NCBI GenBank assembly: GCA_019873645.1
Contig: JAIOAX010000007.1
Span: 90,944-154,943, forward strand
Reading direction: 5' to 3'
Origin: Chloroflexota bacterium
GTDB lineage: Bacteria > Chloroflexota > Anaerolineae > B4-G1 > SLSP01
DNA: 64,000 nt
Numbering within the stretch: the first letter of the stretch is position 1; every line of letters begins with the position of its first letter. Under the pieces are notes generated by a model that did no database searches, was not told where the DNA came from, and saw only the letters and a program-made list of their open reading frames with translations. Positions 1 through 64,000 of this stretch are shown here, piece by piece. Made by a program: the position numbers and the translations under genes.

Positions 1-1
1 C

Positions 2-382
2 CGACGCATTGTGCGTCTGGATTTGGTCGCCGAGCAGGCGGTGAATTCGGAAGAAATTCGTTTGCGTCAAGATGTCAACGTCACCTTTACCCTGGACACG
101 GTGGAAGAGCCGCCGCCGGCCAAGTTGATTAACCACCTGGCGCGCTTGAGTGTGTTTCAACTTCAGGAAAAAGCCTGGAAGGCCTTGCAGTCGGGGGATG
201 TATCTCAGGCAACCCGCTACCTGGAATATGTGGCTACCCGTTTGTTTGATATGGGACAGCGCGATCTGGGGCAGGCTGCTATGTTGGAAGTCGGACGTTT
301 GTCTCATGGCGGCGATCCTACCAGGGAGGGGCGTAAGAAGCTGCGCTATGGCACGCGAGGTTTGATTGCTGCGGCGAATTGA
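2..382 (+). CDS. C-terminal part of a VWA-domain-type protein, truncated by the window edge
   Basis: Frame is open from base 2; the sequence ...LARLSVFQLQEKAWKALQSGDVSQATRYLEYVATRLFDMGQ... resembles the C-terminal region of bacterial VWA proteins; adjacent to an FHA gene. Confidence 0.5.
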   Translation, partial: RRIVRLDLVAEQAVNSEEIRLRQDVNVTFTLDTVEEPPPAKLINHLARLSVFQLQEKAWKALQSGDVSQATRYLEYVATRLFDMGQRDLGQAAMLEVGRLSHGGDPTREGRKKLRYGTRGLIAAAN

Positions 383-409
383 ACCCTGTATATTTTTAGG
401 GAGGCCAGG

Positions 410-934
410 ATGACTCAAAAAAATAAAATCATTTGCTCCTCATGTAATGCCGAAAATTTACCTGGAACGCTCTTTTGTATTCAGTGTGGTACTTATCTCC
501 CTTCAGGTGGGCCGTTGCGCACCGAGCCCTTGCCTGAGCAAGAAGAAGGACGCCTGGCTCGTCCGCGTCAGGAAGGGCGGGAGGATGAAGAACAAAGGGC
601 GCTCAATATCGAGGTTGAAATCCTGAACACCGGGCGGAAAATTCTCCTCTCCGCCGACCGTGAAATCCTTGTAGGACGTTTGGATGCGGCCCATGGCATT
701 TTCCCGGAGCTGGACTTGACCACCGATGGCGGCCTCGAACAAGGCGTGTCGCGGCGTCATGCCCGTCTTTACACCCGGGAAGGCATGTGTTTCTTGGAAG
801 ACCTGGACAGCACCAACGGGACGTTTTTGAATGAAGAGCGGCTTACGCCTTATCTTCCTTACACTTTTCATGATGGCGACCTTGTGATGTTTGGAACGAT
901 GCGTTTGAAAGTGCATATTTATTCTAATCATTGA
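410..934 (+). CDS. Zinc-ribbon plus FHA-domain protein
   Basis: N-terminal CSSCNAENLPGTLFCIQCG zinc ribbon; C-terminal GRLDAAHGIFPELDLTTDGGLEQGVSRRHARLYTREGMCFLEDLDSTNGTFLNEERL is a clear FHA core. Confidence 0.9.
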   Translation: MTQKNKIICSSCNAENLPGTLFCIQCGTYLPSGGPLRTEPLPEQEEGRLARPRQEGREDEEQRALNIEVEILNTGRKILLSADREILVGRLDAAHGIFPELDLTTDGGLEQGVSRRHARLYTREGMCFLEDLDSTNGTFLNEERLTPYLPYTFHDGDLVMFGTMRLKVHIYSNH

Positions 935-958
935 TCCTTGCTACAGGAACGGTTCATT

Positions 959-1201
959 ATGGCATATACAGTGTTGATCCATATCTTGAATGAAGATGCA
1001 ATTGTGGGAGAGATCGAGGAACTGCCGGAGCAGAACTCTCCGTTTTTGGTGTTGACCTCACCGCGCTTGCGTGATGGGCGGGATGTCTCCTATTTTTTGC
1101 CGGAGACGCACACGGTGCTACTTCCCTGGAACCGCATCCACAGCGTTGAAATCTTGCCGACAGAGGGAGAGGAAAAGATTGTCACCTTCGTCCGTGAGTA
1201 A
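959..1201 (+). CDS. Small conserved hypothetical protein
   Basis: 81-aa ORF from ATG at 959, between FHA and response-regulator genes, overlapping the start of the latter. Confidence 0.6.
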
Positions 1202-1931
1202 CACTGACGTTCACCCTCTGGTCCTGGTGGTGGATGATGAACCCCGCATTATCCGCTTCGTGCGGATCAATCTGGAGATGGAGGGTTTTCGGGTCATTGA
1301 AGCCTCTAACGGTCTACAGGCCGTGGACGAGGTGCGTGAGAAAATGCCGGATGCGGTGCTCCTGGACGTTTCGATGCCGGAGATGGACGGTTTTGAGACC
1401 CTCCGCATGATCCGCGAAATTTCCAGCGTGCCGGTGGTGATGTTGACGGTGCGCAGTTCCGAGGAGGATAAGGTCCGGGGACTGGATCTTGGGGCGGACG
1501 ATTACATTACCAAACCGTTCAGTCCGCGTGAGCTGGTGAGCCGCCTGCGCGCCGTTTTGCGTCGCGTACAGGCAACCACCCTGACCGCCTCTCCTTTGCT
1601 GGTCATTGATGACTACCTCAGTGTGGATTTCAATACGGGTGAGGTCATCGTGAATGGCGAGCGTATTAAGTTGCGCCCGACCGAGTTTCGCCTGTTGCGG
1701 CATCTGATCGAAAACGCCGGGTGGACGGTGCCTTATAGCACCCTGCTTTCTAAAGTGTGGGGCTACGAATATAAAGACGCGATTGCTTATTTGCGGCTGT
1801 ATATTAACTATCTGCGAAAGAAAATCGAGCCAGACCTGGAGAACCCGCGTTATATTTTCACCGAACGAGGCATGGGGTATCGCTTTGTAGATTTTCGTCG
1901 CCAACAGATAGAAAGAGGAGAAGTACTGTGA
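1194..1931 (+). CDS. OmpR/PhoB-family DNA-binding response regulator
   Basis: [23 protein letters not shown], phosphoacceptor [32 protein letters not shown] receiver, then a winged-helix C-terminus ([16 protein letters not shown]...[10 protein letters not shown]). Likely GTG start at 1194. Confidence 0.92.
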
Positions 1932-2446
1932 AGGTTTACAAAATTGTTGTCACCGGGCCGTTTAATGCCGGTAAGACGGCTTTTATTCGCGCCGTCAGCG
2001 ATATTGACATGGTCACAACCGAACGGCGGATTTCGGACCCACAAGTGGCAGTGACTGTAAAGCCCGAAACGACGGTAGCCATGGATTACGGACAGAAACG
2101 TTTAGGCGACGTGCTCCTGCACCTGTATGGGACGCCGGGACAGATGCGTTTTGAGTTCATGTGGCCCATTTTGGCGAAAGAGATGGATGCTTTTGTATTG
2201 CTTGTGGACAGCACCGACCGGGCCAGCTTTATGGATGCTAAGCAAGTCATTCGTCTGTTTCGCAAACAAGCCAAAGTGCCGTATGTGGTGGCGGCCAACA
2301 AACAGGATCGTTCTGTAGCATTGTCGCCGGCCGAAATCCGACGGCTTTTATCGCTGTCTGAAAATATCGCCGTGGTGCCTTGTGTGGCGCAAGACAGAGC
2401 CTCGGCCCTGAATGTACTGGAGCATCTCTGTCAACTTTTGGCGTAA
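1928..2446 (+). CDS. Small Ras-like GTPase (bacterial, MglA/Rab-like group)
   Basis: P-loop [10 protein letters not shown], switch [21 protein letters not shown] (NKxD). ATG overlaps the preceding stop codon. Confidence 0.88.
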
Positions 2447-2566
2447 TATCGGATAAAGGTATTCGGGGACCAGGGACCTGGAACCGGCTAGTGCCCTTAT
2501 CCTCAATTCCCAATTCCTGCTCCCAAATCCCTAATCCCTAATCCCTGTTTTCTCAAGGAGCGTTGT

Positions 2567-2749
2567 ATGAGTCTACTGAAAAAACTAAAGATATCACCGC
2601 AGAGTCGCGGAGGGCGCAAAGATTTTTATATCGGATTCAATAAGATTAAGTCTTTCGCGTTTCATTACTAATTTTATTGATATAAACTTTAATTTTTCTC
2701 GGCGTTCTTTGCGTCTCTGCGGTGAATTAAACTTTTTTCAGGAGAGTCT
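2567..2749. repeat. Imperfect inverted-repeat (MITE-like) intergenic element
   Basis: Left arm gagtctactgaaaaaactaaagatatcaccgcagagtcgcggagggcgcaaaga; reverse complement of the right arm reads gactctcctgaaaaaagtttaattcaccgcagagacgcaaagaacg. Confidence 0.6.
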
Positions 2750-2752
2750 TGT

Positions 2753-3442
2753 ATGGGAATTCCAATGTACTATGTCTTTGGATTACCGGCCTTGATTCTG
2801 GCTTTATATGCTCAATGGCGCGTGACCTCGACGTACAACAAGTACCTGCGGATCCCTAGTGCGGCGCGCATGACGGGCTTGCAGGTCGCTCAGTATCTGA
2901 TGCGGGCGACGGGATTGGCGTTGCGCATTGAGGGCGTTGGGGGGCAACTGACGGACCACTACGACCCGCGCAATAAAGTGCTGCGCCTTTCTTCTGGTGT
3001 CGCGCAGTCCAGTTCGGTGGGCGCCGTCGCCGTGGTGGCGCATGAGATAGGGCATGCTCTGCAAGATGCCCAGGCGTTTGCCTTACTGCGCTTGCGTTCG
3101 GGACTCGTGCCGGTGGTCAATTTTACTTCGTGGTTGGGGCCGATCATCTTTCTGGTGGGGATGCTTTTGCAGTCCGAGCCATTAGCGACCGTGGGGGTGT
3201 ATTTCGTCGCTGGCGCGGTCGTCTTCGCGTTGCTCACCTTGCCCGTAGAGCTGGACGCCAGCCGCCGCGCGATGCACTTGCTGGAACAGAGCGGCATTTT
3301 GGCCGACGAAACCTCGCTGCGCGGCGCGCGTAAGATGCTCTCGGCGGCGGCGCTGACTTACGTTGCTGCGTTAGCGCAGGCCATCTCGACGATGCTGTAT
3401 TACATCTTCCTCTTGAGTGGCAATCGGCGACGCCGCGCTTAG
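2753..3442 (+). CDS. YugP-type neutral zinc metallopeptidase
   Basis: VVAHEIGHALQD zinc-binding HExxH motif, multiple TM segments, MGIPMYYVFGLPALILALYAQWRVTSTYNKY start typical of the family. Confidence 0.9.
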   Translation: MGIPMYYVFGLPALILALYAQWRVTSTYNKYLRIPSAARMTGLQVAQYLMRATGLALRIEGVGGQLTDHYDPRNKVLRLSSGVAQSSSVGAVAVVAHEIGHALQDAQAFALLRLRSGLVPVVNFTSWLGPIIFLVGMLLQSEPLATVGVYFVAGAVVFALLTLPVELDASRRAMHLLEQSGILADETSLRGARKMLSAAALTYVAALAQAISTMLYYIFLLSGNRRRRA

Positions 3443-3476
3443 ACGCCAGGCCGTTACGTACCGGGCAGGTGCAGCG

Positions 3477-3929
3477 ATGCGGTGGAAGTTGAATCCCATA
3501 GCGGATTGTATAGCTGTGCGCGACGCGGTAGCGCGTTTGTTGCACGACTCCCGCTTTACACCAGCGCGCGTGCTGCGTGTTTTTCGACGTGAGACGGAGG
3601 CGCAGGTCAGTTTGCCGGTAGATGTGTATATAACGGCAGAGGATATTGTGGTCATGGCGGCAGTTCCGGGCCTCAAGCCGCGTGACCTGGAGATTAAAAT
3701 CGAAGGCGATTGCCTGACGTTGCGCGGCAAATATCCACCCCCGGTGGCGAATGTTGCCTATGCGATGCAGGAATGTCCAACCGGCTATTTCAGCCGTACC
3801 TTGAAACTTAACGTCCCCGTGGATGCCCAACGCGCACAAGCCAGAATTCTGGACGGACAACTTACGGTTGTGTTGCCCAAAATTCAGGCGGCGCAGTCGA
3901 AGGTGGTTCACCTGCGCGTGCAAGCCTGA
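3477..3929 (+). CDS. Hsp20/alpha-crystallin small heat-shock protein
   Basis: DVYITAEDIVVMAAVPGLKPRDLEIKIEGDCLTLRGKY...GYFSRTLKLNVPVDAQRAQARILDGQLTVVLPK is a full alpha-crystallin domain. Confidence 0.9.
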   Translation: MRWKLNPIADCIAVRDAVARLLHDSRFTPARVLRVFRRETEAQVSLPVDVYITAEDIVVMAAVPGLKPRDLEIKIEGDCLTLRGKYPPPVANVAYAMQECPTGYFSRTLKLNVPVDAQRAQARILDGQLTVVLPKIQAAQSKVVHLRVQA

Positions 3930-3955
3930 GCGATTTTCCACTAACTTCGCTTTTG

Positions 3956-3996
3956 AAGGCGAGCGCAGACAACGGCGGGTCTGCGCTTGCCTTTTG
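3956..3996 (+). terminator. Probable rho-independent terminator
   Basis: aaggcgagcgcagac / gtctgcgcttgcctt stem (15 positions, one G-T) with a 7-8 nt loop and TTTT, after the Hsp20 gene. Confidence 0.75.
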
Positions 3997-4092
3997 TATG
4001 TCCTGCATTAAGATCAAGTCATGTGCAGCCGATGTCATAAAAACCATCCTCAATTGCCATTATGGTCTCATTGTGACCTTATAGGGAGACGT

Positions 4093-7000
4093 ATGTGCAT
4101 CAAGAAGTCACGTGTGTTGTGGCTGGGATTAAGCCTGTTTATCGTGTTAGGTCTGGCGGGATGTGGACAGACCGCTTCTACGCCACAACCCTTGCCGACC
4201 TTTACGCCTGAATCTGCCGTACTTCCTGCACCGGTGACGCCAACGTCGCCGCCAACTATAGCGCCGCCCACACCTGCCGGTCCATATCCACCGATACTTC
4301 TGGACTACACGCCGCGGACGGGTCAGGAAGTCGCCCCGGATACGCCTATCACTTTGTATTTTGATCAGCCGATGGATCAGGCCAGCGTTGTGGCAGCGCT
4401 GCGGGTGACACCGGCCGTCGAAGGCGACTACACATGGCCGGATGAGGCCACGCTGGTCTTTCGGCCTAAGGCCCTGGCGACTGCCGCCCGTTATCGCGTG
4501 GCGGTTGTCGGGGAAGTCCGTTCGGCTGCCGGGCTGGTTTCACATCCTGAGCTGACTTTTTCTTTTTCGACGTTTGCGCCGTTACAGGTCACCCGTGTAA
4601 GCCCCCAGGCTGGCGATAGTGAGGTACGCATTGATGCGCCGGTTTGGGTCGCTTTTAATCGTGCCGTCGTTCCTCTCGATTGCGTGGGAAAAACGGCGGG
4701 AGCGAATATGGCATGTGCACCACTGCCGTTGACCTTTGCGCCTCCAATAATGGGTACCGGCACATGGGTGGACACCTCGCTGTATCGTTTCGATCCATTT
4801 CGCGGCTGGGACGCCGGCGTGACCTACAATGTCACCCTTGCTGAGGGCGTGCACAGCGTGGAGGGCGTGACGCTGGCTGCGCCGTCCTCCTGGTCGTTCA
4901 GCACGGCGCTGCCGGTTATTCGTCAAGTCAGCCCCGCTGATGGACAAACGAATGTCCCGCTGGAGGCTGCCATCCGGGTCATCTTTAACACGCCGATGGA
5001 TCAGGAGCATACCGGCAATGCCTTTCGGGTCAGGGATACCGGTGGAGAAAATGTCCCTGGCGTCATTACATGGGCAGATAACGGCGCGACATTGATCTTT
5101 ACCCCGGCTTTGAAATTAAAGCAGGGTATGCAGTACACTGTCCAACTGACCGCACGCGCGCGGGCGGCGACCAGCGCGCCTTTGCAGAATCCCCAAACCT
5201 GGACCTTTACCACCGTTCCCTATCCGGCGTTGCTCACCGCGCTTCCCCGCGCCGACGCTATCAATGTGGACGTTGCCGAACCTGTCCGCCTGACTTTTAT
5301 CGGGGCACTGCATGAGGCCACCCTGGCCGACCATGTGGTTGTGACCCCCACACGTGGCAACGTGGATGCGCATTTTGATCCGGCCTCCGGCATCTATCAA
5401 CTTTCCTGGGATAAAGACCCGCAGACCAGGTATTGTGTGCAGCTCAAACCCGGCATTGCCGATATTTACGGCAACGTCATCACCGCAAGCCGCGAGTTTT
5501 GCTTTGTAACCGGTGATTGGCCGTCCTTTATCGGGATGGCGGCGCCGTTGGAGACCGTGACGCTGGATGCGGCGAAACCGGCAACGGTGTATTTGTTAGT
5601 GCGGAATGTGGGGAGCGCGGCTTTTACCCTTTCCACGCTGGATGAGGCGAGTTTCATTCGTGGTCATGAGGTCGCCGGTGCCGCTATCCGCGATTGGAAA
5701 GAAACCTTCAAGACGCCCCGCAACGTGGCTACGGTTGTCCCTGTCAATCTGCGCCTGCGGGGAGATGCACTGCCGACAGGCTATTATCAACTGGCGTGGA
5801 ATAACCCTCCATGGGGCGGGCAGACCATCAGAATCGGGGTCGTGGACCGTCACGTAACCCTGAAGCTGGCCTCCACTCAGGCGTTGGTCTGGGTCACCGA
5901 TCTGCGCAGCGGCGAGCCGATCAACCGCACGCCCGTACGGCTGGTAGACCGTGAGGGCGTGCTCATTGCCGCCGGAACGACGGATGGCAACGGTTTGGCC
6001 GTCATCCCCATCAGTCCACGTACGGATCTGTGGGAACCTGTCGCCGCCATCGTGGGGGAACCCGGTAAGGCAGGGTTTGGCGTTGCCATCACCCAATGGT
6101 TGGCCGAGGCTACGCCGTGGGCCGCCGGCATAACGCTCGATGGTCGTGCGGCGTCGCGTTACGCGCTGGCGCTGTACACCGATCGCACTTTCTATCATCC
6201 GGGACAAACGGTGTATTTTCGGGGCGTCGTGCGTGAGGGCGATACCCGTTATCTGCTACCTTCTTCGACTCTGCCGGTGCTGGTAACGGTACGCGGCCCG
6301 TCGGGGCAGGAAATCTATTCCAGCACTGTGACCCTCTCGGAGATGGGCACTTTTGATGGCGTATTTGCGCTTGCCGGGGAGGCTACGCCCGGCGATTATA
6401 TGCTGGAAGCCCGCCTGCCGCACATTCAGGATGACCGGGTGTGGCGTGTGCCGTTCAACGTGGCGGTGCATCAGACGCCGATGTTTGAAATTGCTGTTGT
6501 GCCGGAGCGCACGCATATTTTGAACGGCGACGCCTTGCGCGCTGTGGTTACGGTGTATGGCGCTGGAGGCGTGCCGGCCGCTCAGCAGTCGGTGACATGG
6601 AAGGTGCTGGCGGAGGCGCCCGCCGCTGGGGCTACCCGCCTGGAAACGGTTGTGGCGCACGGTCAGGCCACCACCGCTGCCGATGGCCGTTGTCTAATCG
6701 AACTTCCGGCTACTTTATTGCCTCTGGATGATTCTGCTGCTCTCGGGCCGCAGAGTTGGACGATTGAAGCTACCTTGACCGGAGCGCAGGACGTTTCCCC
6801 CGGCGGGCAAGCACAGGTGACAGTACATCCCGCGCGTTTCTATGTGCAGGTGACTTCGCGTCAGCGGGTAGTGCGCGCCGGCGTGCGCACGGAGGTACAG
6901 GTACTGGCTCTGGATTGGGAACAGCGTCCCGTGGCCGGACAGGTGCTGACGGCATCGTTGACGCAGCGCGTTTGGCAGCGTGTGCCTGCAGGCGATGGCA

Positions 7001-9966
7001 TGGCATCGCAGTGGGTCTATACCGATACCAAAGTTTCCTCCGCCAAAGTCACCACCGATGCCGAAGGGCGTGCTACAACCTTTGTCAACCCGCCCCGCAG
7101 CGGCACCTATATCGTTGCCACCGACGCACAGGATGCCGATGGGCATCCCGTCCATGCAGAAATGTCGCTGTGGGTGAGCGGCTCCGAGGTCGTGCAGTGG
7201 CCGACGGAGCCGGGGCGTGTCACGCCGATCGGCGACCGGGATGTCTATCGTGTCGGCGAAACGGCCAAAATTCTGGTTCCTGTCGCGTTCACCGGCACGT
7301 ATCAGGTGTTGATCACCGTAGAACGTAACGACATTCTTAAGGTAGAACGCCGGGTGTTCGACGCTCCCAATCCGGTCATCGAGCTGCCTATCCTCGAGGC
7401 TTATGTCCCCAACGTTTACGTCTCGGTGCTCAGCGTGCGGGGCGTTTCGGAGGCTGTGCCTGCGCCGGATGTGCGGATGGGCTACCTGAAATTAAATGTT
7501 GAACCGACCGTACAAACGCTCAACGTTGAAGTGTTGCCCGATAAGGTCATTTATGCGCCGGGCGACAAAGTCGTTTTGACGCTACGGGCTACCGATGCAA
7601 CCGGGCGTCCGGTGGACGCCGAACTTGGGGTAGCACTGGTGGATCAGAATGCCTTGCCGTCGGCCGGGTTGGCGTCGTTGTATGGCGAACGGCCGCTCCA
7701 GGTGGTCTCCGGCGACGGAGTGCTGGTCTTAGCCAATCGCGCCGGGCAGCGTTCGGCAAGGCCGGGGCAGGAAGCGGCGCCTCTCATAACCCGGTATACG
7801 CGAACCAGTGTACCTGAGCAGCAGGAAACGCGCGCGATGCCCTGGACTTACGCTCATTTTGCGGCTACGGCGCTTTGGGAAGCTCATGTCCGTGTCAACG
7901 TCAGCGGCGAAGCACAGTTGACTTTTGTTTTGCCTGAGACGCCGACGCGCTGGGTGGCGCAGGTGCATGCCGTCACCGCAGATGCCAGAATTGGCGAGGG
8001 GCGTGCGGAGCTGCCGGCGCTCAAGCCGCTGCTCATCTCCCCGGTGCTGCCGCGTTTTCTGGTCGTGGGCGATCAGGCCGAGGTTGCGGCGGTCATCTAC
8101 AACAACGCTGCGGCCGCTGTGACGGCAACAGCGCGTCTTACAGTTGAAGGAAACGCATTGTTGCCTCAGACGGCGACCATCCCGGCCGGTGGTCGGGTGC
8201 GTGTTGTCTGGACGGTCGCGGCGCCGCAACAGGCTGCTGAAACGCTGTCCCTGGTCTTTTCTGTGGCGGGCGGTGGCTATCAAGATGTGGTGCGTCCGGC
8301 GACCGGCGGCATTGACGGGATCCCGCTTTACCGTTATGTCTCACCGGATCTGCCGGGGACAAGGGGGGTGCTGGATGAGGCCGGGACGCGCCTGGAAACG
8401 CTGTACGTCCCGCCGGAGGCCGGTGATGCAAGTGCATTGACCGTGCGTCTGACGCCCTCATTGCTCAGCGCCGTGGTGGATAGCCTGAGCAGTTTGGAAG
8501 CGTATGCGCGCGTCTCGTCCGATGGACTTGTGGGGCAGCTCCTGGCGCATGGGTTGACCTATAGCGTGCTTCAGGATTTGGAGATTACGGATACGGCGTT
8601 GATAACACCGTTGCAAGCCACTGTAGACACGGCCCTGGAGCGTCTTTATGTTCGTCAAAACTCTGACGGTGGATGGGGACGCTGGGAGGGTGAGAGTGCA
8701 TTGGATGTGACGGCTTACGCTGTTCTGGGGTTGAGCCGCGCCAAACGGGCAGGTTTGCCGGTGCGGCAGGCGGCCTTTACACAGGCCCAAACTTACGTCT
8801 ACAATAAACTAACCCAGGACTTGCAAAGTGAGATCAAAACGGCGGAAGATGCCCTGGCCCTCTATGGACTCTCTGTAGCCAACGTGCGCTGGCCGGCCGG
8901 CGCCGCAGCGACCCTGTATGCAGCCCGCGAGGCTTTAGGAACCAGGGGCCGCGCCTATCTGGTGTTGGCGCTGGGGACAACCGACGCTGCGGACCCACGA
9001 ATCCCTTCTCTCCTGGACGGGTTGCGGAGTGGAGCGCAGATCACCACCACCGGCGCGCATTGGGAAAGCGACGACGGCGCCGGTGGGCCGGCCGATACCG
9101 TGATCACGGCATTGATTGTAGAGGTACTGGCGCGTTTCGCTCCTGATGATCCCCTGTTGCCACAGGCGGTGCGTTGGCTGATGCTCACACGGCGTAATGA
9201 AGGGTGGGGGGGACCTCCGGCGACGCTTCAGGCCATCTCTGGGCTGCTCGCGGCGTTGCGTGTTTCCGGGGATTGGGATGCCGCCTATACCTGGAATCTT
9301 GCGCTGAACGGCTTGGCGTTGACAGAAGGCGTGGCGCGCGCCGACGCTCTGGACATGCCGGTGAAGCTGCGGGTTGGATTTGAGGCACAGGGAGGTGGAT
9401 TCCCCGCGTTGTCGCGGGAGCCTTTGAACATCCTGGAAATTTCACGCACTGCTGGACCGGGGCGGTTGTATTACACCGCGCGCCTGGAATTAGCTTTGCC
9501 GGTTGCGTCCATTGCAGCAGAGAGCCGGGGTTTTACACTACGCCGGGAGTACTGCGCCATGACCGACGGCAACGACGCCGCCCTGGCGCTCTGTCAACCT
9601 GTAACGACGTTGCGCCAGGGCGAAGGGGTTGAAGTGCGTTTGACGCTCATCGCGCCGCGACCGGGCGCCTACGTGATACTGGAAGACCCCTATCCGGCAG
9701 GATTGGAACCGGATACAGAGTCGCTGGCCCGTCCGAGTGCCGGATGGTGGGATGCCCCCTTCACGCACCGCGAGTGGCATGCCGAACACGCCGTGTTTAT
9801 GGCCCGCGAGCTGGCAGCCGGCACGTATCGGGTCGTCTATCGCCTGCGCGCGGCGACACCGGGAACCTATACTGCCCTGCCCGCCACGGTGACCCGAATA
9901 GATTCGCTCGAAGTCTGGGGGCGTTCTGCGGGACAACCGATCGTGGTCCTGCCGCTGCTCCCTTAA
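4093..9966 (+). CDS. Bacterial alpha-2-macroglobulin-family lipoprotein with N-terminal Big_5-like Ig domains
   Basis: Lipobox LGLAGC; repeated VAPDTPITLYFDQPMDQ / NVPLEAAIRVIFNTPMDQ Ig-like domains; MG domains (YALALYTDRTFYHPGQTVYFRGVVREGD); A2M core (PETPTRWVAQVHAVTADARIGEG); alpha-alpha toroid (NSDGGWGRWEGESALDVTAYAVLGL). Confidence 0.92.
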   Translation: MCIKKSRVLWLGLSLFIVLGLAGCGQTASTPQPLPTFTPESAVLPAPVTPTSPPTIAPPTPAGPYPPILLDYTPRTGQEVAPDTPITLYFDQPMDQASVVAALRVTPAVEGDYTWPDEATLVFRPKALATAARYRVAVVGEVRSAAGLVSHPELTFSFSTFAPLQVTRVSPQAGDSEVRIDAPVWVAFNRAVVPLDCVGKTAGANMACAPLPLTFAPPIMGTGTWVDTSLYRFDPFRGWDAGVTYNVTLAEGVHSVEGVTLAAPSSWSFSTALPVIRQVSPADGQTNVPLEAAIRVIFNTPMDQEHTGNAFRVRDTGGENVPGVITWADNGATLIFTPALKLKQGMQYTVQLTARARAATSAPLQNPQTWTFTTVPYPALLTALPRADAINVDVAEPVRLTFIGALHEATLADHVVVTPTRGNVDAHFDPASGIYQLSWDKDPQTRYCVQLKPGIADIYGNVITASREFCFVTGDWPSFIGMAAPLETVTLDAAKPATVYLLVRNVGSAAFTLSTLDEASFIRGHEVAGAAIRDWKETFKTPRNVATVVPVNLRLRGDALPTGYYQLAWNNPPWGGQTIRIGVVDRHVTLKLASTQALVWVTDLRSGEPINRTPVRLVDREGVLIAAGTTDGNGLAVIPISPRTDLWEPVAAIVGEPGKAGFGVAITQWLAEATPWAAGITLDGRAASRYALALYTDRTFYHPGQTVYFRGVVREGDTRYLLPSSTLPVLVTVRGPSGQEIYSSTVTLSEMGTFDGVFALAGEATPGDYMLEARLPHIQDDRVWRVPFNVAVHQTPMFEIAVVPERTHILNGDALRAVVTVYGAGGVPAAQQSVTWKVLAEAPAAGATRLETVVAHGQATTAADGRCLIELPATLLPLDDSAALGPQSWTIEATLTGAQDVSPGGQAQVTVHPARFYVQVTSRQRVVRAGVRTEVQVLALDWEQRPVAGQVLTASLTQRVWQRVPAGDGMASQWVYTDTKVSSAKVTTDAEGRATTFVNPPRSGTYIVATDAQDADGHPVHAEMSLWVSGSEVVQWPTEPGRVTPIGDRDVYRVGETAKILVPVAFTGTYQVLITVERNDILKVERRVFDAPNPVIELPILEAYVPNVYVSVLSVRGVSEAVPAPDVRMGYLKLNVEPTVQTLNVEVLPDKVIYAPGDKVVLTLRATDATGRPVDAELGVALVDQNALPSAGLASLYGERPLQVVSGDGVLVLANRAGQRSARPGQEAAPLITRYTRTSVPEQQETRAMPWTYAHFAATALWEAHVRVNVSGEAQLTFVLPETPTRWVAQVHAVTADARIGEGRAELPALKPLLISPVLPRFLVVGDQAEVAAVIYNNAAAAVTATARLTVEGNALLPQTATIPAGGRVRVVWTVAAPQQAAETLSLVFSVAGGGYQDVVRPATGGIDGIPLYRYVSPDLPGTRGVLDEAGTRLETLYVPPEAGDASALTVRLTPSLLSAVVDSLSSLEAYARVSSDGLVGQLLAHGLTYSVLQDLEITDTALITPLQATVDTALERLYVRQNSDGGWGRWEGESALDVTAYAVLGLSRAKRAGLPVRQAAFTQAQTYVYNKLTQDLQSEIKTAEDALALYGLSVANVRWPAGAAATLYAAREALGTRGRAYLVLALGTTDAADPRIPSLLDGLRSGAQITTTGAHWESDDGAGGPADTVITALIVEVLARFAPDDPLLPQAVRWLMLTRRNEGWGGPPATLQAISGLLAALRVSGDWDAAYTWNLALNGLALTEGVARADALDMPVKLRVGFEAQGGGFPALSREPLNILEISRTAGPGRLYYTARLELALPVASIAAESRGFTLRREYCAMTDGNDAALALCQPVTTLRQGEGVEVRLTLIAPRPGAYVILEDPYPAGLEPDTESLARPSAGWWDAPFTHREWHAEHAVFMARELAAGTYRVVYRLRAATPGTYTALPATVTRIDSLEVWGRSAGQPIVVLPLLP

Positions 9967-9998
9967 TTTCGCCGCCGGTTATGCAACTATACACAGTA

Positions 9999-10120
9999 GT
10001 TACGCGGTTCGTTTCTTGGGACAGGATTTACAGGATTGACAGGATGAAAAAGCTCTACAAAGCCTTCTTTAATCCTGAAAATCCTGTTAATCCCTGTCAG
10101 AAAATGACGCAGTGCGTAAC
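9999..10120. repeat. ~122-bp imperfect inverted-repeat element (ACAGGATTTACAGGATT family)
   Basis: Left: gttacgcggttcgtttcttgggacaggatttacaggatt; reverse complement of the right end: gttacgcactgcgtcattttctgacagggattaacaggatt. Confidence 0.7.
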
Positions 10121-10136
10121 GCCTATATACAGAAAC

Positions 10137-10192
10137 GACTCCATGACTACGCGACTATATGACTACGTAACTATGTGACTACGTGATTAAGG
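10137..10192. repeat. Degenerate tandem GACTAYGTGACTA-type repeat upstream of an RBS
   Basis: cgactccatgactacgcgactatatgactacgtaactatgtgactacgtgatta immediately before aaggagg. Confidence 0.75.
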
Positions 10193-10202
10193 AGGATACG
10201 TT

Positions 10203-11831
10203 ATGCTGGATTGGTACAAAGACGCGATCTTCTACGAAGTTTCGGTCAAAGCTTTTGCCGACAGCAACGGGGATGGCATTGGCGACCTGCGCGGGCTGAC
10301 CGGCAAGCTCGATTATCTGCGTGATTTAGGCGTGGATGCGATCTGGATGCTGCCGATCTTCCCCTCCCCACTGCGTGATGACGGCTATGATGTCGCCAAT
10401 TACATGAATATCCACCCCTATTACGGGACGCTGGAGGATTTCAAGGTCTTGCTCGACGCGGCACACAAGCGCGATTTGCGCATCATCGTCGAGTTAGTGG
10501 TGAACCATACCTCGGATCAGCATCCCTGGTTTCAAGCCTCGCGCGATCCGCAGCATCCCGAACACGCGCGTTACCGGGATTGGTACGTGTGGAGCGACAC
10601 TGATCAGCGCTACACCGGGACGCGCATTATCTTTCTGGACACCGAGCCGTCCAACTGGACGTTTGATCCCGTGCGCGGGCAGTACTTCTGGCACCGCTTT
10701 TTCAGCCATCAGCCGGATTTGAATTATGACAACCCCGAAGTGCAGCGGGCGATGCTGCGCGTGGTGCAGTACTGGATTGACCTGGGTGTGGACGGCTTTC
10801 GCATTGATGCGCCGCCGTACCTGTATGAGCGTGAGGGCACGAACTGCGAGAACCTGCCGGAGACGCACGCCTACCTCAAACGCCTGCGCGCTTTTGTGGA
10901 TGCCTACGCGCCGGGCACATTCTTGCTTTCGGAAGCCAACATGTGGCCTGAAGAGGTCATTCAATACTTTGGCAATGGTGATGAAGTGCACATGAATTAC
11001 CACTTCCCGCTGATGCCGCGCATCTTCATGGCGTTGGCGAAGGCTGACCGTGCGCCCATCCTGGCGATTATGGCGCGCACCCCTGAATTGCCCGCGCCGT
11101 GCCAGTGGGGGACGTTCCTGCGCTGCCACGACGAGCTGACGCTGGAAATGGTCACGCCGGAGGACCGCGCCTTTATGTGGAATTTCTACGCGCCGGAACC
11201 GCGCATGCGGCTGAACCTGGGTATCCGGCGGCGGCTCGCGCCCTTGCTGGATAACGACCGCCGGCGCCTTGAAGTTGCCAACTCGATGCTGCTCACACTC
11301 ATTGGCTCGCCGTTCATCTATTATGGCGATGAGATCGGCATGGGCGACAATATCTGGCTGAATGACCGTGATGGCGTGCGCACGCCGATGCAGTGGGACG
11401 CCGGCCCGAACGCCGGATTCTCGGATGCACCTGCTGAACGGCTCTATGCACCGGTGATTGATGATCCCGTGTATGGCTACCAGAAGGTCAACGTTGCCGC
11501 GCAGCGGGCCGATGCAGGCTCGCTGTGGCACTGGATGCGGCGCGTGGTGCACATTCGCAAACAGCATCCGGTGTTTGGGCGGGGGACGCTGCGCTTCCTG
11601 GAGTCGGAAAATCCGGCGATTCTGGCCTATCTGCGCAGTGACGGCGCGCAGACGGTCCTCGTCGTCAACAACCTCTCCGCCGCGCCACAGAAATTTACCC
11701 TTGATCTGAACGCTTATGCCGGAAAAACTCCCCACGATTTGTTAGAGATCGTTACGTGGCCCCCCATTGAAACGCTGCCCTATCCTTTCTCCTTGCCCTC
11801 TTATGGCTATCACTGGCTGGCGCTGGCATAA
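10203..11831 (+). CDS. treS: GH13 trehalose synthase-like enzyme (maltose alpha-D-glucosyltransferase)
   Basis: [64 protein letters not shown]; catalytic regions [37 protein letters not shown]. Length and motifs are TreS-like. Confidence 0.88.
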
Positions 11832-11864
11832 GTCTGACCTGAATTCAAGCGTATACAACGAGTA

Positions 11865-11894
11865 CAACGCAGGGGTGAAAGCACCCCTGCGTTG
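11865..11894 (+). terminator. Strong hairpin after treS, terminator candidate
   Basis: Perfect 13-bp stem caacgcaggggtg-aaag-cacccctgcgttg; no clean U-tract follows. Confidence 0.6.
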
Positions 11895-12036
11895 CTGTAT
11901 TTGAAAGTTGTTACACAACTGCCACATAACTACCACATAACCCAAATGGTAGACTGAGCATAAATCTGCTATAGTGTAGTTGGGAATAATGGTTATGAAA
12001 TTATTTGTATGCGCAGCAGGGGATGGAGGCGTAATA

Positions 12037-15000
12037 ATGAATCGCAGTGCTTGTTCGAGAAGATTTTTGAGTGTTTTTCTAGCCCTTATGCTTGTAGTAA
12101 GCGGGATCACCACATTAGCACCGGCGACGCCGGTCGCGGCGGCGGGGATTTTGACGGTGTCGGTACGCAATCTCGCCGGCGAGCCGCTCAACGCCTACAA
12201 CCTGGTGGTGGACTCCAACATCAACGGTATGTCTACCGCCTCGCCCTCGGTGGCGACGGTCATGGTGCGGTTTTGTAACACCGGCGATGCGCCGCTCACC
12301 AACGTGACAGGTTACATCGGCGACTTCGACACCAACAAAGATGGCAACATAACGACCGATGACTTTACAGTTGGCATTTATCCGCCACGCAACACTAGCG
12401 ACGCAGGGTTTAGTACGCAACACCCGGCTTTGATGGACATCACACCGACCACGTATCGCTTTCAGCATATCGGCGGGGCGTTGGGAACCGCCGATGGCGC
12501 GCGCTATATGGGGACGCTAACGGCCGGGGAATGTCGGTATCAATACTGGCACTTCACCTATCCGCTTTGTGAGGGCAATCTCGCCGCTCCTTGCCAGAAA
12601 ACCAATCCCCTCGCCAGCGCCACCTGGGGCGAATCGGTCAAGCCGCAGGATGACCTGTGGTTGACGTTCGATACCTGGGCCACCTCCGATCAATATCCAC
12701 TGGCCAGCGGCGTTCCCAACGACAGTTGGAAGATGACGATGCGCAACGAGATCTCGGCAATGGCGAACAAAATTCAGCCGAATCCCGATGGCATTTGGTT
12801 CAACACCGACCCCAACACTATCCGCCCCGGCGGCGTGATCACGACGAACGGCGTGTTGTACGAGTTCGGCAACATCAACCAGGGTTTCGACAACGACGGC
12901 GATATGATACCGGACTATAACGCCTGGGCGCAACCGGTCGGTAATGCGGATTTCGACCCCTCCTGCTTCCGCCTGATTCGCACCACTGGCTACCTGGACA
13001 TTAGCCGCAGCGGCGGCAACCCCAATATGATTTTGCCCTTCACGGATAAGCTCTATTTCACCAACCTGCCGCCCGACAACACCGGCGTGCGTGGCTATGT
13101 GCATTACACCTTCCTGGCATTAGGCGGGCCGTGTAATGTGGCGCTGTCGCCGTATCAGGAAGTGGCTTCCGGGCGCGATAACGAGAAGTTCAATGCAGAC
13201 TATGGCAAGGGGCCGGATCCATTGTCCACACCCTTGACGGAAATGACGATTTCCAAGAACGGGCCGGCTTCGGTAGCGATGAATACCACCTATACCTACA
13301 ATATCCCCTTTGCCAACCCCGGCAGCCAGGATATCGGCATTACGTTGAGCAGCGGTTTTGGCGTGGAGATGCCATTGGGCATTGTAGATAAGGTGCCCGC
13401 CGGTCTGCGCTACGTCTGCGGTTCGGCTTCGGCGAGTTTTACTAACTACTCTGGTTCGTATCGCAAATTGTTCTCCAATGACGGAGTGACGTGGAAAGAA
13501 TCAACTGTTGCCAATAACTCGGATATATTCTACGCTGGGTCGCCTATGTTCCCCGGCACGAATTGCCCTACTACGAATCCGCAAAGTACAACTTCCGCTC
13601 CCATTTATATCCGCTGGGAGTTGACTGCGCCCCTCCCCAAGCAGAACGGCGCGACGGTGAGCAGCGGGGTAGCGACATTCCAGGCGCGGGCCGAGGCGGC
13701 GACGTTTATCAGCGGCGGCGGTTCGCCCGTGGTGACCAATGAAGCGTGCGCGAAACTGGCGACGGCAGGGGTGAGCCTGGCCTGCGGCAGCACGACGACG
13801 TTGATTCAGGGCACGAATAGCATCGGCAACTTTGTTTGGCGCGACCTGGATAAGGATGGCGTGCAGGATGGCGGTGTTGAGATCGGCATTCCTAACATCA
13901 ACGTGAAATTGTATTGGGACCAGAACGGCAATGGCGCATTTGACGCTACCGACGTCTTCTTGTTTCAAACCTCAACCGATAGCAATGGACTGTATTGTTT
14001 AGGCGCGGGCGCGGATAATACTTGCAACACTGCTGATGATACATTGCCAGACGCCAAGTACGTGGTGGTGATAGATAGCAATGACACCGATTTGCCGGCC
14101 GGATATGTGCTGACGACCCGCAAAGTCATCCCGATTGACCTGGATTCGGCGCAGACCAATCCGTCGCGCGTTTATAACGACACCGCCGACTTTGGCTTCG
14201 GCCCGGTGTTGACGTTGGACAAAGCGCTCACTTCGTCCAACCCGGCGTATGTGGGCGAGAATGTGCAGTTCAAGCTAGACCTGGTCAATACCTTGCCCGG
14301 AACCAGCGGTGGGTACTGTCAGTATCGCGCCTGGGCCGGGGAGGTGAGTGCCGGTACGCCCGCCACCGATTCGCCCCCCTGGGTTGCACCCAATAATGCT
14401 GTGGGGTCTTATGATGAAGCGTATGCGACCCTCACACTGGGCACGAATACGGACAAACTGGGTCTCAGCCGATTCAACACCGGCTCTACCACCGGGGGCA
14501 ACATCTCGAAAGTAGAGTTGTGGATTTACTTCAGAGAAATGGCAGAATTTCAAGATGCCTCCCAGGATGACCGGGTTTTTGTCCAGCCCTATTATGGTAA
14601 TGCGGTTTTGGGGACGTCGGTGCAATTAGACTTCAACTATTTCAACCAGACTGCGCCGGCTAACTATCTCTATAAGCTGGATGTGACCAGTCGGCGGAGC
14701 TGGACGCTGGCGGATTTTGCCCCGGGAACAGCCTTGACTGAGCTGGAGATTTCCGGCACAAAAGGGAACGCTTCGATTAAAGGCACGATTGGCGTAGATG
14801 CGGCAATGTACGTGATTACCACCGACCGCACCGACTGTGGTCAGGAGGGTGTCATTGCGACCTTGCCGGTCACGGATACTTATGACGCCGACCTGTTGGA
14901 GTTTGTCGCTGCCGACCCGCCGGCCTCGGCGGTGGTGGTTAAAGGGACTGCGCCGAACTCAACCGGCACCATCACCTGGACCAATGTTGGGCCGCTCTAT

Positions 15001-18000
15001 CCGGGTGAGGCGAACTCCATTTTGGTGACGTTCAAGGCGCTGGCGACAATTGCTTCACCAGGTACCACCAACTATGCAGCGGTGAGAAATGCGAAATTCG
15101 ATACCGGCCGCCCGGTAAATCAGGTCGAGGACTCAGCGCAGGCTTATATCCAAACGCCTAGCTCCATTGCAGGCACAATATGGGCTGATACTGACGAAGA
15201 CGGTTGGACAGGGACATCGCCTAATATGACCAGCAAAGAGAGTGGCGAAGCGGGTATTCCCAATGTAGAAGTTGAGTTATGGGCTTGTGTCAACAATACG
15301 ACAGGTTTGCCTATGACCGTGGCGCAAGCGGCCAGTAATAAACCCTGTGAAGATATCGCTAACAATGGTACCTGGACATTGATGACCGTCACTCGCACGA
15401 ACACACTCGGCAATTACAAATTCTCCGGCTTGCGCGATGGCTTCTATAACATCAAAGTGGATACCAGCACGCTGCCGGCCGGCTTCACCTTGCAAACCGG
15501 CGAGGCGAACAACTATACCGGTGGGGCGTCGGGGATTAACTCTGGTTTTGATACCTACTGGTCTTCCCCAACGGCAAACCTGAGTGATAGCAACTTTAAT
15601 CCGCTCAGCGCCGAGAATGTCACGCGGATTGATTTTGGCTTTACCAATCCCGCCGGCACCAACGGCGGCGTCTTTGGCTACATCTGGAACGACGCTGACA
15701 ACGGCGGCTATAACGACTGGGATGCCACTGAAACGCCCATCCCCGGTGTAGACGTTTATCTGTGCTTGAGCTCGGCAACACCGCCTTGCACCTCAAGCAA
15801 TGCAGTGGCGACTGCTACGACGAATGAGTTTGGCTTCTATAGTTTCAATCGCGCAGCGGGGAACTACATCATCGGGGTGGATTCCAACGACCTGCCCGGA
15901 ATGACCCAATCTGCCTCGCCGGATGACACCGTCGGCACATGCGACCCCTCCAATTGCAACGGACAGAAAACCACTTTTGCCATTCCCGACGACAATCTGG
16001 CCGGAGCGTATAATTTCGGCTACACCGGCGGCCTGAAAATCGGCGATACTGTGTATGTGGACTGGAACAGTGACGGTTCGCAGAACGCAACCACTGAAGA
16101 AGGCATCGGCGGCGTGACGGTCTACCTTTACCGTGACATTGATGGCGATGGCGTGTTGGATGCCGGTGAACCGTTGCTGGCGACGACGGCGACGCTCTAC
16201 AACATCATTGACGGGTATCTCGATGTCAACAACGATGGCAGTATTACCTCAGCCGACGATGGGATGATTCAAGGCTATACCATCATTGATGGCGCGGTGG
16301 ATACTGATCGCAATGGAACGATTGGCGCGGGGGATACCGGAACACTCGGCGGTTACACTGTGATCAATGGCCGTTTGGATGTCAATGGCGGCGGAGTAGA
16401 TACAACAGATGATGCCAGCAAGCTGGGATGGTACGAATTCACCAAGCTGGCCGGCAATAACAATAAATACATTGTCGTCGTCAACGAAACCACCATTCCG
16501 TCAGGCTATGTCCAAACTGGCGACCCGGATGAGTCGGGAATGTGCGTTACCTGTGACGCAATGGATCCGCTGACCTTGGGGACATCAGATTATCTCGCGG
16601 CGGACTTTGGTTACAGGCCCACCGGTACAGCCTCCATCGGCGACCGCGTGTGGAAAGATAACGATGCCGATGGGGTGCAAGATACGTATGAAGTCGGCAT
16701 CGGCGGTGTGGCGGTGTATCTGTACCAGGATCAGGATAGCGACGGCGTACTTGATCCTGAGGACGCGGTTGTTATTGAGACGACCACGACGATTAACTAT
16801 CAGGTAGTGGATGGTTGTATTGATATTGACGGCGACGGCGTCTTTTGTAGCGATACCGGGGATGCGGCCATGGCGGGCACTGGACTGATGGGCGTCAAAG
16901 TCTATGGCGGCCGGCTGGATATGGATGGCGATGGCCGGGTGGCCTACAAGGTTATTGATGGCGCGATTGACATCAATGGGGATGGCACTATCACCACGGC
17001 GGATGATTTCCCCTCACTCTATGGCAAGCGCATCATTGATGGACGGGTAGACTTCAACAACGATGGTCTTGTCACTACGGCTGACGATACCGGGGTTGGT
17101 CAGGACTACCTGGGCTATCGGGTCATTGATGGTTATCTTGACATTGACAATGACAATGCGACCGCGCCGGATACTGGCGATGATAGCGATTGGGCAGTCC
17201 CCGACGAGGGCGACGACGGCACATATTTCGGCTATGCCGTGATTGACGGCAAGCTGGATATGAATGGCAGTGGCACAGTGACTACCGCTGACGATAGCAG
17301 TGCTCTGATCGGCATGTACCAGTTCACCAGGCTGCCGGCTGGTAGTTTCATCGTCAAAGTTGAAAACTCTAACTTCGATCAGGTCGGCGACCCCCTCTAC
17401 GCCTTACAACAGACCAACATCCAGACGCCGCCCGGCATAGAGAACCAACACAAAGTCACACTGACCACCGGGCAGGCTTACACCGCCGCCGACTTCGGTT
17501 ACACCAACGGCGCGATTGGCGACCTCATCTGGCAGGATAATAACGGCAACGGCTCATGGGACACGGGCGAGCCGGGCATCTCTGGCGTCAGGGTCTGGCT
17601 ATACATTGACCAGAACAATAACGGCATCTACGACGCCGGAACCGACACTCCGTATGACTATGACGGCAACGGCACAGCGGGCAACCTGGGCGACAGCGTG
17701 ACGACCGATAGCAGTGGCATCTACCGCTTCATTGGCCTGCCCGCGAGCGCGACTGATAAGCCTTACCTGGTGGTGATTGACCCCGCCATGTTCACCAGCG
17801 GGCAGCCGTTGGATAGCACGAAGTTCACCCTCACCTACGATCCTGACGGTCCAACGTGGGACACCAGCATTACACCGCGGCCTACCTATCCGCCGTGCGG
17901 TACAGGCGTGGGCTACGACAAATGCAACAACGTCTCTCAAGTCCCGCTGCTCCTGGGGCAGATGGACTACGGCCAGGACTTCGGCTACCAGCCGCTGCTG

Positions 18001-21000
18001 GCTATCGGCGATACCGTGTGGATTGATACGAATGGCAACGGCGTCCGCGATACGGGCGAATCCGGCATCGCCAACGTGAATGTGTACCTGTGTTCCGACG
18101 CGGCGTGCGCGACAAAACTGCGCACCACGTCCACTGACCTGGACGGGTTGTACTCATTTGGCGGCCTGAGCGATAACACCACGTACTATGTGATGGTGGA
18201 AACCAATCGCACGACGGACCCGGATTTCCCGGCGAACCTGACCAATACCTACGACCCCGATGGCACAAACAATGCGGTGACGCAGGTCTCCACCAGCGGC
18301 GGCAAAGTGACCACCGTGGGGACGCTGAGCGGTTGCGGTGTGACGCAAGATTGCGCGCTCAAAGCGGATTTCGGCTTCCAGTACACCGGCTCGGCCAGCA
18401 TCAGCGGCTATGTCTTCAACGATGTGGGCAACAACGGCGGAACGCCGGGCGTGGGGTACGTGCCCGGCACGGATATTCCGATTGCCGGCGTGCCGGTCTA
18501 TCTCTGGTCAACGTGCGGGCCGGATGGTGTGTGCGGCAACAGCGATGATGTGACGATGCTGGTCGCGGAAACCACCACCGCTGTCGATGGCAGCTACTCG
18601 TTCACCGGACTGCGGTCGGATACGTACCGCGTGGCGGTGGGCGCCAGCGCGCCGCAACTCAAGGAGATGACGCTCACATACGAACCGGATGTGGTGGATG
18701 GCTACTGCAACACCTCCGGCGATAACTGTAATGTCAATACCACGGTCGTCATCGGGGCGAGCGTTACGAACAAGAACTTTGGCTTCTATGCTGCCATTGA
18801 CTACGGCGACCTGTTGGATTCTTACCGCACGACCACAGCGTATGGCGGCGCGGGGCATATCATCCCGACCGGCTCCACCCTCTATCTGGGCGCCGCCCGC
18901 CAGACCGAAGCCAATGGCCGTCCCACCTTCGACGCCACGGGTGAGGGCAACGAAGAGGATGGCGTAACCTTTAAGCCCGGTCAGGTCTATCGGGGCGGCA
19001 ACACACTCACCTTCGAGGTGACCATTGCCGGCGCCAATGGCTATCTGGTCGCGTTCTTCGACTGGAATGGCGACGGCGACTTCGCCGACGCTGGCGAGAT
19101 TGTGAACTTTGCCAATCAGGCTGCCGGCACCCGCGATTACACGGTCAATGTGCCGGCGGGCGCGGATTCGGGCAGTATGCTCAACGCGCGCTTCCGGCTC
19201 TACGATAGCACGCAGGTGACTTCTTATGGCGCGGATGGGCTGGCGGTCAACGGCGAGGTGGAAGACTACCAGTGGAAGTTTGGCTCCATCGGCGACTACG
19301 TCTGGATGGACCTCGACCGCGACGGCTTCCAGGACGCGAGCGAGCCGGGGCTGCCCAACGTCAAGGTTAACCTCTACAAGAGCGACGGGACGACGCTGTT
19401 GGCGAGCACCTACACCGATAGCGCGGGACGTTACCGCTTCGAGACCCTCGGCGACGGCGATTACGTGGTGAAAGTAGATACCACCACATTGCCCAACGGT
19501 GGGACAAACATCGTCAACACCTATGACCCCGACCAGCCGGGCGGCGGCGACAGCGCCAGCGGCGTGATTGCGCTCGCGGCCGGGCAGCGGGTGGATACCG
19601 CCGACTTCGGCTACGCGCCCAGCGCGACCAAAGCCGCCATCGGCGACTATGTCTGGTCGGATGCGGATAACGACGGCATTCAGGACCCCGGCGAGCCGGG
19701 CATCGAGGGTGTCACGGTGGCGCTCAAGAATGCGGCAACCGGCGCGCTCATGGCCACGACGACCACAGACGCCGCCGGCCGCTACCTCTTCACCAATATT
19801 GACCCCGGCGAGTACATCGTGGATGTGACCGATACCGGCGGAAAACTTGCCGGCTACACGCTCAAGGTCGGCCCGCAGAGTAGCACCGACCCTACCGCGC
19901 CCATCAAGGTGCGCGCGGGCGATGTGTACCTGGAGGCAGACTTCGGTTACTACAAGAGCGGCCTGGGTTCCATCAGCAACCAGGTCTGGCTGGACTTCAA
20001 TGGCAATGGCTTGTTTGAAGGCGGCGAGACCGGTTTGAGCGGCGTGCAGGTGATGTTGATTAAGGACAGCGACGGCGACGGCGTCCGCGATGCGGGCGAA
20101 CCGGTCATCGCCACAGCGGTGACGGCGGCGGATGGCGCGTATACCTTCACCGGCTTGCCGCTGGACTACGGCAGCGGCAACGCCAAGTACCTGGTGGTCG
20201 TGGGCGATACAAACGTCGCGCTCCGCGACTACATCAAGACCACCGGCGCGAGCGCGACCGCCGATAGCTATAGCAAGAGCGAGCCTTACGCAGTCACGCT
20301 GAGCAGCGGGACGCCCACCAACGTCACCGCCGACTTCGGCTACCGCTATCCGCTCAACGTCAACGGGCTGATTGGCGACCGCGTCTGGTTCGACCTCGAC
20401 GGCGACGGCGTACAGGATGAGGGCGAAGCCGGCATCCCCGGCGTGACGGTGTACCTGTGTACGTCCAGCCCGTGCGGCAGCGGCAACGCCATCCGCACAA
20501 CCACCACCGATGTCAACGGCAATTACTACTTCCCCAGCCTGCCCGCCGGGACGTACTATGTGGCGGTGGACACCTCCACGCTCAAGGGCGGCGTCACGGT
20601 CAATACATTCGATGACGATACTGACTATGATAGCGAGAGCGGCGCTATCAACCTGGCGGCCGGGCAGACGTATGTGGGCGCGGACTTTGGGTACGATTAC
20701 GCCACGGCTGGTCACAGTATCGGTGACAAAGTCTGGCGTGACGATAATACCAACGGGCGCGATGATGAGTCCACGACCGGCATCTCCGGTGTCACGCTGG
20801 CCTTGTACAAAGATAACAACAGCGATGGTCTGTTGGATAGCGGCGATACGCTGTTGGCGACGGACACTACTGACAGCAGTGGTATCTATGGCTTCAATGG
20901 GTTGCCCGCTGGCGACTACATCGTGGATGTGACTGACGAGTACGGTGTGTTATTTGGCTATCGCCAAACGGCAGGCAACGATCCCTGGCCTGTGCTCATC

Positions 21001-23319
21001 AAAACGGCTAGCCGCAGCGACATTGACTTCGGCTACGTGCGCGAAGCCGCCCTCGGCTCCATCGGCGATACCGTCTGGTTCGACGTAGACGGCGACGGCG
21101 AGGTGGACCCCGTCGAAAAGGGCCTCCCCGGTGTCAAAGTCTGGCTGTATGTGGATATGGACAACGACGGCATCTTCGACCCCGACGACGGCGACGGCGT
21201 CTGCGAGACCGGCGAGGACTGCATCTACGACTACGATGGCGACAGTACACGCGGCGATGCTGACGACAGCGTGCTCACCGGACACGACGGCGTCTACCGG
21301 TTCGGCAATTTGCCGGCGGGCAATTACTTTGTTGTTGTAGAAGGCGATGGCAGCACCACCGGCAACTTTGCCAGCGGCAAGCCGCTGAATGGCCTGGCCT
21401 CGACAACCGGCGGGCAGGTGAGCGCGGTCATTCATCTCTCGGAAGGTGAACGCTACCTGGAGGCGGACTTCGGTTATCGCAACAGTTCAGGAACCTACTC
21501 CATCGGTGACTTTGTCTGGGCCGACGCTGACGCCGACGGTATCCAGGACCCCGGCGAGCCGGGTATCGCCGGCGTGCTAGTTGAGCTTTTCAATGCCAGC
21601 AACGTTTCGCAGGGCACGGCCACGACCGACGCCTACGGGTACTATCGCTTTACCGGCATCACTACCGCGGGGGTCTACTACGTCAGAGTGCGGGATTCTA
21701 ACTTCACTTCTGGTCAGCCTCTGGAAGGGTATACGGTCACAAGCGGGCCGGAAAGCCAGGGGAATAATCAGAGCAAGGCTTATCAGCTTAATGATACGAC
21801 GCCTTCTGTAGACAAGGTGGACTTCGGCTTTGACAACGCCAGCCTGGGCTCCATCGGCGACCGCGTCTGGCTGGACTTCAACAAGGATGGAAATCAGGAT
21901 ACCGGCGAGCCGGGGCTGAAGGGCATCTACGTGGACTTGATTTCCGGCGGCAATGTCATCGCCACCACCGTCACGGATGCCAATGGCAACTACTCGTTCA
22001 CCGGTTTGAAGTACGGCGCTTACACCGTGCGCGTCGAGGATCGGGACAATCTTCTGCAAGGCATGACGCTCACGACCGCTGGCGCCTTCGACCGCACCGT
22101 TTCTGCTGGGACGCCCAACCACACTGACGCCGACTTCGGCTTCAATGACCCCACCATCGGCGACTTCGTCTGGCTGGATGACGGCGACGGCATCCAGGAA
22201 ACCGGCGAGAGCGGCATCCAGGGCGTCAAAGTGCTGCTGTACCGTGACATTGACGGCGACGGCGTCATTGATCCTGGCGTGGACAATCTCATCATGACCC
22301 GCTACACCAACGAGGACGGTTACTACTACTTTGGCGAGCTGCCGTTCAATACGACCTACATCATCAAACTGGATGACAGCAATTTTGCATCGGGAGGCGT
22401 TCTTGAGGGCTTCAAGACGACATTGCAGAATCAAGGTGGTGATGACGCCAAGGACAGCGACGCCGCGGCTAACCTGACCTCTGGCGTCCAGATTGCAATT
22501 ACCACCCCTGGCTTGCAAACGGAGGACTTCACCCTTGACTTTGGCCTGTTGTGCACTACGTGCCGTACCATCGGCAACCTGGTTTGGCAAGACCTGGATG
22601 CGCCTGCTACATCTGGGCACGGTTACAAGGATACTGATGAAAGCGGCCTGGATGGCGTCACGCTGGTGCTCTACCGTGATTTGGATGGCGACGGCGCCAT
22701 TGACGAGGATGATCCGGTGGTGGGCAAGACAACCACGAGCGGCGGCGGTTCCTATGCCTTCTCTAACCTTCCGCCTGATACGTATATTGTTCAGGTTACG
22801 GATGAAAACTTCGTGCTCAAGGGGTTTGTCTGGTCCGATGGCACGTATAACAATGGGGATAACTACAGCCATGTAACAACCTACGCCGTGAATATCACCA
22901 GTGGAGATGTCAACTACGCGGACTTCGGCTTCTACCAATATCCAGAAGCGCCCACCGCCGTCACCCTCGCCGACTTCTCTGCGACGGCGCAGGCGGACGG
23001 TATCCTTCTCACCTGGGAGACGGCTGCCGAGCTGGACAACGTCGGCTTCAACCTCTACCGCAGCACGTCGGTGGATGGCCCCTACACGTTGCTGAACGCG
23101 ACGCTCATCCCGCCACAGTTCCCCGGCGAGGTCATCGGCGGCATCTACGCGTGGTTGGATGCCGATGTGCAGCCCGGTATCAGTTACTACTACAAACTCG
23201 AAGATGTGGATGTGAAAGGTGTCAGCACTTTCCACGGGCCGGTGACGGTCACGGCGCGCGCGACAACGGCGGCCCCAGGGTTTAAGGTGTTCTTACCACT
23301 GGTCATGGCGCAGCATTAA
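12037..23319 (+). CDS. Giant secreted SdrD_B-repeat surface protein with GEVED-like region, dockerin-like insertions and C-terminal Fn3-like module
   Basis: Signal peptide after GGAGG RBS; about 18 repeats of IGDxVWxDxxxDGxQDxGExGIxGVxVxLY...TTTDxxGxYxFxxLPxGxYxVxV; NGEVEDYQW; C-terminal LTWETAAELDNVGFNLYRS...YYYKLEDVDVKG; ends FKVFLPLVMAQH. Confidence 0.93.
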   Translation: MNRSACSRRFLSVFLALMLVVSGITTLAPATPVAAAGILTVSVRNLAGEPLNAYNLVVDSNINGMSTASPSVATVMVRFCNTGDAPLTNVTGYIGDFDTNKDGNITTDDFTVGIYPPRNTSDAGFSTQHPALMDITPTTYRFQHIGGALGTADGARYMGTLTAGECRYQYWHFTYPLCEGNLAAPCQKTNPLASATWGESVKPQDDLWLTFDTWATSDQYPLASGVPNDSWKMTMRNEISAMANKIQPNPDGIWFNTDPNTIRPGGVITTNGVLYEFGNINQGFDNDGDMIPDYNAWAQPVGNADFDPSCFRLIRTTGYLDISRSGGNPNMILPFTDKLYFTNLPPDNTGVRGYVHYTFLALGGPCNVALSPYQEVASGRDNEKFNADYGKGPDPLSTPLTEMTISKNGPASVAMNTTYTYNIPFANPGSQDIGITLSSGFGVEMPLGIVDKVPAGLRYVCGSASASFTNYSGSYRKLFSNDGVTWKESTVANNSDIFYAGSPMFPGTNCPTTNPQSTTSAPIYIRWELTAPLPKQNGATVSSGVATFQARAEAATFISGGGSPVVTNEACAKLATAGVSLACGSTTTLIQGTNSIGNFVWRDLDKDGVQDGGVEIGIPNINVKLYWDQNGNGAFDATDVFLFQTSTDSNGLYCLGAGADNTCNTADDTLPDAKYVVVIDSNDTDLPAGYVLTTRKVIPIDLDSAQTNPSRVYNDTADFGFGPVLTLDKALTSSNPAYVGENVQFKLDLVNTLPGTSGGYCQYRAWAGEVSAGTPATDSPPWVAPNNAVGSYDEAYATLTLGTNTDKLGLSRFNTGSTTGGNISKVELWIYFREMAEFQDASQDDRVFVQPYYGNAVLGTSVQLDFNYFNQTAPANYLYKLDVTSRRSWTLADFAPGTALTELEISGTKGNASIKGTIGVDAAMYVITTDRTDCGQEGVIATLPVTDTYDADLLEFVAADPPASAVVVKGTAPNSTGTITWTNVGPLYPGEANSILVTFKALATIASPGTTNYAAVRNAKFDTGRPVNQVEDSAQAYIQTPSSIAGTIWADTDEDGWTGTSPNMTSKESGEAGIPNVEVELWACVNNTTGLPMTVAQAASNKPCEDIANNGTWTLMTVTRTNTLGNYKFSGLRDGFYNIKVDTSTLPAGFTLQTGEANNYTGGASGINSGFDTYWSSPTANLSDSNFNPLSAENVTRIDFGFTNPAGTNGGVFGYIWNDADNGGYNDWDATETPIPGVDVYLCLSSATPPCTSSNAVATATTNEFGFYSFNRAAGNYIIGVDSNDLPGMTQSASPDDTVGTCDPSNCNGQKTTFAIPDDNLAGAYNFGYTGGLKIGDTVYVDWNSDGSQNATTEEGIGGVTVYLYRDIDGDGVLDAGEPLLATTATLYNIIDGYLDVNNDGSITSADDGMIQGYTIIDGAVDTDRNGTIGAGDTGTLGGYTVINGRLDVNGGGVDTTDDASKLGWYEFTKLAGNNNKYIVVVNETTIPSGYVQTGDPDESGMCVTCDAMDPLTLGTSDYLAADFGYRPTGTASIGDRVWKDNDADGVQDTYEVGIGGVAVYLYQDQDSDGVLDPEDAVVIETTTTINYQVVDGCIDIDGDGVFCSDTGDAAMAGTGLMGVKVYGGRLDMDGDGRVAYKVIDGAIDINGDGTITTADDFPSLYGKRIIDGRVDFNNDGLVTTADDTGVGQDYLGYRVIDGYLDIDNDNATAPDTGDDSDWAVPDEGDDGTYFGYAVIDGKLDMNGSGTVTTADDSSALIGMYQFTRLPAGSFIVKVENSNFDQVGDPLYALQQTNIQTPPGIENQHKVTLTTGQAYTAADFGYTNGAIGDLIWQDNNGNGSWDTGEPGISGVRVWLYIDQNNNGIYDAGTDTPYDYDGNGTAGNLGDSVTTDSSGIYRFIGLPASATDKPYLVVIDPAMFTSGQPLDSTKFTLTYDPDGPTWDTSITPRPTYPPCGTGVGYDKCNNVSQVPLLLGQMDYGQDFGYQPLLAIGDTVWIDTNGNGVRDTGESGIANVNVYLCSDAACATKLRTTSTDLDGLYSFGGLSDNTTYYVMVETNRTTDPDFPANLTNTYDPDGTNNAVTQVSTSGGKVTTVGTLSGCGVTQDCALKADFGFQYTGSASISGYVFNDVGNNGGTPGVGYVPGTDIPIAGVPVYLWSTCGPDGVCGNSDDVTMLVAETTTAVDGSYSFTGLRSDTYRVAVGASAPQLKEMTLTYEPDVVDGYCNTSGDNCNVNTTVVIGASVTNKNFGFYAAIDYGDLLDSYRTTTAYGGAGHIIPTGSTLYLGAARQTEANGRPTFDATGEGNEEDGVTFKPGQVYRGGNTLTFEVTIAGANGYLVAFFDWNGDGDFADAGEIVNFANQAAGTRDYTVNVPAGADSGSMLNARFRLYDSTQVTSYGADGLAVNGEVEDYQWKFGSIGDYVWMDLDRDGFQDASEPGLPNVKVNLYKSDGTTLLASTYTDSAGRYRFETLGDGDYVVKVDTTTLPNGGTNIVNTYDPDQPGGGDSASGVIALAAGQRVDTADFGYAPSATKAAIGDYVWSDADNDGIQDPGEPGIEGVTVALKNAATGALMATTTTDAAGRYLFTNIDPGEYIVDVTDTGGKLAGYTLKVGPQSSTDPTAPIKVRAGDVYLEADFGYYKSGLGSISNQVWLDFNGNGLFEGGETGLSGVQVMLIKDSDGDGVRDAGEPVIATAVTAADGAYTFTGLPLDYGSGNAKYLVVVGDTNVALRDYIKTTGASATADSYSKSEPYAVTLSSGTPTNVTADFGYRYPLNVNGLIGDRVWFDLDGDGVQDEGEAGIPGVTVYLCTSSPCGSGNAIRTTTTDVNGNYYFPSLPAGTYYVAVDTSTLKGGVTVNTFDDDTDYDSESGAINLAAGQTYVGADFGYDYATAGHSIGDKVWRDDNTNGRDDESTTGISGVTLALYKDNNSDGLLDSGDTLLATDTTDSSGIYGFNGLPAGDYIVDVTDEYGVLFGYRQTAGNDPWPVLIKTASRSDIDFGYVREAALGSIGDTVWFDVDGDGEVDPVEKGLPGVKVWLYVDMDNDGIFDPDDGDGVCETGEDCIYDYDGDSTRGDADDSVLTGHDGVYRFGNLPAGNYFVVVEGDGSTTGNFASGKPLNGLASTTGGQVSAVIHLSEGERYLEADFGYRNSSGTYSIGDFVWADADADGIQDPGEPGIAGVLVELFNASNVSQGTATTDAYGYYRFTGITTAGVYYVRVRDSNFTSGQPLEGYTVTSGPESQGNNQSKAYQLNDTTPSVDKVDFGFDNASLGSIGDRVWLDFNKDGNQDTGEPGLKGIYVDLISGGNVIATTVTDANGNYSFTGLKYGAYTVRVEDRDNLLQGMTLTTAGAFDRTVSAGTPNHTDADFGFNDPTIGDFVWLDDGDGIQETGESGIQGVKVLLYRDIDGDGVIDPGVDNLIMTRYTNEDGYYYFGELPFNTTYIIKLDDSNFASGGVLEGFKTTLQNQGGDDAKDSDAAANLTSGVQIAITTPGLQTEDFTLDFGLLCTTCRTIGNLVWQDLDAPATSGHGYKDTDESGLDGVTLVLYRDLDGDGAIDEDDPVVGKTTTSGGGSYAFSNLPPDTYIVQVTDENFVLKGFVWSDGTYNNGDNYSHVTTYAVNITSGDVNYADFGFYQYPEAPTAVTLADFSATAQADGILLTWETAAELDNVGFNLYRSTSVDGPYTLLNATLIPPQFPGEVIGGIYAWLDADVQPGISYYYKLEDVDVKGVSTFHGPVTVTARATTAAPGFKVFLPLVMAQH
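16198..16431 (+). repeat. Three tandem 26-residue dockerin-like repeats inside the surface protein
   Basis: YNIIDGYLDVNNDGSITSADDGMIQG / YTIIDGAVDTDRNGTIGAGDTGTLGG / YTVINGRLDVNGGGVDTTDDASKLGW, each 78 nt. Confidence 0.85.
16798..17322 (+). repeat. Second block of about six VIDG/dockerin-like repeats inside the surface protein
   Basis: YQVVDGCIDIDGDG..., VYGGRLDMDGDGRVA, YKVIDGAIDINGDGTITTADD, KRIIDGRVDFNNDGLVTTADD, YRVIDGYLDIDNDN..., YAVIDGKLDMNGSGTVTTADD. Confidence 0.85.
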
Positions 23320-23343
23320 AAATCAGACTAAAATCAAACCTGA

Positions 23344-23367
23344 GCGGCGTGCGAACGCCGCTTTTTT
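23344..23367 (+). terminator. Rho-independent terminator
   Basis: gcggcgt-gcga-acgccgc followed by TTTTTT, 25 nt after the stop codon. Confidence 0.9.
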
Positions 23368-23599
23368 GCGTGCGAAACGTGCGAAATGTTATGCTTCTGT
23401 AATCGTTCACAAATGAAATCCTAACGTTGTATAACCTAATTTTGATTATGATGCTATGTGAAATGTTTAGCAGTCCTGCTGTGGTCGATCTCCAACCGCG
23501 CCGCCACGGACTAAGGTGTTGAGTGACAAGGTGCAGTCAGGAAAACGCTCCGAGCAAGATGAACGCATGCTGGAAACTGAGGAGGATTTTTGAGGTAGT

Positions 23600-25342
23600 A
23601 TGCCGAAGAAATTGTTTTTCATAGCCGTTGGGGTGGTGTCACTAGCCCTGATATGGACGCTGCCGCTTGCCGCGCAGCGTCATGCGGTTATGTTATCGGC
23701 GCCGCTTGCCGCCGCGCCCAATCAAGTGGCGTTTACTTTGCTCAGCAGCAGCGTGGCCTGGATGGATAATAACAATGCGTGCAGCACGCCGCCGCAGGGG
23801 CCACGCGCGATGTGGTTGGCGCTTGCCGTGACCAACAACGCCACCGAAACGTTGACCGGCGCAGTCGCGCAGCTCTCCGGTTTTACCTCATCTTATTTTG
23901 CGTTGACGGCCGATCCGACGCGCTACATCGGCAACCTTGCGCCCGGCGCGAGCTATTACGGCTACTGGTATGTGGATTATAGCGGCGCGTGCCCTAACCC
24001 GTTCAATCGTACCGACCAATACACGCTCACGGTTACGGCGGATAACCTCAGCGGGCCGGCACACTATACCGGCAATCTCACTATCCAGAGCGCAAACGAC
24101 GTTGGCGCCGGCGACATTATCACTGCCAGCCGCGGCAGTGGCATCGCCATCGGCCAGGTTTTTACGCAGGTGGCGCAATATCAGTTCCCCAATGCCACCG
24201 CCGTCCAGATTCAACCTACCGGCGATTCCGGGTTTCGGGACGATTGTTTCCGCCTGGTAGATGTCAAGGTGACGCAGTCCAATGTTTCAGGGATTCCGGT
24301 GAATACACTGCATCGGTTGTATTTCCCCACTGCTGCACCGAAGAATAACGATCGGCTCACTGTAGAGTACTACTGGCAGGCGCAATGCCGGGCCGATTCT
24401 ACTTCCAAGCCCTGGATGAGCACCGGAACGAGTTCACCGGGCAAGTATTCCAACCGGTACGGCGTGTATTTCACGACCTTTCCTACTGCCAGCTTATCGT
24501 TGAGCATCACCGTATCGGTCACACCCACGCTGCTGTTGAGCGCCGGCAGTGTGACCTACACGGTACGCTTGCGCAATGTCTTTACCCAGCCGATTGTGGC
24601 TAAGGGGACCCGCTTCAACTTGCCTTCCCAGGTGGTTTACAAAGGTGTGACAGCTTCGAGCGCGATTCATAACGGCAACTCCAGCCGCTATCCATCCTTG
24701 AACGCGACCGGCGTTTTAACCTGGATCGGTGTGCCGTTGCTCTCGTATACCGTCCCGGCCTCCGGCACTGTGAGACCAGGCGAGCCGGGGACGCTGGAGC
24801 TGGTCTTCACTGCAACCACACCGGCTATCACCGGTCGCTACGCCGCTTCGGCCATCGCAACGGCAGGGGTGATGGATGTCGGCCCGCTCACCGTCACCTT
24901 CGACGTGGATTTGCCCACTGCGGTCACCCTGGCATCTTTTGAGGCTACGCCGCGGGATGGCGCAGTCCTCGTTACCTGGGAGACGGCTGCAGAGCTGGAT
25001 AACGCCGGCTTCAACCTCTACCGCAGCATAACGCTGAATGGCCCCTACACGCAATTGAACGCGACGCTCATCCCGCCGCAGTTCCCCGGCGAGGTTATCG
25101 GCGGCGTCTATGAGTGGCTGGATACCGATGTGCAGCCCGGCGTCATTTACTATTACAAACTGGAAGATGTAGATGTGAAGGGAGTCAGCACGTTCCACGG
25201 TCCGGTGAGTACCGGCACGGTAGCCATGCCCTCAGCGGTGAGGTGGCGCAACATACAGGCACAGACGACGCCGCTTCCGCTGCTCCTAGGAGGATTGGTG
25301 ACGCTGTTGGGGTTAATCTTGCGTCTTTTCAAGCGCCTCTAA
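23600..25342 (+). CDS. Secreted/anchored paralogue of the giant surface protein, lacking SdrD_B repeats
   Basis: Signal peptide; DDCFRLVDVKV... matches PSCFRLIRTTGY... of the giant protein; C-terminal AVTLASFEATPRDGAVLVTWETAAELDNAGFNLYRS...LIPPQFPGEVIGGVYEWLDTDVQPG; C-terminal TM LPLLLGGLVTLLGLILRLFKRL. Confidence 0.85.
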   Translation: MPKKLFFIAVGVVSLALIWTLPLAAQRHAVMLSAPLAAAPNQVAFTLLSSSVAWMDNNNACSTPPQGPRAMWLALAVTNNATETLTGAVAQLSGFTSSYFALTADPTRYIGNLAPGASYYGYWYVDYSGACPNPFNRTDQYTLTVTADNLSGPAHYTGNLTIQSANDVGAGDIITASRGSGIAIGQVFTQVAQYQFPNATAVQIQPTGDSGFRDDCFRLVDVKVTQSNVSGIPVNTLHRLYFPTAAPKNNDRLTVEYYWQAQCRADSTSKPWMSTGTSSPGKYSNRYGVYFTTFPTASLSLSITVSVTPTLLLSAGSVTYTVRLRNVFTQPIVAKGTRFNLPSQVVYKGVTASSAIHNGNSSRYPSLNATGVLTWIGVPLLSYTVPASGTVRPGEPGTLELVFTATTPAITGRYAASAIATAGVMDVGPLTVTFDVDLPTAVTLASFEATPRDGAVLVTWETAAELDNAGFNLYRSITLNGPYTQLNATLIPPQFPGEVIGGVYEWLDTDVQPGVIYYYKLEDVDVKGVSTFHGPVSTGTVAMPSAVRWRNIQAQTTPLPLLLGGLVTLLGLILRLFKRL

Positions 25343-26977
25343 TTTGCGCTGCGTTTGTGCAAGTTCTACGCTCAGCCGGGCGTTTTCCAGGGCGATGGTG
25401 GCCTGCCAGGCGAAAACGGCCGCAAAGTTCACTTCTTCTTCGGTGAAGGGGGTGTAGGTTTCGCGCGCCAGGGAGAGCATCCCGATCACCGTGTCCTCGT
25501 GGATGAGCGGTATGCCGACCCAACTGCGCGCCGGCAGCAGGTCTTTCAGGTGAAACCAGTCCGCGCGGCGCAACGCATCGTCCAGGACTAAGGGGCGTTG
25601 CGTGCGGCGAATCTCGTCATAGACATCCCCGGCCCGGATTGGTACCCGCCAGTGGAAGACAGTCTTGTGGCCAGGGAAGCCGCGCATGGCGGCCAGCTCC
25701 AGCAGGGTATCGTTTTGCAGCATAATCGAGCCGCGATCATAAGCGATTACATGGGCGAGTTGCTGCAGGATCATATCGAGGACGGCTTGAGTTTCCAGCG
25801 GACGCGCCAGCGCCCGCCCCACGTGGTGGAGTGTCTCCAAGAGCTGGCGGCGTTCTTTTTCTTTTTGTCTCAGCAAGAAATTTTGTATTGCCATGGCAAT
25901 GTGATCCGCCAGCAATTGCATCGCGGTCACGTCTTCTTCGTGGAAAGCATAGAGTTGATTGCTCTGAGTATCGAGCACGCCGAGCAGCCGTTCCCCCACT
26001 TGCAGGGGCAAAGTCAGTTCGGCGCGAGTGTCGGGCAACAGGTCCCACATCACAAACCGTGGATCCCGCGCCGTATCGGTGGCATAGGCCATGCGGCGAT
26101 TTTGCGCCACCCAACCGATAATTCCCCGTCCGACCTTCACCCGTGCGCCGGCCTGTGTAGCCGCACGCCCGGCGCTGCCGGTACCCGCGCGGGATACCAG
26201 TTCCCCGCTTTTCTCGTCCATCAGAAAGAGGCCGACGTAAGTGCACTGATAGCGCGCGCCGATAATCTCGGTCACATGCTGTAGCATGGAATCCAGGTCG
26301 GTGCTGGTGTTCAGGCGCGCAGCGATAGCCCGGCTGGCTTCCAGGTGGGCACTGTGTCGGCGGTTGGCCGCCTGTTGGGCCTGACATTGGAGGTGCAGAC
26401 GGGCTTCCCGGATGCAGGCGGCCCGGTAAACGCTGTGAATGGCTGCCGCGACGCTGATGGTCAGGACAATGCCCAGGCCGGCATCGAGTGAACTCACTGG
26501 CGTTGTAAAGCCCTGTGGCGCGGCGAGCCACCCGGCGATGATCAGACCCATCAACACTACAAACCAGGTTGTATTGAGCAACAGCAATCCCGCGCCCGCG
26601 CTGAGGAGCAACAGGAGGAAGGTGGCGCGCGGGTCGCCGGCCGTATAGAGGGGGTGAAGGCAGTTCAACAGCCCCAGGACCAGCAGTGCGGCCATAGCAG
26701 CGGGGGCGTTGCGGGTCGAAAGTGTCCACAGACTCAGGGCGACCAGCATCGCCAGCGACAACAGGGCGGAGACGAGCAACAAGCCGAGGGAGAACGGGAC
26801 GCGCGTTTGAACTGGCGCCAGGAAATGATAGACAATACCGATCAGGTAATAGAGACCGGATGCCACGGCTACGCGGGGCAAAGCGGCCAATGTCTGCGCG
26901 TCCAGGTGAGCCTGGATTTCTGCCTTAGACGCCATGTGGAGTTGCAAATTCGGGGAAATCGCTCCAGATTCATTCAT
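25313..26977 (-). CDS. Membrane protein with N-terminal TM region and two GAF domains; no output domain visible
   Basis: Several hydrophobic segments, then TSTDLDSMLQHVTEIIGARYQCTYVGLFLMDEKSGELVSRAGTGS... and LETQAVLDMILQQLAHVIAYDRGSIMLQND...; ends in a coiled coil LSVELAQTQRKLEALEKTQD. Start could be 27004, 26977 or 26935. Confidence 0.85.
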   Translation of the reverse strand: MNESGAISPNLQLHMASKAEIQAHLDAQTLAALPRVAVASGLYYLIGIVYHFLAPVQTRVPFSLGLLLVSALLSLAMLVALSLWTLSTRNAPAAMAALLVLGLLNCLHPLYTAGDPRATFLLLLLSAGAGLLLLNTTWFVVLMGLIIAGWLAAPQGFTTPVSSLDAGLGIVLTISVAAAIHSVYRAACIREARLHLQCQAQQAANRRHSAHLEASRAIAARLNTSTDLDSMLQHVTEIIGARYQCTYVGLFLMDEKSGELVSRAGTGSAGRAATQAGARVKVGRGIIGWVAQNRRMAYATDTARDPRFVMWDLLPDTRAELTLPLQVGERLLGVLDTQSNQLYAFHEEDVTAMQLLADHIAMAIQNFLLRQKEKERRQLLETLHHVGRALARPLETQAVLDMILQQLAHVIAYDRGSIMLQNDTLLELAAMRGFPGHKTVFHWRVPIRAGDVYDEIRRTQRPLVLDDALRRADWFHLKDLLPARSWVGIPLIHEDTVIGMLSLARETYTPFTEEEVNFAAVFAWQATIALENARLSVELAQTQRKLEALEKTQD

Positions 26978-27413
26978 TCCATTCGTTTTTGTTCGTGGTT
27001 GCATTCGTGGTCAGATCGGCGGCCGAAAAACCGTCGGGCAAGAGTTCGGCCAGGGTGCGTTGGCGATAGTTGCCGTCGCTGCGCCCGATAAACACCGGCA
27101 TCTCCGGTGCGCCGAATTCCTGCATCACCTGGCGACATGAGCCGCATGGCGTCCCCCCGTTGGGGGTGACGACGGCGACGGCGCGGATGTGACGCGCCCC
27201 CTCAGAAATCGCCTTGAGAATGGCGACCCGCTCGGCGCACATCGTCAGCGGATAGACGGCATTTTCGACATTACAGCCGGTGTGCACGCGCCCGTCTTCG
27301 GTCAACACTGCGGCGCCCACAGGGTAATGAGAGTAGGGCGCGTAAGCACGTTGCTGGGCTTCTATGGCCTGTTTCACGAGTTGTGCCGCATCAATGCTTG
27401 GAAATTCGGTCAT
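26970..27413 (-). CDS. cdd: Cytidine deaminase
   Basis: YAPYSHYPVGAAVLTEDGRVHTGCNVENAVYPLTMCAERVAILKAISEG and PCGSCRQVMQEF: zinc ligands and catalytic Glu conserved. Confidence 0.95.
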   Translation of the reverse strand: MTEFPSIDAAQLVKQAIEAQQRAYAPYSHYPVGAAVLTEDGRVHTGCNVENAVYPLTMCAERVAILKAISEGARHIRAVAVVTPNGGTPCGSCRQVMQEFGAPEMPVFIGRSDGNYRQRTLAELLPDGFSAADLTTNATTNKNEWNE

Positions 27414-27497
27414 GCTTCTCCGTAACTACTGTAAGAATCTTTGCGTCTTAGCGACTGTGTGCCTTTGCGTTCCCATGTTCCTGTGGGCGCAACTCGA

Positions 27498-28766
27498 TCA
27501 TGGCTCAGGCGTCTGTTGACTTTCATCGAGCTGCTTGCGGACCCGCGCCGGTACGCCGTAGACCACCGTGCGCGGCGGAACATCGTGCGTCACCACCGAA
27601 CCGGCGCCCGTCTTGGCCCCTGCGCCGATATGCAGCGGCGCGACCAGCAAAGAATCCGAGCCGATGAAGACATCCGCCTCGATTACGGTGGGGTGCTTGC
27701 GCTCTCCGTCAAAGTTGCACGTGATCGTTCCCGCGCCGATGTTCACATTCTCGCCCACCTGCGCGTCGCCCAGGTAGCTGAAATGCCCCATCTTGGCGTT
27801 AGGGCCGAGCGTGCTGTTTTTCAGCTCCCCAAAGTTGCCGACGTGCGCTCCGCGACATACCCGCGCGCCCTTGCGCAGGTGGCTGAATGGCCCGATGTTG
27901 CTGTCTGCTTCCATCGCCGCGTATTCCAACACCGAAGCCAGAACCACACAGCGATCGCCGATGGTACAACTTTCGATAAGGCTGTTTGGCCCGATCGTAC
28001 ATGCTGTGCCAATCGTGGTGCTGCCGCGCAAGTGTGTGTTGGGGTGGATGACGGTATCCTGTCCGATGGTCACATCCGGGCCGATGTAAGTGCTGGCCGG
28101 ATCAACGAGGGTGACGCCGGCCAACATCCAGCGTTCGTTGATGCGCTTTCGCAGAGCGGCCTCGGCTTGCGCTAGATCCGCACGCGTATTGATGTCTATG
28201 ACTTCTGTGGGATCGGCAACGGCAAATGTTTGTACGGCCTTACCTGCTTGGGAAGCCAGTGCGATGACTGAACTGAGCGTGTATTCACCGGTGCGCGGGT
28301 TGGGTTCGAGCTGTTCCAGGAACGGCCACAACGCCGTCGCTTCAAAAACGGCCGCATCGGCGCGCTTCTCGCCACAGATGAGCAGCGTGACGGCTGCTTG
28401 CTGTTGGGTATGCTGTTCCACCAGCCGACGCAGCGTATCGGCCTGCACGAGCGGCATATCGGCGGACAGAATCAACACAGATTCGGCTTCACCCTCAAGC
28501 TGCGTGCGGGCCTGAGCTACGGCGTGGGCAGCGCCCAATGCTTCCGGCTGGACGACATAGCGGACGCGCTCGCCGCCCCAGGCGCGGATGGCGTCTGCGT
28601 TTTCCGACGCTACGACGATGACCGGCGGCGTTGTGGCAAGCGGTAAGGCGGCTTCTACGGTGTATGCCAGCATTGGACGCTCGCCTAACGGATGAAGCAC
28701 TTTGGAAGTCCGCGAGACAAAGCGCGTGCTCTTTCCTGCGGCTAGAATCACAACGGCCAGACTCAT
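27498..28766 (-). CDS. glmU: Bifunctional UDP-N-acetylglucosamine pyrophosphorylase / glucosamine-1-phosphate N-acetyltransferase
   Basis: LAVVILAAGKSTRFVSRTSKVLHPLGERPMLAYTVEAAL; left-handed beta-helix hexapeptides; GDAQVGENVNIGAGTITCNFDGERKHPTVIEADVFIGSDSLLVAP. ATG at 28766 after aaggaggc. Confidence 0.95.
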   Translation of the reverse strand: MSLAVVILAAGKSTRFVSRTSKVLHPLGERPMLAYTVEAALPLATTPPVIVVASENADAIRAWGGERVRYVVQPEALGAAHAVAQARTQLEGEAESVLILSADMPLVQADTLRRLVEQHTQQQAAVTLLICGEKRADAAVFEATALWPFLEQLEPNPRTGEYTLSSVIALASQAGKAVQTFAVADPTEVIDINTRADLAQAEAALRKRINERWMLAGVTLVDPASTYIGPDVTIGQDTVIHPNTHLRGSTTIGTACTIGPNSLIESCTIGDRCVVLASVLEYAAMEADSNIGPFSHLRKGARVCRGAHVGNFGELKNSTLGPNAKMGHFSYLGDAQVGENVNIGAGTITCNFDGERKHPTVIEADVFIGSDSLLVAPLHIGAGAKTGAGSVVTHDVPPRTVVYGVPARVRKQLDESQQTPEP

Positions 28767-28920
28767 AATGCCTCCTTTTCGTTGGAACGTTGGTATGTTT
28801 GTACGGTTGGAATAGGTCAACACGCCGACGCTTTTTCATTATAGCATGCCGGAAATGCAAAGCAACCTCTCTCTTCTCGGGTGCATTTCAGAATAAGGGT
28901 GATTTATCAGATACGGCGAC

Positions 28921-28997
28921 CAGACGCTGCTCAGGCCGGTCTCCAGACCGCGCCTGCGCAGCGTCTGATCCCGTAGTGGCACGGTCAGAGACCGGCC
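28921..28997. repeat. Interleaved inverted repeats in the glmU / S26-fusion divergent intergenic region
   Basis: CAGACGCTG (28921-28929) with CAGCGTCTG (28959-28967); GGCCGGTCTC (28934-28943) with GAGACCGGCC (28988-28997). Confidence 0.8.
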
Positions 28998-29152
28998 ACA
29001 GCAAGATTTGCCCCGAAGTTGAAATCCCCCCTCTTCTCCCATCCCCTCTCCATCTCTCTCCCCGTCTTCCGTCTGCTGTCTACCGTCTACTGCCTTTTGC
29101 TATCCCCTCTCTTTCAAGTATAATCGCCGTATGGAGGGACTATTCCGAAGAT

Positions 29153-29232
29153 GATCAGCAGATTAAGCAGATCGAGCAGATTTATGCGCCAATTGAAAGC
29201 TAATCCGTTCAAATCCGTTTAATCCGTTGACA
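29153..29232. repeat. Degenerate low-complexity repeats (GATCAGCAGATTAAGCAGAT and AATCCGTTCAAATCCGTTTAATCCGTTGA types)
   Basis: Read directly upstream of the ORF at 29265. Confidence 0.7.
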
Positions 29233-29264
29233 TACATTTGCCTCCCTGGTGAAAAGTGTAGCTT

Positions 29265-30815
29265 ATGACGTCTGCTGTGATTTGGTCGGATATGTTAGTT
29301 GAAGCCTTACCCGGTTCGACGCGCCTGCGGGTGTGTGGACGCAGCATGCTGCCGACCTTGCAGCCGGGCGATGAAGTGCTGGTTGAACCGACGACGGCGG
29401 ACGCGCTTGCACCGGGGGATTGGGTGGCGCTCCACGGCGGCTTCCTGCACCGTTACCTGGGACGGCGCGGCGGCTTCATCGTGACCAAAGGCGATGGACA
29501 TAAGGCTCTCGATCCTCTCTGGTCCCCTGACGCCGTTTTAGGGCGCGTCACCGAAGCCTGGCGTGATGGACGCTGTTTTTACCGCCGCACGCCGGGACAA
29601 CTGCGGCGCGAGCGGCTTCTGGCGGTCGGCCATCGTGTCTTCGGCGACGTTTGGGGCATGCTGCGGCGCGTCAAGGCGTTGTTCCTGGCCTTACTTTTGC
29701 TGGTACTCGTGATCCCGTATGTGCGAGCCGCCGTTGACCTCACCAATTTTACTGCCGAGTCCGGCGCGGACTCTATCACTTTGAGATGGGAAACTGCCAG
29801 TGAGACGGACAATCTGGGATTCTACATCAGACGCAGCCTTTCTAAGTACGGAGAATACGTCAGAATTTCTGATTTCATTCCTTCGCTAGATGAGGGCGCG
29901 GGCGCGCACTATGAGTATGTGGATACCGATGTGACGCCGGGCGTCACTTATTACTATAAGGTGGAAGATGTACCGGCAAGCGGCGCTACGGGCAAATTTA
30001 GCGATCCGGCCTGGGCGACCGTCCCATTGAATCCCACCGCTACCCCCACACCCACGCCGACCCCGACCGTGACGCCAACCCCCACCGTGACGCCCACGCC
30101 GTCGCCGACCTCTTCGACGCCGACGCTCACCCCTACGGCGACCATCACGCCGACGCTGCAACCTACCGTGACCCCCGATCCGAATGTCCGCTTTTGGGCC
30201 GAGAAAACGGATTTGATCGCCGGCGAATGTACCACTGTGCGCTGGCAGACGGCCAACATTCGCGCCGTTTTCTTCGATAATATCGGCGTGGCCGGCGACG
30301 GGGCGCGCACTTTTTGCCCGTGCGTCAATGAAACACACACGCTGACCGTAAAATATCTGGACGGCGCAACCCGGGATTTCACCGTCGTCTTGAGTGTCAG
30401 TGGAGTGTGCGCGACACCGCTTCCGGGAGCGCCTACCTGGACGCCCACGCTGCGTCCCTTACCCCCTGTTGAGTTGCCCGCGACTGCCACGGCCACACCC
30501 ATCCCTGGCGCGACGCCTCGCCCGCCGGCGATAGCGACATTGCCGCCGACCGCTACGCCGACGCCTACGTCTGCGCCTGTATTGCCCGGCTCGCCGACGC
30601 CTTCTCCGTCGCCGACGCCCTGGCATACCCCGGCTTCCCCACTCCAATCACCTATCCCACCGTCCGCGACGGTCGCCAGGCACGTCCTTGTGGAAGGCGA
30701 TTCATATACCGTAAGCGCTGACCGGGTGCTTTCCGTCTGGCTGCTGCTTGTCGGCAGTATCATCGGCCTGGGCTTCATCGGCGCGGGCCTGTGGATGTGG
30801 AAACGGCAATCGTGA
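29265..30815 (+). CDS. S24/S26-like Ser-Lys peptidase domain fused to an Fn3-like module, Pro/Thr-rich stalks and a C-terminal TM
   Basis: RVCGRSMLPTLQPGDEVLVEP (Ser region) and FIVTKGDGH (Lys region); hydrophobic segment VKALFLALLLLVLVIPYVRAA; LTNFTAESGADSITLRWETASETDNLGFYIRRS...YYYKVEDV; TPTPTPTPTVTPTPT; C-terminal WLLLVGSIIGLGFIGAGLWMWKR. Confidence 0.8.
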   Translation: MTSAVIWSDMLVEALPGSTRLRVCGRSMLPTLQPGDEVLVEPTTADALAPGDWVALHGGFLHRYLGRRGGFIVTKGDGHKALDPLWSPDAVLGRVTEAWRDGRCFYRRTPGQLRRERLLAVGHRVFGDVWGMLRRVKALFLALLLLVLVIPYVRAAVDLTNFTAESGADSITLRWETASETDNLGFYIRRSLSKYGEYVRISDFIPSLDEGAGAHYEYVDTDVTPGVTYYYKVEDVPASGATGKFSDPAWATVPLNPTATPTPTPTPTVTPTPTVTPTPSPTSSTPTLTPTATITPTLQPTVTPDPNVRFWAEKTDLIAGECTTVRWQTANIRAVFFDNIGVAGDGARTFCPCVNETHTLTVKYLDGATRDFTVVLSVSGVCATPLPGAPTWTPTLRPLPPVELPATATATPIPGATPRPPAIATLPPTATPTPTSAPVLPGSPTPSPSPTPWHTPASPLQSPIPPSATVARHVLVEGDSYTVSADRVLSVWLLLVGSIIGLGFIGAGLWMWKRQS

Positions 30816-32830
30816 AACGGCGACCGTGGCGTGGGCTTACGTGGCTGCTGTTGACGGCAGCGCTGGCATGTCGGCTGGCGCCTGCGCTACCGACTTCACC
30901 TGTTGATCCGCTTGGCGGCTGGACGTTGCTGGTGCGCGATGTCGGCCCCCGCTGGCTTGGCCCGGCCTGGTGGCGCGCTCAGGGCCTTGATTCCCCAAAA
31001 CTCGATCCTCAGCGGATGCGCTTAACGCGCGGCGCCGCAACGACGCCGGCTTTGTGGCTTCCCTCTGCCAATGGCCCCGGCTTGCTCTTCTATGGCGACG
31101 TTGAACCGGGACAGTTCGGGCCGGTCGGCAGCTACCAACTTGCGCTTGATACCGCCGGCGCTGCGATGGCGGCGGTCACGGCCGCTTCCCCAGTTTACTA
31201 TCAGAGCGTCACTACTGCGACGCTGTGGTTGGAGCAGGATAACACCTATCGTCCGACTGCGCCGCAGGGAGCAAACTGGCTCTGGACTTCCTTCAATACC
31301 GCTCCGGCCCTCACCCTGACGGTTTCTCTGACCGAGGCGCTCGCCGCGCCCATTACGCTGACCTTGCGCTTTTGGGGGCAAAGCAGTATGCCCCAAGCCC
31401 CCGATCATCATATCCGTGTCCTGTGGAACGGCGCGGTCGTGGATGAGCATTTCTGGGATGGCAACGCGGTCGAAGAGTGGACGGTCGTGGCCCCTGCGCC
31501 GCGTCATGGCGATAACATCTTGACGCTGGTTGCGCCCGGCGACACGGAAGCCCCTGTTGAGGTGACATGGCTGGACCGCGTCGCTGTGACGTGGCAGCGT
31601 ACATTAACTCACACTGATGGGTGGGAAACCTGGTTTGCCGGAGCGGAGCCGGCGGCCTGTTGGGACGGCGTCGAGGCAGAACGTGTAGCCATAGTGCTGG
31701 TAGGGCCGGATGGGACGGTGCATGGGGGGATGCTTGAGCCTGCCGCGGATGGGCGCGTGTGTGTTGAACAAAGCCGGGGCGAGCGCGGCTGGATCGGCGT
31801 GCCGGATGCTGCGCCTGCGCCTGATCTGGTGCGTCCGCGCGAAACCGTTGCTGAGACGACATTGTTGACGGCGGATTATTTGATCCTTGCGCCGCGCATT
31901 TTTCACACGACGCTTGCTCCTCTGATAGAAGCGCGGGCTGCCGAAGGGCTATCTGTGGCCCTGGCGACGCCGGAACAAATTTATGACACGTATGGCACCG
32001 GTGCGCCCGACGCGGAGGTCATCCGTAAAGCTGTGGTCTCGCTGCACGCGCGCGGACGGCTGCGTTATCTACTTTTGGTGGGCGATGTTTCGGCCAAACC
32101 GGGGACGCTATGGCAGAAAGATGTTGTGCTTGTGCCGACGGGGTGGGTGCGCACCGGCTTTGTGGGCGACACGCCTTCGGATCACGCGCTCGTGCTTGAT
32201 GACAGTGGCGCCCCGTTGATCGCCGTGGGCCGTTTCCCGGCTGCGAAGGTAGCCGAAGTTCGGGCGATGGTCGCCAAGACGCTGGCTTGGAAACCGACTG
32301 CGCGTCTGTTGCTGCTGCACGACGACGAGGCGGAATTTGTCTCCCTGACCGACGCGCTCGCCGAAATCTCTGCGCCTGACCTGCGTTTGGGGGACACCGA
32401 GGCCGACGTCCGTCGTGACCTGTTGCGCTGGCTGCGCGCTGCGCCGGGGACGCTGGTCTATGTGGGCCATGGCAGCATGCCCGTCCTGGGCGACGAGAAA
32501 TACCTTACCGTAGATGACGCCGGGGCGTGGGATGGCCCGACCATTGTGGTTGCGTGGACGTGTCTTGCGGCGAACTTCGCCCATCCGCTTCAAACGGGGC
32601 TTGCGGAAGCCTGGATGCGTCATCCCCAGGGCGTCGTTGCCTTTGTCGGCCCGACTGCCGAAACGACAACGGCTGATCAATCGGCGATGGCCCTGGCTTT
32701 CCAACGTGCGCTGCTCGGCGGTGATGCCATCGGCGAAGCGTTGCTGGCCGGCTGGCGCGCTGCGTCATCGAAAGAGGCAGAAATCAGCTTCGTACTGTTG
32801 GGCGACCCGGCCTTGCGTCCGACAAAATGA
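30812..32830 (+). CDS. Peptidase C25 (gingipain-type) family protein with signal peptide
   Basis: DYLILAPRIFHTTLAPLIEARAAEGLSVALATPEQIYDTYGTGAPDAEVIRKAV...YLLLVGDV; catalytic-type LVYVGHGSM and VVAWTCLAANF. Likely GTG start at 30812 overlapping the upstream TGA (ORF open from 30791). Confidence 0.82.
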   Translation: MKRRPWRGLTWLLLTAALACRLAPALPTSPVDPLGGWTLLVRDVGPRWLGPAWWRAQGLDSPKLDPQRMRLTRGAATTPALWLPSANGPGLLFYGDVEPGQFGPVGSYQLALDTAGAAMAAVTAASPVYYQSVTTATLWLEQDNTYRPTAPQGANWLWTSFNTAPALTLTVSLTEALAAPITLTLRFWGQSSMPQAPDHHIRVLWNGAVVDEHFWDGNAVEEWTVVAPAPRHGDNILTLVAPGDTEAPVEVTWLDRVAVTWQRTLTHTDGWETWFAGAEPAACWDGVEAERVAIVLVGPDGTVHGGMLEPAADGRVCVEQSRGERGWIGVPDAAPAPDLVRPRETVAETTLLTADYLILAPRIFHTTLAPLIEARAAEGLSVALATPEQIYDTYGTGAPDAEVIRKAVVSLHARGRLRYLLLVGDVSAKPGTLWQKDVVLVPTGWVRTGFVGDTPSDHALVLDDSGAPLIAVGRFPAAKVAEVRAMVAKTLAWKPTARLLLLHDDEAEFVSLTDALAEISAPDLRLGDTEADVRRDLLRWLRAAPGTLVYVGHGSMPVLGDEKYLTVDDAGAWDGPTIVVAWTCLAANFAHPLQTGLAEAWMRHPQGVVAFVGPTAETTTADQSAMALAFQRALLGGDAIGEALLAGWRAASSKEAEISFVLLGDPALRPTK

Positions 32831-32850
32831 AACTGCACCTAACCGCGAAT

Positions 32851-32895
32851 TTTCGCTGATTCTCTTTTCGCTGATTCTCTTTTCGCTGATTCTGG
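32851..32895 (+). repeat. Three tandem 15-bp repeats directly 5' of an SD sequence
   Basis: tttcgctgattctct x2 + tttcgctgattctgg, followed by aggatgaATG. Confidence 0.9.
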
Positions 32896-32902
32896 AGGAT
32901 GA

Positions 32903-34360
32903 ATGAATGATCAAGACTACCGGCACGCCAAACGTCGTGCTGTGCGTTTGGTGAAAGCCGGAGACTATGCCGGCGCTATCGAAATTTTGCAGATGCTGCG
33001 CGACACTCCGATCAAGCCACCCCGGAAATCTTACGGACTTTTCTGGCTGGCCGTCTGCTTCGTCCTGGTCGGCGGTATGTTGATGGGGTTAGGCGCGCGC
33101 TCTCTGCGTCCCTCTGACCCGCCGGCCATAGTCGCGCCATCACCTACGTTGACTGCATCGCCGACGCCGGAGCCGCTGGTCCCTACCCGCACGCCAACTT
33201 TGACCGTGCCGCCAAGTTCCACCATCACGCCATCGCCGACCTCTACATTCTCCCCGACACCATCACCTGCGGCAACGCAGTCTCCAGTGCCGGAGTCAAC
33301 CGTCACACCGACGAAACCTGTCATCACGCCGGCAACACCGCGTCCTCCGGCAACGTCTGCCGGAACGTCAACGCCGCCGGCTCCCTTGCCGCCAACGCCG
33401 ACATCACTGCCTACTGAGACGCCAATTCCCATATCGGCTTCAGATTTCACCGTGCCCCCTCATGAACGTTTTCGTTTGGGCGTATCCCTGCCCGGTGGGG
33501 CAAAAGGGGGCTATGATCTGTTCACCTTGCGCGCTGGCTGGGTGATGGATTGGGCAGCGCGCAGCGCGCCGGTATTGCCGCCGGGGGTGGATTATATGCC
33601 TACAGTGCGGATGGGCGGGGGAAAGCTCTCCCCGGATGCTGCAACGCTGACTTCTGTAGCGGCGGCACGGCCTGGTTCGACCTGGTTGATCTCTAACGAG
33701 CCGGATGTGCGCTGGCAGGACAATGTAGACCCGGTGACTTATGCGCGGCTGTACCACGAAGCCTATACGGCGATCAAAGCGGGCGATCCTTCGGCTATCG
33801 TGGCGGCGGGTGGGATTGCCCAGCCTACGCCGCTGCGCCTGCGCTATCTCGATCTCGTATTGGAAGCCTACCGCAATGAATTCGGTGCAACGCTTCCGGC
33901 GCAAGCCTGGCATATCCACAATTACATGCTCCACGAAGAACGCAATTCCTGGGGCGTGGATATTCCGCCGGGCATCCCCGACAATACCGGCATTCTGTAC
34001 AGCATTGACGATTCCGGCAACCTGGAGGCCTTCCGCGCGCAAATTTACAGCTTCCGCCGCTGGATGGCTTCGCGAGGGTATGGCGGACAGCCGCTCATCG
34101 TCTCTGAATTCGGCGTGCCGATGCCGGAAGATTACGGATTCCCGCCGGAGCGTATGGCCGATTTTATGCGCGAGACCTGGCGTTTCTTCCTGACGGCGGC
34201 AGATGGTGGGCTGGGCGACCCCAATGACGGTGGACGCCTGGTGCAACGTTGGTGCTGGTTCAGCCTGTACTACTCGGTTTATCCGACCGGCAATCTCGTG
34301 GATGCCGATGGACGCTGGACCCTGTTGGGACGGACATGGATTTCTTTCGTGGGTGACTGA
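32903..34360 (+). CDS. Membrane-anchored protein with Pro/Thr stalk and glycoside-hydrolase-like (TIM-barrel) domain
   Basis: TM LFWLAVCFVLVGGMLMGLGA; ~100-residue P/T/S-rich linker; STWLISNEPDVRWQDNVDPVTYARLYHEAYTAIKAGDP...QAWHIHNYML...PLIVSEFGVPMPED resembles a clan-A GH fold (NEP and EFG glutamates). Confidence 0.75.
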   Translation: MNDQDYRHAKRRAVRLVKAGDYAGAIEILQMLRDTPIKPPRKSYGLFWLAVCFVLVGGMLMGLGARSLRPSDPPAIVAPSPTLTASPTPEPLVPTRTPTLTVPPSSTITPSPTSTFSPTPSPAATQSPVPESTVTPTKPVITPATPRPPATSAGTSTPPAPLPPTPTSLPTETPIPISASDFTVPPHERFRLGVSLPGGAKGGYDLFTLRAGWVMDWAARSAPVLPPGVDYMPTVRMGGGKLSPDAATLTSVAAARPGSTWLISNEPDVRWQDNVDPVTYARLYHEAYTAIKAGDPSAIVAAGGIAQPTPLRLRYLDLVLEAYRNEFGATLPAQAWHIHNYMLHEERNSWGVDIPPGIPDNTGILYSIDDSGNLEAFRAQIYSFRRWMASRGYGGQPLIVSEFGVPMPEDYGFPPERMADFMRETWRFFLTAADGGLGDPNDGGRLVQRWCWFSLYYSVYPTGNLVDADGRWTLLGRTWISFVGD

Positions 34361-34362
34361 GT

Positions 34363-35373
34363 ATGCAATCAACCTGGTGGGCGCAACTTAAGTCTCGGAC
34401 GCAGGTCTTGCGGTGGATTTTGAGCCTGGGGGTGATGGTGCTCTCGGTGTGGCTGTTGCTCCGTGAGCTGGATTGGGCGCAGGTTCTCAGTGCGTTGCGG
34501 TCGGCGGAGTATGCCTGGGTCGTCCTCGGCGTGCTGGCGATTGTGGGGACCTTCTTCTCGCGGGTGTGGCGCTGGCAGGCGCTTCTGTGGCGTTCTGATT
34601 TGCGCTTCTGGCCGGCGTTGACGGCACTGCTGGTAGGCCAGGTGGCGAATCTGGTGTTGCCGATGCGCGGCGGCGACCTGGTGCGGGCGATGTGGGTGCG
34701 CCCGGAGCGCGCTACCGAACGCAGTGCGGGCGCATCGGAGGCATTGGGTAGCGTGGCATTGGAAAAGGTGTGGGATCTGCTGGCGTTGCTGCTGTGCGGC
34801 CTGTTGTTGCTGGCGCTCGCACCTCTGCCGGCGTGGTTCTCGCAGTCCACGTGGTCTACGGCAGGGATTTTGGTCATCGGTGGGCTGGTGCTGTGGGCCG
34901 GCTTGCGCTGGCAGGATGTATTATTCCGTTGGGCGGCGCTCATCCTGGCGCGTTTTCCGGCAGGATGGGACAAAGCCTTGTTGCCGCGTTTGCAACGTCT
35001 GGCGCAGGGTTTGAACTCCCTGCAGAGCGCGCAGGCTTCCGGGCGCGTTTTCCTGTGGACGGTGCTCTATTGGGGCTGCGGCGCGCTGGCAAACTGGGCG
35101 GTGATGCGCGCGTTTGGCGTCCATTCGCCGGTTGCGGCTATCTTCCTGCTGGCGGCATTGATGGTGGGTAACGCGGTCGTCCCGACACCGGCACGCCTGG
35201 GCGTCTTTGAGGGCCTGTGTGTGGTCTCGCTAGGTTTATTCGACGTGCCTTACGATCTGGCGCTGGCGATTGGCCTGGTGTTGCATCTGGTGGTGATGGG
35301 GCCGCCGTTGATCGCGGCAGGGCTGCTGGCCGCGCTATCCCAGTTGCTGCGGAGGAGCCATGAATCAGCCTGA
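34363..35373 (+). CDS. Lysylphosphatidylglycerol synthase TM / UPF0104-type flippase-like membrane protein
   Basis: Multiple TM segments; FFSRVWRWQALLW, VGQVANLVLPMRGGDLVRAMWV, ALEKVWDLLALLL are family hallmarks. Confidence 0.85.
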   Translation: MQSTWWAQLKSRTQVLRWILSLGVMVLSVWLLLRELDWAQVLSALRSAEYAWVVLGVLAIVGTFFSRVWRWQALLWRSDLRFWPALTALLVGQVANLVLPMRGGDLVRAMWVRPERATERSAGASEALGSVALEKVWDLLALLLCGLLLLALAPLPAWFSQSTWSTAGILVIGGLVLWAGLRWQDVLFRWAALILARFPAGWDKALLPRLQRLAQGLNSLQSAQASGRVFLWTVLYWGCGALANWAVMRAFGVHSPVAAIFLLAALMVGNAVVPTPARLGVFEGLCVVSLGLFDVPYDLALAIGLVLHLVVMGPPLIAAGLLAALSQLLRRSHESA

Positions 35374-36340
35374 GTATTCGGTGGTTGTGCCGGCCTATCA
35401 GGCGGCGGAGGTCATCGGCGCGTGTGTGCGGGCGTTGGTGCAGCAGACGGTTGAGCGCGCGCGTTACGAAATCATCGTTGTAGACGACGGCTCAACCGAT
35501 GGTACGGCGGACGCGGCGCAGGCAGCCGGCGCGGACCGTGTGGTGCGCGTCCCGCACGGAGGCCCGGCAGCGGCACGCAACGCTGGCATTGCGGCGGCGC
35601 AGGGCGAGATTGTTCTGTTTACCGATGCGGACTGTGAACCGGCAGCGGACTGGATCGCACGGATGACCGCGCCGTTTGCCGACCCACAGGTGATGGGGGC
35701 GAAGGGCACCTATCGCACGCGCCAGTCATCGTTGATTGCCCGACTGGTGCAGTTGGAATTTGAAATCCGCTATGCGCGCATGGTTGCGCTGCCACGCATT
35801 GATTTCGTGGACACCTACGCAGCGGCCTATCGTCGCGCACTCCTGGTTGAGTACGGCGGCTTTGACACGGCCTTTCCCATACCCTCGGCGGAAGATGTGG
35901 ACCTCTCTTTCCGTCTGGCGCGCGCCGGACACCGGCTGGTGTTTGCGCCCGAAGCCTGGGTCTGGCACCGGCATCCGGCGTCGCTGCGGCGTTATCTGGC
36001 CCGCAAGGCGCGCTTCGGCTACTGGCGTGCGCTGCTCTATGTCCGTTATCCCGACAAAATTGCCGGTGATGCGCACACCGATCCGGCGTTGAAACCGCAG
36101 TTCGTGCTCACGGCGTTATTGGGGTTGACGGCCATTGTGGGGTTGTTCTGGCGTCCGGCGTGGATCGTGGCCGGGTTGCTGCTCATAGCTTTCCTGGCAA
36201 CGACGCTGCCTTTTGTACGGTGGGCATGGCAGAGTGACCCGGCTGTGGCGCTAATCTGGCCCGGTGTGACGCTGCTGCGCGTCGTGATACAAGGCTCAGG
36301 GTTGGCATTTGGTCTGCTGCGGCAACTTGTGAAGAAATGA
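35360..36340 (+). CDS. Glycosyltransferase family 2
   Basis: YSVVVPAYQAAEVIGACVRALVQQTVERARYEIIVVDDGSTDGTADAA...LFTDADCEP; C-terminal TMs. Confidence 0.92.
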   Translation: MNQPEYSVVVPAYQAAEVIGACVRALVQQTVERARYEIIVVDDGSTDGTADAAQAAGADRVVRVPHGGPAAARNAGIAAAQGEIVLFTDADCEPAADWIARMTAPFADPQVMGAKGTYRTRQSSLIARLVQLEFEIRYARMVALPRIDFVDTYAAAYRRALLVEYGGFDTAFPIPSAEDVDLSFRLARAGHRLVFAPEAWVWHRHPASLRRYLARKARFGYWRALLYVRYPDKIAGDAHTDPALKPQFVLTALLGLTAIVGLFWRPAWIVAGLLLIAFLATTLPFVRWAWQSDPAVALIWPGVTLLRVVIQGSGLAFGLLRQLVKK

Positions 36341-37764
36341 ACCTTCGTGCGCGTCTACCGATCGCGCTGCTGGCCGGAGGGCTGGCCTTGCTGGTATACG
36401 AGTTGACGCTGGCGCCATCGCTCACCTGGGCGCATTGGGGCGGGGACGGCGGCGATTTCATCACGGCAGCGGTCACCGGGCGGATGCCGCATCCACCGGG
36501 ATTTCCGCTTTATCTGGCGTTGGCGCGTCTCTGGGTGCTTCTTCCCCTCCGCAATCCGGCCTGGCGGCTCAACCTGCTCTCGGCGCTGATGGCGGCCGGG
36601 GCGGTCACATTGACCGCGTTTGCCCTTCAACGTCGGGAAAAATCTCCGTGGATCGTACTTGCGGCGTCGCTCACCCTGGCGTTTGCCCCGTTGTTCTGGT
36701 CGCAGGCGCTCATCACGGAAGTCTACACAACGGCGACGTTCTTTGTGGCGTTGGCGAATTGCGAATTACGAATTACGAATTACGAACCCCCAATCCCTAA
36801 TCCCCAATCCCTAATCTTCAACGGTCTATTGTGTGGCCTGGGGATGTCCGTGCACCCGACATTGGTGTTCCTGATGCCATTGTGGATTATCCATTTGCCA
36901 CGAGATCATAAAGAGAGTATAATTTCCGACTCGCAGTTACATCTTCCCGTCTACTGTCTACCGTCTACCGTCTACCGTCTACTTCTTTTCTTCACTGGCC
37001 TGGGTATCGGCCTGCTCCCCTATGCCCTCTTACCTCTTTTCGGCTCGTGGCCACAGCCGTGGGGCGACCTGCGCACCATCGCCGGGTGGTGGGATGTAGT
37101 GCGTGCGCGGCTGTATTGGGGGTACGCTTTTGGATTGCCATGGGCCGAATGGCCTGCGCGCTTATGGATGTGGGCGCGACTGCTGATCGGACAGTTCTCG
37201 CCGGTGGGGGGGGCACTGGTATTACTTGGCGTCTGGCTCCAACAACGCTCCTGTCGTCGGGAGATACTGGGGTTGGCAGCGGCCGGTGGCTTACTGGCTC
37301 TGTTTGCGCTTGGCTACACTCCGCCGGACGCAATCCTGTATTTGTTGCCGTTACTGCCGTTCTTTATTCCCTGGCTCGCCGTGGGGCTGCGTTGGCTGGT
37401 GCACAAAGGTTTGCCTGCCTGGGCGACGCTGGCCTTGCCGTTGTCACTGCTTGTATGGAACTGGCAGTCCCTGGATTTGCGTCGCGACGCTGAAGCGGTT
37501 TTGTGGTACAATCGTGTTCTGGATGCGGCGCCAGCGGATGCCGTTTTGTTGACGCAGAACGGCGCGCACACCTTTGCGTTGTGGTATGCGCAGGAAGCGG
37601 CGGGACTGCGACAGGATGTGTTAGTTATAGACCGGAATTTGTGGAATCAGGAAAGTTACCGGCAGTTTTTATATCGGCAGATGGGACGCGCGGGCGTTGC
37701 GCCGGAGGATTTGGCGGCGAGTCGGCCTGTGTGTTATGTTGAGGAGGGGATAACGTGTCCATAG
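36337..37764 (+). CDS. DUF2723-family multi-TM protein (GT-C-like), carrying repeat-derived peptide insertions
   Basis: LAPSLTWAHWGGDGGDFITAAVTGRMPHPPGFPLYLALARLWVLLP...NLLSALMAAGAVTL...LITEVYTTATFFVALA. Confidence 0.82.
   Translation: MNLRARLPIALLAGGLALLVYELTLAPSLTWAHWGGDGGDFITAAVTGRMPHPPGFPLYLALARLWVLLPLRNPAWRLNLLSALMAAGAVTLTAFALQRREKSPWIVLAASLTLAFAPLFWSQALITEVYTTATFFVALANCELRITNYEPPIPNPQSLIFNGLLCGLGMSVHPTLVFLMPLWIIHLPRDHKESIISDSQLHLPVYCLPSTVYRLLLFFTGLGIGLLPYALLPLFGSWPQPWGDLRTIAGWWDVVRARLYWGYAFGLPWAEWPARLWMWARLLIGQFSPVGGALVLLGVWLQQRSCRREILGLAAAGGLLALFALGYTPPDAILYLLPLLPFFIPWLAVGLRWLVHKGLPAWATLALPLSLLVWNWQSLDLRRDAEAVLWYNRVLDAAPADAVLLTQNGAHTFALWYAQEAAGLRQDVLVIDRNLWNQESYRQFLYRQMGRAGVAPEDLAASRPVCYVEEGITCP
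36756..36815 (+). repeat. Intergenic-type low-complexity repeat within coding sequence
   Basis: gaattgcgaattacgaattacgaattacgaacccccaatccctaatccccaatccctaatc, translated NCELRITNYEPPIPNPQSLI. Confidence 0.85.
36944..36982 (+). repeat. Second low-complexity repeat within the same coding sequence
   Basis: ttcccgtctactgtctaccgtctaccgtctaccgtctac, translated LPVYCLPSTVYRLL. Confidence 0.85.
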
Positions 37765-39689
37765 TTGATCGCCATAGACGCAAGATCGCGCTAGGCCTGA
37801 TGATCGTTGGCCTGCTTCTGATCGTGCTGTGGATAGGACAGACAACCTTTGCGGCGCTGTCGCTGGCGCGCTCATTGAAGACAGCGCAGACGCTGCTCGA
37901 TGATCCCCAGACAACCGATATGGCGGCGCTAGGCAAATGGCTGCGGCAGACGCGGCGTGATGTAGTAACACTCCGCCGCAATGTCGGTTGGCTTGCCGGT
38001 ATGGGGCCGGCGTTCCGCGGGTTGCCGAAGGTGGGGGCCATTGCCGGTGACGCACCGGCACTGCTTACCCTGGCCGATGGGCTGACCGAGGCCGGTGTCT
38101 TGCTGTGGGAGGCCGCCGAACCGGCGCTGACGGCCGCCCAAACCGGTGACTCGATGCTGGAGATGGTACCGGTTGTGTTCGCGCGCCTTACGCCGAATCT
38201 GCCGCGCGCCCGCGTTGCCATCGCCACAGTACGTGCGGCTTACACTACATTGAATGTGGCCGCTCTGCCGGCTCGTTTGCAGGGACCACTGATGAAACTC
38301 GGCCCCTTATTGCCGTTGTTGGACGATGGTCTGGCGTTTGCCGAAATGGGGCCGGCGTTGCTGGGGCTGGACGCGCCGCGCACTTATCTGGCGTTGGCGA
38401 TCAATGAGAGCGAGTTGCGAGCCGGCGGAGGGTTCATCAGTGGCGTTGGAGAGGTGCACGTTGAAGGTGGGAAGATCACCAGCATGGCCTTTGTGGATAG
38501 TTACGCCGTAGATGATTTTAAGCAACCTTATCCACTTGCACCGGAGCCGCTACGCCAGTTTATGGGCATCGAATTGCTGGTGTTCCGGGATAGCAACTGG
38601 TCGCCCGATTTCCCGACGGCGGCGCGACAGGCCCTGGAATTGTATCGTCCGCAACATCCGGTCAGTGTGGATGGCCTCATCACCGTGGATCAGCGTGCAG
38701 CGCAGCGGCTTCTGGATGTTCTCGGCCCCATCAAGTTGCCTGACTCAGATGAACCTGTGACCGGTGCGACCTTGTTGGAGTATCTTTATAACGCATGGGC
38801 GCCGGAGGATGGTAACCTGAGCGGTGAGTGGTGGCAGCAGCGCAAAGCGTTTATGGGTACAGTGGCCGCAGCCGTGATGGCACGCATTGCCGAAGGGGAT
38901 GTGAACTGGCTGAGTCTGGCGAAGGCTGTGCGCCAACTTATCGCCGAAAAACACATTATGATGTACTTTGTGGATGAAAATGTGCAGGCGTTGTTGACCT
39001 CGCACGGCTGGGATGCCGGACTGCGCGCGCCGCAAGGCGACTATGCTCTGTTGGTGGAAGCGAATGTGGGGTACAACAAAGCCAGCGTCAAACTGGAGCG
39101 TGCTTTCACCTACGCCGTAGACCTCACTCAGTCGCCGCCGCACGTGACAATGACGCTCGCCTACACCCACACCAGTCAGGTAGCTATTGCTTGCGTCCCC
39201 GAAGCGCGCTATGATCCCGAATACACACAGATGATGGATCGCTGCTATTGGGGGTATCTGCGCCTCTATGCGCCCCAGGGGGCGCAACTGCTGGAGGCCA
39301 GCCGGCATCCGATTCCGGCGGAGGCTGTCGCCAATGGGCAGCCATGGGAGGGCATAGCGCGTATCGCGGTGGCGCCGGAAGGGCCATATACCGTTTTTGA
39401 GCAGGCATTGCTTCTGCCGACGGCCTCGCAGGCGACGGTCTCTTTCACCTATACGCTGCCGGATAACGTAGTGCAGCGGAACTCTGACGGCACATTCACC
39501 TATCACCTGCTATGGCAAAAACAACCCGGATTGCATAAGGCAGCGGCGCGCGTGGTCTTGCGTCTTCCTCAAAATGCTGTATTATGTCCATCGCAGCCCT
39601 ATCTCCGCGCTGCGGACGGCGGTGTATGGGTGTATACGGCGGATATGACCGTAGACCAAGATGTGAGTGTTTGCTACGCAGTGCCATAG
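37755..39689 (+). CDS. DUF4012-domain protein
   Basis: N-terminal TM; APRTYLALAINESELRAGGGFISGVGEVHVEGGKITSMAFVDSYAVDDFKQPYPLAPEPLRQFMG...NWSPDFPTAARQALELYRPQ is characteristic. Confidence 0.85.
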   Translation: MSIVDRHRRKIALGLMIVGLLLIVLWIGQTTFAALSLARSLKTAQTLLDDPQTTDMAALGKWLRQTRRDVVTLRRNVGWLAGMGPAFRGLPKVGAIAGDAPALLTLADGLTEAGVLLWEAAEPALTAAQTGDSMLEMVPVVFARLTPNLPRARVAIATVRAAYTTLNVAALPARLQGPLMKLGPLLPLLDDGLAFAEMGPALLGLDAPRTYLALAINESELRAGGGFISGVGEVHVEGGKITSMAFVDSYAVDDFKQPYPLAPEPLRQFMGIELLVFRDSNWSPDFPTAARQALELYRPQHPVSVDGLITVDQRAAQRLLDVLGPIKLPDSDEPVTGATLLEYLYNAWAPEDGNLSGEWWQQRKAFMGTVAAAVMARIAEGDVNWLSLAKAVRQLIAEKHIMMYFVDENVQALLTSHGWDAGLRAPQGDYALLVEANVGYNKASVKLERAFTYAVDLTQSPPHVTMTLAYTHTSQVAIACVPEARYDPEYTQMMDRCYWGYLRLYAPQGAQLLEASRHPIPAEAVANGQPWEGIARIAVAPEGPYTVFEQALLLPTASQATVSFTYTLPDNVVQRNSDGTFTYHLLWQKQPGLHKAAARVVLRLPQNAVLCPSQPYLRAADGGVWVYTADMTVDQDVSVCYAVP

Positions 39690-39699
39690 GAAGGTAACC

Positions 39700-40338
39700 A
39701 TGAATAAGCGACAATGGCTATTGATGGGCTGGTTGCTGATCACGATAGCGTTGGCCGGATTGGCAATGCTGCCGGAAGTCTGGGCGAGGCCAGTGCAGGA
39801 TAACTGGACCGTGCCAACTCGCACGCCAACGCCGGGACCGACAACACCGCCGCCACCGACGACCCCACCGCCATCAACCACACAGGCGCCACCAGCGACT
39901 CAACCCCCATCGCCAACCGAGCCGCCAGCAACCGAACCGCCGCCGGTTGCGCCCACTGCGACGCAAATACCGGACGTGACGGCTACTACGACACCCAAAC
40001 TTCCTACTGCGACAGCCGCGCCGGCCACACCTGAGTCGGCCACGCCTACAGCGACTGTCTTGCCGGCCATATCTACGGTTGAGGTTACGGCGACGGCTAC
40101 ATTATCGCCACACAACTCCCCTACACTTGAAGGGACTACGCCAAAAGCGACCGGCGGAACGCAAAATGCAACGCCATCGCCGCCGCCGACGGCTCGACCG
40201 ACCATTTCGACGCCGACGGCCGAGGCTACGTCGGAGGCCACACGCTCAGAGGCAGGAGGGCCATGGCTTTTCTGCAGTGGTGCGGGATTACTGGTGGTCG
40301 GTCTGGTACTCTTGCTCCTATGGCGACGCCAGGGATGA
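39700..40338 (+). CDS. Pro/Thr-rich secreted or anchored protein with C-terminal TM
   Basis: Signal peptide WLLMGWLLITIALAGLAMLPEVWA; P/T-rich body; C-terminal LFCSGAGLLVVGLVLLLLWRRQG. Confidence 0.75.
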   Translation: MNKRQWLLMGWLLITIALAGLAMLPEVWARPVQDNWTVPTRTPTPGPTTPPPPTTPPPSTTQAPPATQPPSPTEPPATEPPPVAPTATQIPDVTATTTPKLPTATAAPATPESATPTATVLPAISTVEVTATATLSPHNSPTLEGTTPKATGGTQNATPSPPPTARPTISTPTAEATSEATRSEAGGPWLFCSGAGLLVVGLVLLLLWRRQG

Positions 40339-40350
40339 ACGAGGTTATTT

Positions 40351-41604
40351 GTGACGGAACCGATCATCGTTTTTGACCACGTTTCTAAGACCTTCAATCT
40401 GCATAGCAACCGTTCACGTTCGTTTCAAGAAGCACTGATCAACTTGGGACGGCGGCAGCCGCGCGTCCATGATGATTTGCATGCCCTGCGCGATGTCAGC
40501 TTTACCGTTGAGCGTGGGACAACGGTGGGCTTCATCGGTCCAAACGGCGCCGGCAAGAGCACCCTGCTCAAACTCATCGCGCGCATCCTTGAACCTGACG
40601 CCGGTAAAATCACGGTGCTCGGCCGGGTGGGAGCGCTGTTGGAACTCGGCGCGGGTTTCCACCCGGAACTGAGCGGGCGCGAGAACATTTACCTGAACGC
40701 TTCGATTATGGGCTTAAGCCGCCACGAAGTGGACCGGCGCTTCGATGAAATTGTGGCTTTTTCGGAACTGGGACGTTTCATTGATGTGCCGGTGAAACAC
40801 TATTCTTCGGGGATGTATGTACGACTCGGCTTTGCCGTTGCAGTTAATATCGCCCCGGAGATTTTGCTGGTAGATGAAGTCCTGGCGGTGGGGGATGCCG
40901 CGTTTCAGCACAAGTGCACCGACCGCATCGCACAAATGCGGCGCGAAGGCGTGACCATCGTGTGGGTCTCGCACGACCTGGGAACTGTCCAAACCTTGTG
41001 CCATCAAGCGATCTGGTTCAACGAGGGGCGCGTCGCAGCGCACGGCGAAGCTACCGATGTGGTGATGGCCTATCTGTCGCATGTGGCCGAACAAGAGGAG
41101 GCGCGTGCGCATCTTGAGTCGGCATCGCAGGCAGAACAGGCAAAGCAGACGGAACAGGCGGTCCGAAATCGTTGGGGCACGGGGAAGGTCCGCATCACCG
41201 ATGTCAAGCTGTGCGATGGGCAAGGTAATCCGGCGGTCACATTCAGGACCGGGGAGCCGCTGCATATCCATCTGCGTTATCAGGTCGAAGAGCGGGTGGC
41301 CGAACCGGTGTTCGGTCTGGCGATCCATCATCAGAGCGGGACGCACATTTGCGGGCCGAACACCCACTTCGGCGGGTTGGAGATCACAGAAATTAGTGGC
41401 ACAGGCGAGGTCGTCTATACGGTTCCGGCTTTGCCCCTGTTGGAAGGTGCTTATACGGTCTCAGTATCGGCCCACAATCGGATGGACACGGAGATGTTTG
41501 ACTATCACGACCGTCTGTACCCTTTCCGCGTCTATCCGGGCAAGTCGCCGGAACGCTATGGCTTGATGACTTTGAATGGGTATTGGCGGTTGAATGAAGA
41601 CTGA
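40351..41604 (+). CDS. ABC transporter ATP-binding protein, polysaccharide export type (Wzt/TagH-like) with C-terminal Wzt domain
   Basis: Walker A GPNGAGKST; HPELSGRENIYLNASIMGLSR; signature HYSSGMYVRLGFAVA; LLVDEVLAVGD; C-terminal GNPAVTFRTGEPLHIHLRYQV...LEGAYTVSVSAHNRM...YDHDRLYPFRV-type Wzt_C region. Confidence 0.93.
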   Translation: MTEPIIVFDHVSKTFNLHSNRSRSFQEALINLGRRQPRVHDDLHALRDVSFTVERGTTVGFIGPNGAGKSTLLKLIARILEPDAGKITVLGRVGALLELGAGFHPELSGRENIYLNASIMGLSRHEVDRRFDEIVAFSELGRFIDVPVKHYSSGMYVRLGFAVAVNIAPEILLVDEVLAVGDAAFQHKCTDRIAQMRREGVTIVWVSHDLGTVQTLCHQAIWFNEGRVAAHGEATDVVMAYLSHVAEQEEARAHLESASQAEQAKQTEQAVRNRWGTGKVRITDVKLCDGQGNPAVTFRTGEPLHIHLRYQVEERVAEPVFGLAIHHQSGTHICGPNTHFGGLEITEISGTGEVVYTVPALPLLEGAYTVSVSAHNRMDTEMFDYHDRLYPFRVYPGKSPERYGLMTLNGYWRLNED

Positions 41605-43936
41605 CAGGCACATCTTAGTCATCAGTCATGACGTCGTCGGTGCTCACATGGCCGGGCCGGGAATCCGCTATTGTGAACTGGCGCGCGTGTTGGCACAGCA
41701 CTTCCGCGTGACTCTGGCCGCCCCCGTTGTGAAAGATGTGACTATAGCGGATGTTGAACTGTGGCCCTACCAGCCTGGCGTATGGGATTCGCTTGCGCCG
41801 GTAGTTTCACGGGCAACAACCCTGGTGCTCTGTGGCGACGTGCTGGCATGGTTTCCGCAGTTCATGCAAGGTGAGACGCCGTTGGTGATAGACGGCTATG
41901 ATCCCCATCCGCTAGAGACATTGGCACTGTTTGCCGGGATGCCGGAGCAAGCGCAGCGGCACCAAGAGCGTGAGCGGATCTTGCAAATGCAATGCCGGGC
42001 CGGTGACTTTTTCATCTGCGCCGGTGAGCGGCAGCGAGATTGGTGGTTGGGATTATTGGAGGCGACGGGACGACTCAATGCCCAGGTCTATAACGCCGAT
42101 CCCTCGCTGCGGCAATTGATTGATGTGGTTCCTTTTGGATTACCTGCTTCACCTCCGCAACATACCAGGACGGTGCTCAAAGGTGTCTGGCCGGGCATTG
42201 CTCCAGATGACAAGGTCATCCTGTGGGGTGGGGGACTGTGGCAGTGGCTTGATCCTCTCACGGCGATCCGGGCAATGGCACGCTTGCGAGAGCAACGCAA
42301 TGATGTGCGGCTGATTTTCCCCGGCACGCGCCACCCCAATACTGCGATCCCCGATATGCCTGTAGTGCGTCAGGCTCGAGAACTTGCCGCAGATTTAGGG
42401 CTTTTGGACAGCCACGTTTTCTTCGGCGATTGGGTGCCTTATGCCGAGTGGCCCAATTACCTGCTGGAAGCGGATGCGGGGGTGTCGCTGCATTTTGATA
42501 CTGTGGAGACACGCCTGGCCTTTCGCAGTCGGGTGTTGGACTACATCTGGGCCGGGCTACCGATGGTGCTCACGGGCGGTGATGCAACCGCCGATTTGGT
42601 GCAGCAGCATGGACTGGGGCAGTTGGTGGATGTTGAGGATGTGGACGGTGTTGTACAAGCGTTGCTTGACATCCTGGCGCAACCGTGCGTGGCCTGGGAA
42701 GTACACTTTGCCACGACGCGGGCGCAGTTGACCTGGGAGCGGGCGGCGGAACCGTTGGTGCGGTTTTGTCAACACCCGCGCCGGATCGCAGATTGTTCTA
42801 CCATGGTGTTCGGCGAGCCAACAGCGACACCGGCGATTCCGGCGGCCGTGCAAACGCGGCTGGAGCAGCAGGAACAGGAAATTGCACGTTTGCGCGCTTT
42901 GGTGGACGGCTATGAGCGCGGGCGATTCATCCGGTTGATGTCTTATTTGCATGGTCTATGGCAGCAATCAATAGGGCGTTTGCTGGTTCAATGGCGAAGG
43001 CGACGGTGGGTTAAGCATTTTCATCAGGCGTTGTGTCATGAACTGGGTACGGTTAGTGATCATGCATTTGTAGATCGTGCTTATTGGCGGATCCTGCGAC
43101 GTGCGCCGGATGCAGCGGGATTTAAACATTATACGGATTTATTAGCCCGTCATCAACTGTCGCGGCGTCAAGTAGTGGCATCTCTTGTGCAATCGGCAGA
43201 ATTCCATGAGGCATTACGGCGAATGTACGGCATTGTTGAACAATTGCATCTCGTGCGTTGCCAGATGATTAAACAATTGCCTCCAGCACAGGATGTGCTG
43301 GATTTAGGAGGAGCAGCTCCGAATTCGATTCAAGGTGCATTATTGGTAATGGGTTATCCTCATCCCCTAAAAACTCTGACCATTGTAGACTTGCCACCGA
43401 TAGATCGGCTTGGGACGTATATATATGGGTCGGATGAGCGACCGGGGGAATGGATAGCGACGGAGGTGGGGCAAATTCGTTATCTTCATACCCGGATGAC
43501 GGATTTGAGAGCTATCCTCTCTTGCAGCATGGATTTGGTTTTCTCTGGTCAAAGCATTGAGCATATCAGCGTATTGGACGCAAAACAAGTGATGCATGAA
43601 GTGTACCGCATCTTACGTCCTGGCGGGCATTTTTGCCTAGATACGCCGAATCGTGCCTTGACCTCAATTCAATCCCCGGACCAATTGATCCATCCTGAAC
43701 ATCAGGTTGAATATCATGTTTCTGAACTTGTGGCTCTGCTGCGAGAGACGGGATTTATTATAGAAAAAGTTAAAGGCATCTGTCCGATGCCGAATACGGT
43801 ACGCACCGGCGTGTTTGATGCGAATGAGATCTTTGCCCACGCTTACCTTTCTGATGAAGCGGAGCAAAGTTATTTATTCTATGTCCAATGTGTAAAACCT
43901 GATGATAGAGAAGATGATAGAGAAAGTGTAAATTGA
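41594..43936 (+). CDS. Tripartite protein: N-terminal GT4-like glycosyltransferase, DUF4214-like segment, C-terminal SAM methyltransferase
   Basis: GT4-like LRE...IFPGTRHPNTAIPDMPVVRQARELAADLGLLDSHVFFGDWVPYAEWPNYLLEADAGVSLH; AFVDRAYWRILRRAPDAAGFKHYTDLLARHQLSRRQVVASLVQSAEFHE; MDLVFSGQSIEHISVLDAKQVMHEVYRILRPGGHFCLDTPN. Confidence 0.82.
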   Translation: MKTDRHILVISHDVVGAHMAGPGIRYCELARVLAQHFRVTLAAPVVKDVTIADVELWPYQPGVWDSLAPVVSRATTLVLCGDVLAWFPQFMQGETPLVIDGYDPHPLETLALFAGMPEQAQRHQERERILQMQCRAGDFFICAGERQRDWWLGLLEATGRLNAQVYNADPSLRQLIDVVPFGLPASPPQHTRTVLKGVWPGIAPDDKVILWGGGLWQWLDPLTAIRAMARLREQRNDVRLIFPGTRHPNTAIPDMPVVRQARELAADLGLLDSHVFFGDWVPYAEWPNYLLEADAGVSLHFDTVETRLAFRSRVLDYIWAGLPMVLTGGDATADLVQQHGLGQLVDVEDVDGVVQALLDILAQPCVAWEVHFATTRAQLTWERAAEPLVRFCQHPRRIADCSTMVFGEPTATPAIPAAVQTRLEQQEQEIARLRALVDGYERGRFIRLMSYLHGLWQQSIGRLLVQWRRRRWVKHFHQALCHELGTVSDHAFVDRAYWRILRRAPDAAGFKHYTDLLARHQLSRRQVVASLVQSAEFHEALRRMYGIVEQLHLVRCQMIKQLPPAQDVLDLGGAAPNSIQGALLVMGYPHPLKTLTIVDLPPIDRLGTYIYGSDERPGEWIATEVGQIRYLHTRMTDLRAILSCSMDLVFSGQSIEHISVLDAKQVMHEVYRILRPGGHFCLDTPNRALTSIQSPDQLIHPEHQVEYHVSELVALLRETGFIIEKVKGICPMPNTVRTGVFDANEIFAHAYLSDEAEQSYLFYVQCVKPDDREDDRESVN

Positions 43937-45309
43937 TGATGAAAGCCTCAATCATCATTTTATCCTGGAATGGAATGTCGTATCTGGGCCCATGTCTCGA
44001 TGCTGTGCTGGCCCAGGACTATCCGGATTTTGAAGTCATCGTTGTAGACAACGGCTCCGCCGATGGCTCGGCGGATTTTGTGGCAACGCGCTATCCACAG
44101 GTGCGCCTGATCCGTAATGCGCGCAACCTGGGCTTTGCCGCCGGGAGCAACATTGGCTTGCGCGCGGCAGCCGGTGAGGTGTTGGTGCTGCTGAATCAGG
44201 ATACGGAAGTGTGCCCGGGATGGCTGGCGGCGCTGGTGACAGCGCTTCAGGATCCTACGATAGGGATTGTGGGCTGTAAACTGCTTTATCCTAACGGGAC
44301 AATCCAGCACGCAGGCGGACGTATTGTAGATAGCCGCGGGTCGGCGCGACATATCGGGCGCGATGAGATAGACGAAGGCCAATATGACGCGATTCAGGAT
44401 GTGGATTTTGTGACGGGGGCTGCGTTGGCCTTAACACGCACGACGTTCGCTTGCATCGGCCCTTTAGATGAGGGATTTATGCCGGCGTATTATGAAGATA
44501 CCGACTGGTGTTACCGAACACGTGAAGCCGGATTGCGTGTCATTTACTGCCCTTCCGCCATGGCGATTCATTATGAATCTGCTTCTTCGGTTACCAGCAG
44601 TTATACACATCAGGTCAACTTTCATAGTGGACGATTGCGGTTTTTATTCAAACATCTAAAGTTGGAAGATTTGTGGGCCTCCTTTGTACCGGCAGAATCT
44701 GAGGGGATACAAAATCTGGGTCCGGGTGGTGAGTTGGAAGCCTTGCGGCAAGCCTGGATGAACCTGTTGTTGTCACTGCCGGATATTCTCGAATTCCGTT
44801 TGCGCTTCATTGAACCGGATATGGACCCACAAATGATGGGCGAATCGCTGTTTCAAATTGCAATGACATTACGTGGACTATGTGCTAAGGAGCAGCCTTT
44901 TTACATACCTCGCGAGCCTTCAGTCGCTGCACAGCCCGAGATCTGGAACTCACAATTGGCCTCTTTGTACCATGAAGGAGAGATTACGCCACAACCTTTT
45001 CGTTCAAGTGTCCCCGTTATAGGACCAGCCATTGTTGCATTTCGTGAGACATGGCTCAGCATGGCGGCGCGATGGTACATACAGCCCTTGATTATGCAGC
45101 AGCGGGTATTTAATGCCCATACGGTGCAGTTGTTGAATCAAATCACCGACAATCTAAATCAAATCGCCGACAATCTAAATCAAATCGCCGACAATAGTGT
45201 ACGTAGTCAGCAGGAAAATGCTCAACATGTGCGAGAGCTGAATACTTTGCTATCTGAACTTCTTCACTTACAGAAGCGGGTCGCCGAACTGGAAGGGCGA
45301 TTATTATAA
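43933..45309 (+). CDS. Glycosyltransferase family 2 with C-terminal GPxIxxFR motif and coiled coil
   Basis: ASIIILSWNGMSYLGPCLDAVLAQDYPDFEVIVVDNGSADGSADFV...VLVLLNQDTEV...GFMPAYYEDTDWCYRTREAGLRVIY. Confidence 0.92.
   Translation: MMMKASIIILSWNGMSYLGPCLDAVLAQDYPDFEVIVVDNGSADGSADFVATRYPQVRLIRNARNLGFAAGSNIGLRAAAGEVLVLLNQDTEVCPGWLAALVTALQDPTIGIVGCKLLYPNGTIQHAGGRIVDSRGSARHIGRDEIDEGQYDAIQDVDFVTGAALALTRTTFACIGPLDEGFMPAYYEDTDWCYRTREAGLRVIYCPSAMAIHYESASSVTSSYTHQVNFHSGRLRFLFKHLKLEDLWASFVPAESEGIQNLGPGGELEALRQAWMNLLLSLPDILEFRLRFIEPDMDPQMMGESLFQIAMTLRGLCAKEQPFYIPREPSVAAQPEIWNSQLASLYHEGEITPQPFRSSVPVIGPAIVAFRETWLSMAARWYIQPLIMQQRVFNAHTVQLLNQITDNLNQIADNLNQIADNSVRSQQENAQHVRELNTLLSELLHLQKRVAELEGRLL
45136..45198 (+). 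repeat. Three tandem 21-bp in-frame repeats encoding one heptad each
   Basis: aatcaaatcaccgacaatcta / aatcaaatcgccgacaatcta / aatcaaatcgccgacaatagt; peptide (L)NQITDNLNQIADNLNQIADNS. Confidence 0.92.
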
Positions 45310-45323
45310 CGTTCTGAAATTGT

Positions 45324-47870
45324 ATGAGTACACCGGTCATCTGTAGCATTGTCGCTAAAAATTACCTGGCCCAGGCACGCTGTCTAACCGAATCATTCCT
45401 TGAACAGCATCCTGAAGGCCGAGTTTTTATGTTGCTAGTTGATCGGCCTGATGGTTATTTTGATCCACGCGCGGAGCATTTCACGACCGTGTTGGTTGAG
45501 GACATCGGCATCCCTCAGTTTGAGGCCCTGACCTTTCGCTATACTTTGTTGGAGTTAAGCACTGCTGTCAAACCTTTCTTTCTGAAGTATTTGTTTGCAA
45601 CGTATGCGCCAGAGGCGCTTTGTTATTTTGACCCAGATATTTATTTCTATTATCCATTGGATGCGCTTTGGGAGCATTTTCAAAACCATGCAATTGTATT
45701 GACACCCCATCTTACCGGCCCATTGGATGAAATCCATAATCCTGATGAATTGTCCATTTTGCGTTCCGGCGTTTACAATCTGGGTTTTATCGGATTAGCA
45801 CGCCAGGCTGCGGTGATGGAATTTCTCGATTGGTGGGCTGCTAAACTGACCCGGTATTGTGTTATCAATCATGATCGTGGATTCTTTGTTGACCAACGCT
45901 GGATAGACCTTGTTCCAGGGCGTTTCCCTGGTGTTTATATTGAACAGGACCCCGGTTGTAACGTAGCATATTGGAACCTTTATCACCGTGAAGTTGTTTG
46001 TGAAGACGGTAAATGGCTTGTCAACGGCGTTCCCTTGAAGTTCTTTCATTTTAGCGGCTTTTCTCCTGATCATCCAGATGTTCTTTCCAAATACCAGGAC
46101 CGTTACGAATTTGCCGATCTCCCACAGGTGTATCCGCTGTTTGCTGCATACCGGCAGCGCTTGCTATCTCAGGGGTATGATGAGGTTAAGTCCTGGCCGA
46201 ATGTCTTTTATCCCGTCAAAGTGAACGGAGTTGTCATTCCTGACGCCGCGCGCCATCTATGGCGTGGATATGAAATTCAAGATCCGACATGGAACCCTTT
46301 TGGCAATGAGGCGTCTGATAGCTCTTTCTTGACAGCGTTGTTGTCCTGGCTGGATGAACCGGTGGATGAAGGAAAACCTCTACTTACCCGGCTGGCTATA
46401 GCGGTGTATCAACAACAAGCCGAGCTGCAGCAACTTTTCCCTGATGTATGGGGGCGTGACCGGGTGGCCTATGCGCGCTGGTACGTGACCTCGGTGGAGA
46501 AAACCTTCCAATTCGACTCACATTTTGTAGAAGCGATGGCACGTTCTTTAGAGACAGATACCAATCCCCGGGCGCGTGCTTACCAGGGGATTACACGTTG
46601 GCTTTTTGCAATTGGACTTGGTCCGCACCTTGAGCGGATATTAGGTGCCCAGCTTGTGGACCGTATTCGTGATTTCTTTGTGCTACGCAGTTCCAATCGC
46701 CCTCCAGCATCTCGCCTGTTGCCTGAGACAACTAAGCCCTTGGCTAAGAGGCGGCCTGTAGCGCGGCAAGGTGTCAACATCATCGGCTATCTGTGTGACG
46801 AAACCGGCGTGGGGGAAAGTGTACGTGCCACGATGCGCGCTTTGGGTTCGCAAGGTTTTCCTCTGGCATGGACGATGGTGAAGAGCAATCATGCCCGTCA
46901 AAATGATCGTTCGGTACTTAGTATGCCTCAAGGACATCCTTTTGGAGTGAACCTGTTTTATGTGAATGCCGACCAAATGATGAATGTATATCATGAACTG
47001 GGGCCGGCGTTCTTTGCAGGAAAATATAACATTGCCTACTGGGCCTGGGAACTCGATCGTTTCCCGATTGAATGGTATGATCGCTTCCGGTATCTTGATG
47101 AAATCTGGGTAGGCAGCCGTTTTGTGCAGAACACTCTGGCCCACGTTGCACCGTTGCCGGTAGTGATCATGGGTGTAGGGATAGATCGTATGCCGACATC
47201 TGCGATCACGCGCGCACAGTTAGGTCTACCGGAAGATCGTTTCCTGTTCTTTTTTGCTTATGATACCCTTAGTATCATTGAACGTAAGAATCCCTATGCT
47301 GTAATTGAAGCTTATCGGCGTGCTTTTGGACCGGACTTTGCAGGTGTTCAACTGGTCATCAAGGTGACGAAATTAGAACAATTCCCTGAACATGCGGCGC
47401 GCCTTCGAGCTGAAATGGCTGATGTCGGTGGGATACTGATTGATCATTATCTCGACCGACCGGAACTGGACGGGTTGTTCCAGGCATGTGATACCTACGT
47501 CTCGTTGCACCGCTCTGAAGGCTTTGGGATGACATTGGCAGAGGCGATGTGCATGGGGAAGCCCGTAATTGCTACCGATTACTCCGGAAATACAGATTTT
47601 ATGAATGTGGCAAACAGTTATCCTGTGGCTTATACTTTAGTCGAGTTGGATAAAGACTATGGGCCTTACCAAAAAGGACAGCGCTGGGCCGAGCCGGATG
47701 TGGATCATGCGGCATTGCTCATGCGTCACGTCTTTGAACACTATGACGAGGCGCAAGCCAAGGGATTGCGTGCAGCAGCGGATATTGCGGCCTGGTATGG
47801 ACGTGAGGCGATGGCGCAGAAGATGATCGCGCGGTTGAAACTGGTATCTCAGAAAAACAGTCAGCCGTAA
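45324..47870 (+). CDS. Dual glycosyltransferase: N-terminal nucleotide-sugar transferase fold plus C-terminal GT4
   Basis: ICSIVAKNYLAQARCLTESFLEQHPEGRVFMLLVD...ALCYFDPDIYFYYPLDALWEHF (DxD); C-terminal TYVSLHRSEGFGMTLAEAMCMGKPVIATDYSGNTDFMN. Confidence 0.87.
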   Translation: MSTPVICSIVAKNYLAQARCLTESFLEQHPEGRVFMLLVDRPDGYFDPRAEHFTTVLVEDIGIPQFEALTFRYTLLELSTAVKPFFLKYLFATYAPEALCYFDPDIYFYYPLDALWEHFQNHAIVLTPHLTGPLDEIHNPDELSILRSGVYNLGFIGLARQAAVMEFLDWWAAKLTRYCVINHDRGFFVDQRWIDLVPGRFPGVYIEQDPGCNVAYWNLYHREVVCEDGKWLVNGVPLKFFHFSGFSPDHPDVLSKYQDRYEFADLPQVYPLFAAYRQRLLSQGYDEVKSWPNVFYPVKVNGVVIPDAARHLWRGYEIQDPTWNPFGNEASDSSFLTALLSWLDEPVDEGKPLLTRLAIAVYQQQAELQQLFPDVWGRDRVAYARWYVTSVEKTFQFDSHFVEAMARSLETDTNPRARAYQGITRWLFAIGLGPHLERILGAQLVDRIRDFFVLRSSNRPPASRLLPETTKPLAKRRPVARQGVNIIGYLCDETGVGESVRATMRALGSQGFPLAWTMVKSNHARQNDRSVLSMPQGHPFGVNLFYVNADQMMNVYHELGPAFFAGKYNIAYWAWELDRFPIEWYDRFRYLDEIWVGSRFVQNTLAHVAPLPVVIMGVGIDRMPTSAITRAQLGLPEDRFLFFFAYDTLSIIERKNPYAVIEAYRRAFGPDFAGVQLVIKVTKLEQFPEHAARLRAEMADVGGILIDHYLDRPELDGLFQACDTYVSLHRSEGFGMTLAEAMCMGKPVIATDYSGNTDFMNVANSYPVAYTLVELDKDYGPYQKGQRWAEPDVDHAALLMRHVFEHYDEAQAKGLRAAADIAAWYGREAMAQKMIARLKLVSQKNSQP

Positions 47871-47877
47871 CCTGAAC

Positions 47878-49062
47878 ATGAAACTTGCTATTGTAGTGCC
47901 CCGTTATGGCCCGAACATTGTCGGCGGTGCGGAGAGCTTTGCCCGGCAGTTGGCCGAACACTTGCCTGCTCCTGAATTTGATGTGCAGGTGCTGACCACT
48001 TGCACTGACGATTTGAGTACTGGCGAGAACGTTTATCCACCAGGATGCACACGCTTAAATGGGGTATGGGTCCGGCGTTTCCCGATTGATACTCGATTTC
48101 GAGATACAGCGCGTTTTCATGCTCTTAACCGTAAACTGGCGATGGAAGCCTCGCTTAGTGTAGATGAGCAATATGCCTGGATTGACAATAACATCCACAG
48201 TCCTGCACTTTACGCCTATCTCATACAGTATGGAGAAATGTTTGATCTACTCTTGTTTATTCCTTATCTGTATGGTATAACATTTTACGGCAGCATTTTG
48301 CATCCTCATAAAACTGTGCTCTGGCCTTGCCTGCACAATGAACCTTTCGCCTATTTCCTCGAAACTCGCTTAATGTTGACTTCTTGTCGTGGTGTGATGT
48401 TTAACAGCCAGCCAGAACTTATGCTGGCCAGTGAGCGTTTGTGTTTGAAACTACCACGCCCGGCCATTGTCGGTGGGGGGATAGAAATACGGCCGGCCGA
48501 TGGACAGCGTTTTCGGAGAAAATGGGGCTTGACTGCCCCTTTTTTACTCTATGCCGGTCGGATCACTGCGGCTAAGAATGTAGAAGAGCTGATGAATTTT
48601 TTTATATACTACAAACAACAATATCCTGGACCGCTGAAATTGGTCTTTATGGGTGAAGGCGAACTATCGTTACCCGCGCACCCCGATTTGTTAAGGATCG
48701 GCTTTCAGCGTGAAGAGGACAAACTTGATGTGTATGCGGCTGCAACGGCTCTGGTGCAACCTTCATTGATGGAAAGCTTCTCTATTGTTATGATGGAATC
48801 GTGGTCTACCGGCGTCCCGGTGTTAGTGCATGGCGATTGTGACGTCACACGTTATCATGTTATGCGTAGCAATGGCGGGTTGTACTATACTAATTTTGTA
48901 GAGTTCGCGGGTGCGCTTGATTGGTTGCTGGCGCACCCTGCTGAACGCGCGCGCATGGGGGCGCTGGGCCGCGCTTATGTGCAGCGTGAGTATAGTTGGG
49001 AGACGGTGATGGGCCGCTTCCGTGAAGCAACGGCGCTTTGGTATGATGTAAGCCCGACTTAA
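47878..49062 (+). CDS. Glycosyltransferase family 4
   Basis: LAIVVPRYGPNIVGGAESFARQLAEHLP; PFLLYAGRITAAKNVEELMNFF; ALVQPSLMESFSIVMMESWSTGVPVLVHGDCDVTRYH. Confidence 0.9.
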   Translation: MKLAIVVPRYGPNIVGGAESFARQLAEHLPAPEFDVQVLTTCTDDLSTGENVYPPGCTRLNGVWVRRFPIDTRFRDTARFHALNRKLAMEASLSVDEQYAWIDNNIHSPALYAYLIQYGEMFDLLLFIPYLYGITFYGSILHPHKTVLWPCLHNEPFAYFLETRLMLTSCRGVMFNSQPELMLASERLCLKLPRPAIVGGGIEIRPADGQRFRRKWGLTAPFLLYAGRITAAKNVEELMNFFIYYKQQYPGPLKLVFMGEGELSLPAHPDLLRIGFQREEDKLDVYAAATALVQPSLMESFSIVMMESWSTGVPVLVHGDCDVTRYHVMRSNGGLYYTNFVEFAGALDWLLAHPAERARMGALGRAYVQREYSWETVMGRFREATALWYDVSPT

Positions 49063-49098
49063 AAACCATTATCCTTGAAAACTTTTGTGGGAAATAAA

Positions 49099-50109
49099 AT
49101 GAGTAAGAGAATTTGGCAAGTGCGTAAATGGTTGATAGACAAGTTCATTCAAATCATAGGGCGGTGGGAAACCCCGGTGGCCAACCCCGCAGATATTTAT
49201 TACAGCTACAAACTTATTTTGGGACGTGATCCTGATGATGAAGGGTGGTAGCAATGGTTAACTTATGCTGAGGCTGGTATGACACGCAATGAACTGGCTA
49301 CCACCTTTCTCAATTGTCCAGAATTCCGTAACCGACAACGTACAGCGCAGAATGTACGGGTTGAGCTAGACGATTTTGTGATGTACGTAGACTCTACTGA
49401 CGCCGATATTGGTCAGGTTATTATCCGTGAGAAAGATTATGAACCTCATGTCACAACTACCCTTTGCCGGCAATTCAAAGCAGAACATACTTTTCTGGAT
49501 ATTGGCGCCAATATGGGCTGGTTCACATTATTGGCCGCTACACGTTTAACTCGTGGAAAAGTGATTGCTGTAGAACCAAACTATCGCAATCTTCAACTGT
49601 TGTACCAGAGTGCATTGGTCAATGGGTTAAGTAACATTACTTTCCTCCCTTATGCAGCCTCGGATGGTTTTAGAATTCTACAGCTCATCTCTGGCGTTTC
49701 CAATGGCCGTGTTATGACAATCGAGAATGTCCATGAGGTATGTGAATATGTGCCGGCTGTGCCGTTAGGAGTATTATTGCGGGATGAACCGCGGCTGGAT
49801 ATTGTTAAAATAGATATTGAAGGTTATGAAGGGATAGCCCTGATGGGAATGTGCGATCTGATAGCTAAACATCGTCCAATCATAGTATCGGAGTTTCATC
49901 CCCAAATGATGCGTCTCTCCAATCTCGATCCAGAGACTTACTTGCGCCAGTTAGTGGCCTGGGGCTATCATCTGGCTGTGATTGAATCGGATGGCACAGA
50001 GTTACCGGCGAGTGACCCAAAAGAAATTCTAAAGTATTGGGAAGATATGAATCGCCGATTTAACCTGACCGGAGAAGGGCATCTGGATATTCTGGCCAGG
50101 CCAATCTAG
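49099..50109 (+). pseudogene. DUF4214-like plus FkbM-type methyltransferase gene interrupted by an in-frame TAG at 49249-49251
   Basis: ATG 49099: MSKRIWQVRKWLIDKFIQIIGRWETPVANPADIYYSYKLILGRDPDDEGW*QWLTYAEAGMTRNELATTFLNCPEFRNRQR, same frame as the 49279 ORF. Confidence 0.8.
49279..50109 (+). CDS. FkbM-family methyltransferase (downstream open part of the interrupted gene)
   Basis: FLDIGANMGWFTLLAATRLTRGKVIAVEPNYRNLQLLYQSALVNGLSNITFLPYAA...LDIVKIDIEGYEGIALMGM. Confidence 0.85.
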   Translation: MTRNELATTFLNCPEFRNRQRTAQNVRVELDDFVMYVDSTDADIGQVIIREKDYEPHVTTTLCRQFKAEHTFLDIGANMGWFTLLAATRLTRGKVIAVEPNYRNLQLLYQSALVNGLSNITFLPYAASDGFRILQLISGVSNGRVMTIENVHEVCEYVPAVPLGVLLRDEPRLDIVKIDIEGYEGIALMGMCDLIAKHRPIIVSEFHPQMMRLSNLDPETYLRQLVAWGYHLAVIESDGTELPASDPKEILKYWEDMNRRFNLTGEGHLDILARPI

Positions 50110-50132
50110 TGCAACCGGAGATTTGAATATTT

Positions 50133-51206
50133 ATGCAATCTATACGCGCTATTCACCAAATTGCCCCCGGCTTTTCCTCCGGCGACGCCATCGGCAATCA
50201 AATGGCGAAGATGCGGACGATTTTCCGCGCATGGGGATATGATTCTCAGGTGTACGCGCCTGTGCGCGACTTGCGACTTGATGATCCCGGCCTCGATCCT
50301 GCCGAATATATATCGCATCCCCAGAATGTGTTGATTTACCACTACTCTACCTATACGCCTCTCAGTGCCTGGGTTAACAGTTTACCTGACTTTGTGATCT
50401 GTTATTCGCATAATGTGACCCCGCCGGAGTTTTTTATGCCTTATGATGCTGATTTTGCGGCGCGTTTGGCGTTAGGGAGACAAGATATAGCCCAATTCAA
50501 AGATCGTCCATGTGCCTGGGCGGCTTCGGAATACAATCGTGCGGATATGCTTGCCGCAGGATTCCGGCATGTTGATATTATGCCCCTCTTTCTGCATTTT
50601 GAAGATCTGCAAGTGGCCGGACAAAGCGCCGAAGCGCAAAAAATCGTGAATATGTATGCTGACGGTTGGGTTAACTGGCTGTTTGTGGGACGCCTGGTTC
50701 CCAACAAGCGTCAGGATGACATCATGCGCGCTTTTGCATATTATCATCGTTGCATCAATGCCCACTCGCGTCTTTTCCTGGTCGGCTCGGATGGTAATCT
50801 ACCGGCTTACCGTGCCGACCTGGAGTGGTTGGCCGAGCGGATTGCCCCAGAGCATATTTATCTGCCCGGTGCGGTAAGCCTGGAAGCGCTGGCCGGATAT
50901 TACCGGGCGGCTTCTGTTTTTGTGAGCATGAGTGAGCATGAAGGCTTTGGCATTCCTCTCATTGAAGCCATGATATTTGACCTACCGGTCGTGGCCTTCA
51001 AAGCAGCGGCAATCCCAGATACGTTGGGACAGGCTGGCATATTAATCAACCGCAAGGAGTATGCTGTGATTGCTGAACTGGTAGATTTGTTGATGCGGGA
51101 CACTTCCTTGCGTCAGCAGATTATTGCGCAACAGCGTGTGCGTGTGGAGGAACTTTCCCCGGCTCGTGCCGAAGTAACGTTGCGTGAGTTACTTGAGCGT
51201 TTGTGA
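50133..51206 (+). CDS. Glycosyltransferase family 4 (paralogue of 52890..53963)
   Basis: VICYSHNVTPPEFF, SEYNRADMLAAGFRHV, WLFVGRLVPNKRQDDIMRAFAYYH, SEHEGFGIPLIEAMIFDLPVVAFKAAAIPDTLG. Confidence 0.9.
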   Translation: MQSIRAIHQIAPGFSSGDAIGNQMAKMRTIFRAWGYDSQVYAPVRDLRLDDPGLDPAEYISHPQNVLIYHYSTYTPLSAWVNSLPDFVICYSHNVTPPEFFMPYDADFAARLALGRQDIAQFKDRPCAWAASEYNRADMLAAGFRHVDIMPLFLHFEDLQVAGQSAEAQKIVNMYADGWVNWLFVGRLVPNKRQDDIMRAFAYYHRCINAHSRLFLVGSDGNLPAYRADLEWLAERIAPEHIYLPGAVSLEALAGYYRAASVFVSMSEHEGFGIPLIEAMIFDLPVVAFKAAAIPDTLGQAGILINRKEYAVIAELVDLLMRDTSLRQQIIAQQRVRVEELSPARAEVTLRELLERL

Positions 51207-51239
51207 TAAATATTAAGGATTCCTTGCAGGCTGGTGTTT

Positions 51240-51707
51240 ATGAGTAATCAAGATGACCTGTGTGATGTCATTGAAGTCCGCACTCCTGATATTGATGCGG
51301 AGGCCATTATGCGCCAGATACGCACCGCTATCCAGGAGCGCCGTGTAGCCTCTGGACTAGAAACGGCAGAGTTTGATGTTTTAGCAAAGGGAGTGCTTGT
51401 ACAACCAACCCTGGCTGACCTGCGCCGTGATTTGGAACGCTTAGCCGAGACCATGCGACATGGTGATATAGAGATGTTCCTCAGCGATGTGCGTCCTTCG
51501 CCTGTCAGGGGTTTGATTCAACGTTTCCGTGCCATTGTGCATAAGGCGATCTTGTTCTACGTCAATCGCCTGGCTGCGCGCCAGGCAATGACCGATCGTC
51601 AGGTACTTTCGACACTCAGGACGGCTTTTCACTTAATTGCAGCCCAGCAGGCGCGCATTGAGGCATTGGAGCGTGCATCTAAGGCAGCAGATGAGACAAC
51701 CGGGTAA
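51240..51707 (+). CDS. Uncharacterised protein carrying one copy of the locus motif plus C-terminal coiled coil
   Basis: SPVRGLIQRFRAIVHKAILFYVNRLAARQAMTDRQVL; flanked by GT4 genes. Confidence 0.75.
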   Translation: MSNQDDLCDVIEVRTPDIDAEAIMRQIRTAIQERRVASGLETAEFDVLAKGVLVQPTLADLRRDLERLAETMRHGDIEMFLSDVRPSPVRGLIQRFRAIVHKAILFYVNRLAARQAMTDRQVLSTLRTAFHLIAAQQARIEALERASKAADETTG

Positions 51708-51732
51708 CATCAGTGATATGATCTGAGAGGAT

Positions 51733-52893
51733 ATGCTAAACCTCTGGACCCCCTCAGAACAAGCCTATATCGCCCGCCTCTACGCCCTGGCGGATGTGAC
51801 CGACCGGGCGTACGCGGTGCGCTCCATGATCCCATTGCTTGGTCCCCTGGTCGTCTGGCTGCGACGTAACCTGACTACCCATCTGCGTGAAGCCTATTTT
51901 GACCCTATCGTAGAACGGCAAGTTCTGTTCAACCGCAAGCTGGCCGATGCGTTGTGCGCCGCCTGGCAATTTCTCAAGGAACGGGCAGTTGATGAAGGGA
52001 ATCATTTCGTTGCTCCTGAAGTACAACGCAGTGCGGCGGCGCGTGAGCTGCTGGAACAGGCGACCATGGCTGCCGCAGCGATGACGGTGTTCAATGCCCT
52101 GTTGTGGGCCGGGCCTTTGCCGGAGTATGGTGAATGTCTGGGAAAGGCGTTTTATCAAGCTTTGTATGCTGCCAGTCTGGCAAGTATGTCTCCGGTGAGT
52201 GAGACTCAAAAAAAGGCGAACCTGCAATTGTTGGAAAACATCCGGCAGTTGGCTCAAAAGATAGAGGCCCGGCCACGCTGGATGGCAAAATTCTACACCG
52301 AATCTCTCGTCCCCGATGTGATGCTCCGGGATTATCGGGTCCATTCATCCAAGCGGTTTATCGGCCCATTGATTGGCTGGTTGCGTTGTCGCCTGACTGC
52401 ACATTTGAAGGAAGCCTACCTTGACCCGACTTTGGAGCGCCAGGTTACATTCAATCGGCGGTTTCAAGCTGCATTGCACGATGCGACCGCACTTGAACGG
52501 GCCTCTGTGACCCGGTTGCGAGTTGCCGCCGACACGGTGGTTTGCCCCTATCGTGTATGTTCTTCGGTTCCCTTGCTCGGTCTGCTCATCGTCTGGCTGC
52601 GCCGTTGGTTGACCGCGCATATAGATGTACCTTACATAATCCCTATCCTTGAACGGCAGGCTGCGTTTAACCGCACCGCCGTCGAAGTCCTGGCGTTGAT
52701 TCAGCAACAGGCGGCCGACTTGCGCGGCTGCGAATCCGCTGTCGGTTCTTTGTTTGAACTGGCGTATGATCTGGCAGAATTGCAGGCGCGGGTAGAGTCG
52801 CTGACTCAAACGGCAGATGCGCAAGAGGAATTCAACACGTTGGTTGGGGAGCTGGTTTCCCGGATGCAAACCTGGATTGCGGAGGTCGGGTGA
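51733..52893 (+). CDS. Uncharacterised protein with three copies of the 44-residue motif
   Basis: Copies at nt 51811-51942, 52333-52464 and 52549-52680, each 44 codons; open frame overlapping the next GT4 start. Confidence 0.8.
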   Translation: MLNLWTPSEQAYIARLYALADVTDRAYAVRSMIPLLGPLVVWLRRNLTTHLREAYFDPIVERQVLFNRKLADALCAAWQFLKERAVDEGNHFVAPEVQRSAAARELLEQATMAAAAMTVFNALLWAGPLPEYGECLGKAFYQALYAASLASMSPVSETQKKANLQLLENIRQLAQKIEARPRWMAKFYTESLVPDVMLRDYRVHSSKRFIGPLIGWLRCRLTAHLKEAYLDPTLERQVTFNRRFQAALHDATALERASVTRLRVAADTVVCPYRVCSSVPLLGLLIVWLRRWLTAHIDVPYIIPILERQAAFNRTAVEVLALIQQQAADLRGCESAVGSLFELAYDLAELQARVESLTQTADAQEEFNTLVGELVSRMQTWIAEVG

Positions 52894-53963
52894 TGCTGAC
52901 GCGCCTGTGCCAGTTTGCCCCGGCCATCAACCGGGGCGATGCGATGAGCCGTCAGGCCATCGAGATGCATCGCGCCGCCGAGTCTCTGGGTGTGACGGCG
53001 GCGCTGTTTGAATTTGGGCAAGGGGATGATCGCTCTGTTCCGGTGCAACTGTACACGGACTACCGGTCGCGTCCGGGTGACGTGATCATATTGCATTACG
53101 GCGGACGGCGGCATTATGAGGATTGGGTTGCACGCTTGCCGGGGCGCGTTTTTATCTACTCCCACAATGTTACCCCACCTCACTTTTATGAACGCATTGG
53201 CTTCCCCTGGGGCGAAGCGCTCTATCGTGGGCGTGATACATTGGCGGCCCTGGCGCATTTAGGCGGCCTGGCGGTCTCTGAATACAATCGCCGCGACATG
53301 CTGCGCGCGGGTTTTCGGGAAGTGACCGTTCTGCCGCTCATCCTGGACTTCGACACGCTACTTGCGGCGTCGCACACCGCTGAGGCGCAGGCCATCGTGG
53401 CACAATACCGGCAAGTGGGGACAATGAACTGGCTGCACGTGGGACGACTGGCGCCGAACAAACGCATCGAAGATATTGTGCGCGCCTTTTACGTTTATCA
53501 TACAACGCTCAACCCCAACTCGCGCTTGTTTCTGGTTGGCTCGGACAAGGACATGGAAGGCTACACACAACCGTTGCGGCGCTGGGTCGAAGCCCTGGGC
53601 ATTGCATCGGCCGTCATCTTCACCGGACGGGTGAGTGATGCTGAACTGGGCGGCTATTACGCATTGGCCGACCTGTATGTGTGCTTGAGCGCCCATGAAG
53701 GCTTCTGCATTCCGCTGGTTGAGGCGATGTTGCATCGTGTGCCCGTCATTGCGCTGCGTGGCACGGCGGTCACCGAGACGATGGGGCCTGCCGGCATTCT
53801 GGTGGATACACCGGACCCACGATTGATTGCACAAATTGCATATTTGTTGTACGATGATTCCAGGTATCGAGAAGCTATCATCGCCGGGCAGTTAACGCAG
53901 GCGCAGGTATGGCGCCCGGAATGCGCGCTTGAAGCGTTTTGGAAGTGGATACGAGAGCAATAG
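52890..53963 (+). CDS. Glycosyltransferase family 4 (paralogue of 50133..51206)
   Basis: VFIYSHNVTPPHFY, SEYNRRDMLRAGFREV, WLHVGRLAPNKRIEDIVRAFYVYH, SAHEGFCIPLVEAMLHRVPVIALRGTAVTETMG. Confidence 0.9.
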   Translation: MMLTRLCQFAPAINRGDAMSRQAIEMHRAAESLGVTAALFEFGQGDDRSVPVQLYTDYRSRPGDVIILHYGGRRHYEDWVARLPGRVFIYSHNVTPPHFYERIGFPWGEALYRGRDTLAALAHLGGLAVSEYNRRDMLRAGFREVTVLPLILDFDTLLAASHTAEAQAIVAQYRQVGTMNWLHVGRLAPNKRIEDIVRAFYVYHTTLNPNSRLFLVGSDKDMEGYTQPLRRWVEALGIASAVIFTGRVSDAELGGYYALADLYVCLSAHEGFCIPLVEAMLHRVPVIALRGTAVTETMGPAGILVDTPDPRLIAQIAYLLYDDSRYREAIIAGQLTQAQVWRPECALEAFWKWIREQ

Positions 53964-53999
53964 AAATTACTAGAAGATGACAGATCCGGCGCCAGGTTA

Positions 54000-54764
54000 T
54001 TGGAGTACGATCATGATAATGAACAAAACTATTGCCCCTCTTCTGAGAAGCTTGCCTCTGGGACTAATGCTCACCGGATTACTCTTCCTGATGATGGCGA
54101 TGATGGTTACAGTTACTGGCGTATTCCTATGCCGTTTGGCTTTTTGCGTGTTGTGCCAGGTTTTGGCAGCTTGCGAGCCCCGGGGCGATTATGGCAAATT
54201 GGACTCTTTGCCATTTCTATAATAAGTGGTGTAACAATATGGCGGCTGTTGGAACAGTTCAACTCCAAGGTCGCGGCTTTGCTTTGCATGGGCGTGGGGG
54301 TGGCGGTTGTTTCTTGCTTACGAGCTAGCCCGTCTCAATCTGCGGCGACGGTGTTGATCCCACCAGTATGTCCCTGGATGCACGAAACATTGCCGGCCGA
54401 TGCAGTGTTATTACATGCACCCTGGGTGCTAGAGGGTAAAGTGGAAGATGGCATCTTTGTATGGCCGGATGCGGAGAAGATGTTTTGTGCCATCTATCAT
54501 CGGAGGAAAATCGTTAATGGTTCATTGGCTTATATGCCGCCGGAACAACAAGCCCTTCAACAGTGTTTGGTACATTTCCCAAGTGAGCAGGCCATGGATT
54601 GTGTGCATAGAGTAGGGATAACGCATATTTTGATAGATCGCAAGGATATTCCTGGAGATTTGAGCCGCCAGCTTAATGATCCAGGTGAATTACTCAGATT
54701 GGGGCTTGTAGAGTTGTATCGTGACGGGACACATATACTCTATTCTGTAAGCAAAGAAATGTGA
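54000..54764 (+). pseudogene. Probable 5'-truncated remnant of a multi-TM GT39/YfhO-like protein (C-terminal part only)
   Basis: PMPFGFLRVVPGFGSLRAPGRLWQIGLFAISIISGVTIWRLL plus soluble tail (LPADAVLLHAPWVLEGK...KIVNGSLAYMPPEQQALQQCLVHFPSEQAMDCVHRVGITHILIDR) is typical of the C-terminal portion; no upstream TM region; no good ATG start. Confidence 0.6.
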
Positions 54765-54786
54765 TGAAATGTCAAGGAGGTTCCTT

Positions 54787-57030
54787 ATGACAACTTACCT
54801 GTATGCTAGTTATCGCCGTAAAATCTTGATAGTTGTGTTGATCTTCATGGTGTTGATAAGTTGGATTGAACCATCTGGAGTCATAGCTCAACCAACTGCG
54901 GGGATAATCCGCGTGGCGCCGACCGGTACCGATACGTCCGGCTGTGGTTCTGAGAGCACACCATGCCGGACGATCCAGTATGCGGTCAATGCTGCCGCCT
55001 CCGGCGATACGATCAAGATTGCGCAGGGCACATATACCGGTTCCGGAGGGGCAGTGGTCAGCATTAAGAAAAGCCTTACGCTTATCGGTGGGTATACTAC
55101 CTCGAATTGGGACACCCCCTCGACCGATCCGGCGTTGACGATCATTGATGGCGAGCATGTTCGACGTGGCGTCGAAATCAGCGATGTGGTCGGCAATGTC
55201 AGTATTGCGTTTCAGGGCCTGACGATCCGCAATGGCTTTAACGACAAGACGCTGGCAGGCGGAGAATTTATCGGCGGGGGAATGTTGTGCCGGAGCGGCG
55301 ATGCAGGTAAGACGGTTACCCTGTCTCTCACGTCGGTGAAGTTTGAAAATAATCAGGTACAGGGGACGACCAATGGCCCGGCAGGCGGCGGCGGGGCCGG
55401 TTTTTACGAGAAATGCCCGGTCACGATGCAGCAAGTGACCTTTAGCGGCAATCAGGTGATCGCCGGGGATGCTACCAATAATACACGCGGCGGACAGGCC
55501 TTGGGCGGCGGCTTTTTTGCTACCAACGGAAGCCACATTACGGCCAACACGATTGTCCTGGTCAATAACACGGCTCGAGCCGGTTCTGGGGGGCAAGGTT
55601 ACCTGAACGATACATGGAATCGCGCCGATGCTCTGGGTGGTGGCGCGGCAATGCAGTATAACAATGTCAACATTGTGGGAATTACGGCGACAAATAATCA
55701 AGCCGTCGCAGGCAGTGGCTCTGCGTATGGCGGTTTTGCCTGTGGGGGGGCGCTTTTCTTTGAGCACAACACCGGCACGGTCGCTATCAGCGACGGCGTA
55801 TTGAGCGGCAACCAGGTGACCGGCGGTGCATCTACTTCTGAAGGCGGCGCCAGCTCCGGCGGCGCGATCATGTCGACAGATAGCGTGTTGTCTTTGGAAC
55901 GTTTAACCATCGTCAACAATTCCAGCATCGGCGGCGCCGGCAGTGACGGCGGCGATGCTGGCGGCGGTGCGCTCTATTTCACCCGTGCTGTGAGTCCCTG
56001 GGGCGCCCCCAGTACTGTGACCGGCGTCAACCTCATCATCGCCGATAATGTAGCCGAGGCCGGCGCCGGCGCGAATCGCTGGGGCGGCGGCGGCGGCATC
56101 TTCAGCCAGAATACCGATTTGACGCTGTATCACGCGACGTTTTCTGGCAACCGGGTGTTGGATTCGATGCAGGCGCCGGCCCTGATCGCGCTCAATTATG
56201 CCGGCACAGATATAGGCTGGAGTACAGCACGTTTGTATTACTCTATTATTGCCAATCACACGCCAGCTTCTTTCAGTTATGCTGCGATGGCGCTCAGCTC
56301 CGGGGATACGTTGCAGATGAACTATACGCTGTTCTATAACAACGGTGGGCGCAATTACGGCGGCAGCGGCTCCATCTCCAATAATAACGAAGTCCCAAGC
56401 GGCAATCCGGCGTTTGTCAGCCCGGGCGCGCCTAATTATAACTATCACATCACCTACAGTTCCGCGGCCCGTGATCGAGCCATTGGCAGCAGCACAACAC
56501 TCGATATTGACAAGGATGCTCGCCCCATCGGCGCTGCTTCGGACGTCGGTGCCGACGAGTACGTTTTACACAATGCGCACCTTGTGGTATCGGCATTTAA
56601 TACGCCGACCAATATCGTCGCTGGTGGCAGCACCTCGCATACGGTGGTGCATCGGATCGTCGTGCAGAATACCGGCGATATTGCGGCTACGACGGCTACC
56701 TTGACCGAGCAATTGTCCACGCCTTCCGCGCCGCTCTCGATGAATGTTTCATCTGGGCCGACATGTACCAGCGGAACCTGCAATTACAATGCCACTACGC
56801 GCCGAATAACCTGGTCAGGCAGTGTGCCCAGCGGCGGCTCCGTGACCATCACTTACGACCTGCTGGTCAATGTCCCCACCGACTACACGGCCTCCACCGC
56901 GATTCCCTCCACCCTCAATTACAGTTTTGCGGACAATGAAGGTGGCTCTGGGAACGGTACACTGGTATCTTCAGTTTTTATCAATGCCAGGCAGGTATAT
57001 TTGCCGCTTGTTGCCAGGCTCAATGAATGA
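54787..57030 (+). CDS. Secreted right-handed beta-helix (Pmp-like) surface protein with C-terminal DUF11-like domain
   Basis: AAGGAGG RBS; signal peptide; CRTIQYAVNAAASGDTIKIAQGTYTG; repeated GG...GGAL/SGNQV; ends RQVYLPLVARLNE. Confidence 0.88.
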   Translation: MTTYLYASYRRKILIVVLIFMVLISWIEPSGVIAQPTAGIIRVAPTGTDTSGCGSESTPCRTIQYAVNAAASGDTIKIAQGTYTGSGGAVVSIKKSLTLIGGYTTSNWDTPSTDPALTIIDGEHVRRGVEISDVVGNVSIAFQGLTIRNGFNDKTLAGGEFIGGGMLCRSGDAGKTVTLSLTSVKFENNQVQGTTNGPAGGGGAGFYEKCPVTMQQVTFSGNQVIAGDATNNTRGGQALGGGFFATNGSHITANTIVLVNNTARAGSGGQGYLNDTWNRADALGGGAAMQYNNVNIVGITATNNQAVAGSGSAYGGFACGGALFFEHNTGTVAISDGVLSGNQVTGGASTSEGGASSGGAIMSTDSVLSLERLTIVNNSSIGGAGSDGGDAGGGALYFTRAVSPWGAPSTVTGVNLIIADNVAEAGAGANRWGGGGGIFSQNTDLTLYHATFSGNRVLDSMQAPALIALNYAGTDIGWSTARLYYSIIANHTPASFSYAAMALSSGDTLQMNYTLFYNNGGRNYGGSGSISNNNEVPSGNPAFVSPGAPNYNYHITYSSAARDRAIGSSTTLDIDKDARPIGAASDVGADEYVLHNAHLVVSAFNTPTNIVAGGSTSHTVVHRIVVQNTGDIAATTATLTEQLSTPSAPLSMNVSSGPTCTSGTCNYNATTRRITWSGSVPSGGSVTITYDLLVNVPTDYTASTAIPSTLNYSFADNEGGSGNGTLVSSVFINARQVYLPLVARLNE

Positions 57031-59320
57031 ACCTTTGACTTTTTCCGTAATCGTCAACACGACCGATCGCGCCGGGCCGTTGCGCACGCTCTTGCGAGCT
57101 TTGGAGCAGCAATCCTATCCACATTTTGAGGTTGTGGTTGTCGTAGGGCCGACCCGCGACAATACGCTGGAAGTGCTGGATGAGTACGCCGGACGGGTGC
57201 GTGTGTTGCGCTGCGCGCACGCCAATCTAAGTGAATCGCGCAACATCGGCTTGCTGGCGGCGCGTGGCGACCTGGTGGCCTATATTGACGATGACGCGGT
57301 CCCGTGTTATCACTGGCTGGCGCACCTTGCGCGCCTGTTTGCCGATCCGCATATAGACGCGACCGGCGGCGTCGTCTATATGATTCATCCCCAGGAAACC
57401 GCCATTCAACATCGGATTGGCTTGATGTCGTCTATGTTTGAGCATTATGACGTGCGCGCTTCGTGGTTGGAACACCTCACTCCGACGGGCTTTGGATCGC
57501 AATGGGCGGCACGGATGATGGGGACGAACATGGCTTTCCGACGCCGGCCATTGCTGGATGTGGGCGGCTTCGATGAGTTCTACGTTTACATCGGAGAAGA
57601 GACGGATGTGATGTTGCGTATGCTCAATGCCGGTTACACCGTACATCCTGTCAAAGAATCGGCTGTTTACCATGCGCCGGCTTCCAGTCGTAACCGAACG
57701 ATGTTCAGTGCTTATGGCCGTTGGTGGATGCAAACCCGTTCCGGGACGTATTTTACCATCAAAAACGGTCGCCATGCGGGCGAACCGGCCGGGCGTATCC
57801 TGGTGCGTTGCCTGCAACTGGCGCACGGCCATTGGATGGCTTACGGACAGTCGCGGCGTGAGCGCAAAATCACCTTTGCGCAGCTCTGGCGGATGCGGTT
57901 TGGGGAACTCTATGCCATTATTGTCGGCGCGCTCCACGGTTTGTACGCGCCACGCCGGCTCATTGATGAGAAAACGAGGGCATCAGCTATGCAGGTATCT
58001 GAACCGATTTTGCCTTTCCAAAACGCGGCATCAGCTTTCCAGGGCGCAGTGGATCCGATCGGCGGACGGCAGCCGGTGCATGCGTTGCCTGATCCGCCGT
58101 TGCGCCTGTGTCTGCTGAGCGGCTCGTATCCGCCGGAGCAGTATGATGGGGTGGGGCGGCTGACTCATCTGATGGCGCAGGGGTTGCACGAATGTGGGCA
58201 TACCGTCCATGTCATTGCGCGCGGTGATAGGGAGACCGTCGCGTTTTACGATGGCGCTTACGTCCATCGCATTCCCTATCAGACAGAACGTTACAGCCTT
58301 TACCGGGGTTTCCCCAACCTGTTTCACACCTTAAATTACAGCCACGCCGTTTACGATAAGGTGCGTCGTCTGCTGCTGAACGACGGCATTCAGATCGTGG
58401 ATTCTCCTATCTGGCAATTCGAGGGGTTGGTGACGGCGGTAAGCGGCAGTGTGCCGACGGTTGTGCGCCTGGTGACGGCTGCGCCACAGGTAGCGCGCAT
58501 CCATGCCGATGACAGCGAGGACCCACACCTGATGGCGGAGATGGAGCGTGCGTTGATCGCACGGGCGCACCACGTGTTGCCCAATACGGCGGCCACCCTT
58601 GCCGCCGCGCGCGATTTGTACGGTGCAGATTTGCTCGATGGTCGTGCCACCATTGTCCCTTACGGCATTGTCCCCGTGCCGGACGAGAACATTTGCCCGT
58701 TTGATGTGCAACGACCCCCAGAGCATTTCACAGTGCTGTTCGTGGGGCGGTTGGAAAAGCGTAAGGGAATTATGGACCTGTTTGAGGCCATCCCTTTGGT
58801 GTTGAAGAAACAACCTAACGTGAAATTTATCATTGCCGGACAGGACAACAGCCACAGCGACGGTTTTCAGCGTCGGACGGGGCAGAGCTATCCGGCATAC
58901 TTCGCCGAACATTTTCGCCGTTATACCGATCACGTTGAGTTTACCGGCATGGTCTCCGACGCCGTGTTGCAGTCGCTTTACCGGACGTGTGATGTGTTCG
59001 TAGCGCCGTCGTTGTACGAATCCTTCGGCTTGATTTACCTGGAAGCGATGAATTACGCCAAACCTGTCGTCGCCTGTCATGTCGGCGGCGTGCCGGAAGT
59101 GGTGGAGCATGGCGTGACCGGCTTGTTGACCGATCCCGCGGCGCCCGCGGCGCTGGCCGAAGCCTTGCTCATGTTCTTGCAAACGCCTGCCAGGCTTTAC
59201 GAATTCGGCATGGCCGGCCGACAACGCCTGCTGAAGCAGTTTACTTATATACAGATGGCGCGCAATTTTGAGAAAGTCTACCGCGCCGTGCTCGCACGGT
59301 CGGCCGATGTGTGTTCTTAG
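57023..59320 (+). CDS. Two-domain glycosyltransferase: GT2 plus GT4
   Basis: FSVIVNTTDRAGPLRTLLRALEQQSYPHFEVVVVVGPTRDNTLEVL...LVAYIDDDAVP; then LRLCLLSGSYPPEQYDGVGRLTHLMAQGLHE...VLFVGRLEKRKGIMDLFEA...APSLYESFGLIYLEAMNYAKPVVACHVGGVPEVVEHG. ATG overlaps the upstream stop. Confidence 0.9.
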   Translation: MNEPLTFSVIVNTTDRAGPLRTLLRALEQQSYPHFEVVVVVGPTRDNTLEVLDEYAGRVRVLRCAHANLSESRNIGLLAARGDLVAYIDDDAVPCYHWLAHLARLFADPHIDATGGVVYMIHPQETAIQHRIGLMSSMFEHYDVRASWLEHLTPTGFGSQWAARMMGTNMAFRRRPLLDVGGFDEFYVYIGEETDVMLRMLNAGYTVHPVKESAVYHAPASSRNRTMFSAYGRWWMQTRSGTYFTIKNGRHAGEPAGRILVRCLQLAHGHWMAYGQSRRERKITFAQLWRMRFGELYAIIVGALHGLYAPRRLIDEKTRASAMQVSEPILPFQNAASAFQGAVDPIGGRQPVHALPDPPLRLCLLSGSYPPEQYDGVGRLTHLMAQGLHECGHTVHVIARGDRETVAFYDGAYVHRIPYQTERYSLYRGFPNLFHTLNYSHAVYDKVRRLLLNDGIQIVDSPIWQFEGLVTAVSGSVPTVVRLVTAAPQVARIHADDSEDPHLMAEMERALIARAHHVLPNTAATLAAARDLYGADLLDGRATIVPYGIVPVPDENICPFDVQRPPEHFTVLFVGRLEKRKGIMDLFEAIPLVLKKQPNVKFIIAGQDNSHSDGFQRRTGQSYPAYFAEHFRRYTDHVEFTGMVSDAVLQSLYRTCDVFVAPSLYESFGLIYLEAMNYAKPVVACHVGGVPEVVEHGVTGLLTDPAAPAALAEALLMFLQTPARLYEFGMAGRQRLLKQFTYIQMARNFEKVYRAVLARSADVCS

Positions 59321-59379
59321 TGCCTTACCGGTGATAAAGTACACCATGCGGGCACGAAAATGGCCGACTACAAGACTGG

Positions 59380-59393
59380 CGACTCCATGACTA
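59380..59393. repeat. Copy of the CGACTCCATGACTA repeat upstream of an RBS
   Basis: Identical 14-mer to 10137-10150. Confidence 0.7.
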
Positions 59394-59413
59394 TTTTTTG
59401 AAGGAGTGATACT

Positions 59414-60103
59414 GTGACCCATAAAACGATTCAACCTGATGAGGTATTGCGCAGTATCGAGTTTGAGCTTTTGCAGGGAACGATCTCGCATGATGACCTC
59501 GGCGCCGGCATTCATACGGCGCGGCAATATCAGAACAAGGTGCGCAGCGAACTGATGGGCGCTTCTAAGGACGCGCCTGATATTCGGGAGACGGCAATCC
59601 GGCTTTTCCAGATTAACGAAATGCTGCTCACATTGATTCAGGAGTTAAACGCTGCTTTGCTGGGCGTCCAGGCCGATCTGCACCGGATGCGGCAGACCGC
59701 CGAAGTGACCGCGCAGATGAATGTATCGCCGGTGACTCTTGTACCGGAACCGGCGACGGTGGCATCGGCAGAATCTACTCCAACCCCGCTGCCTGCCGAT
59801 GTACGCCGCGCCATGCGTTCTGAGGCGTTACAGATCGAAATGGATGTTCAGCCTGTGACCATCCCGCTGATCGGCGGTTTGCTGCGACGGCTCAGGTTCA
59901 TGGTGCACGACCTGGTGTTGTTTTACCTGCGCCGCCTGGCCGGCAAACAGGCTGCGGTGAACCAGACCTATGGCGAATGGGTGTTGCATCTTGTCGAAAA
60001 ATCCGAGCGGCAGCAGATTCAGATTGAGATATTGGCGGCGCGGCTGGCTGCTCTGGAGGCCCGTCTGGCCGAATCGGGGCAGGCGGCTGCGGCGCAAGCC
60101 TGA
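59414..60103 (+). CDS. Uncharacterised protein with one copy of the locus motif, flanked by coiled coils
   Basis: TIPLIGGLLRRLRFMVHDLVLFYLRRLAGKQAAVNQTY near the C-terminus; GTG start. Confidence 0.75.
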   Translation: MTHKTIQPDEVLRSIEFELLQGTISHDDLGAGIHTARQYQNKVRSELMGASKDAPDIRETAIRLFQINEMLLTLIQELNAALLGVQADLHRMRQTAEVTAQMNVSPVTLVPEPATVASAESTPTPLPADVRRAMRSEALQIEMDVQPVTIPLIGGLLRRLRFMVHDLVLFYLRRLAGKQAAVNQTYGEWVLHLVEKSERQQIQIEILAARLAALEARLAESGQAAAAQA

Positions 60104-60114
60104 AATGCTGTTCT

Positions 60115-61404
60115 ATGCGTATCTTGCATATCGGCCCTCGCTATTTCCCCGTGCGCGGCGGCGCCGAAATTTATTTTGGCGAAATCTCGAGCTACCTGGC
60201 CGCGCAAGGCCATGCCGTGACTGTGGCGACGACGGATGTTCTGGATTTTGAGGCTTTCTGGGATCCGCGTCGTCGTCGCTTGACAGAGCGTGAGACCAGA
60301 CAGGACGGTGTGCGTATCTTGCGCTTTCCTATGCGTTATCCGCCTTTTCCGGTTGTGGCTTATCCTGCCATCCGCCGTCTGTTGTGGTTGCTCTCGCTGG
60401 CGCACCCACTGCCTGTGGTGTTGGCGGCGCGTCTGGCGCGCTTTACCCCCTGGGTCCCCGATCTGTGGCGTTGGCTGCAAGCCACAGATGAACCCTTTGA
60501 TCTGGTCGCCGGGGTGAATATCTGTTTTGAATCGTTGCTGGAAGCCGGGCTGCTTTTCGCTCGACGCCGCGGCATCCCCTTTGTCATCTATCCGTTGACG
60601 CACCTGGGCGCCGGCCCGCAACCAGGCGATGATGCGCTGAGCCGTTTTTACACCATGCGCCATCAAGTGAATCTGGTGCTGCACAGTGACGCTGTGGTCG
60701 CCCAGACGCCGACCGAACGTGATTTTTACGTAGAACGGGGATTGCCGCTTGAGCGTGTCCTGGTCGCCGGGCCGGGCATTCATCCCCAGACGCTGCTCGG
60801 TGGAGACGCGGTTCGTTTCCGCAGCCGTTATCACATCCCAGAAACAGCAACGTTGGTGCTGGCAATCTCGGCGATGGCGTATGACAAGGGGACGATGCAC
60901 GTGGTTGAAGCTGTGCGGCGGCTGTGGGCGCAGGGACGGGACGTGGAACTGGTGCTCATCGGTGCAGTGTTGACGCCTTTTCGGCATTATCTGGAACGTC
61001 TCCCGGCCGTCGTTCGGGAGCGTCTTCACGTGTTGGGGACGGTAGATGAGGACGAAAAGCGCGACGCGCTGGCAGCAGCCGACATCTTTGCATTGCCCTC
61101 ACGCACAGACTCCTTCGGCATCGTCTATTTGGAAGCGTGGGTATATCGTAAGCCGGTGATCGGCGCCCGTACCTGGGGCATCACCGATGTCATTGCCGAC
61201 GGCGAGGATGGGTATCTGGTGCCTTTCGGCGACGTGGCAGCATTGGCGGAAAAGATTGCCTTTCTGGCCGACCACCCTGAAATACGAACGGCACTGGGAA
61301 CAGGGGGGGCGCAGAAAGTGTACGCCCGACACACCTGGGAGCACAAGCACGCCCTTGTCCAGCGCCTGTACCTCGATCTGGTCAAAACCAAGCCATGCGC
61401 TTAG
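60115..61404 (+). CDS. Glycosyltransferase family 4
   Basis: MRILHIGPRYFPVRGGAEIYFGEISSYLAAQGHAVTVAT; LPSRTDSFGIVYLEAWVYRKPVIGARTWGITDVIADGEDGYLVPFGD. Confidence 0.92.
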   Translation: MRILHIGPRYFPVRGGAEIYFGEISSYLAAQGHAVTVATTDVLDFEAFWDPRRRRLTERETRQDGVRILRFPMRYPPFPVVAYPAIRRLLWLLSLAHPLPVVLAARLARFTPWVPDLWRWLQATDEPFDLVAGVNICFESLLEAGLLFARRRGIPFVIYPLTHLGAGPQPGDDALSRFYTMRHQVNLVLHSDAVVAQTPTERDFYVERGLPLERVLVAGPGIHPQTLLGGDAVRFRSRYHIPETATLVLAISAMAYDKGTMHVVEAVRRLWAQGRDVELVLIGAVLTPFRHYLERLPAVVRERLHVLGTVDEDEKRDALAAADIFALPSRTDSFGIVYLEAWVYRKPVIGARTWGITDVIADGEDGYLVPFGDVAALAEKIAFLADHPEIRTALGTGGAQKVYARHTWEHKHALVQRLYLDLVKTKPCA

Positions 61405-62486
61405 TCATCAACGCCACTGAAATCGGCCGGCAACGCGGCGGTAACGAAAGCTACCTGGCGGGATTGTTGCAGGGACTGGCGGCGCTTGGTGTCGCCGATG
61501 ATACGACATTGCTGTTGACGCCGGCCGGCCTTGCCGCTTTGCTGACGATCACACCGGCCACTTATGCTGTAGTGAACATTGGCCCGTACCGTCAGTTGCT
61601 GTTTTACCTGTGGCAACAAACTTACCATCTGGCGCGCCTGCGACCGGACTGGTATCTTTCCACATTCTTTCTGCCGCCGGTTGTGCCTTGTCGTGCAGCG
61701 GTGTTGGTGCACGATATGTCATTTCGTGCACACCCGGAGTATTTCCCTCGTTTTATTGCGTGGTATATGCGCTTGTTGACCGCTCTGGCGATGCGGCGCG
61801 CGGAGCGGGTGATCGCGCTCTCGGAGTTCACACGCAGTGAGATTAAACGTTTCCATCCTGAAGCCGCGGCGAAAACTGTGGTCGTTTGGCCGGGGATTGA
61901 CGCCGCTTTCCAACCTGCACCCGACGCCGATGACGCGGCCATGCTTGCGCGATATGGCCTGACTCCCGGCTACATTTTGGCGCTCGGCAACATTCACCCG
62001 CGCAAGAACCTGGCGCGCCTGTTGGAGGCTTACCTGCTGATGCAACAACAGGGCGTGAATCCCCCACCGCTTGTCTGGGCCGGCGCGCCGCGTTGGAGCA
62101 GCGCTGATCTGATCGCGCGTGCACAGGCGGCAGGGGTCTTGTTGCCCGGTTTTATCCCGCAGTCCATCATGCCCGCCCTTTACCGTCAGGCCGTAATGCT
62201 GGTTTATCCCTCGCTTTATGAAGGTTTTGGGTTGCCGCCGGTTGAGGCGCTGGCCTGCGGCACGCCGGCCATTGTCAGCAATACGACCAGTCTGCCGGAG
62301 GCCGTTGGCGAGGCCGCGTTGACCGTAGATCCAACCGACGTCCCGGCCTTAGCGAACGCAATGGCGCGGCTGTTGACAGACACCGACCTCCGCCTCGCGC
62401 TGCGCGACATCGGCCTGGCCTGGGTCCAACGCTTTACTTGGCTTGCCACCGCCCGTAACCTGCTGGCTGCATTGCCACTCGACTAA
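61395..62486 (+). CDS. Glycosyltransferase family 4
   Basis: YILALGNIHPRKNLARLLEAY...VYPSLYEGFGLPPVEALACGTPAIVSNTTSLPEAVGEAALTVDPTD. Confidence 0.93.
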   Translation: MRLVINATEIGRQRGGNESYLAGLLQGLAALGVADDTTLLLTPAGLAALLTITPATYAVVNIGPYRQLLFYLWQQTYHLARLRPDWYLSTFFLPPVVPCRAAVLVHDMSFRAHPEYFPRFIAWYMRLLTALAMRRAERVIALSEFTRSEIKRFHPEAAAKTVVVWPGIDAAFQPAPDADDAAMLARYGLTPGYILALGNIHPRKNLARLLEAYLLMQQQGVNPPPLVWAGAPRWSSADLIARAQAAGVLLPGFIPQSIMPALYRQAVMLVYPSLYEGFGLPPVEALACGTPAIVSNTTSLPEAVGEAALTVDPTDVPALANAMARLLTDTDLRLALRDIGLAWVQRFTWLATARNLLAALPLD

Positions 62487-62515
62487 CGACTATGTGACTA
62501 ACGACTATGTGACTA
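62480..62515. repeat. GACTATGTGACTA tandem repeat overlapping a stop codon and abutting the next RBS
   Basis: cgactaacgactatgtgactaacgactatgtgacta followed by aaaaaggagtgatcccaATG. Confidence 0.85.
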
Positions 62516-62531
62516 AAAAGGAGTGATCCCA

Positions 62532-63614
62532 ATGACCACAATCACCCTCCACGGCCCCGAATTCTGGATTGACGGCCGGCCCACCTATCCCGGTCGTGAG
62601 TTCGCCGGGCATAAAATCCAGGGCTTGCTTTTCAACGTGCGTGCGGTACAGGCGACCTTCGATGACGCGAACCCGGCCACGCGCAGCTACTGGGCTTACC
62701 CTGATACCGGCGTATGGGACCCCGACCGCAACACGGACGAGTTCTGTGCCGCATTGCCATCGTGGCGCGACCACGGCGTGCTGGCGTTCACGCTCAATGC
62801 GCAGGGGGGTGGCGCGCGCTATAACGCTGAGGTCTACGACCACTACGACAACAGTGCCTTCACCCGCGAGGGCGCGCTCAAACCGGCCTATGCCGACCGT
62901 TTCGCGCGCATTTTGGCCGCTGCTGATGCGCTGGGTATGGTCGCCATTGTTGGGCTATTTTATTGGAAACATGCACTCAAGATGCAGGGTGAACCGGCAT
63001 TCTGGCGTGCGGCGCGGGAGATGCTGGATTTTCTGCGGGGAACCGGGCGACGCAATATCCTCATTGAAGTCGCCAACGAGACCGGGCCGCGCTTCGGCTA
63101 CGAGATTTTCCACGCTGACCGGGCGCACGTGATGATCAATGTACTCAAGGCTGAGTATCCCGAATTCCTCATCTCCACCAGTCAGGGCGGGCTGGATGTC
63201 GGCGTGGGGCATGAACTGCCGCCGCCGTCGCTGGTGCGCAGCGTGGACTTCATCATGCCGCATGGCAACGGCAACACGGCAGAGCAGTTAGCTGCTGGTA
63301 TAGAGGTCATCCAGACTATGCGTGAGTTTCAGCTCAACCCCAAGCCGATTCTCATCAACGAGGATTCCACCAGCATCGCCAATCTGGATGTGGCGTGGCA
63401 ACATTACGTCTCGTGGGGTTACTACGACCAGGGTTACGGCGGGTGGGGCGGCTGGCGGCACGATATCCACATTGACTACAGCGAGAAACCGCGCGAGAGC
63501 GTCTATGCCGATCTCAGCGGCTTTCAGACCCCGCCGGTCAACTGGACAATCAACACGCCCCACAAGCGTGCCTTCTTCACGCGCGTCGCCGAAGTCACCG
63601 GCTACAAAGTGTAG
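62532..63614 (+). CDS. Cellulase/glycoside-hydrolase-like TIM-barrel protein
   Basis: FWRAAREMLDFLRGTGRRNILIEVANETGPRFGYEIFHADRAHVMINVLKAEYPEFLISTSQGG (VANE catalytic-type Glu); PILINEDSTSI second Glu candidate. Confidence 0.65.
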   Translation: MTTITLHGPEFWIDGRPTYPGREFAGHKIQGLLFNVRAVQATFDDANPATRSYWAYPDTGVWDPDRNTDEFCAALPSWRDHGVLAFTLNAQGGGARYNAEVYDHYDNSAFTREGALKPAYADRFARILAAADALGMVAIVGLFYWKHALKMQGEPAFWRAAREMLDFLRGTGRRNILIEVANETGPRFGYEIFHADRAHVMINVLKAEYPEFLISTSQGGLDVGVGHELPPPSLVRSVDFIMPHGNGNTAEQLAAGIEVIQTMREFQLNPKPILINEDSTSIANLDVAWQHYVSWGYYDQGYGGWGGWRHDIHIDYSEKPRESVYADLSGFQTPPVNWTINTPHKRAFFTRVAEVTGYKV

Positions 63615-63626
63615 CCAATTACCTTC

Positions 63627-64000
63627 TCACTCCCCCATTACCTCTTCCCGGTACACCAGTTCCCAGCCGTGGTACACCAGCACCACGCCCTTGAGCGTGA
63701 CGCGACCGGCGACCTTCTGCACGCGCTCGTCGGCCAGATACCCGCGCAGTTGCGCCTCCGCCTCGGCGACCAGCGCCGGCAGCCGCGCGTCTTTGTCCTC
63801 CCCGCGCGGCAGGTACTTGAGTTCGATGAGATACCCATACTGGATGTCGGGGTAGCGCGCCAGGAAGGGCTCCAGGTAGATGTCGGCAAACCCGCCGCCC
63901 ATCTCGCGCTCCGACCAGGGGATGAAAAAGTGCGTCACGTTGAGGTAGGCCAGCAGGAAGCCCTGGATGACCTTTTCGCCGCCCAGGTAGTCGCGCACCG
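63627..64000 (-). CDS. C-terminal PD-(D/E)XK nuclease-like domain of a protein (AAA-ATPase/PDDEXK_9 type), truncated by the window edge
   Basis: GGGFADIYLEPFLARYPDIQYGYLIELKYLPRGED...VAEAEAQLRGYLADERVQKVAGRVTLKGVVLVYHGWELVYREEV. Confidence 0.75.
   Translation of the reverse strand, partial: VRDYLGGEKVIQGFLLAYLNVTHFFIPWSEREMGGGFADIYLEPFLARYPDIQYGYLIELKYLPRGEDKDARLPALVAEAEAQLRGYLADERVQKVAGRVTLKGVVLVYHGWELVYREEVMGE

Follow-up and report, generated by a model that had tools for sequence, protein, structure and literature searches.

What can a protein do that carries one motif three times, has no recognizable enzyme domain and is encoded among glycosyltransferase (GT) genes? The reading frame in question lies in the window, the 64,000-nucleotide stretch of a Chloroflexota contig analysed here, and its product is referred to as P0001. 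The frame and its repeat copies are located as follows.

51733-52893, + strand: headless triple-module protein P0001, 386 aa, ATG to TGA
51778-51972, + strand: module copy 1 (HLREPY type), P0001 residues 16-80, HMM domain score 104.6
52300-52494, + strand: module copy 2, P0001 residues 190-254, HMM domain score 102.9
52516-52710, + strand: module copy 3, P0001 residues 262-326, followed by a coiled-coil-like tail, HMM domain score 97.4

A preliminary description of this DNA had reported a triplicated 44-residue motif, and the triplication is real. The 44-residue copies are in register at residues 27-70, 201-244 and 273-316, and share 25/44 (copies 1 and 2, the same figure as counted by hand in that description), 25/44 (1 and 3) and 24/44 (2 and 3) identical residues. 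Their BLOSUM62 scores are 133, 122 and 105, respectively, whereas the top ungapped 44-residue self-match among 500 shuffled versions of P0001 scored 42 (mean 21.6, s.d. 5.3), placing the triplication far above chance expectation. The unit itself had been drawn too short: a profile HMM built from the copies defines a conserved module of ~60 residues and recovers it from many proteins besides P0001. The resulting HLREPY-type profile, Y.V.S..P..G.LI.W.RR.LT.HL.E.Y.DP..ERQ..FN (51-sequence alignment), fits P0001 as three domains of 97-105 bits. No variation is seen among the 51 modules at Y, S, R, T, H, Y, Q and N, and the most conserved positions are polar.

The early label of P0001 as uncharacterised stands: searches of Pfam, NCBIfam, PHROGs and PDB gave no convincing match, neither Pfam nor NCBIfam places a domain in P0001, and we found no existing Pfam family for the motif. 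A GT4 test for a GT-B catalytic domain in P0001 was negative. Among the 51 module members, named Pfam, NCBIfam or PHROGs domains gave scattered weak matches only (1-5 of 51 members, mainly coiled-coil-like); DAAF9_N, Csm1_N and other weak Pfam matches were rejected as sub-cut-off or sporadic. PDB sequence and fold searches returned nothing meaningful, with the fold search giving unspecific long-helix matches at E ≥ 0.38, and we found no description of the motif in open-licence papers. The module is undescribed; new here are the module, the range of enzymes that carry it and the headless triple form, and what is already known is the general principle that non-catalytic tails gather glycan enzymes.

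When 85,462 species genomes were scanned with an alignment-based pattern, 39 module loci came up; a single-sequence scan of genome contigs gave no matches. Every one of the 39 records that names a group is assigned to Chloroflexota or to a subgroup of it; two, L089 among them, are titled only 'bacterium'. Single-module relatives occur in 27/298 genomes of the class (E ≤ 1e-5) and 14/400 of the phylum (E ≤ 1e-8), so that about 10% or less of the Chloroflexota genomes sampled have one. The triple form occurs at three loci: the window, L077 (incomplete, as its contig stops where the third copy starts) and L089 (CAIQQO010000470.1), which appears from its sequence to belong to the window's own class, its 774-aa frame being the same as in genome G714. 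Searches at three taxonomic levels, covering 48 genomes from the order, 396 from the class and 400 from the phylum, brought up no further triple forms. The triple form is thus rare and not a general requirement.

In the window, P0001 is part of a glycan cluster that includes the following genes.

40351-41604, + strand: ABC exporter ATPase with Wzt C-terminal glycan-binding domain (PF00005 and PF14524)
41594-43936, + strand: GT4, DUF4214 and methyltransferase protein, with a homologous methyltransferase region in the L086 fusion
43933-45309, + strand: GT2 carrying a divergent module copy (C-terminal, WY type)
47878-49062, + strand: GT4_394, module-less, with homologues (37-43% identity) carrying the module in cis at 13 other loci
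49279-50109, + strand: FkbM methyltransferase (domain match), with a module-bearing FkbM-like protein in L052
50133-51206, + strand: GT4a, module-less (PF00534/PF13692), with homologues adjoining headless module proteins in L052, L057, L058 and L066
52890-53963, + strand: GT4b, module-less, its start overlapping the P0001 stop, and the best window match of many GT4-module fusions

P0001 had been placed between two paralogous GT4 genes; these are indeed paralogues (40% identity), but a 157-aa ORF separates the first of them from P0001. The cluster resembles ABC-dependent glycan assembly in having an exporter ATPase whose C-terminal domain is of the Wzt type. No ABC2_membrane gene for a linked Wzm permease was found on the window's contig; matches were confined to other contigs.

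The window also encodes large, apparently secreted proteins. A 3779-aa repeat-rich one (11980-23319) lies upstream of the glycan cluster, and a beta-helix-type one (54769-57030) lies near P0001. A homologue of the latter (37% identity) lies directly downstream of the triple-module protein in L089 (2385-3830), and a secreted protein near that of L077 (1-1674) has a short weak match to it (E = 0.01) and the same YLPLV ending; no match was found in the remaining loci of the 39. Both window proteins, and others in L057, L061, L077 and L084, have [YF]LPL[VA] at the extreme C-terminus, possibly a sorting or anchoring signal.

Several lines of evidence associate the module with glycosyltransferases. 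Among 59 module-bearing ORFs scanned, 41 have a GT4 domain, three a GT2 domain and five a methyltransferase domain. The module is usually the C-terminal tail of a GT4 and sometimes sits on GT2 or FkbM/other methyltransferase proteins, with a flexible linker before it and a coiled coil after it, and its setting is Chloroflexota surface-polysaccharide clusters. A GT4-module fusion is also present in Candidatus Viridilinea mediisalina (L088), which is cultivable. In L089, a 765-aa GT4 has a C-terminal half that aligns to all of P0001 (29% over 384 aa). The 13 loci in which GT4_394 homologues have the module in cis are mostly from Chloroflexales, and several of them encode double GT4s in which a GT4b-like enzyme is followed by a GT4_394-like enzyme and the module comes last; L086 combines GT4s, the module and a methyltransferase region resembling that of 41594-43936. 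GT4b-like enzymes carry the module in further loci. Separate module proteins occur in a recurrent order in L057, L058 and L066, where a GT4 is followed by a 246-278 aa module protein, a 162-169 aa WY-type protein and a GT4a homologue; in L052, a single 442-aa ORF combines both module proteins. These fusions and this synteny support an association of module proteins with GTs, and they strengthen the earlier suggestion that P0001 may scaffold glycosyltransferases, which can now draw on module-GT4 fusions in dozens of relatives and on one GT4 with the whole triple region. A headless module ORF was found at none of the 13 fused loci as opposed to 11/26 others (Fisher p = 0.007, uncorrected for phylogeny), a contrast that is confounded by lineage (fused loci being mainly from Chloroflexales), by truncated contigs and by the counting of partial or degenerate-GT ORFs as headless. 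The pattern is suggestive of a module supplied either in cis or in trans.

By visual reading, the module proteins at L057 7518-8255, L058 5562-6311 and L066 1500-2333 keep a seemingly degenerate GT-B N-terminal half and lack the donor-binding half, and they are possibly pseudoenzymes. This, together with the intact fusion in L089, raises the question of whether P0001 is itself a relic, a tailed GT4 that lost its catalytic part and whose tail has little function. Comparison with the L077 ortholog (50% identity), from the Anaerolineae MAG SKW140, which shares its order with the window genome and belongs to a different family, makes this improbable. Differences between the two genes are concentrated at the third codon position (0.40/0.29/0.65 at positions 1/2/3), a pattern of purifying selection, and the antisense frames of the ortholog carry stops; on this comparison the P0001 frame is truly coding and constrained at the protein level. 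The long open frames on the minus strand opposite P0001 (51754-52344 and 52345-52869) are probably not genes, because their counterparts in the ortholog are interrupted. The copies have also been kept distinct and in order: P0001 copies 1 and 2 are each nearest to the corresponding ortholog copy (67% and 59%, respectively), with cross-copy values of 41-52%, which indicates that the triplication predates the split of P0001 and its L077 ortholog.

A more divergent set of modules follows the WY-type profile, S..P..G.LI...R..W......WY..P..QQ..FN. Profile-profile comparison of the WY and HLREPY types gives a probability of 98.9 and E = 1.6e-17, and a WY-type profile (A10) recovers the three P0001 copies at 7e-11 to 2e-5; on this profile evidence the two types are homologous at the superfamily level. 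One divergent copy and two probable distant ones lie in the same cluster.

44959-45153, + strand: divergent WY-type module copy at the C-terminus of the GT2 43933-45309 (profile match, profile-profile link)
51504-51668, + strand: weak, probable distant module copy in the 157-aa ORF 51234-51707 (E = 0.005 at Z = 1000, in-register alignment)
59858-60016, + strand: weak, probable distant module copy in the 229-aa ORF 59414-60103 (E = 0.004 at Z = 1000, in-register alignment)

The motif had been taken as a feature of P0001, where it is certainly present, but it is a mobile module that is found also in the GT2 of the cluster. Elsewhere in the window genome it was not detected, being confined to the glycan cluster. 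Plasmid tblastn searches, run with P0001 and with two segments of the WY type, were empty, as was a scan of viral contigs. Sequences similar to the WY type may also occur in phyla other than Chloroflexota.

In an AlphaFold2 model of P0001 (24 sequences; pLDDT 71.8, pTM 0.64), each copy consists of a short extended segment and then one long helix (residues 37-92, 212-249 and 281-329). In a model of a GT4-module fusion (pLDDT 85.5), the GT4 is predicted with confidence and is joined by a low-confidence linker of ~35 residues to a short helix, after which comes a helix of 49 residues predicted to form a coiled coil; confidence in the module is low to moderate in both models. The preliminary description had proposed a membrane-associated or helical-bundle module. 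The helical half of that proposal agrees with the monomer model. The membrane half fares less well, as the amphipathic periodicity of helix A is no greater than in shuffles (p = 0.64 for the profile; for single sequences, a median p of 0.135) and the most conserved positions are polar.

The module might still be chiefly a peripheral membrane anchor, a hydrophobic-then-cationic helix that brings GTs to lipid-linked substrate on the inner membrane, with three copies adding avidity. The pattern P..G.LIAW.RRNL and a mean net helix charge of +2.8 are in keeping with such an anchor, GTs of ABC-dependent pathways work at the membrane, and WbdD has a helix of this kind. Interfacial free-energy sums near zero and the strict conservation of polar residues speak against it, as does the shuffle-like periodicity of helix A, and we regard it as rather unlikely. 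The region after the conserved Q, by comparison, has a heptad-like hydrophobic periodicity of 3.5 residues (p = 0.018); this periodicity, together with a helix A no more amphipathic than shuffles, speaks for a tail that docks or oligomerises rather than for a simple amphipathic anchor in the membrane. The invariant polar residues fit a specific interface. They could instead bind a ligand such as a lipid-pyrophosphate carrier, making the module a substrate-holding element, but the models show no enclosed fold and no ligand-binding relative is known, and we consider this highly improbable.

The most reasonable explanation, to which we assign a probability of roughly 0.5, is that the repeat is a non-catalytic docking or oligomerisation module and that P0001 is a trivalent scaffold for the GTs of the cluster. 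It builds on homology, fusions, gene neighbourhood, conservation and the modelled helical form. The module would comprise a short helix, then the extended segment Y.V.S.P, then a long helix (G.LIaW.RRNLTSHLREPYlDP..ERQ..FN) that continues as a coiled coil. It would normally form the C-terminus of glycosyltransferases and methyltransferases encoded in the same surface-glycan cluster, letting these enzymes come together at the cytoplasmic membrane. P0001, three tails with no enzyme, would supply in trans what its relatives supply in cis, and would gather, from its own operon, the GT4s that lack a module and the GT2 that has one beside the Wzt-type exporter. From this we infer self- or cross-association of the modules, their partners, a membrane location and an effect on the glycan.

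The closest parallel that we consider is the C-terminal region of WbdD (E. coli O9a/Klebsiella O3), which combines a coiled coil with a membrane helix and a site that recruits the polymerase WbdA (PMC11231755, PMC3482155). It too is a non-catalytic helical/coiled-coil tail encoded in an ABC-transporter-dependent cluster, and it gathers a polymerising glycosyltransferase at the membrane (PMC11231755, PMC3482155), as P0001 may do. As regards the coiled coil and amphipathic helix of WbdD, the P0001 module shows heptad-like periodicity and an amphipathicity that is not significant. How modules are divided between fused and separate proteins differs among systems. The parallel is one of analogy and not homology, as no Pfam, PDB or sequence relationship between WbdD and the P0001 module was detected. 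A WbdD-type N-terminal methyltransferase and/or kinase domain is absent from P0001 (Pfam, NCBIfam), and the Chloroflexota tail, unlike that of WbdD, is found in duplicate on numerous GTs and also exists in a headless triple form. P0001 may therefore be compared to a trivalent, enzyme-free form of the WbdD tail.

Other systems share part of this design. In the Klebsiella O4/O7 terminator proteins, glycan-assembly enzymes are likewise divided among proteins with one or several modules, arranged around a coiled coil (PMC11231755), but these proteins have catalytic terminator modules and P0001 has none. The GT4s of Chloroflexota (PF00534/PF13692) are the usual module carriers, that of L089 with the full triple region, whereas P0001 has no glycosyltransferase domain. 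As ABC-dependent glycan assembly is typified by coiled-coil rulers and the cluster holds a Wzt_C exporter ATPase and methyltransferases, the tandem helices could be a chain-length ruler that parts polymerising from terminating enzymes, as in WbdD. That P0001 has no fused catalytic terminator, and that most relatives have one short module on their GT4s, makes a ruler improbable.

If the scaffold reading is correct, the module may be part of an exchangeable tail code in Chloroflexota, in which each enzyme has one docking helix and headless multi-tail proteins set membership and ratio; we put this forward tentatively. P0001-like proteins would then determine which surface-glycan enzymes join, and in what ratio. 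How separate glycosyltransferases are organised into one assembly line is known for few systems only. The presence of the module on GT4, GT2 and methyltransferase proteins and in headless forms could serve as a sequence marker from which to predict the enzymes that act together in Chloroflexota, a phylum whose surface-polymer synthesis is little studied and for which the module offers a direct binding hypothesis.
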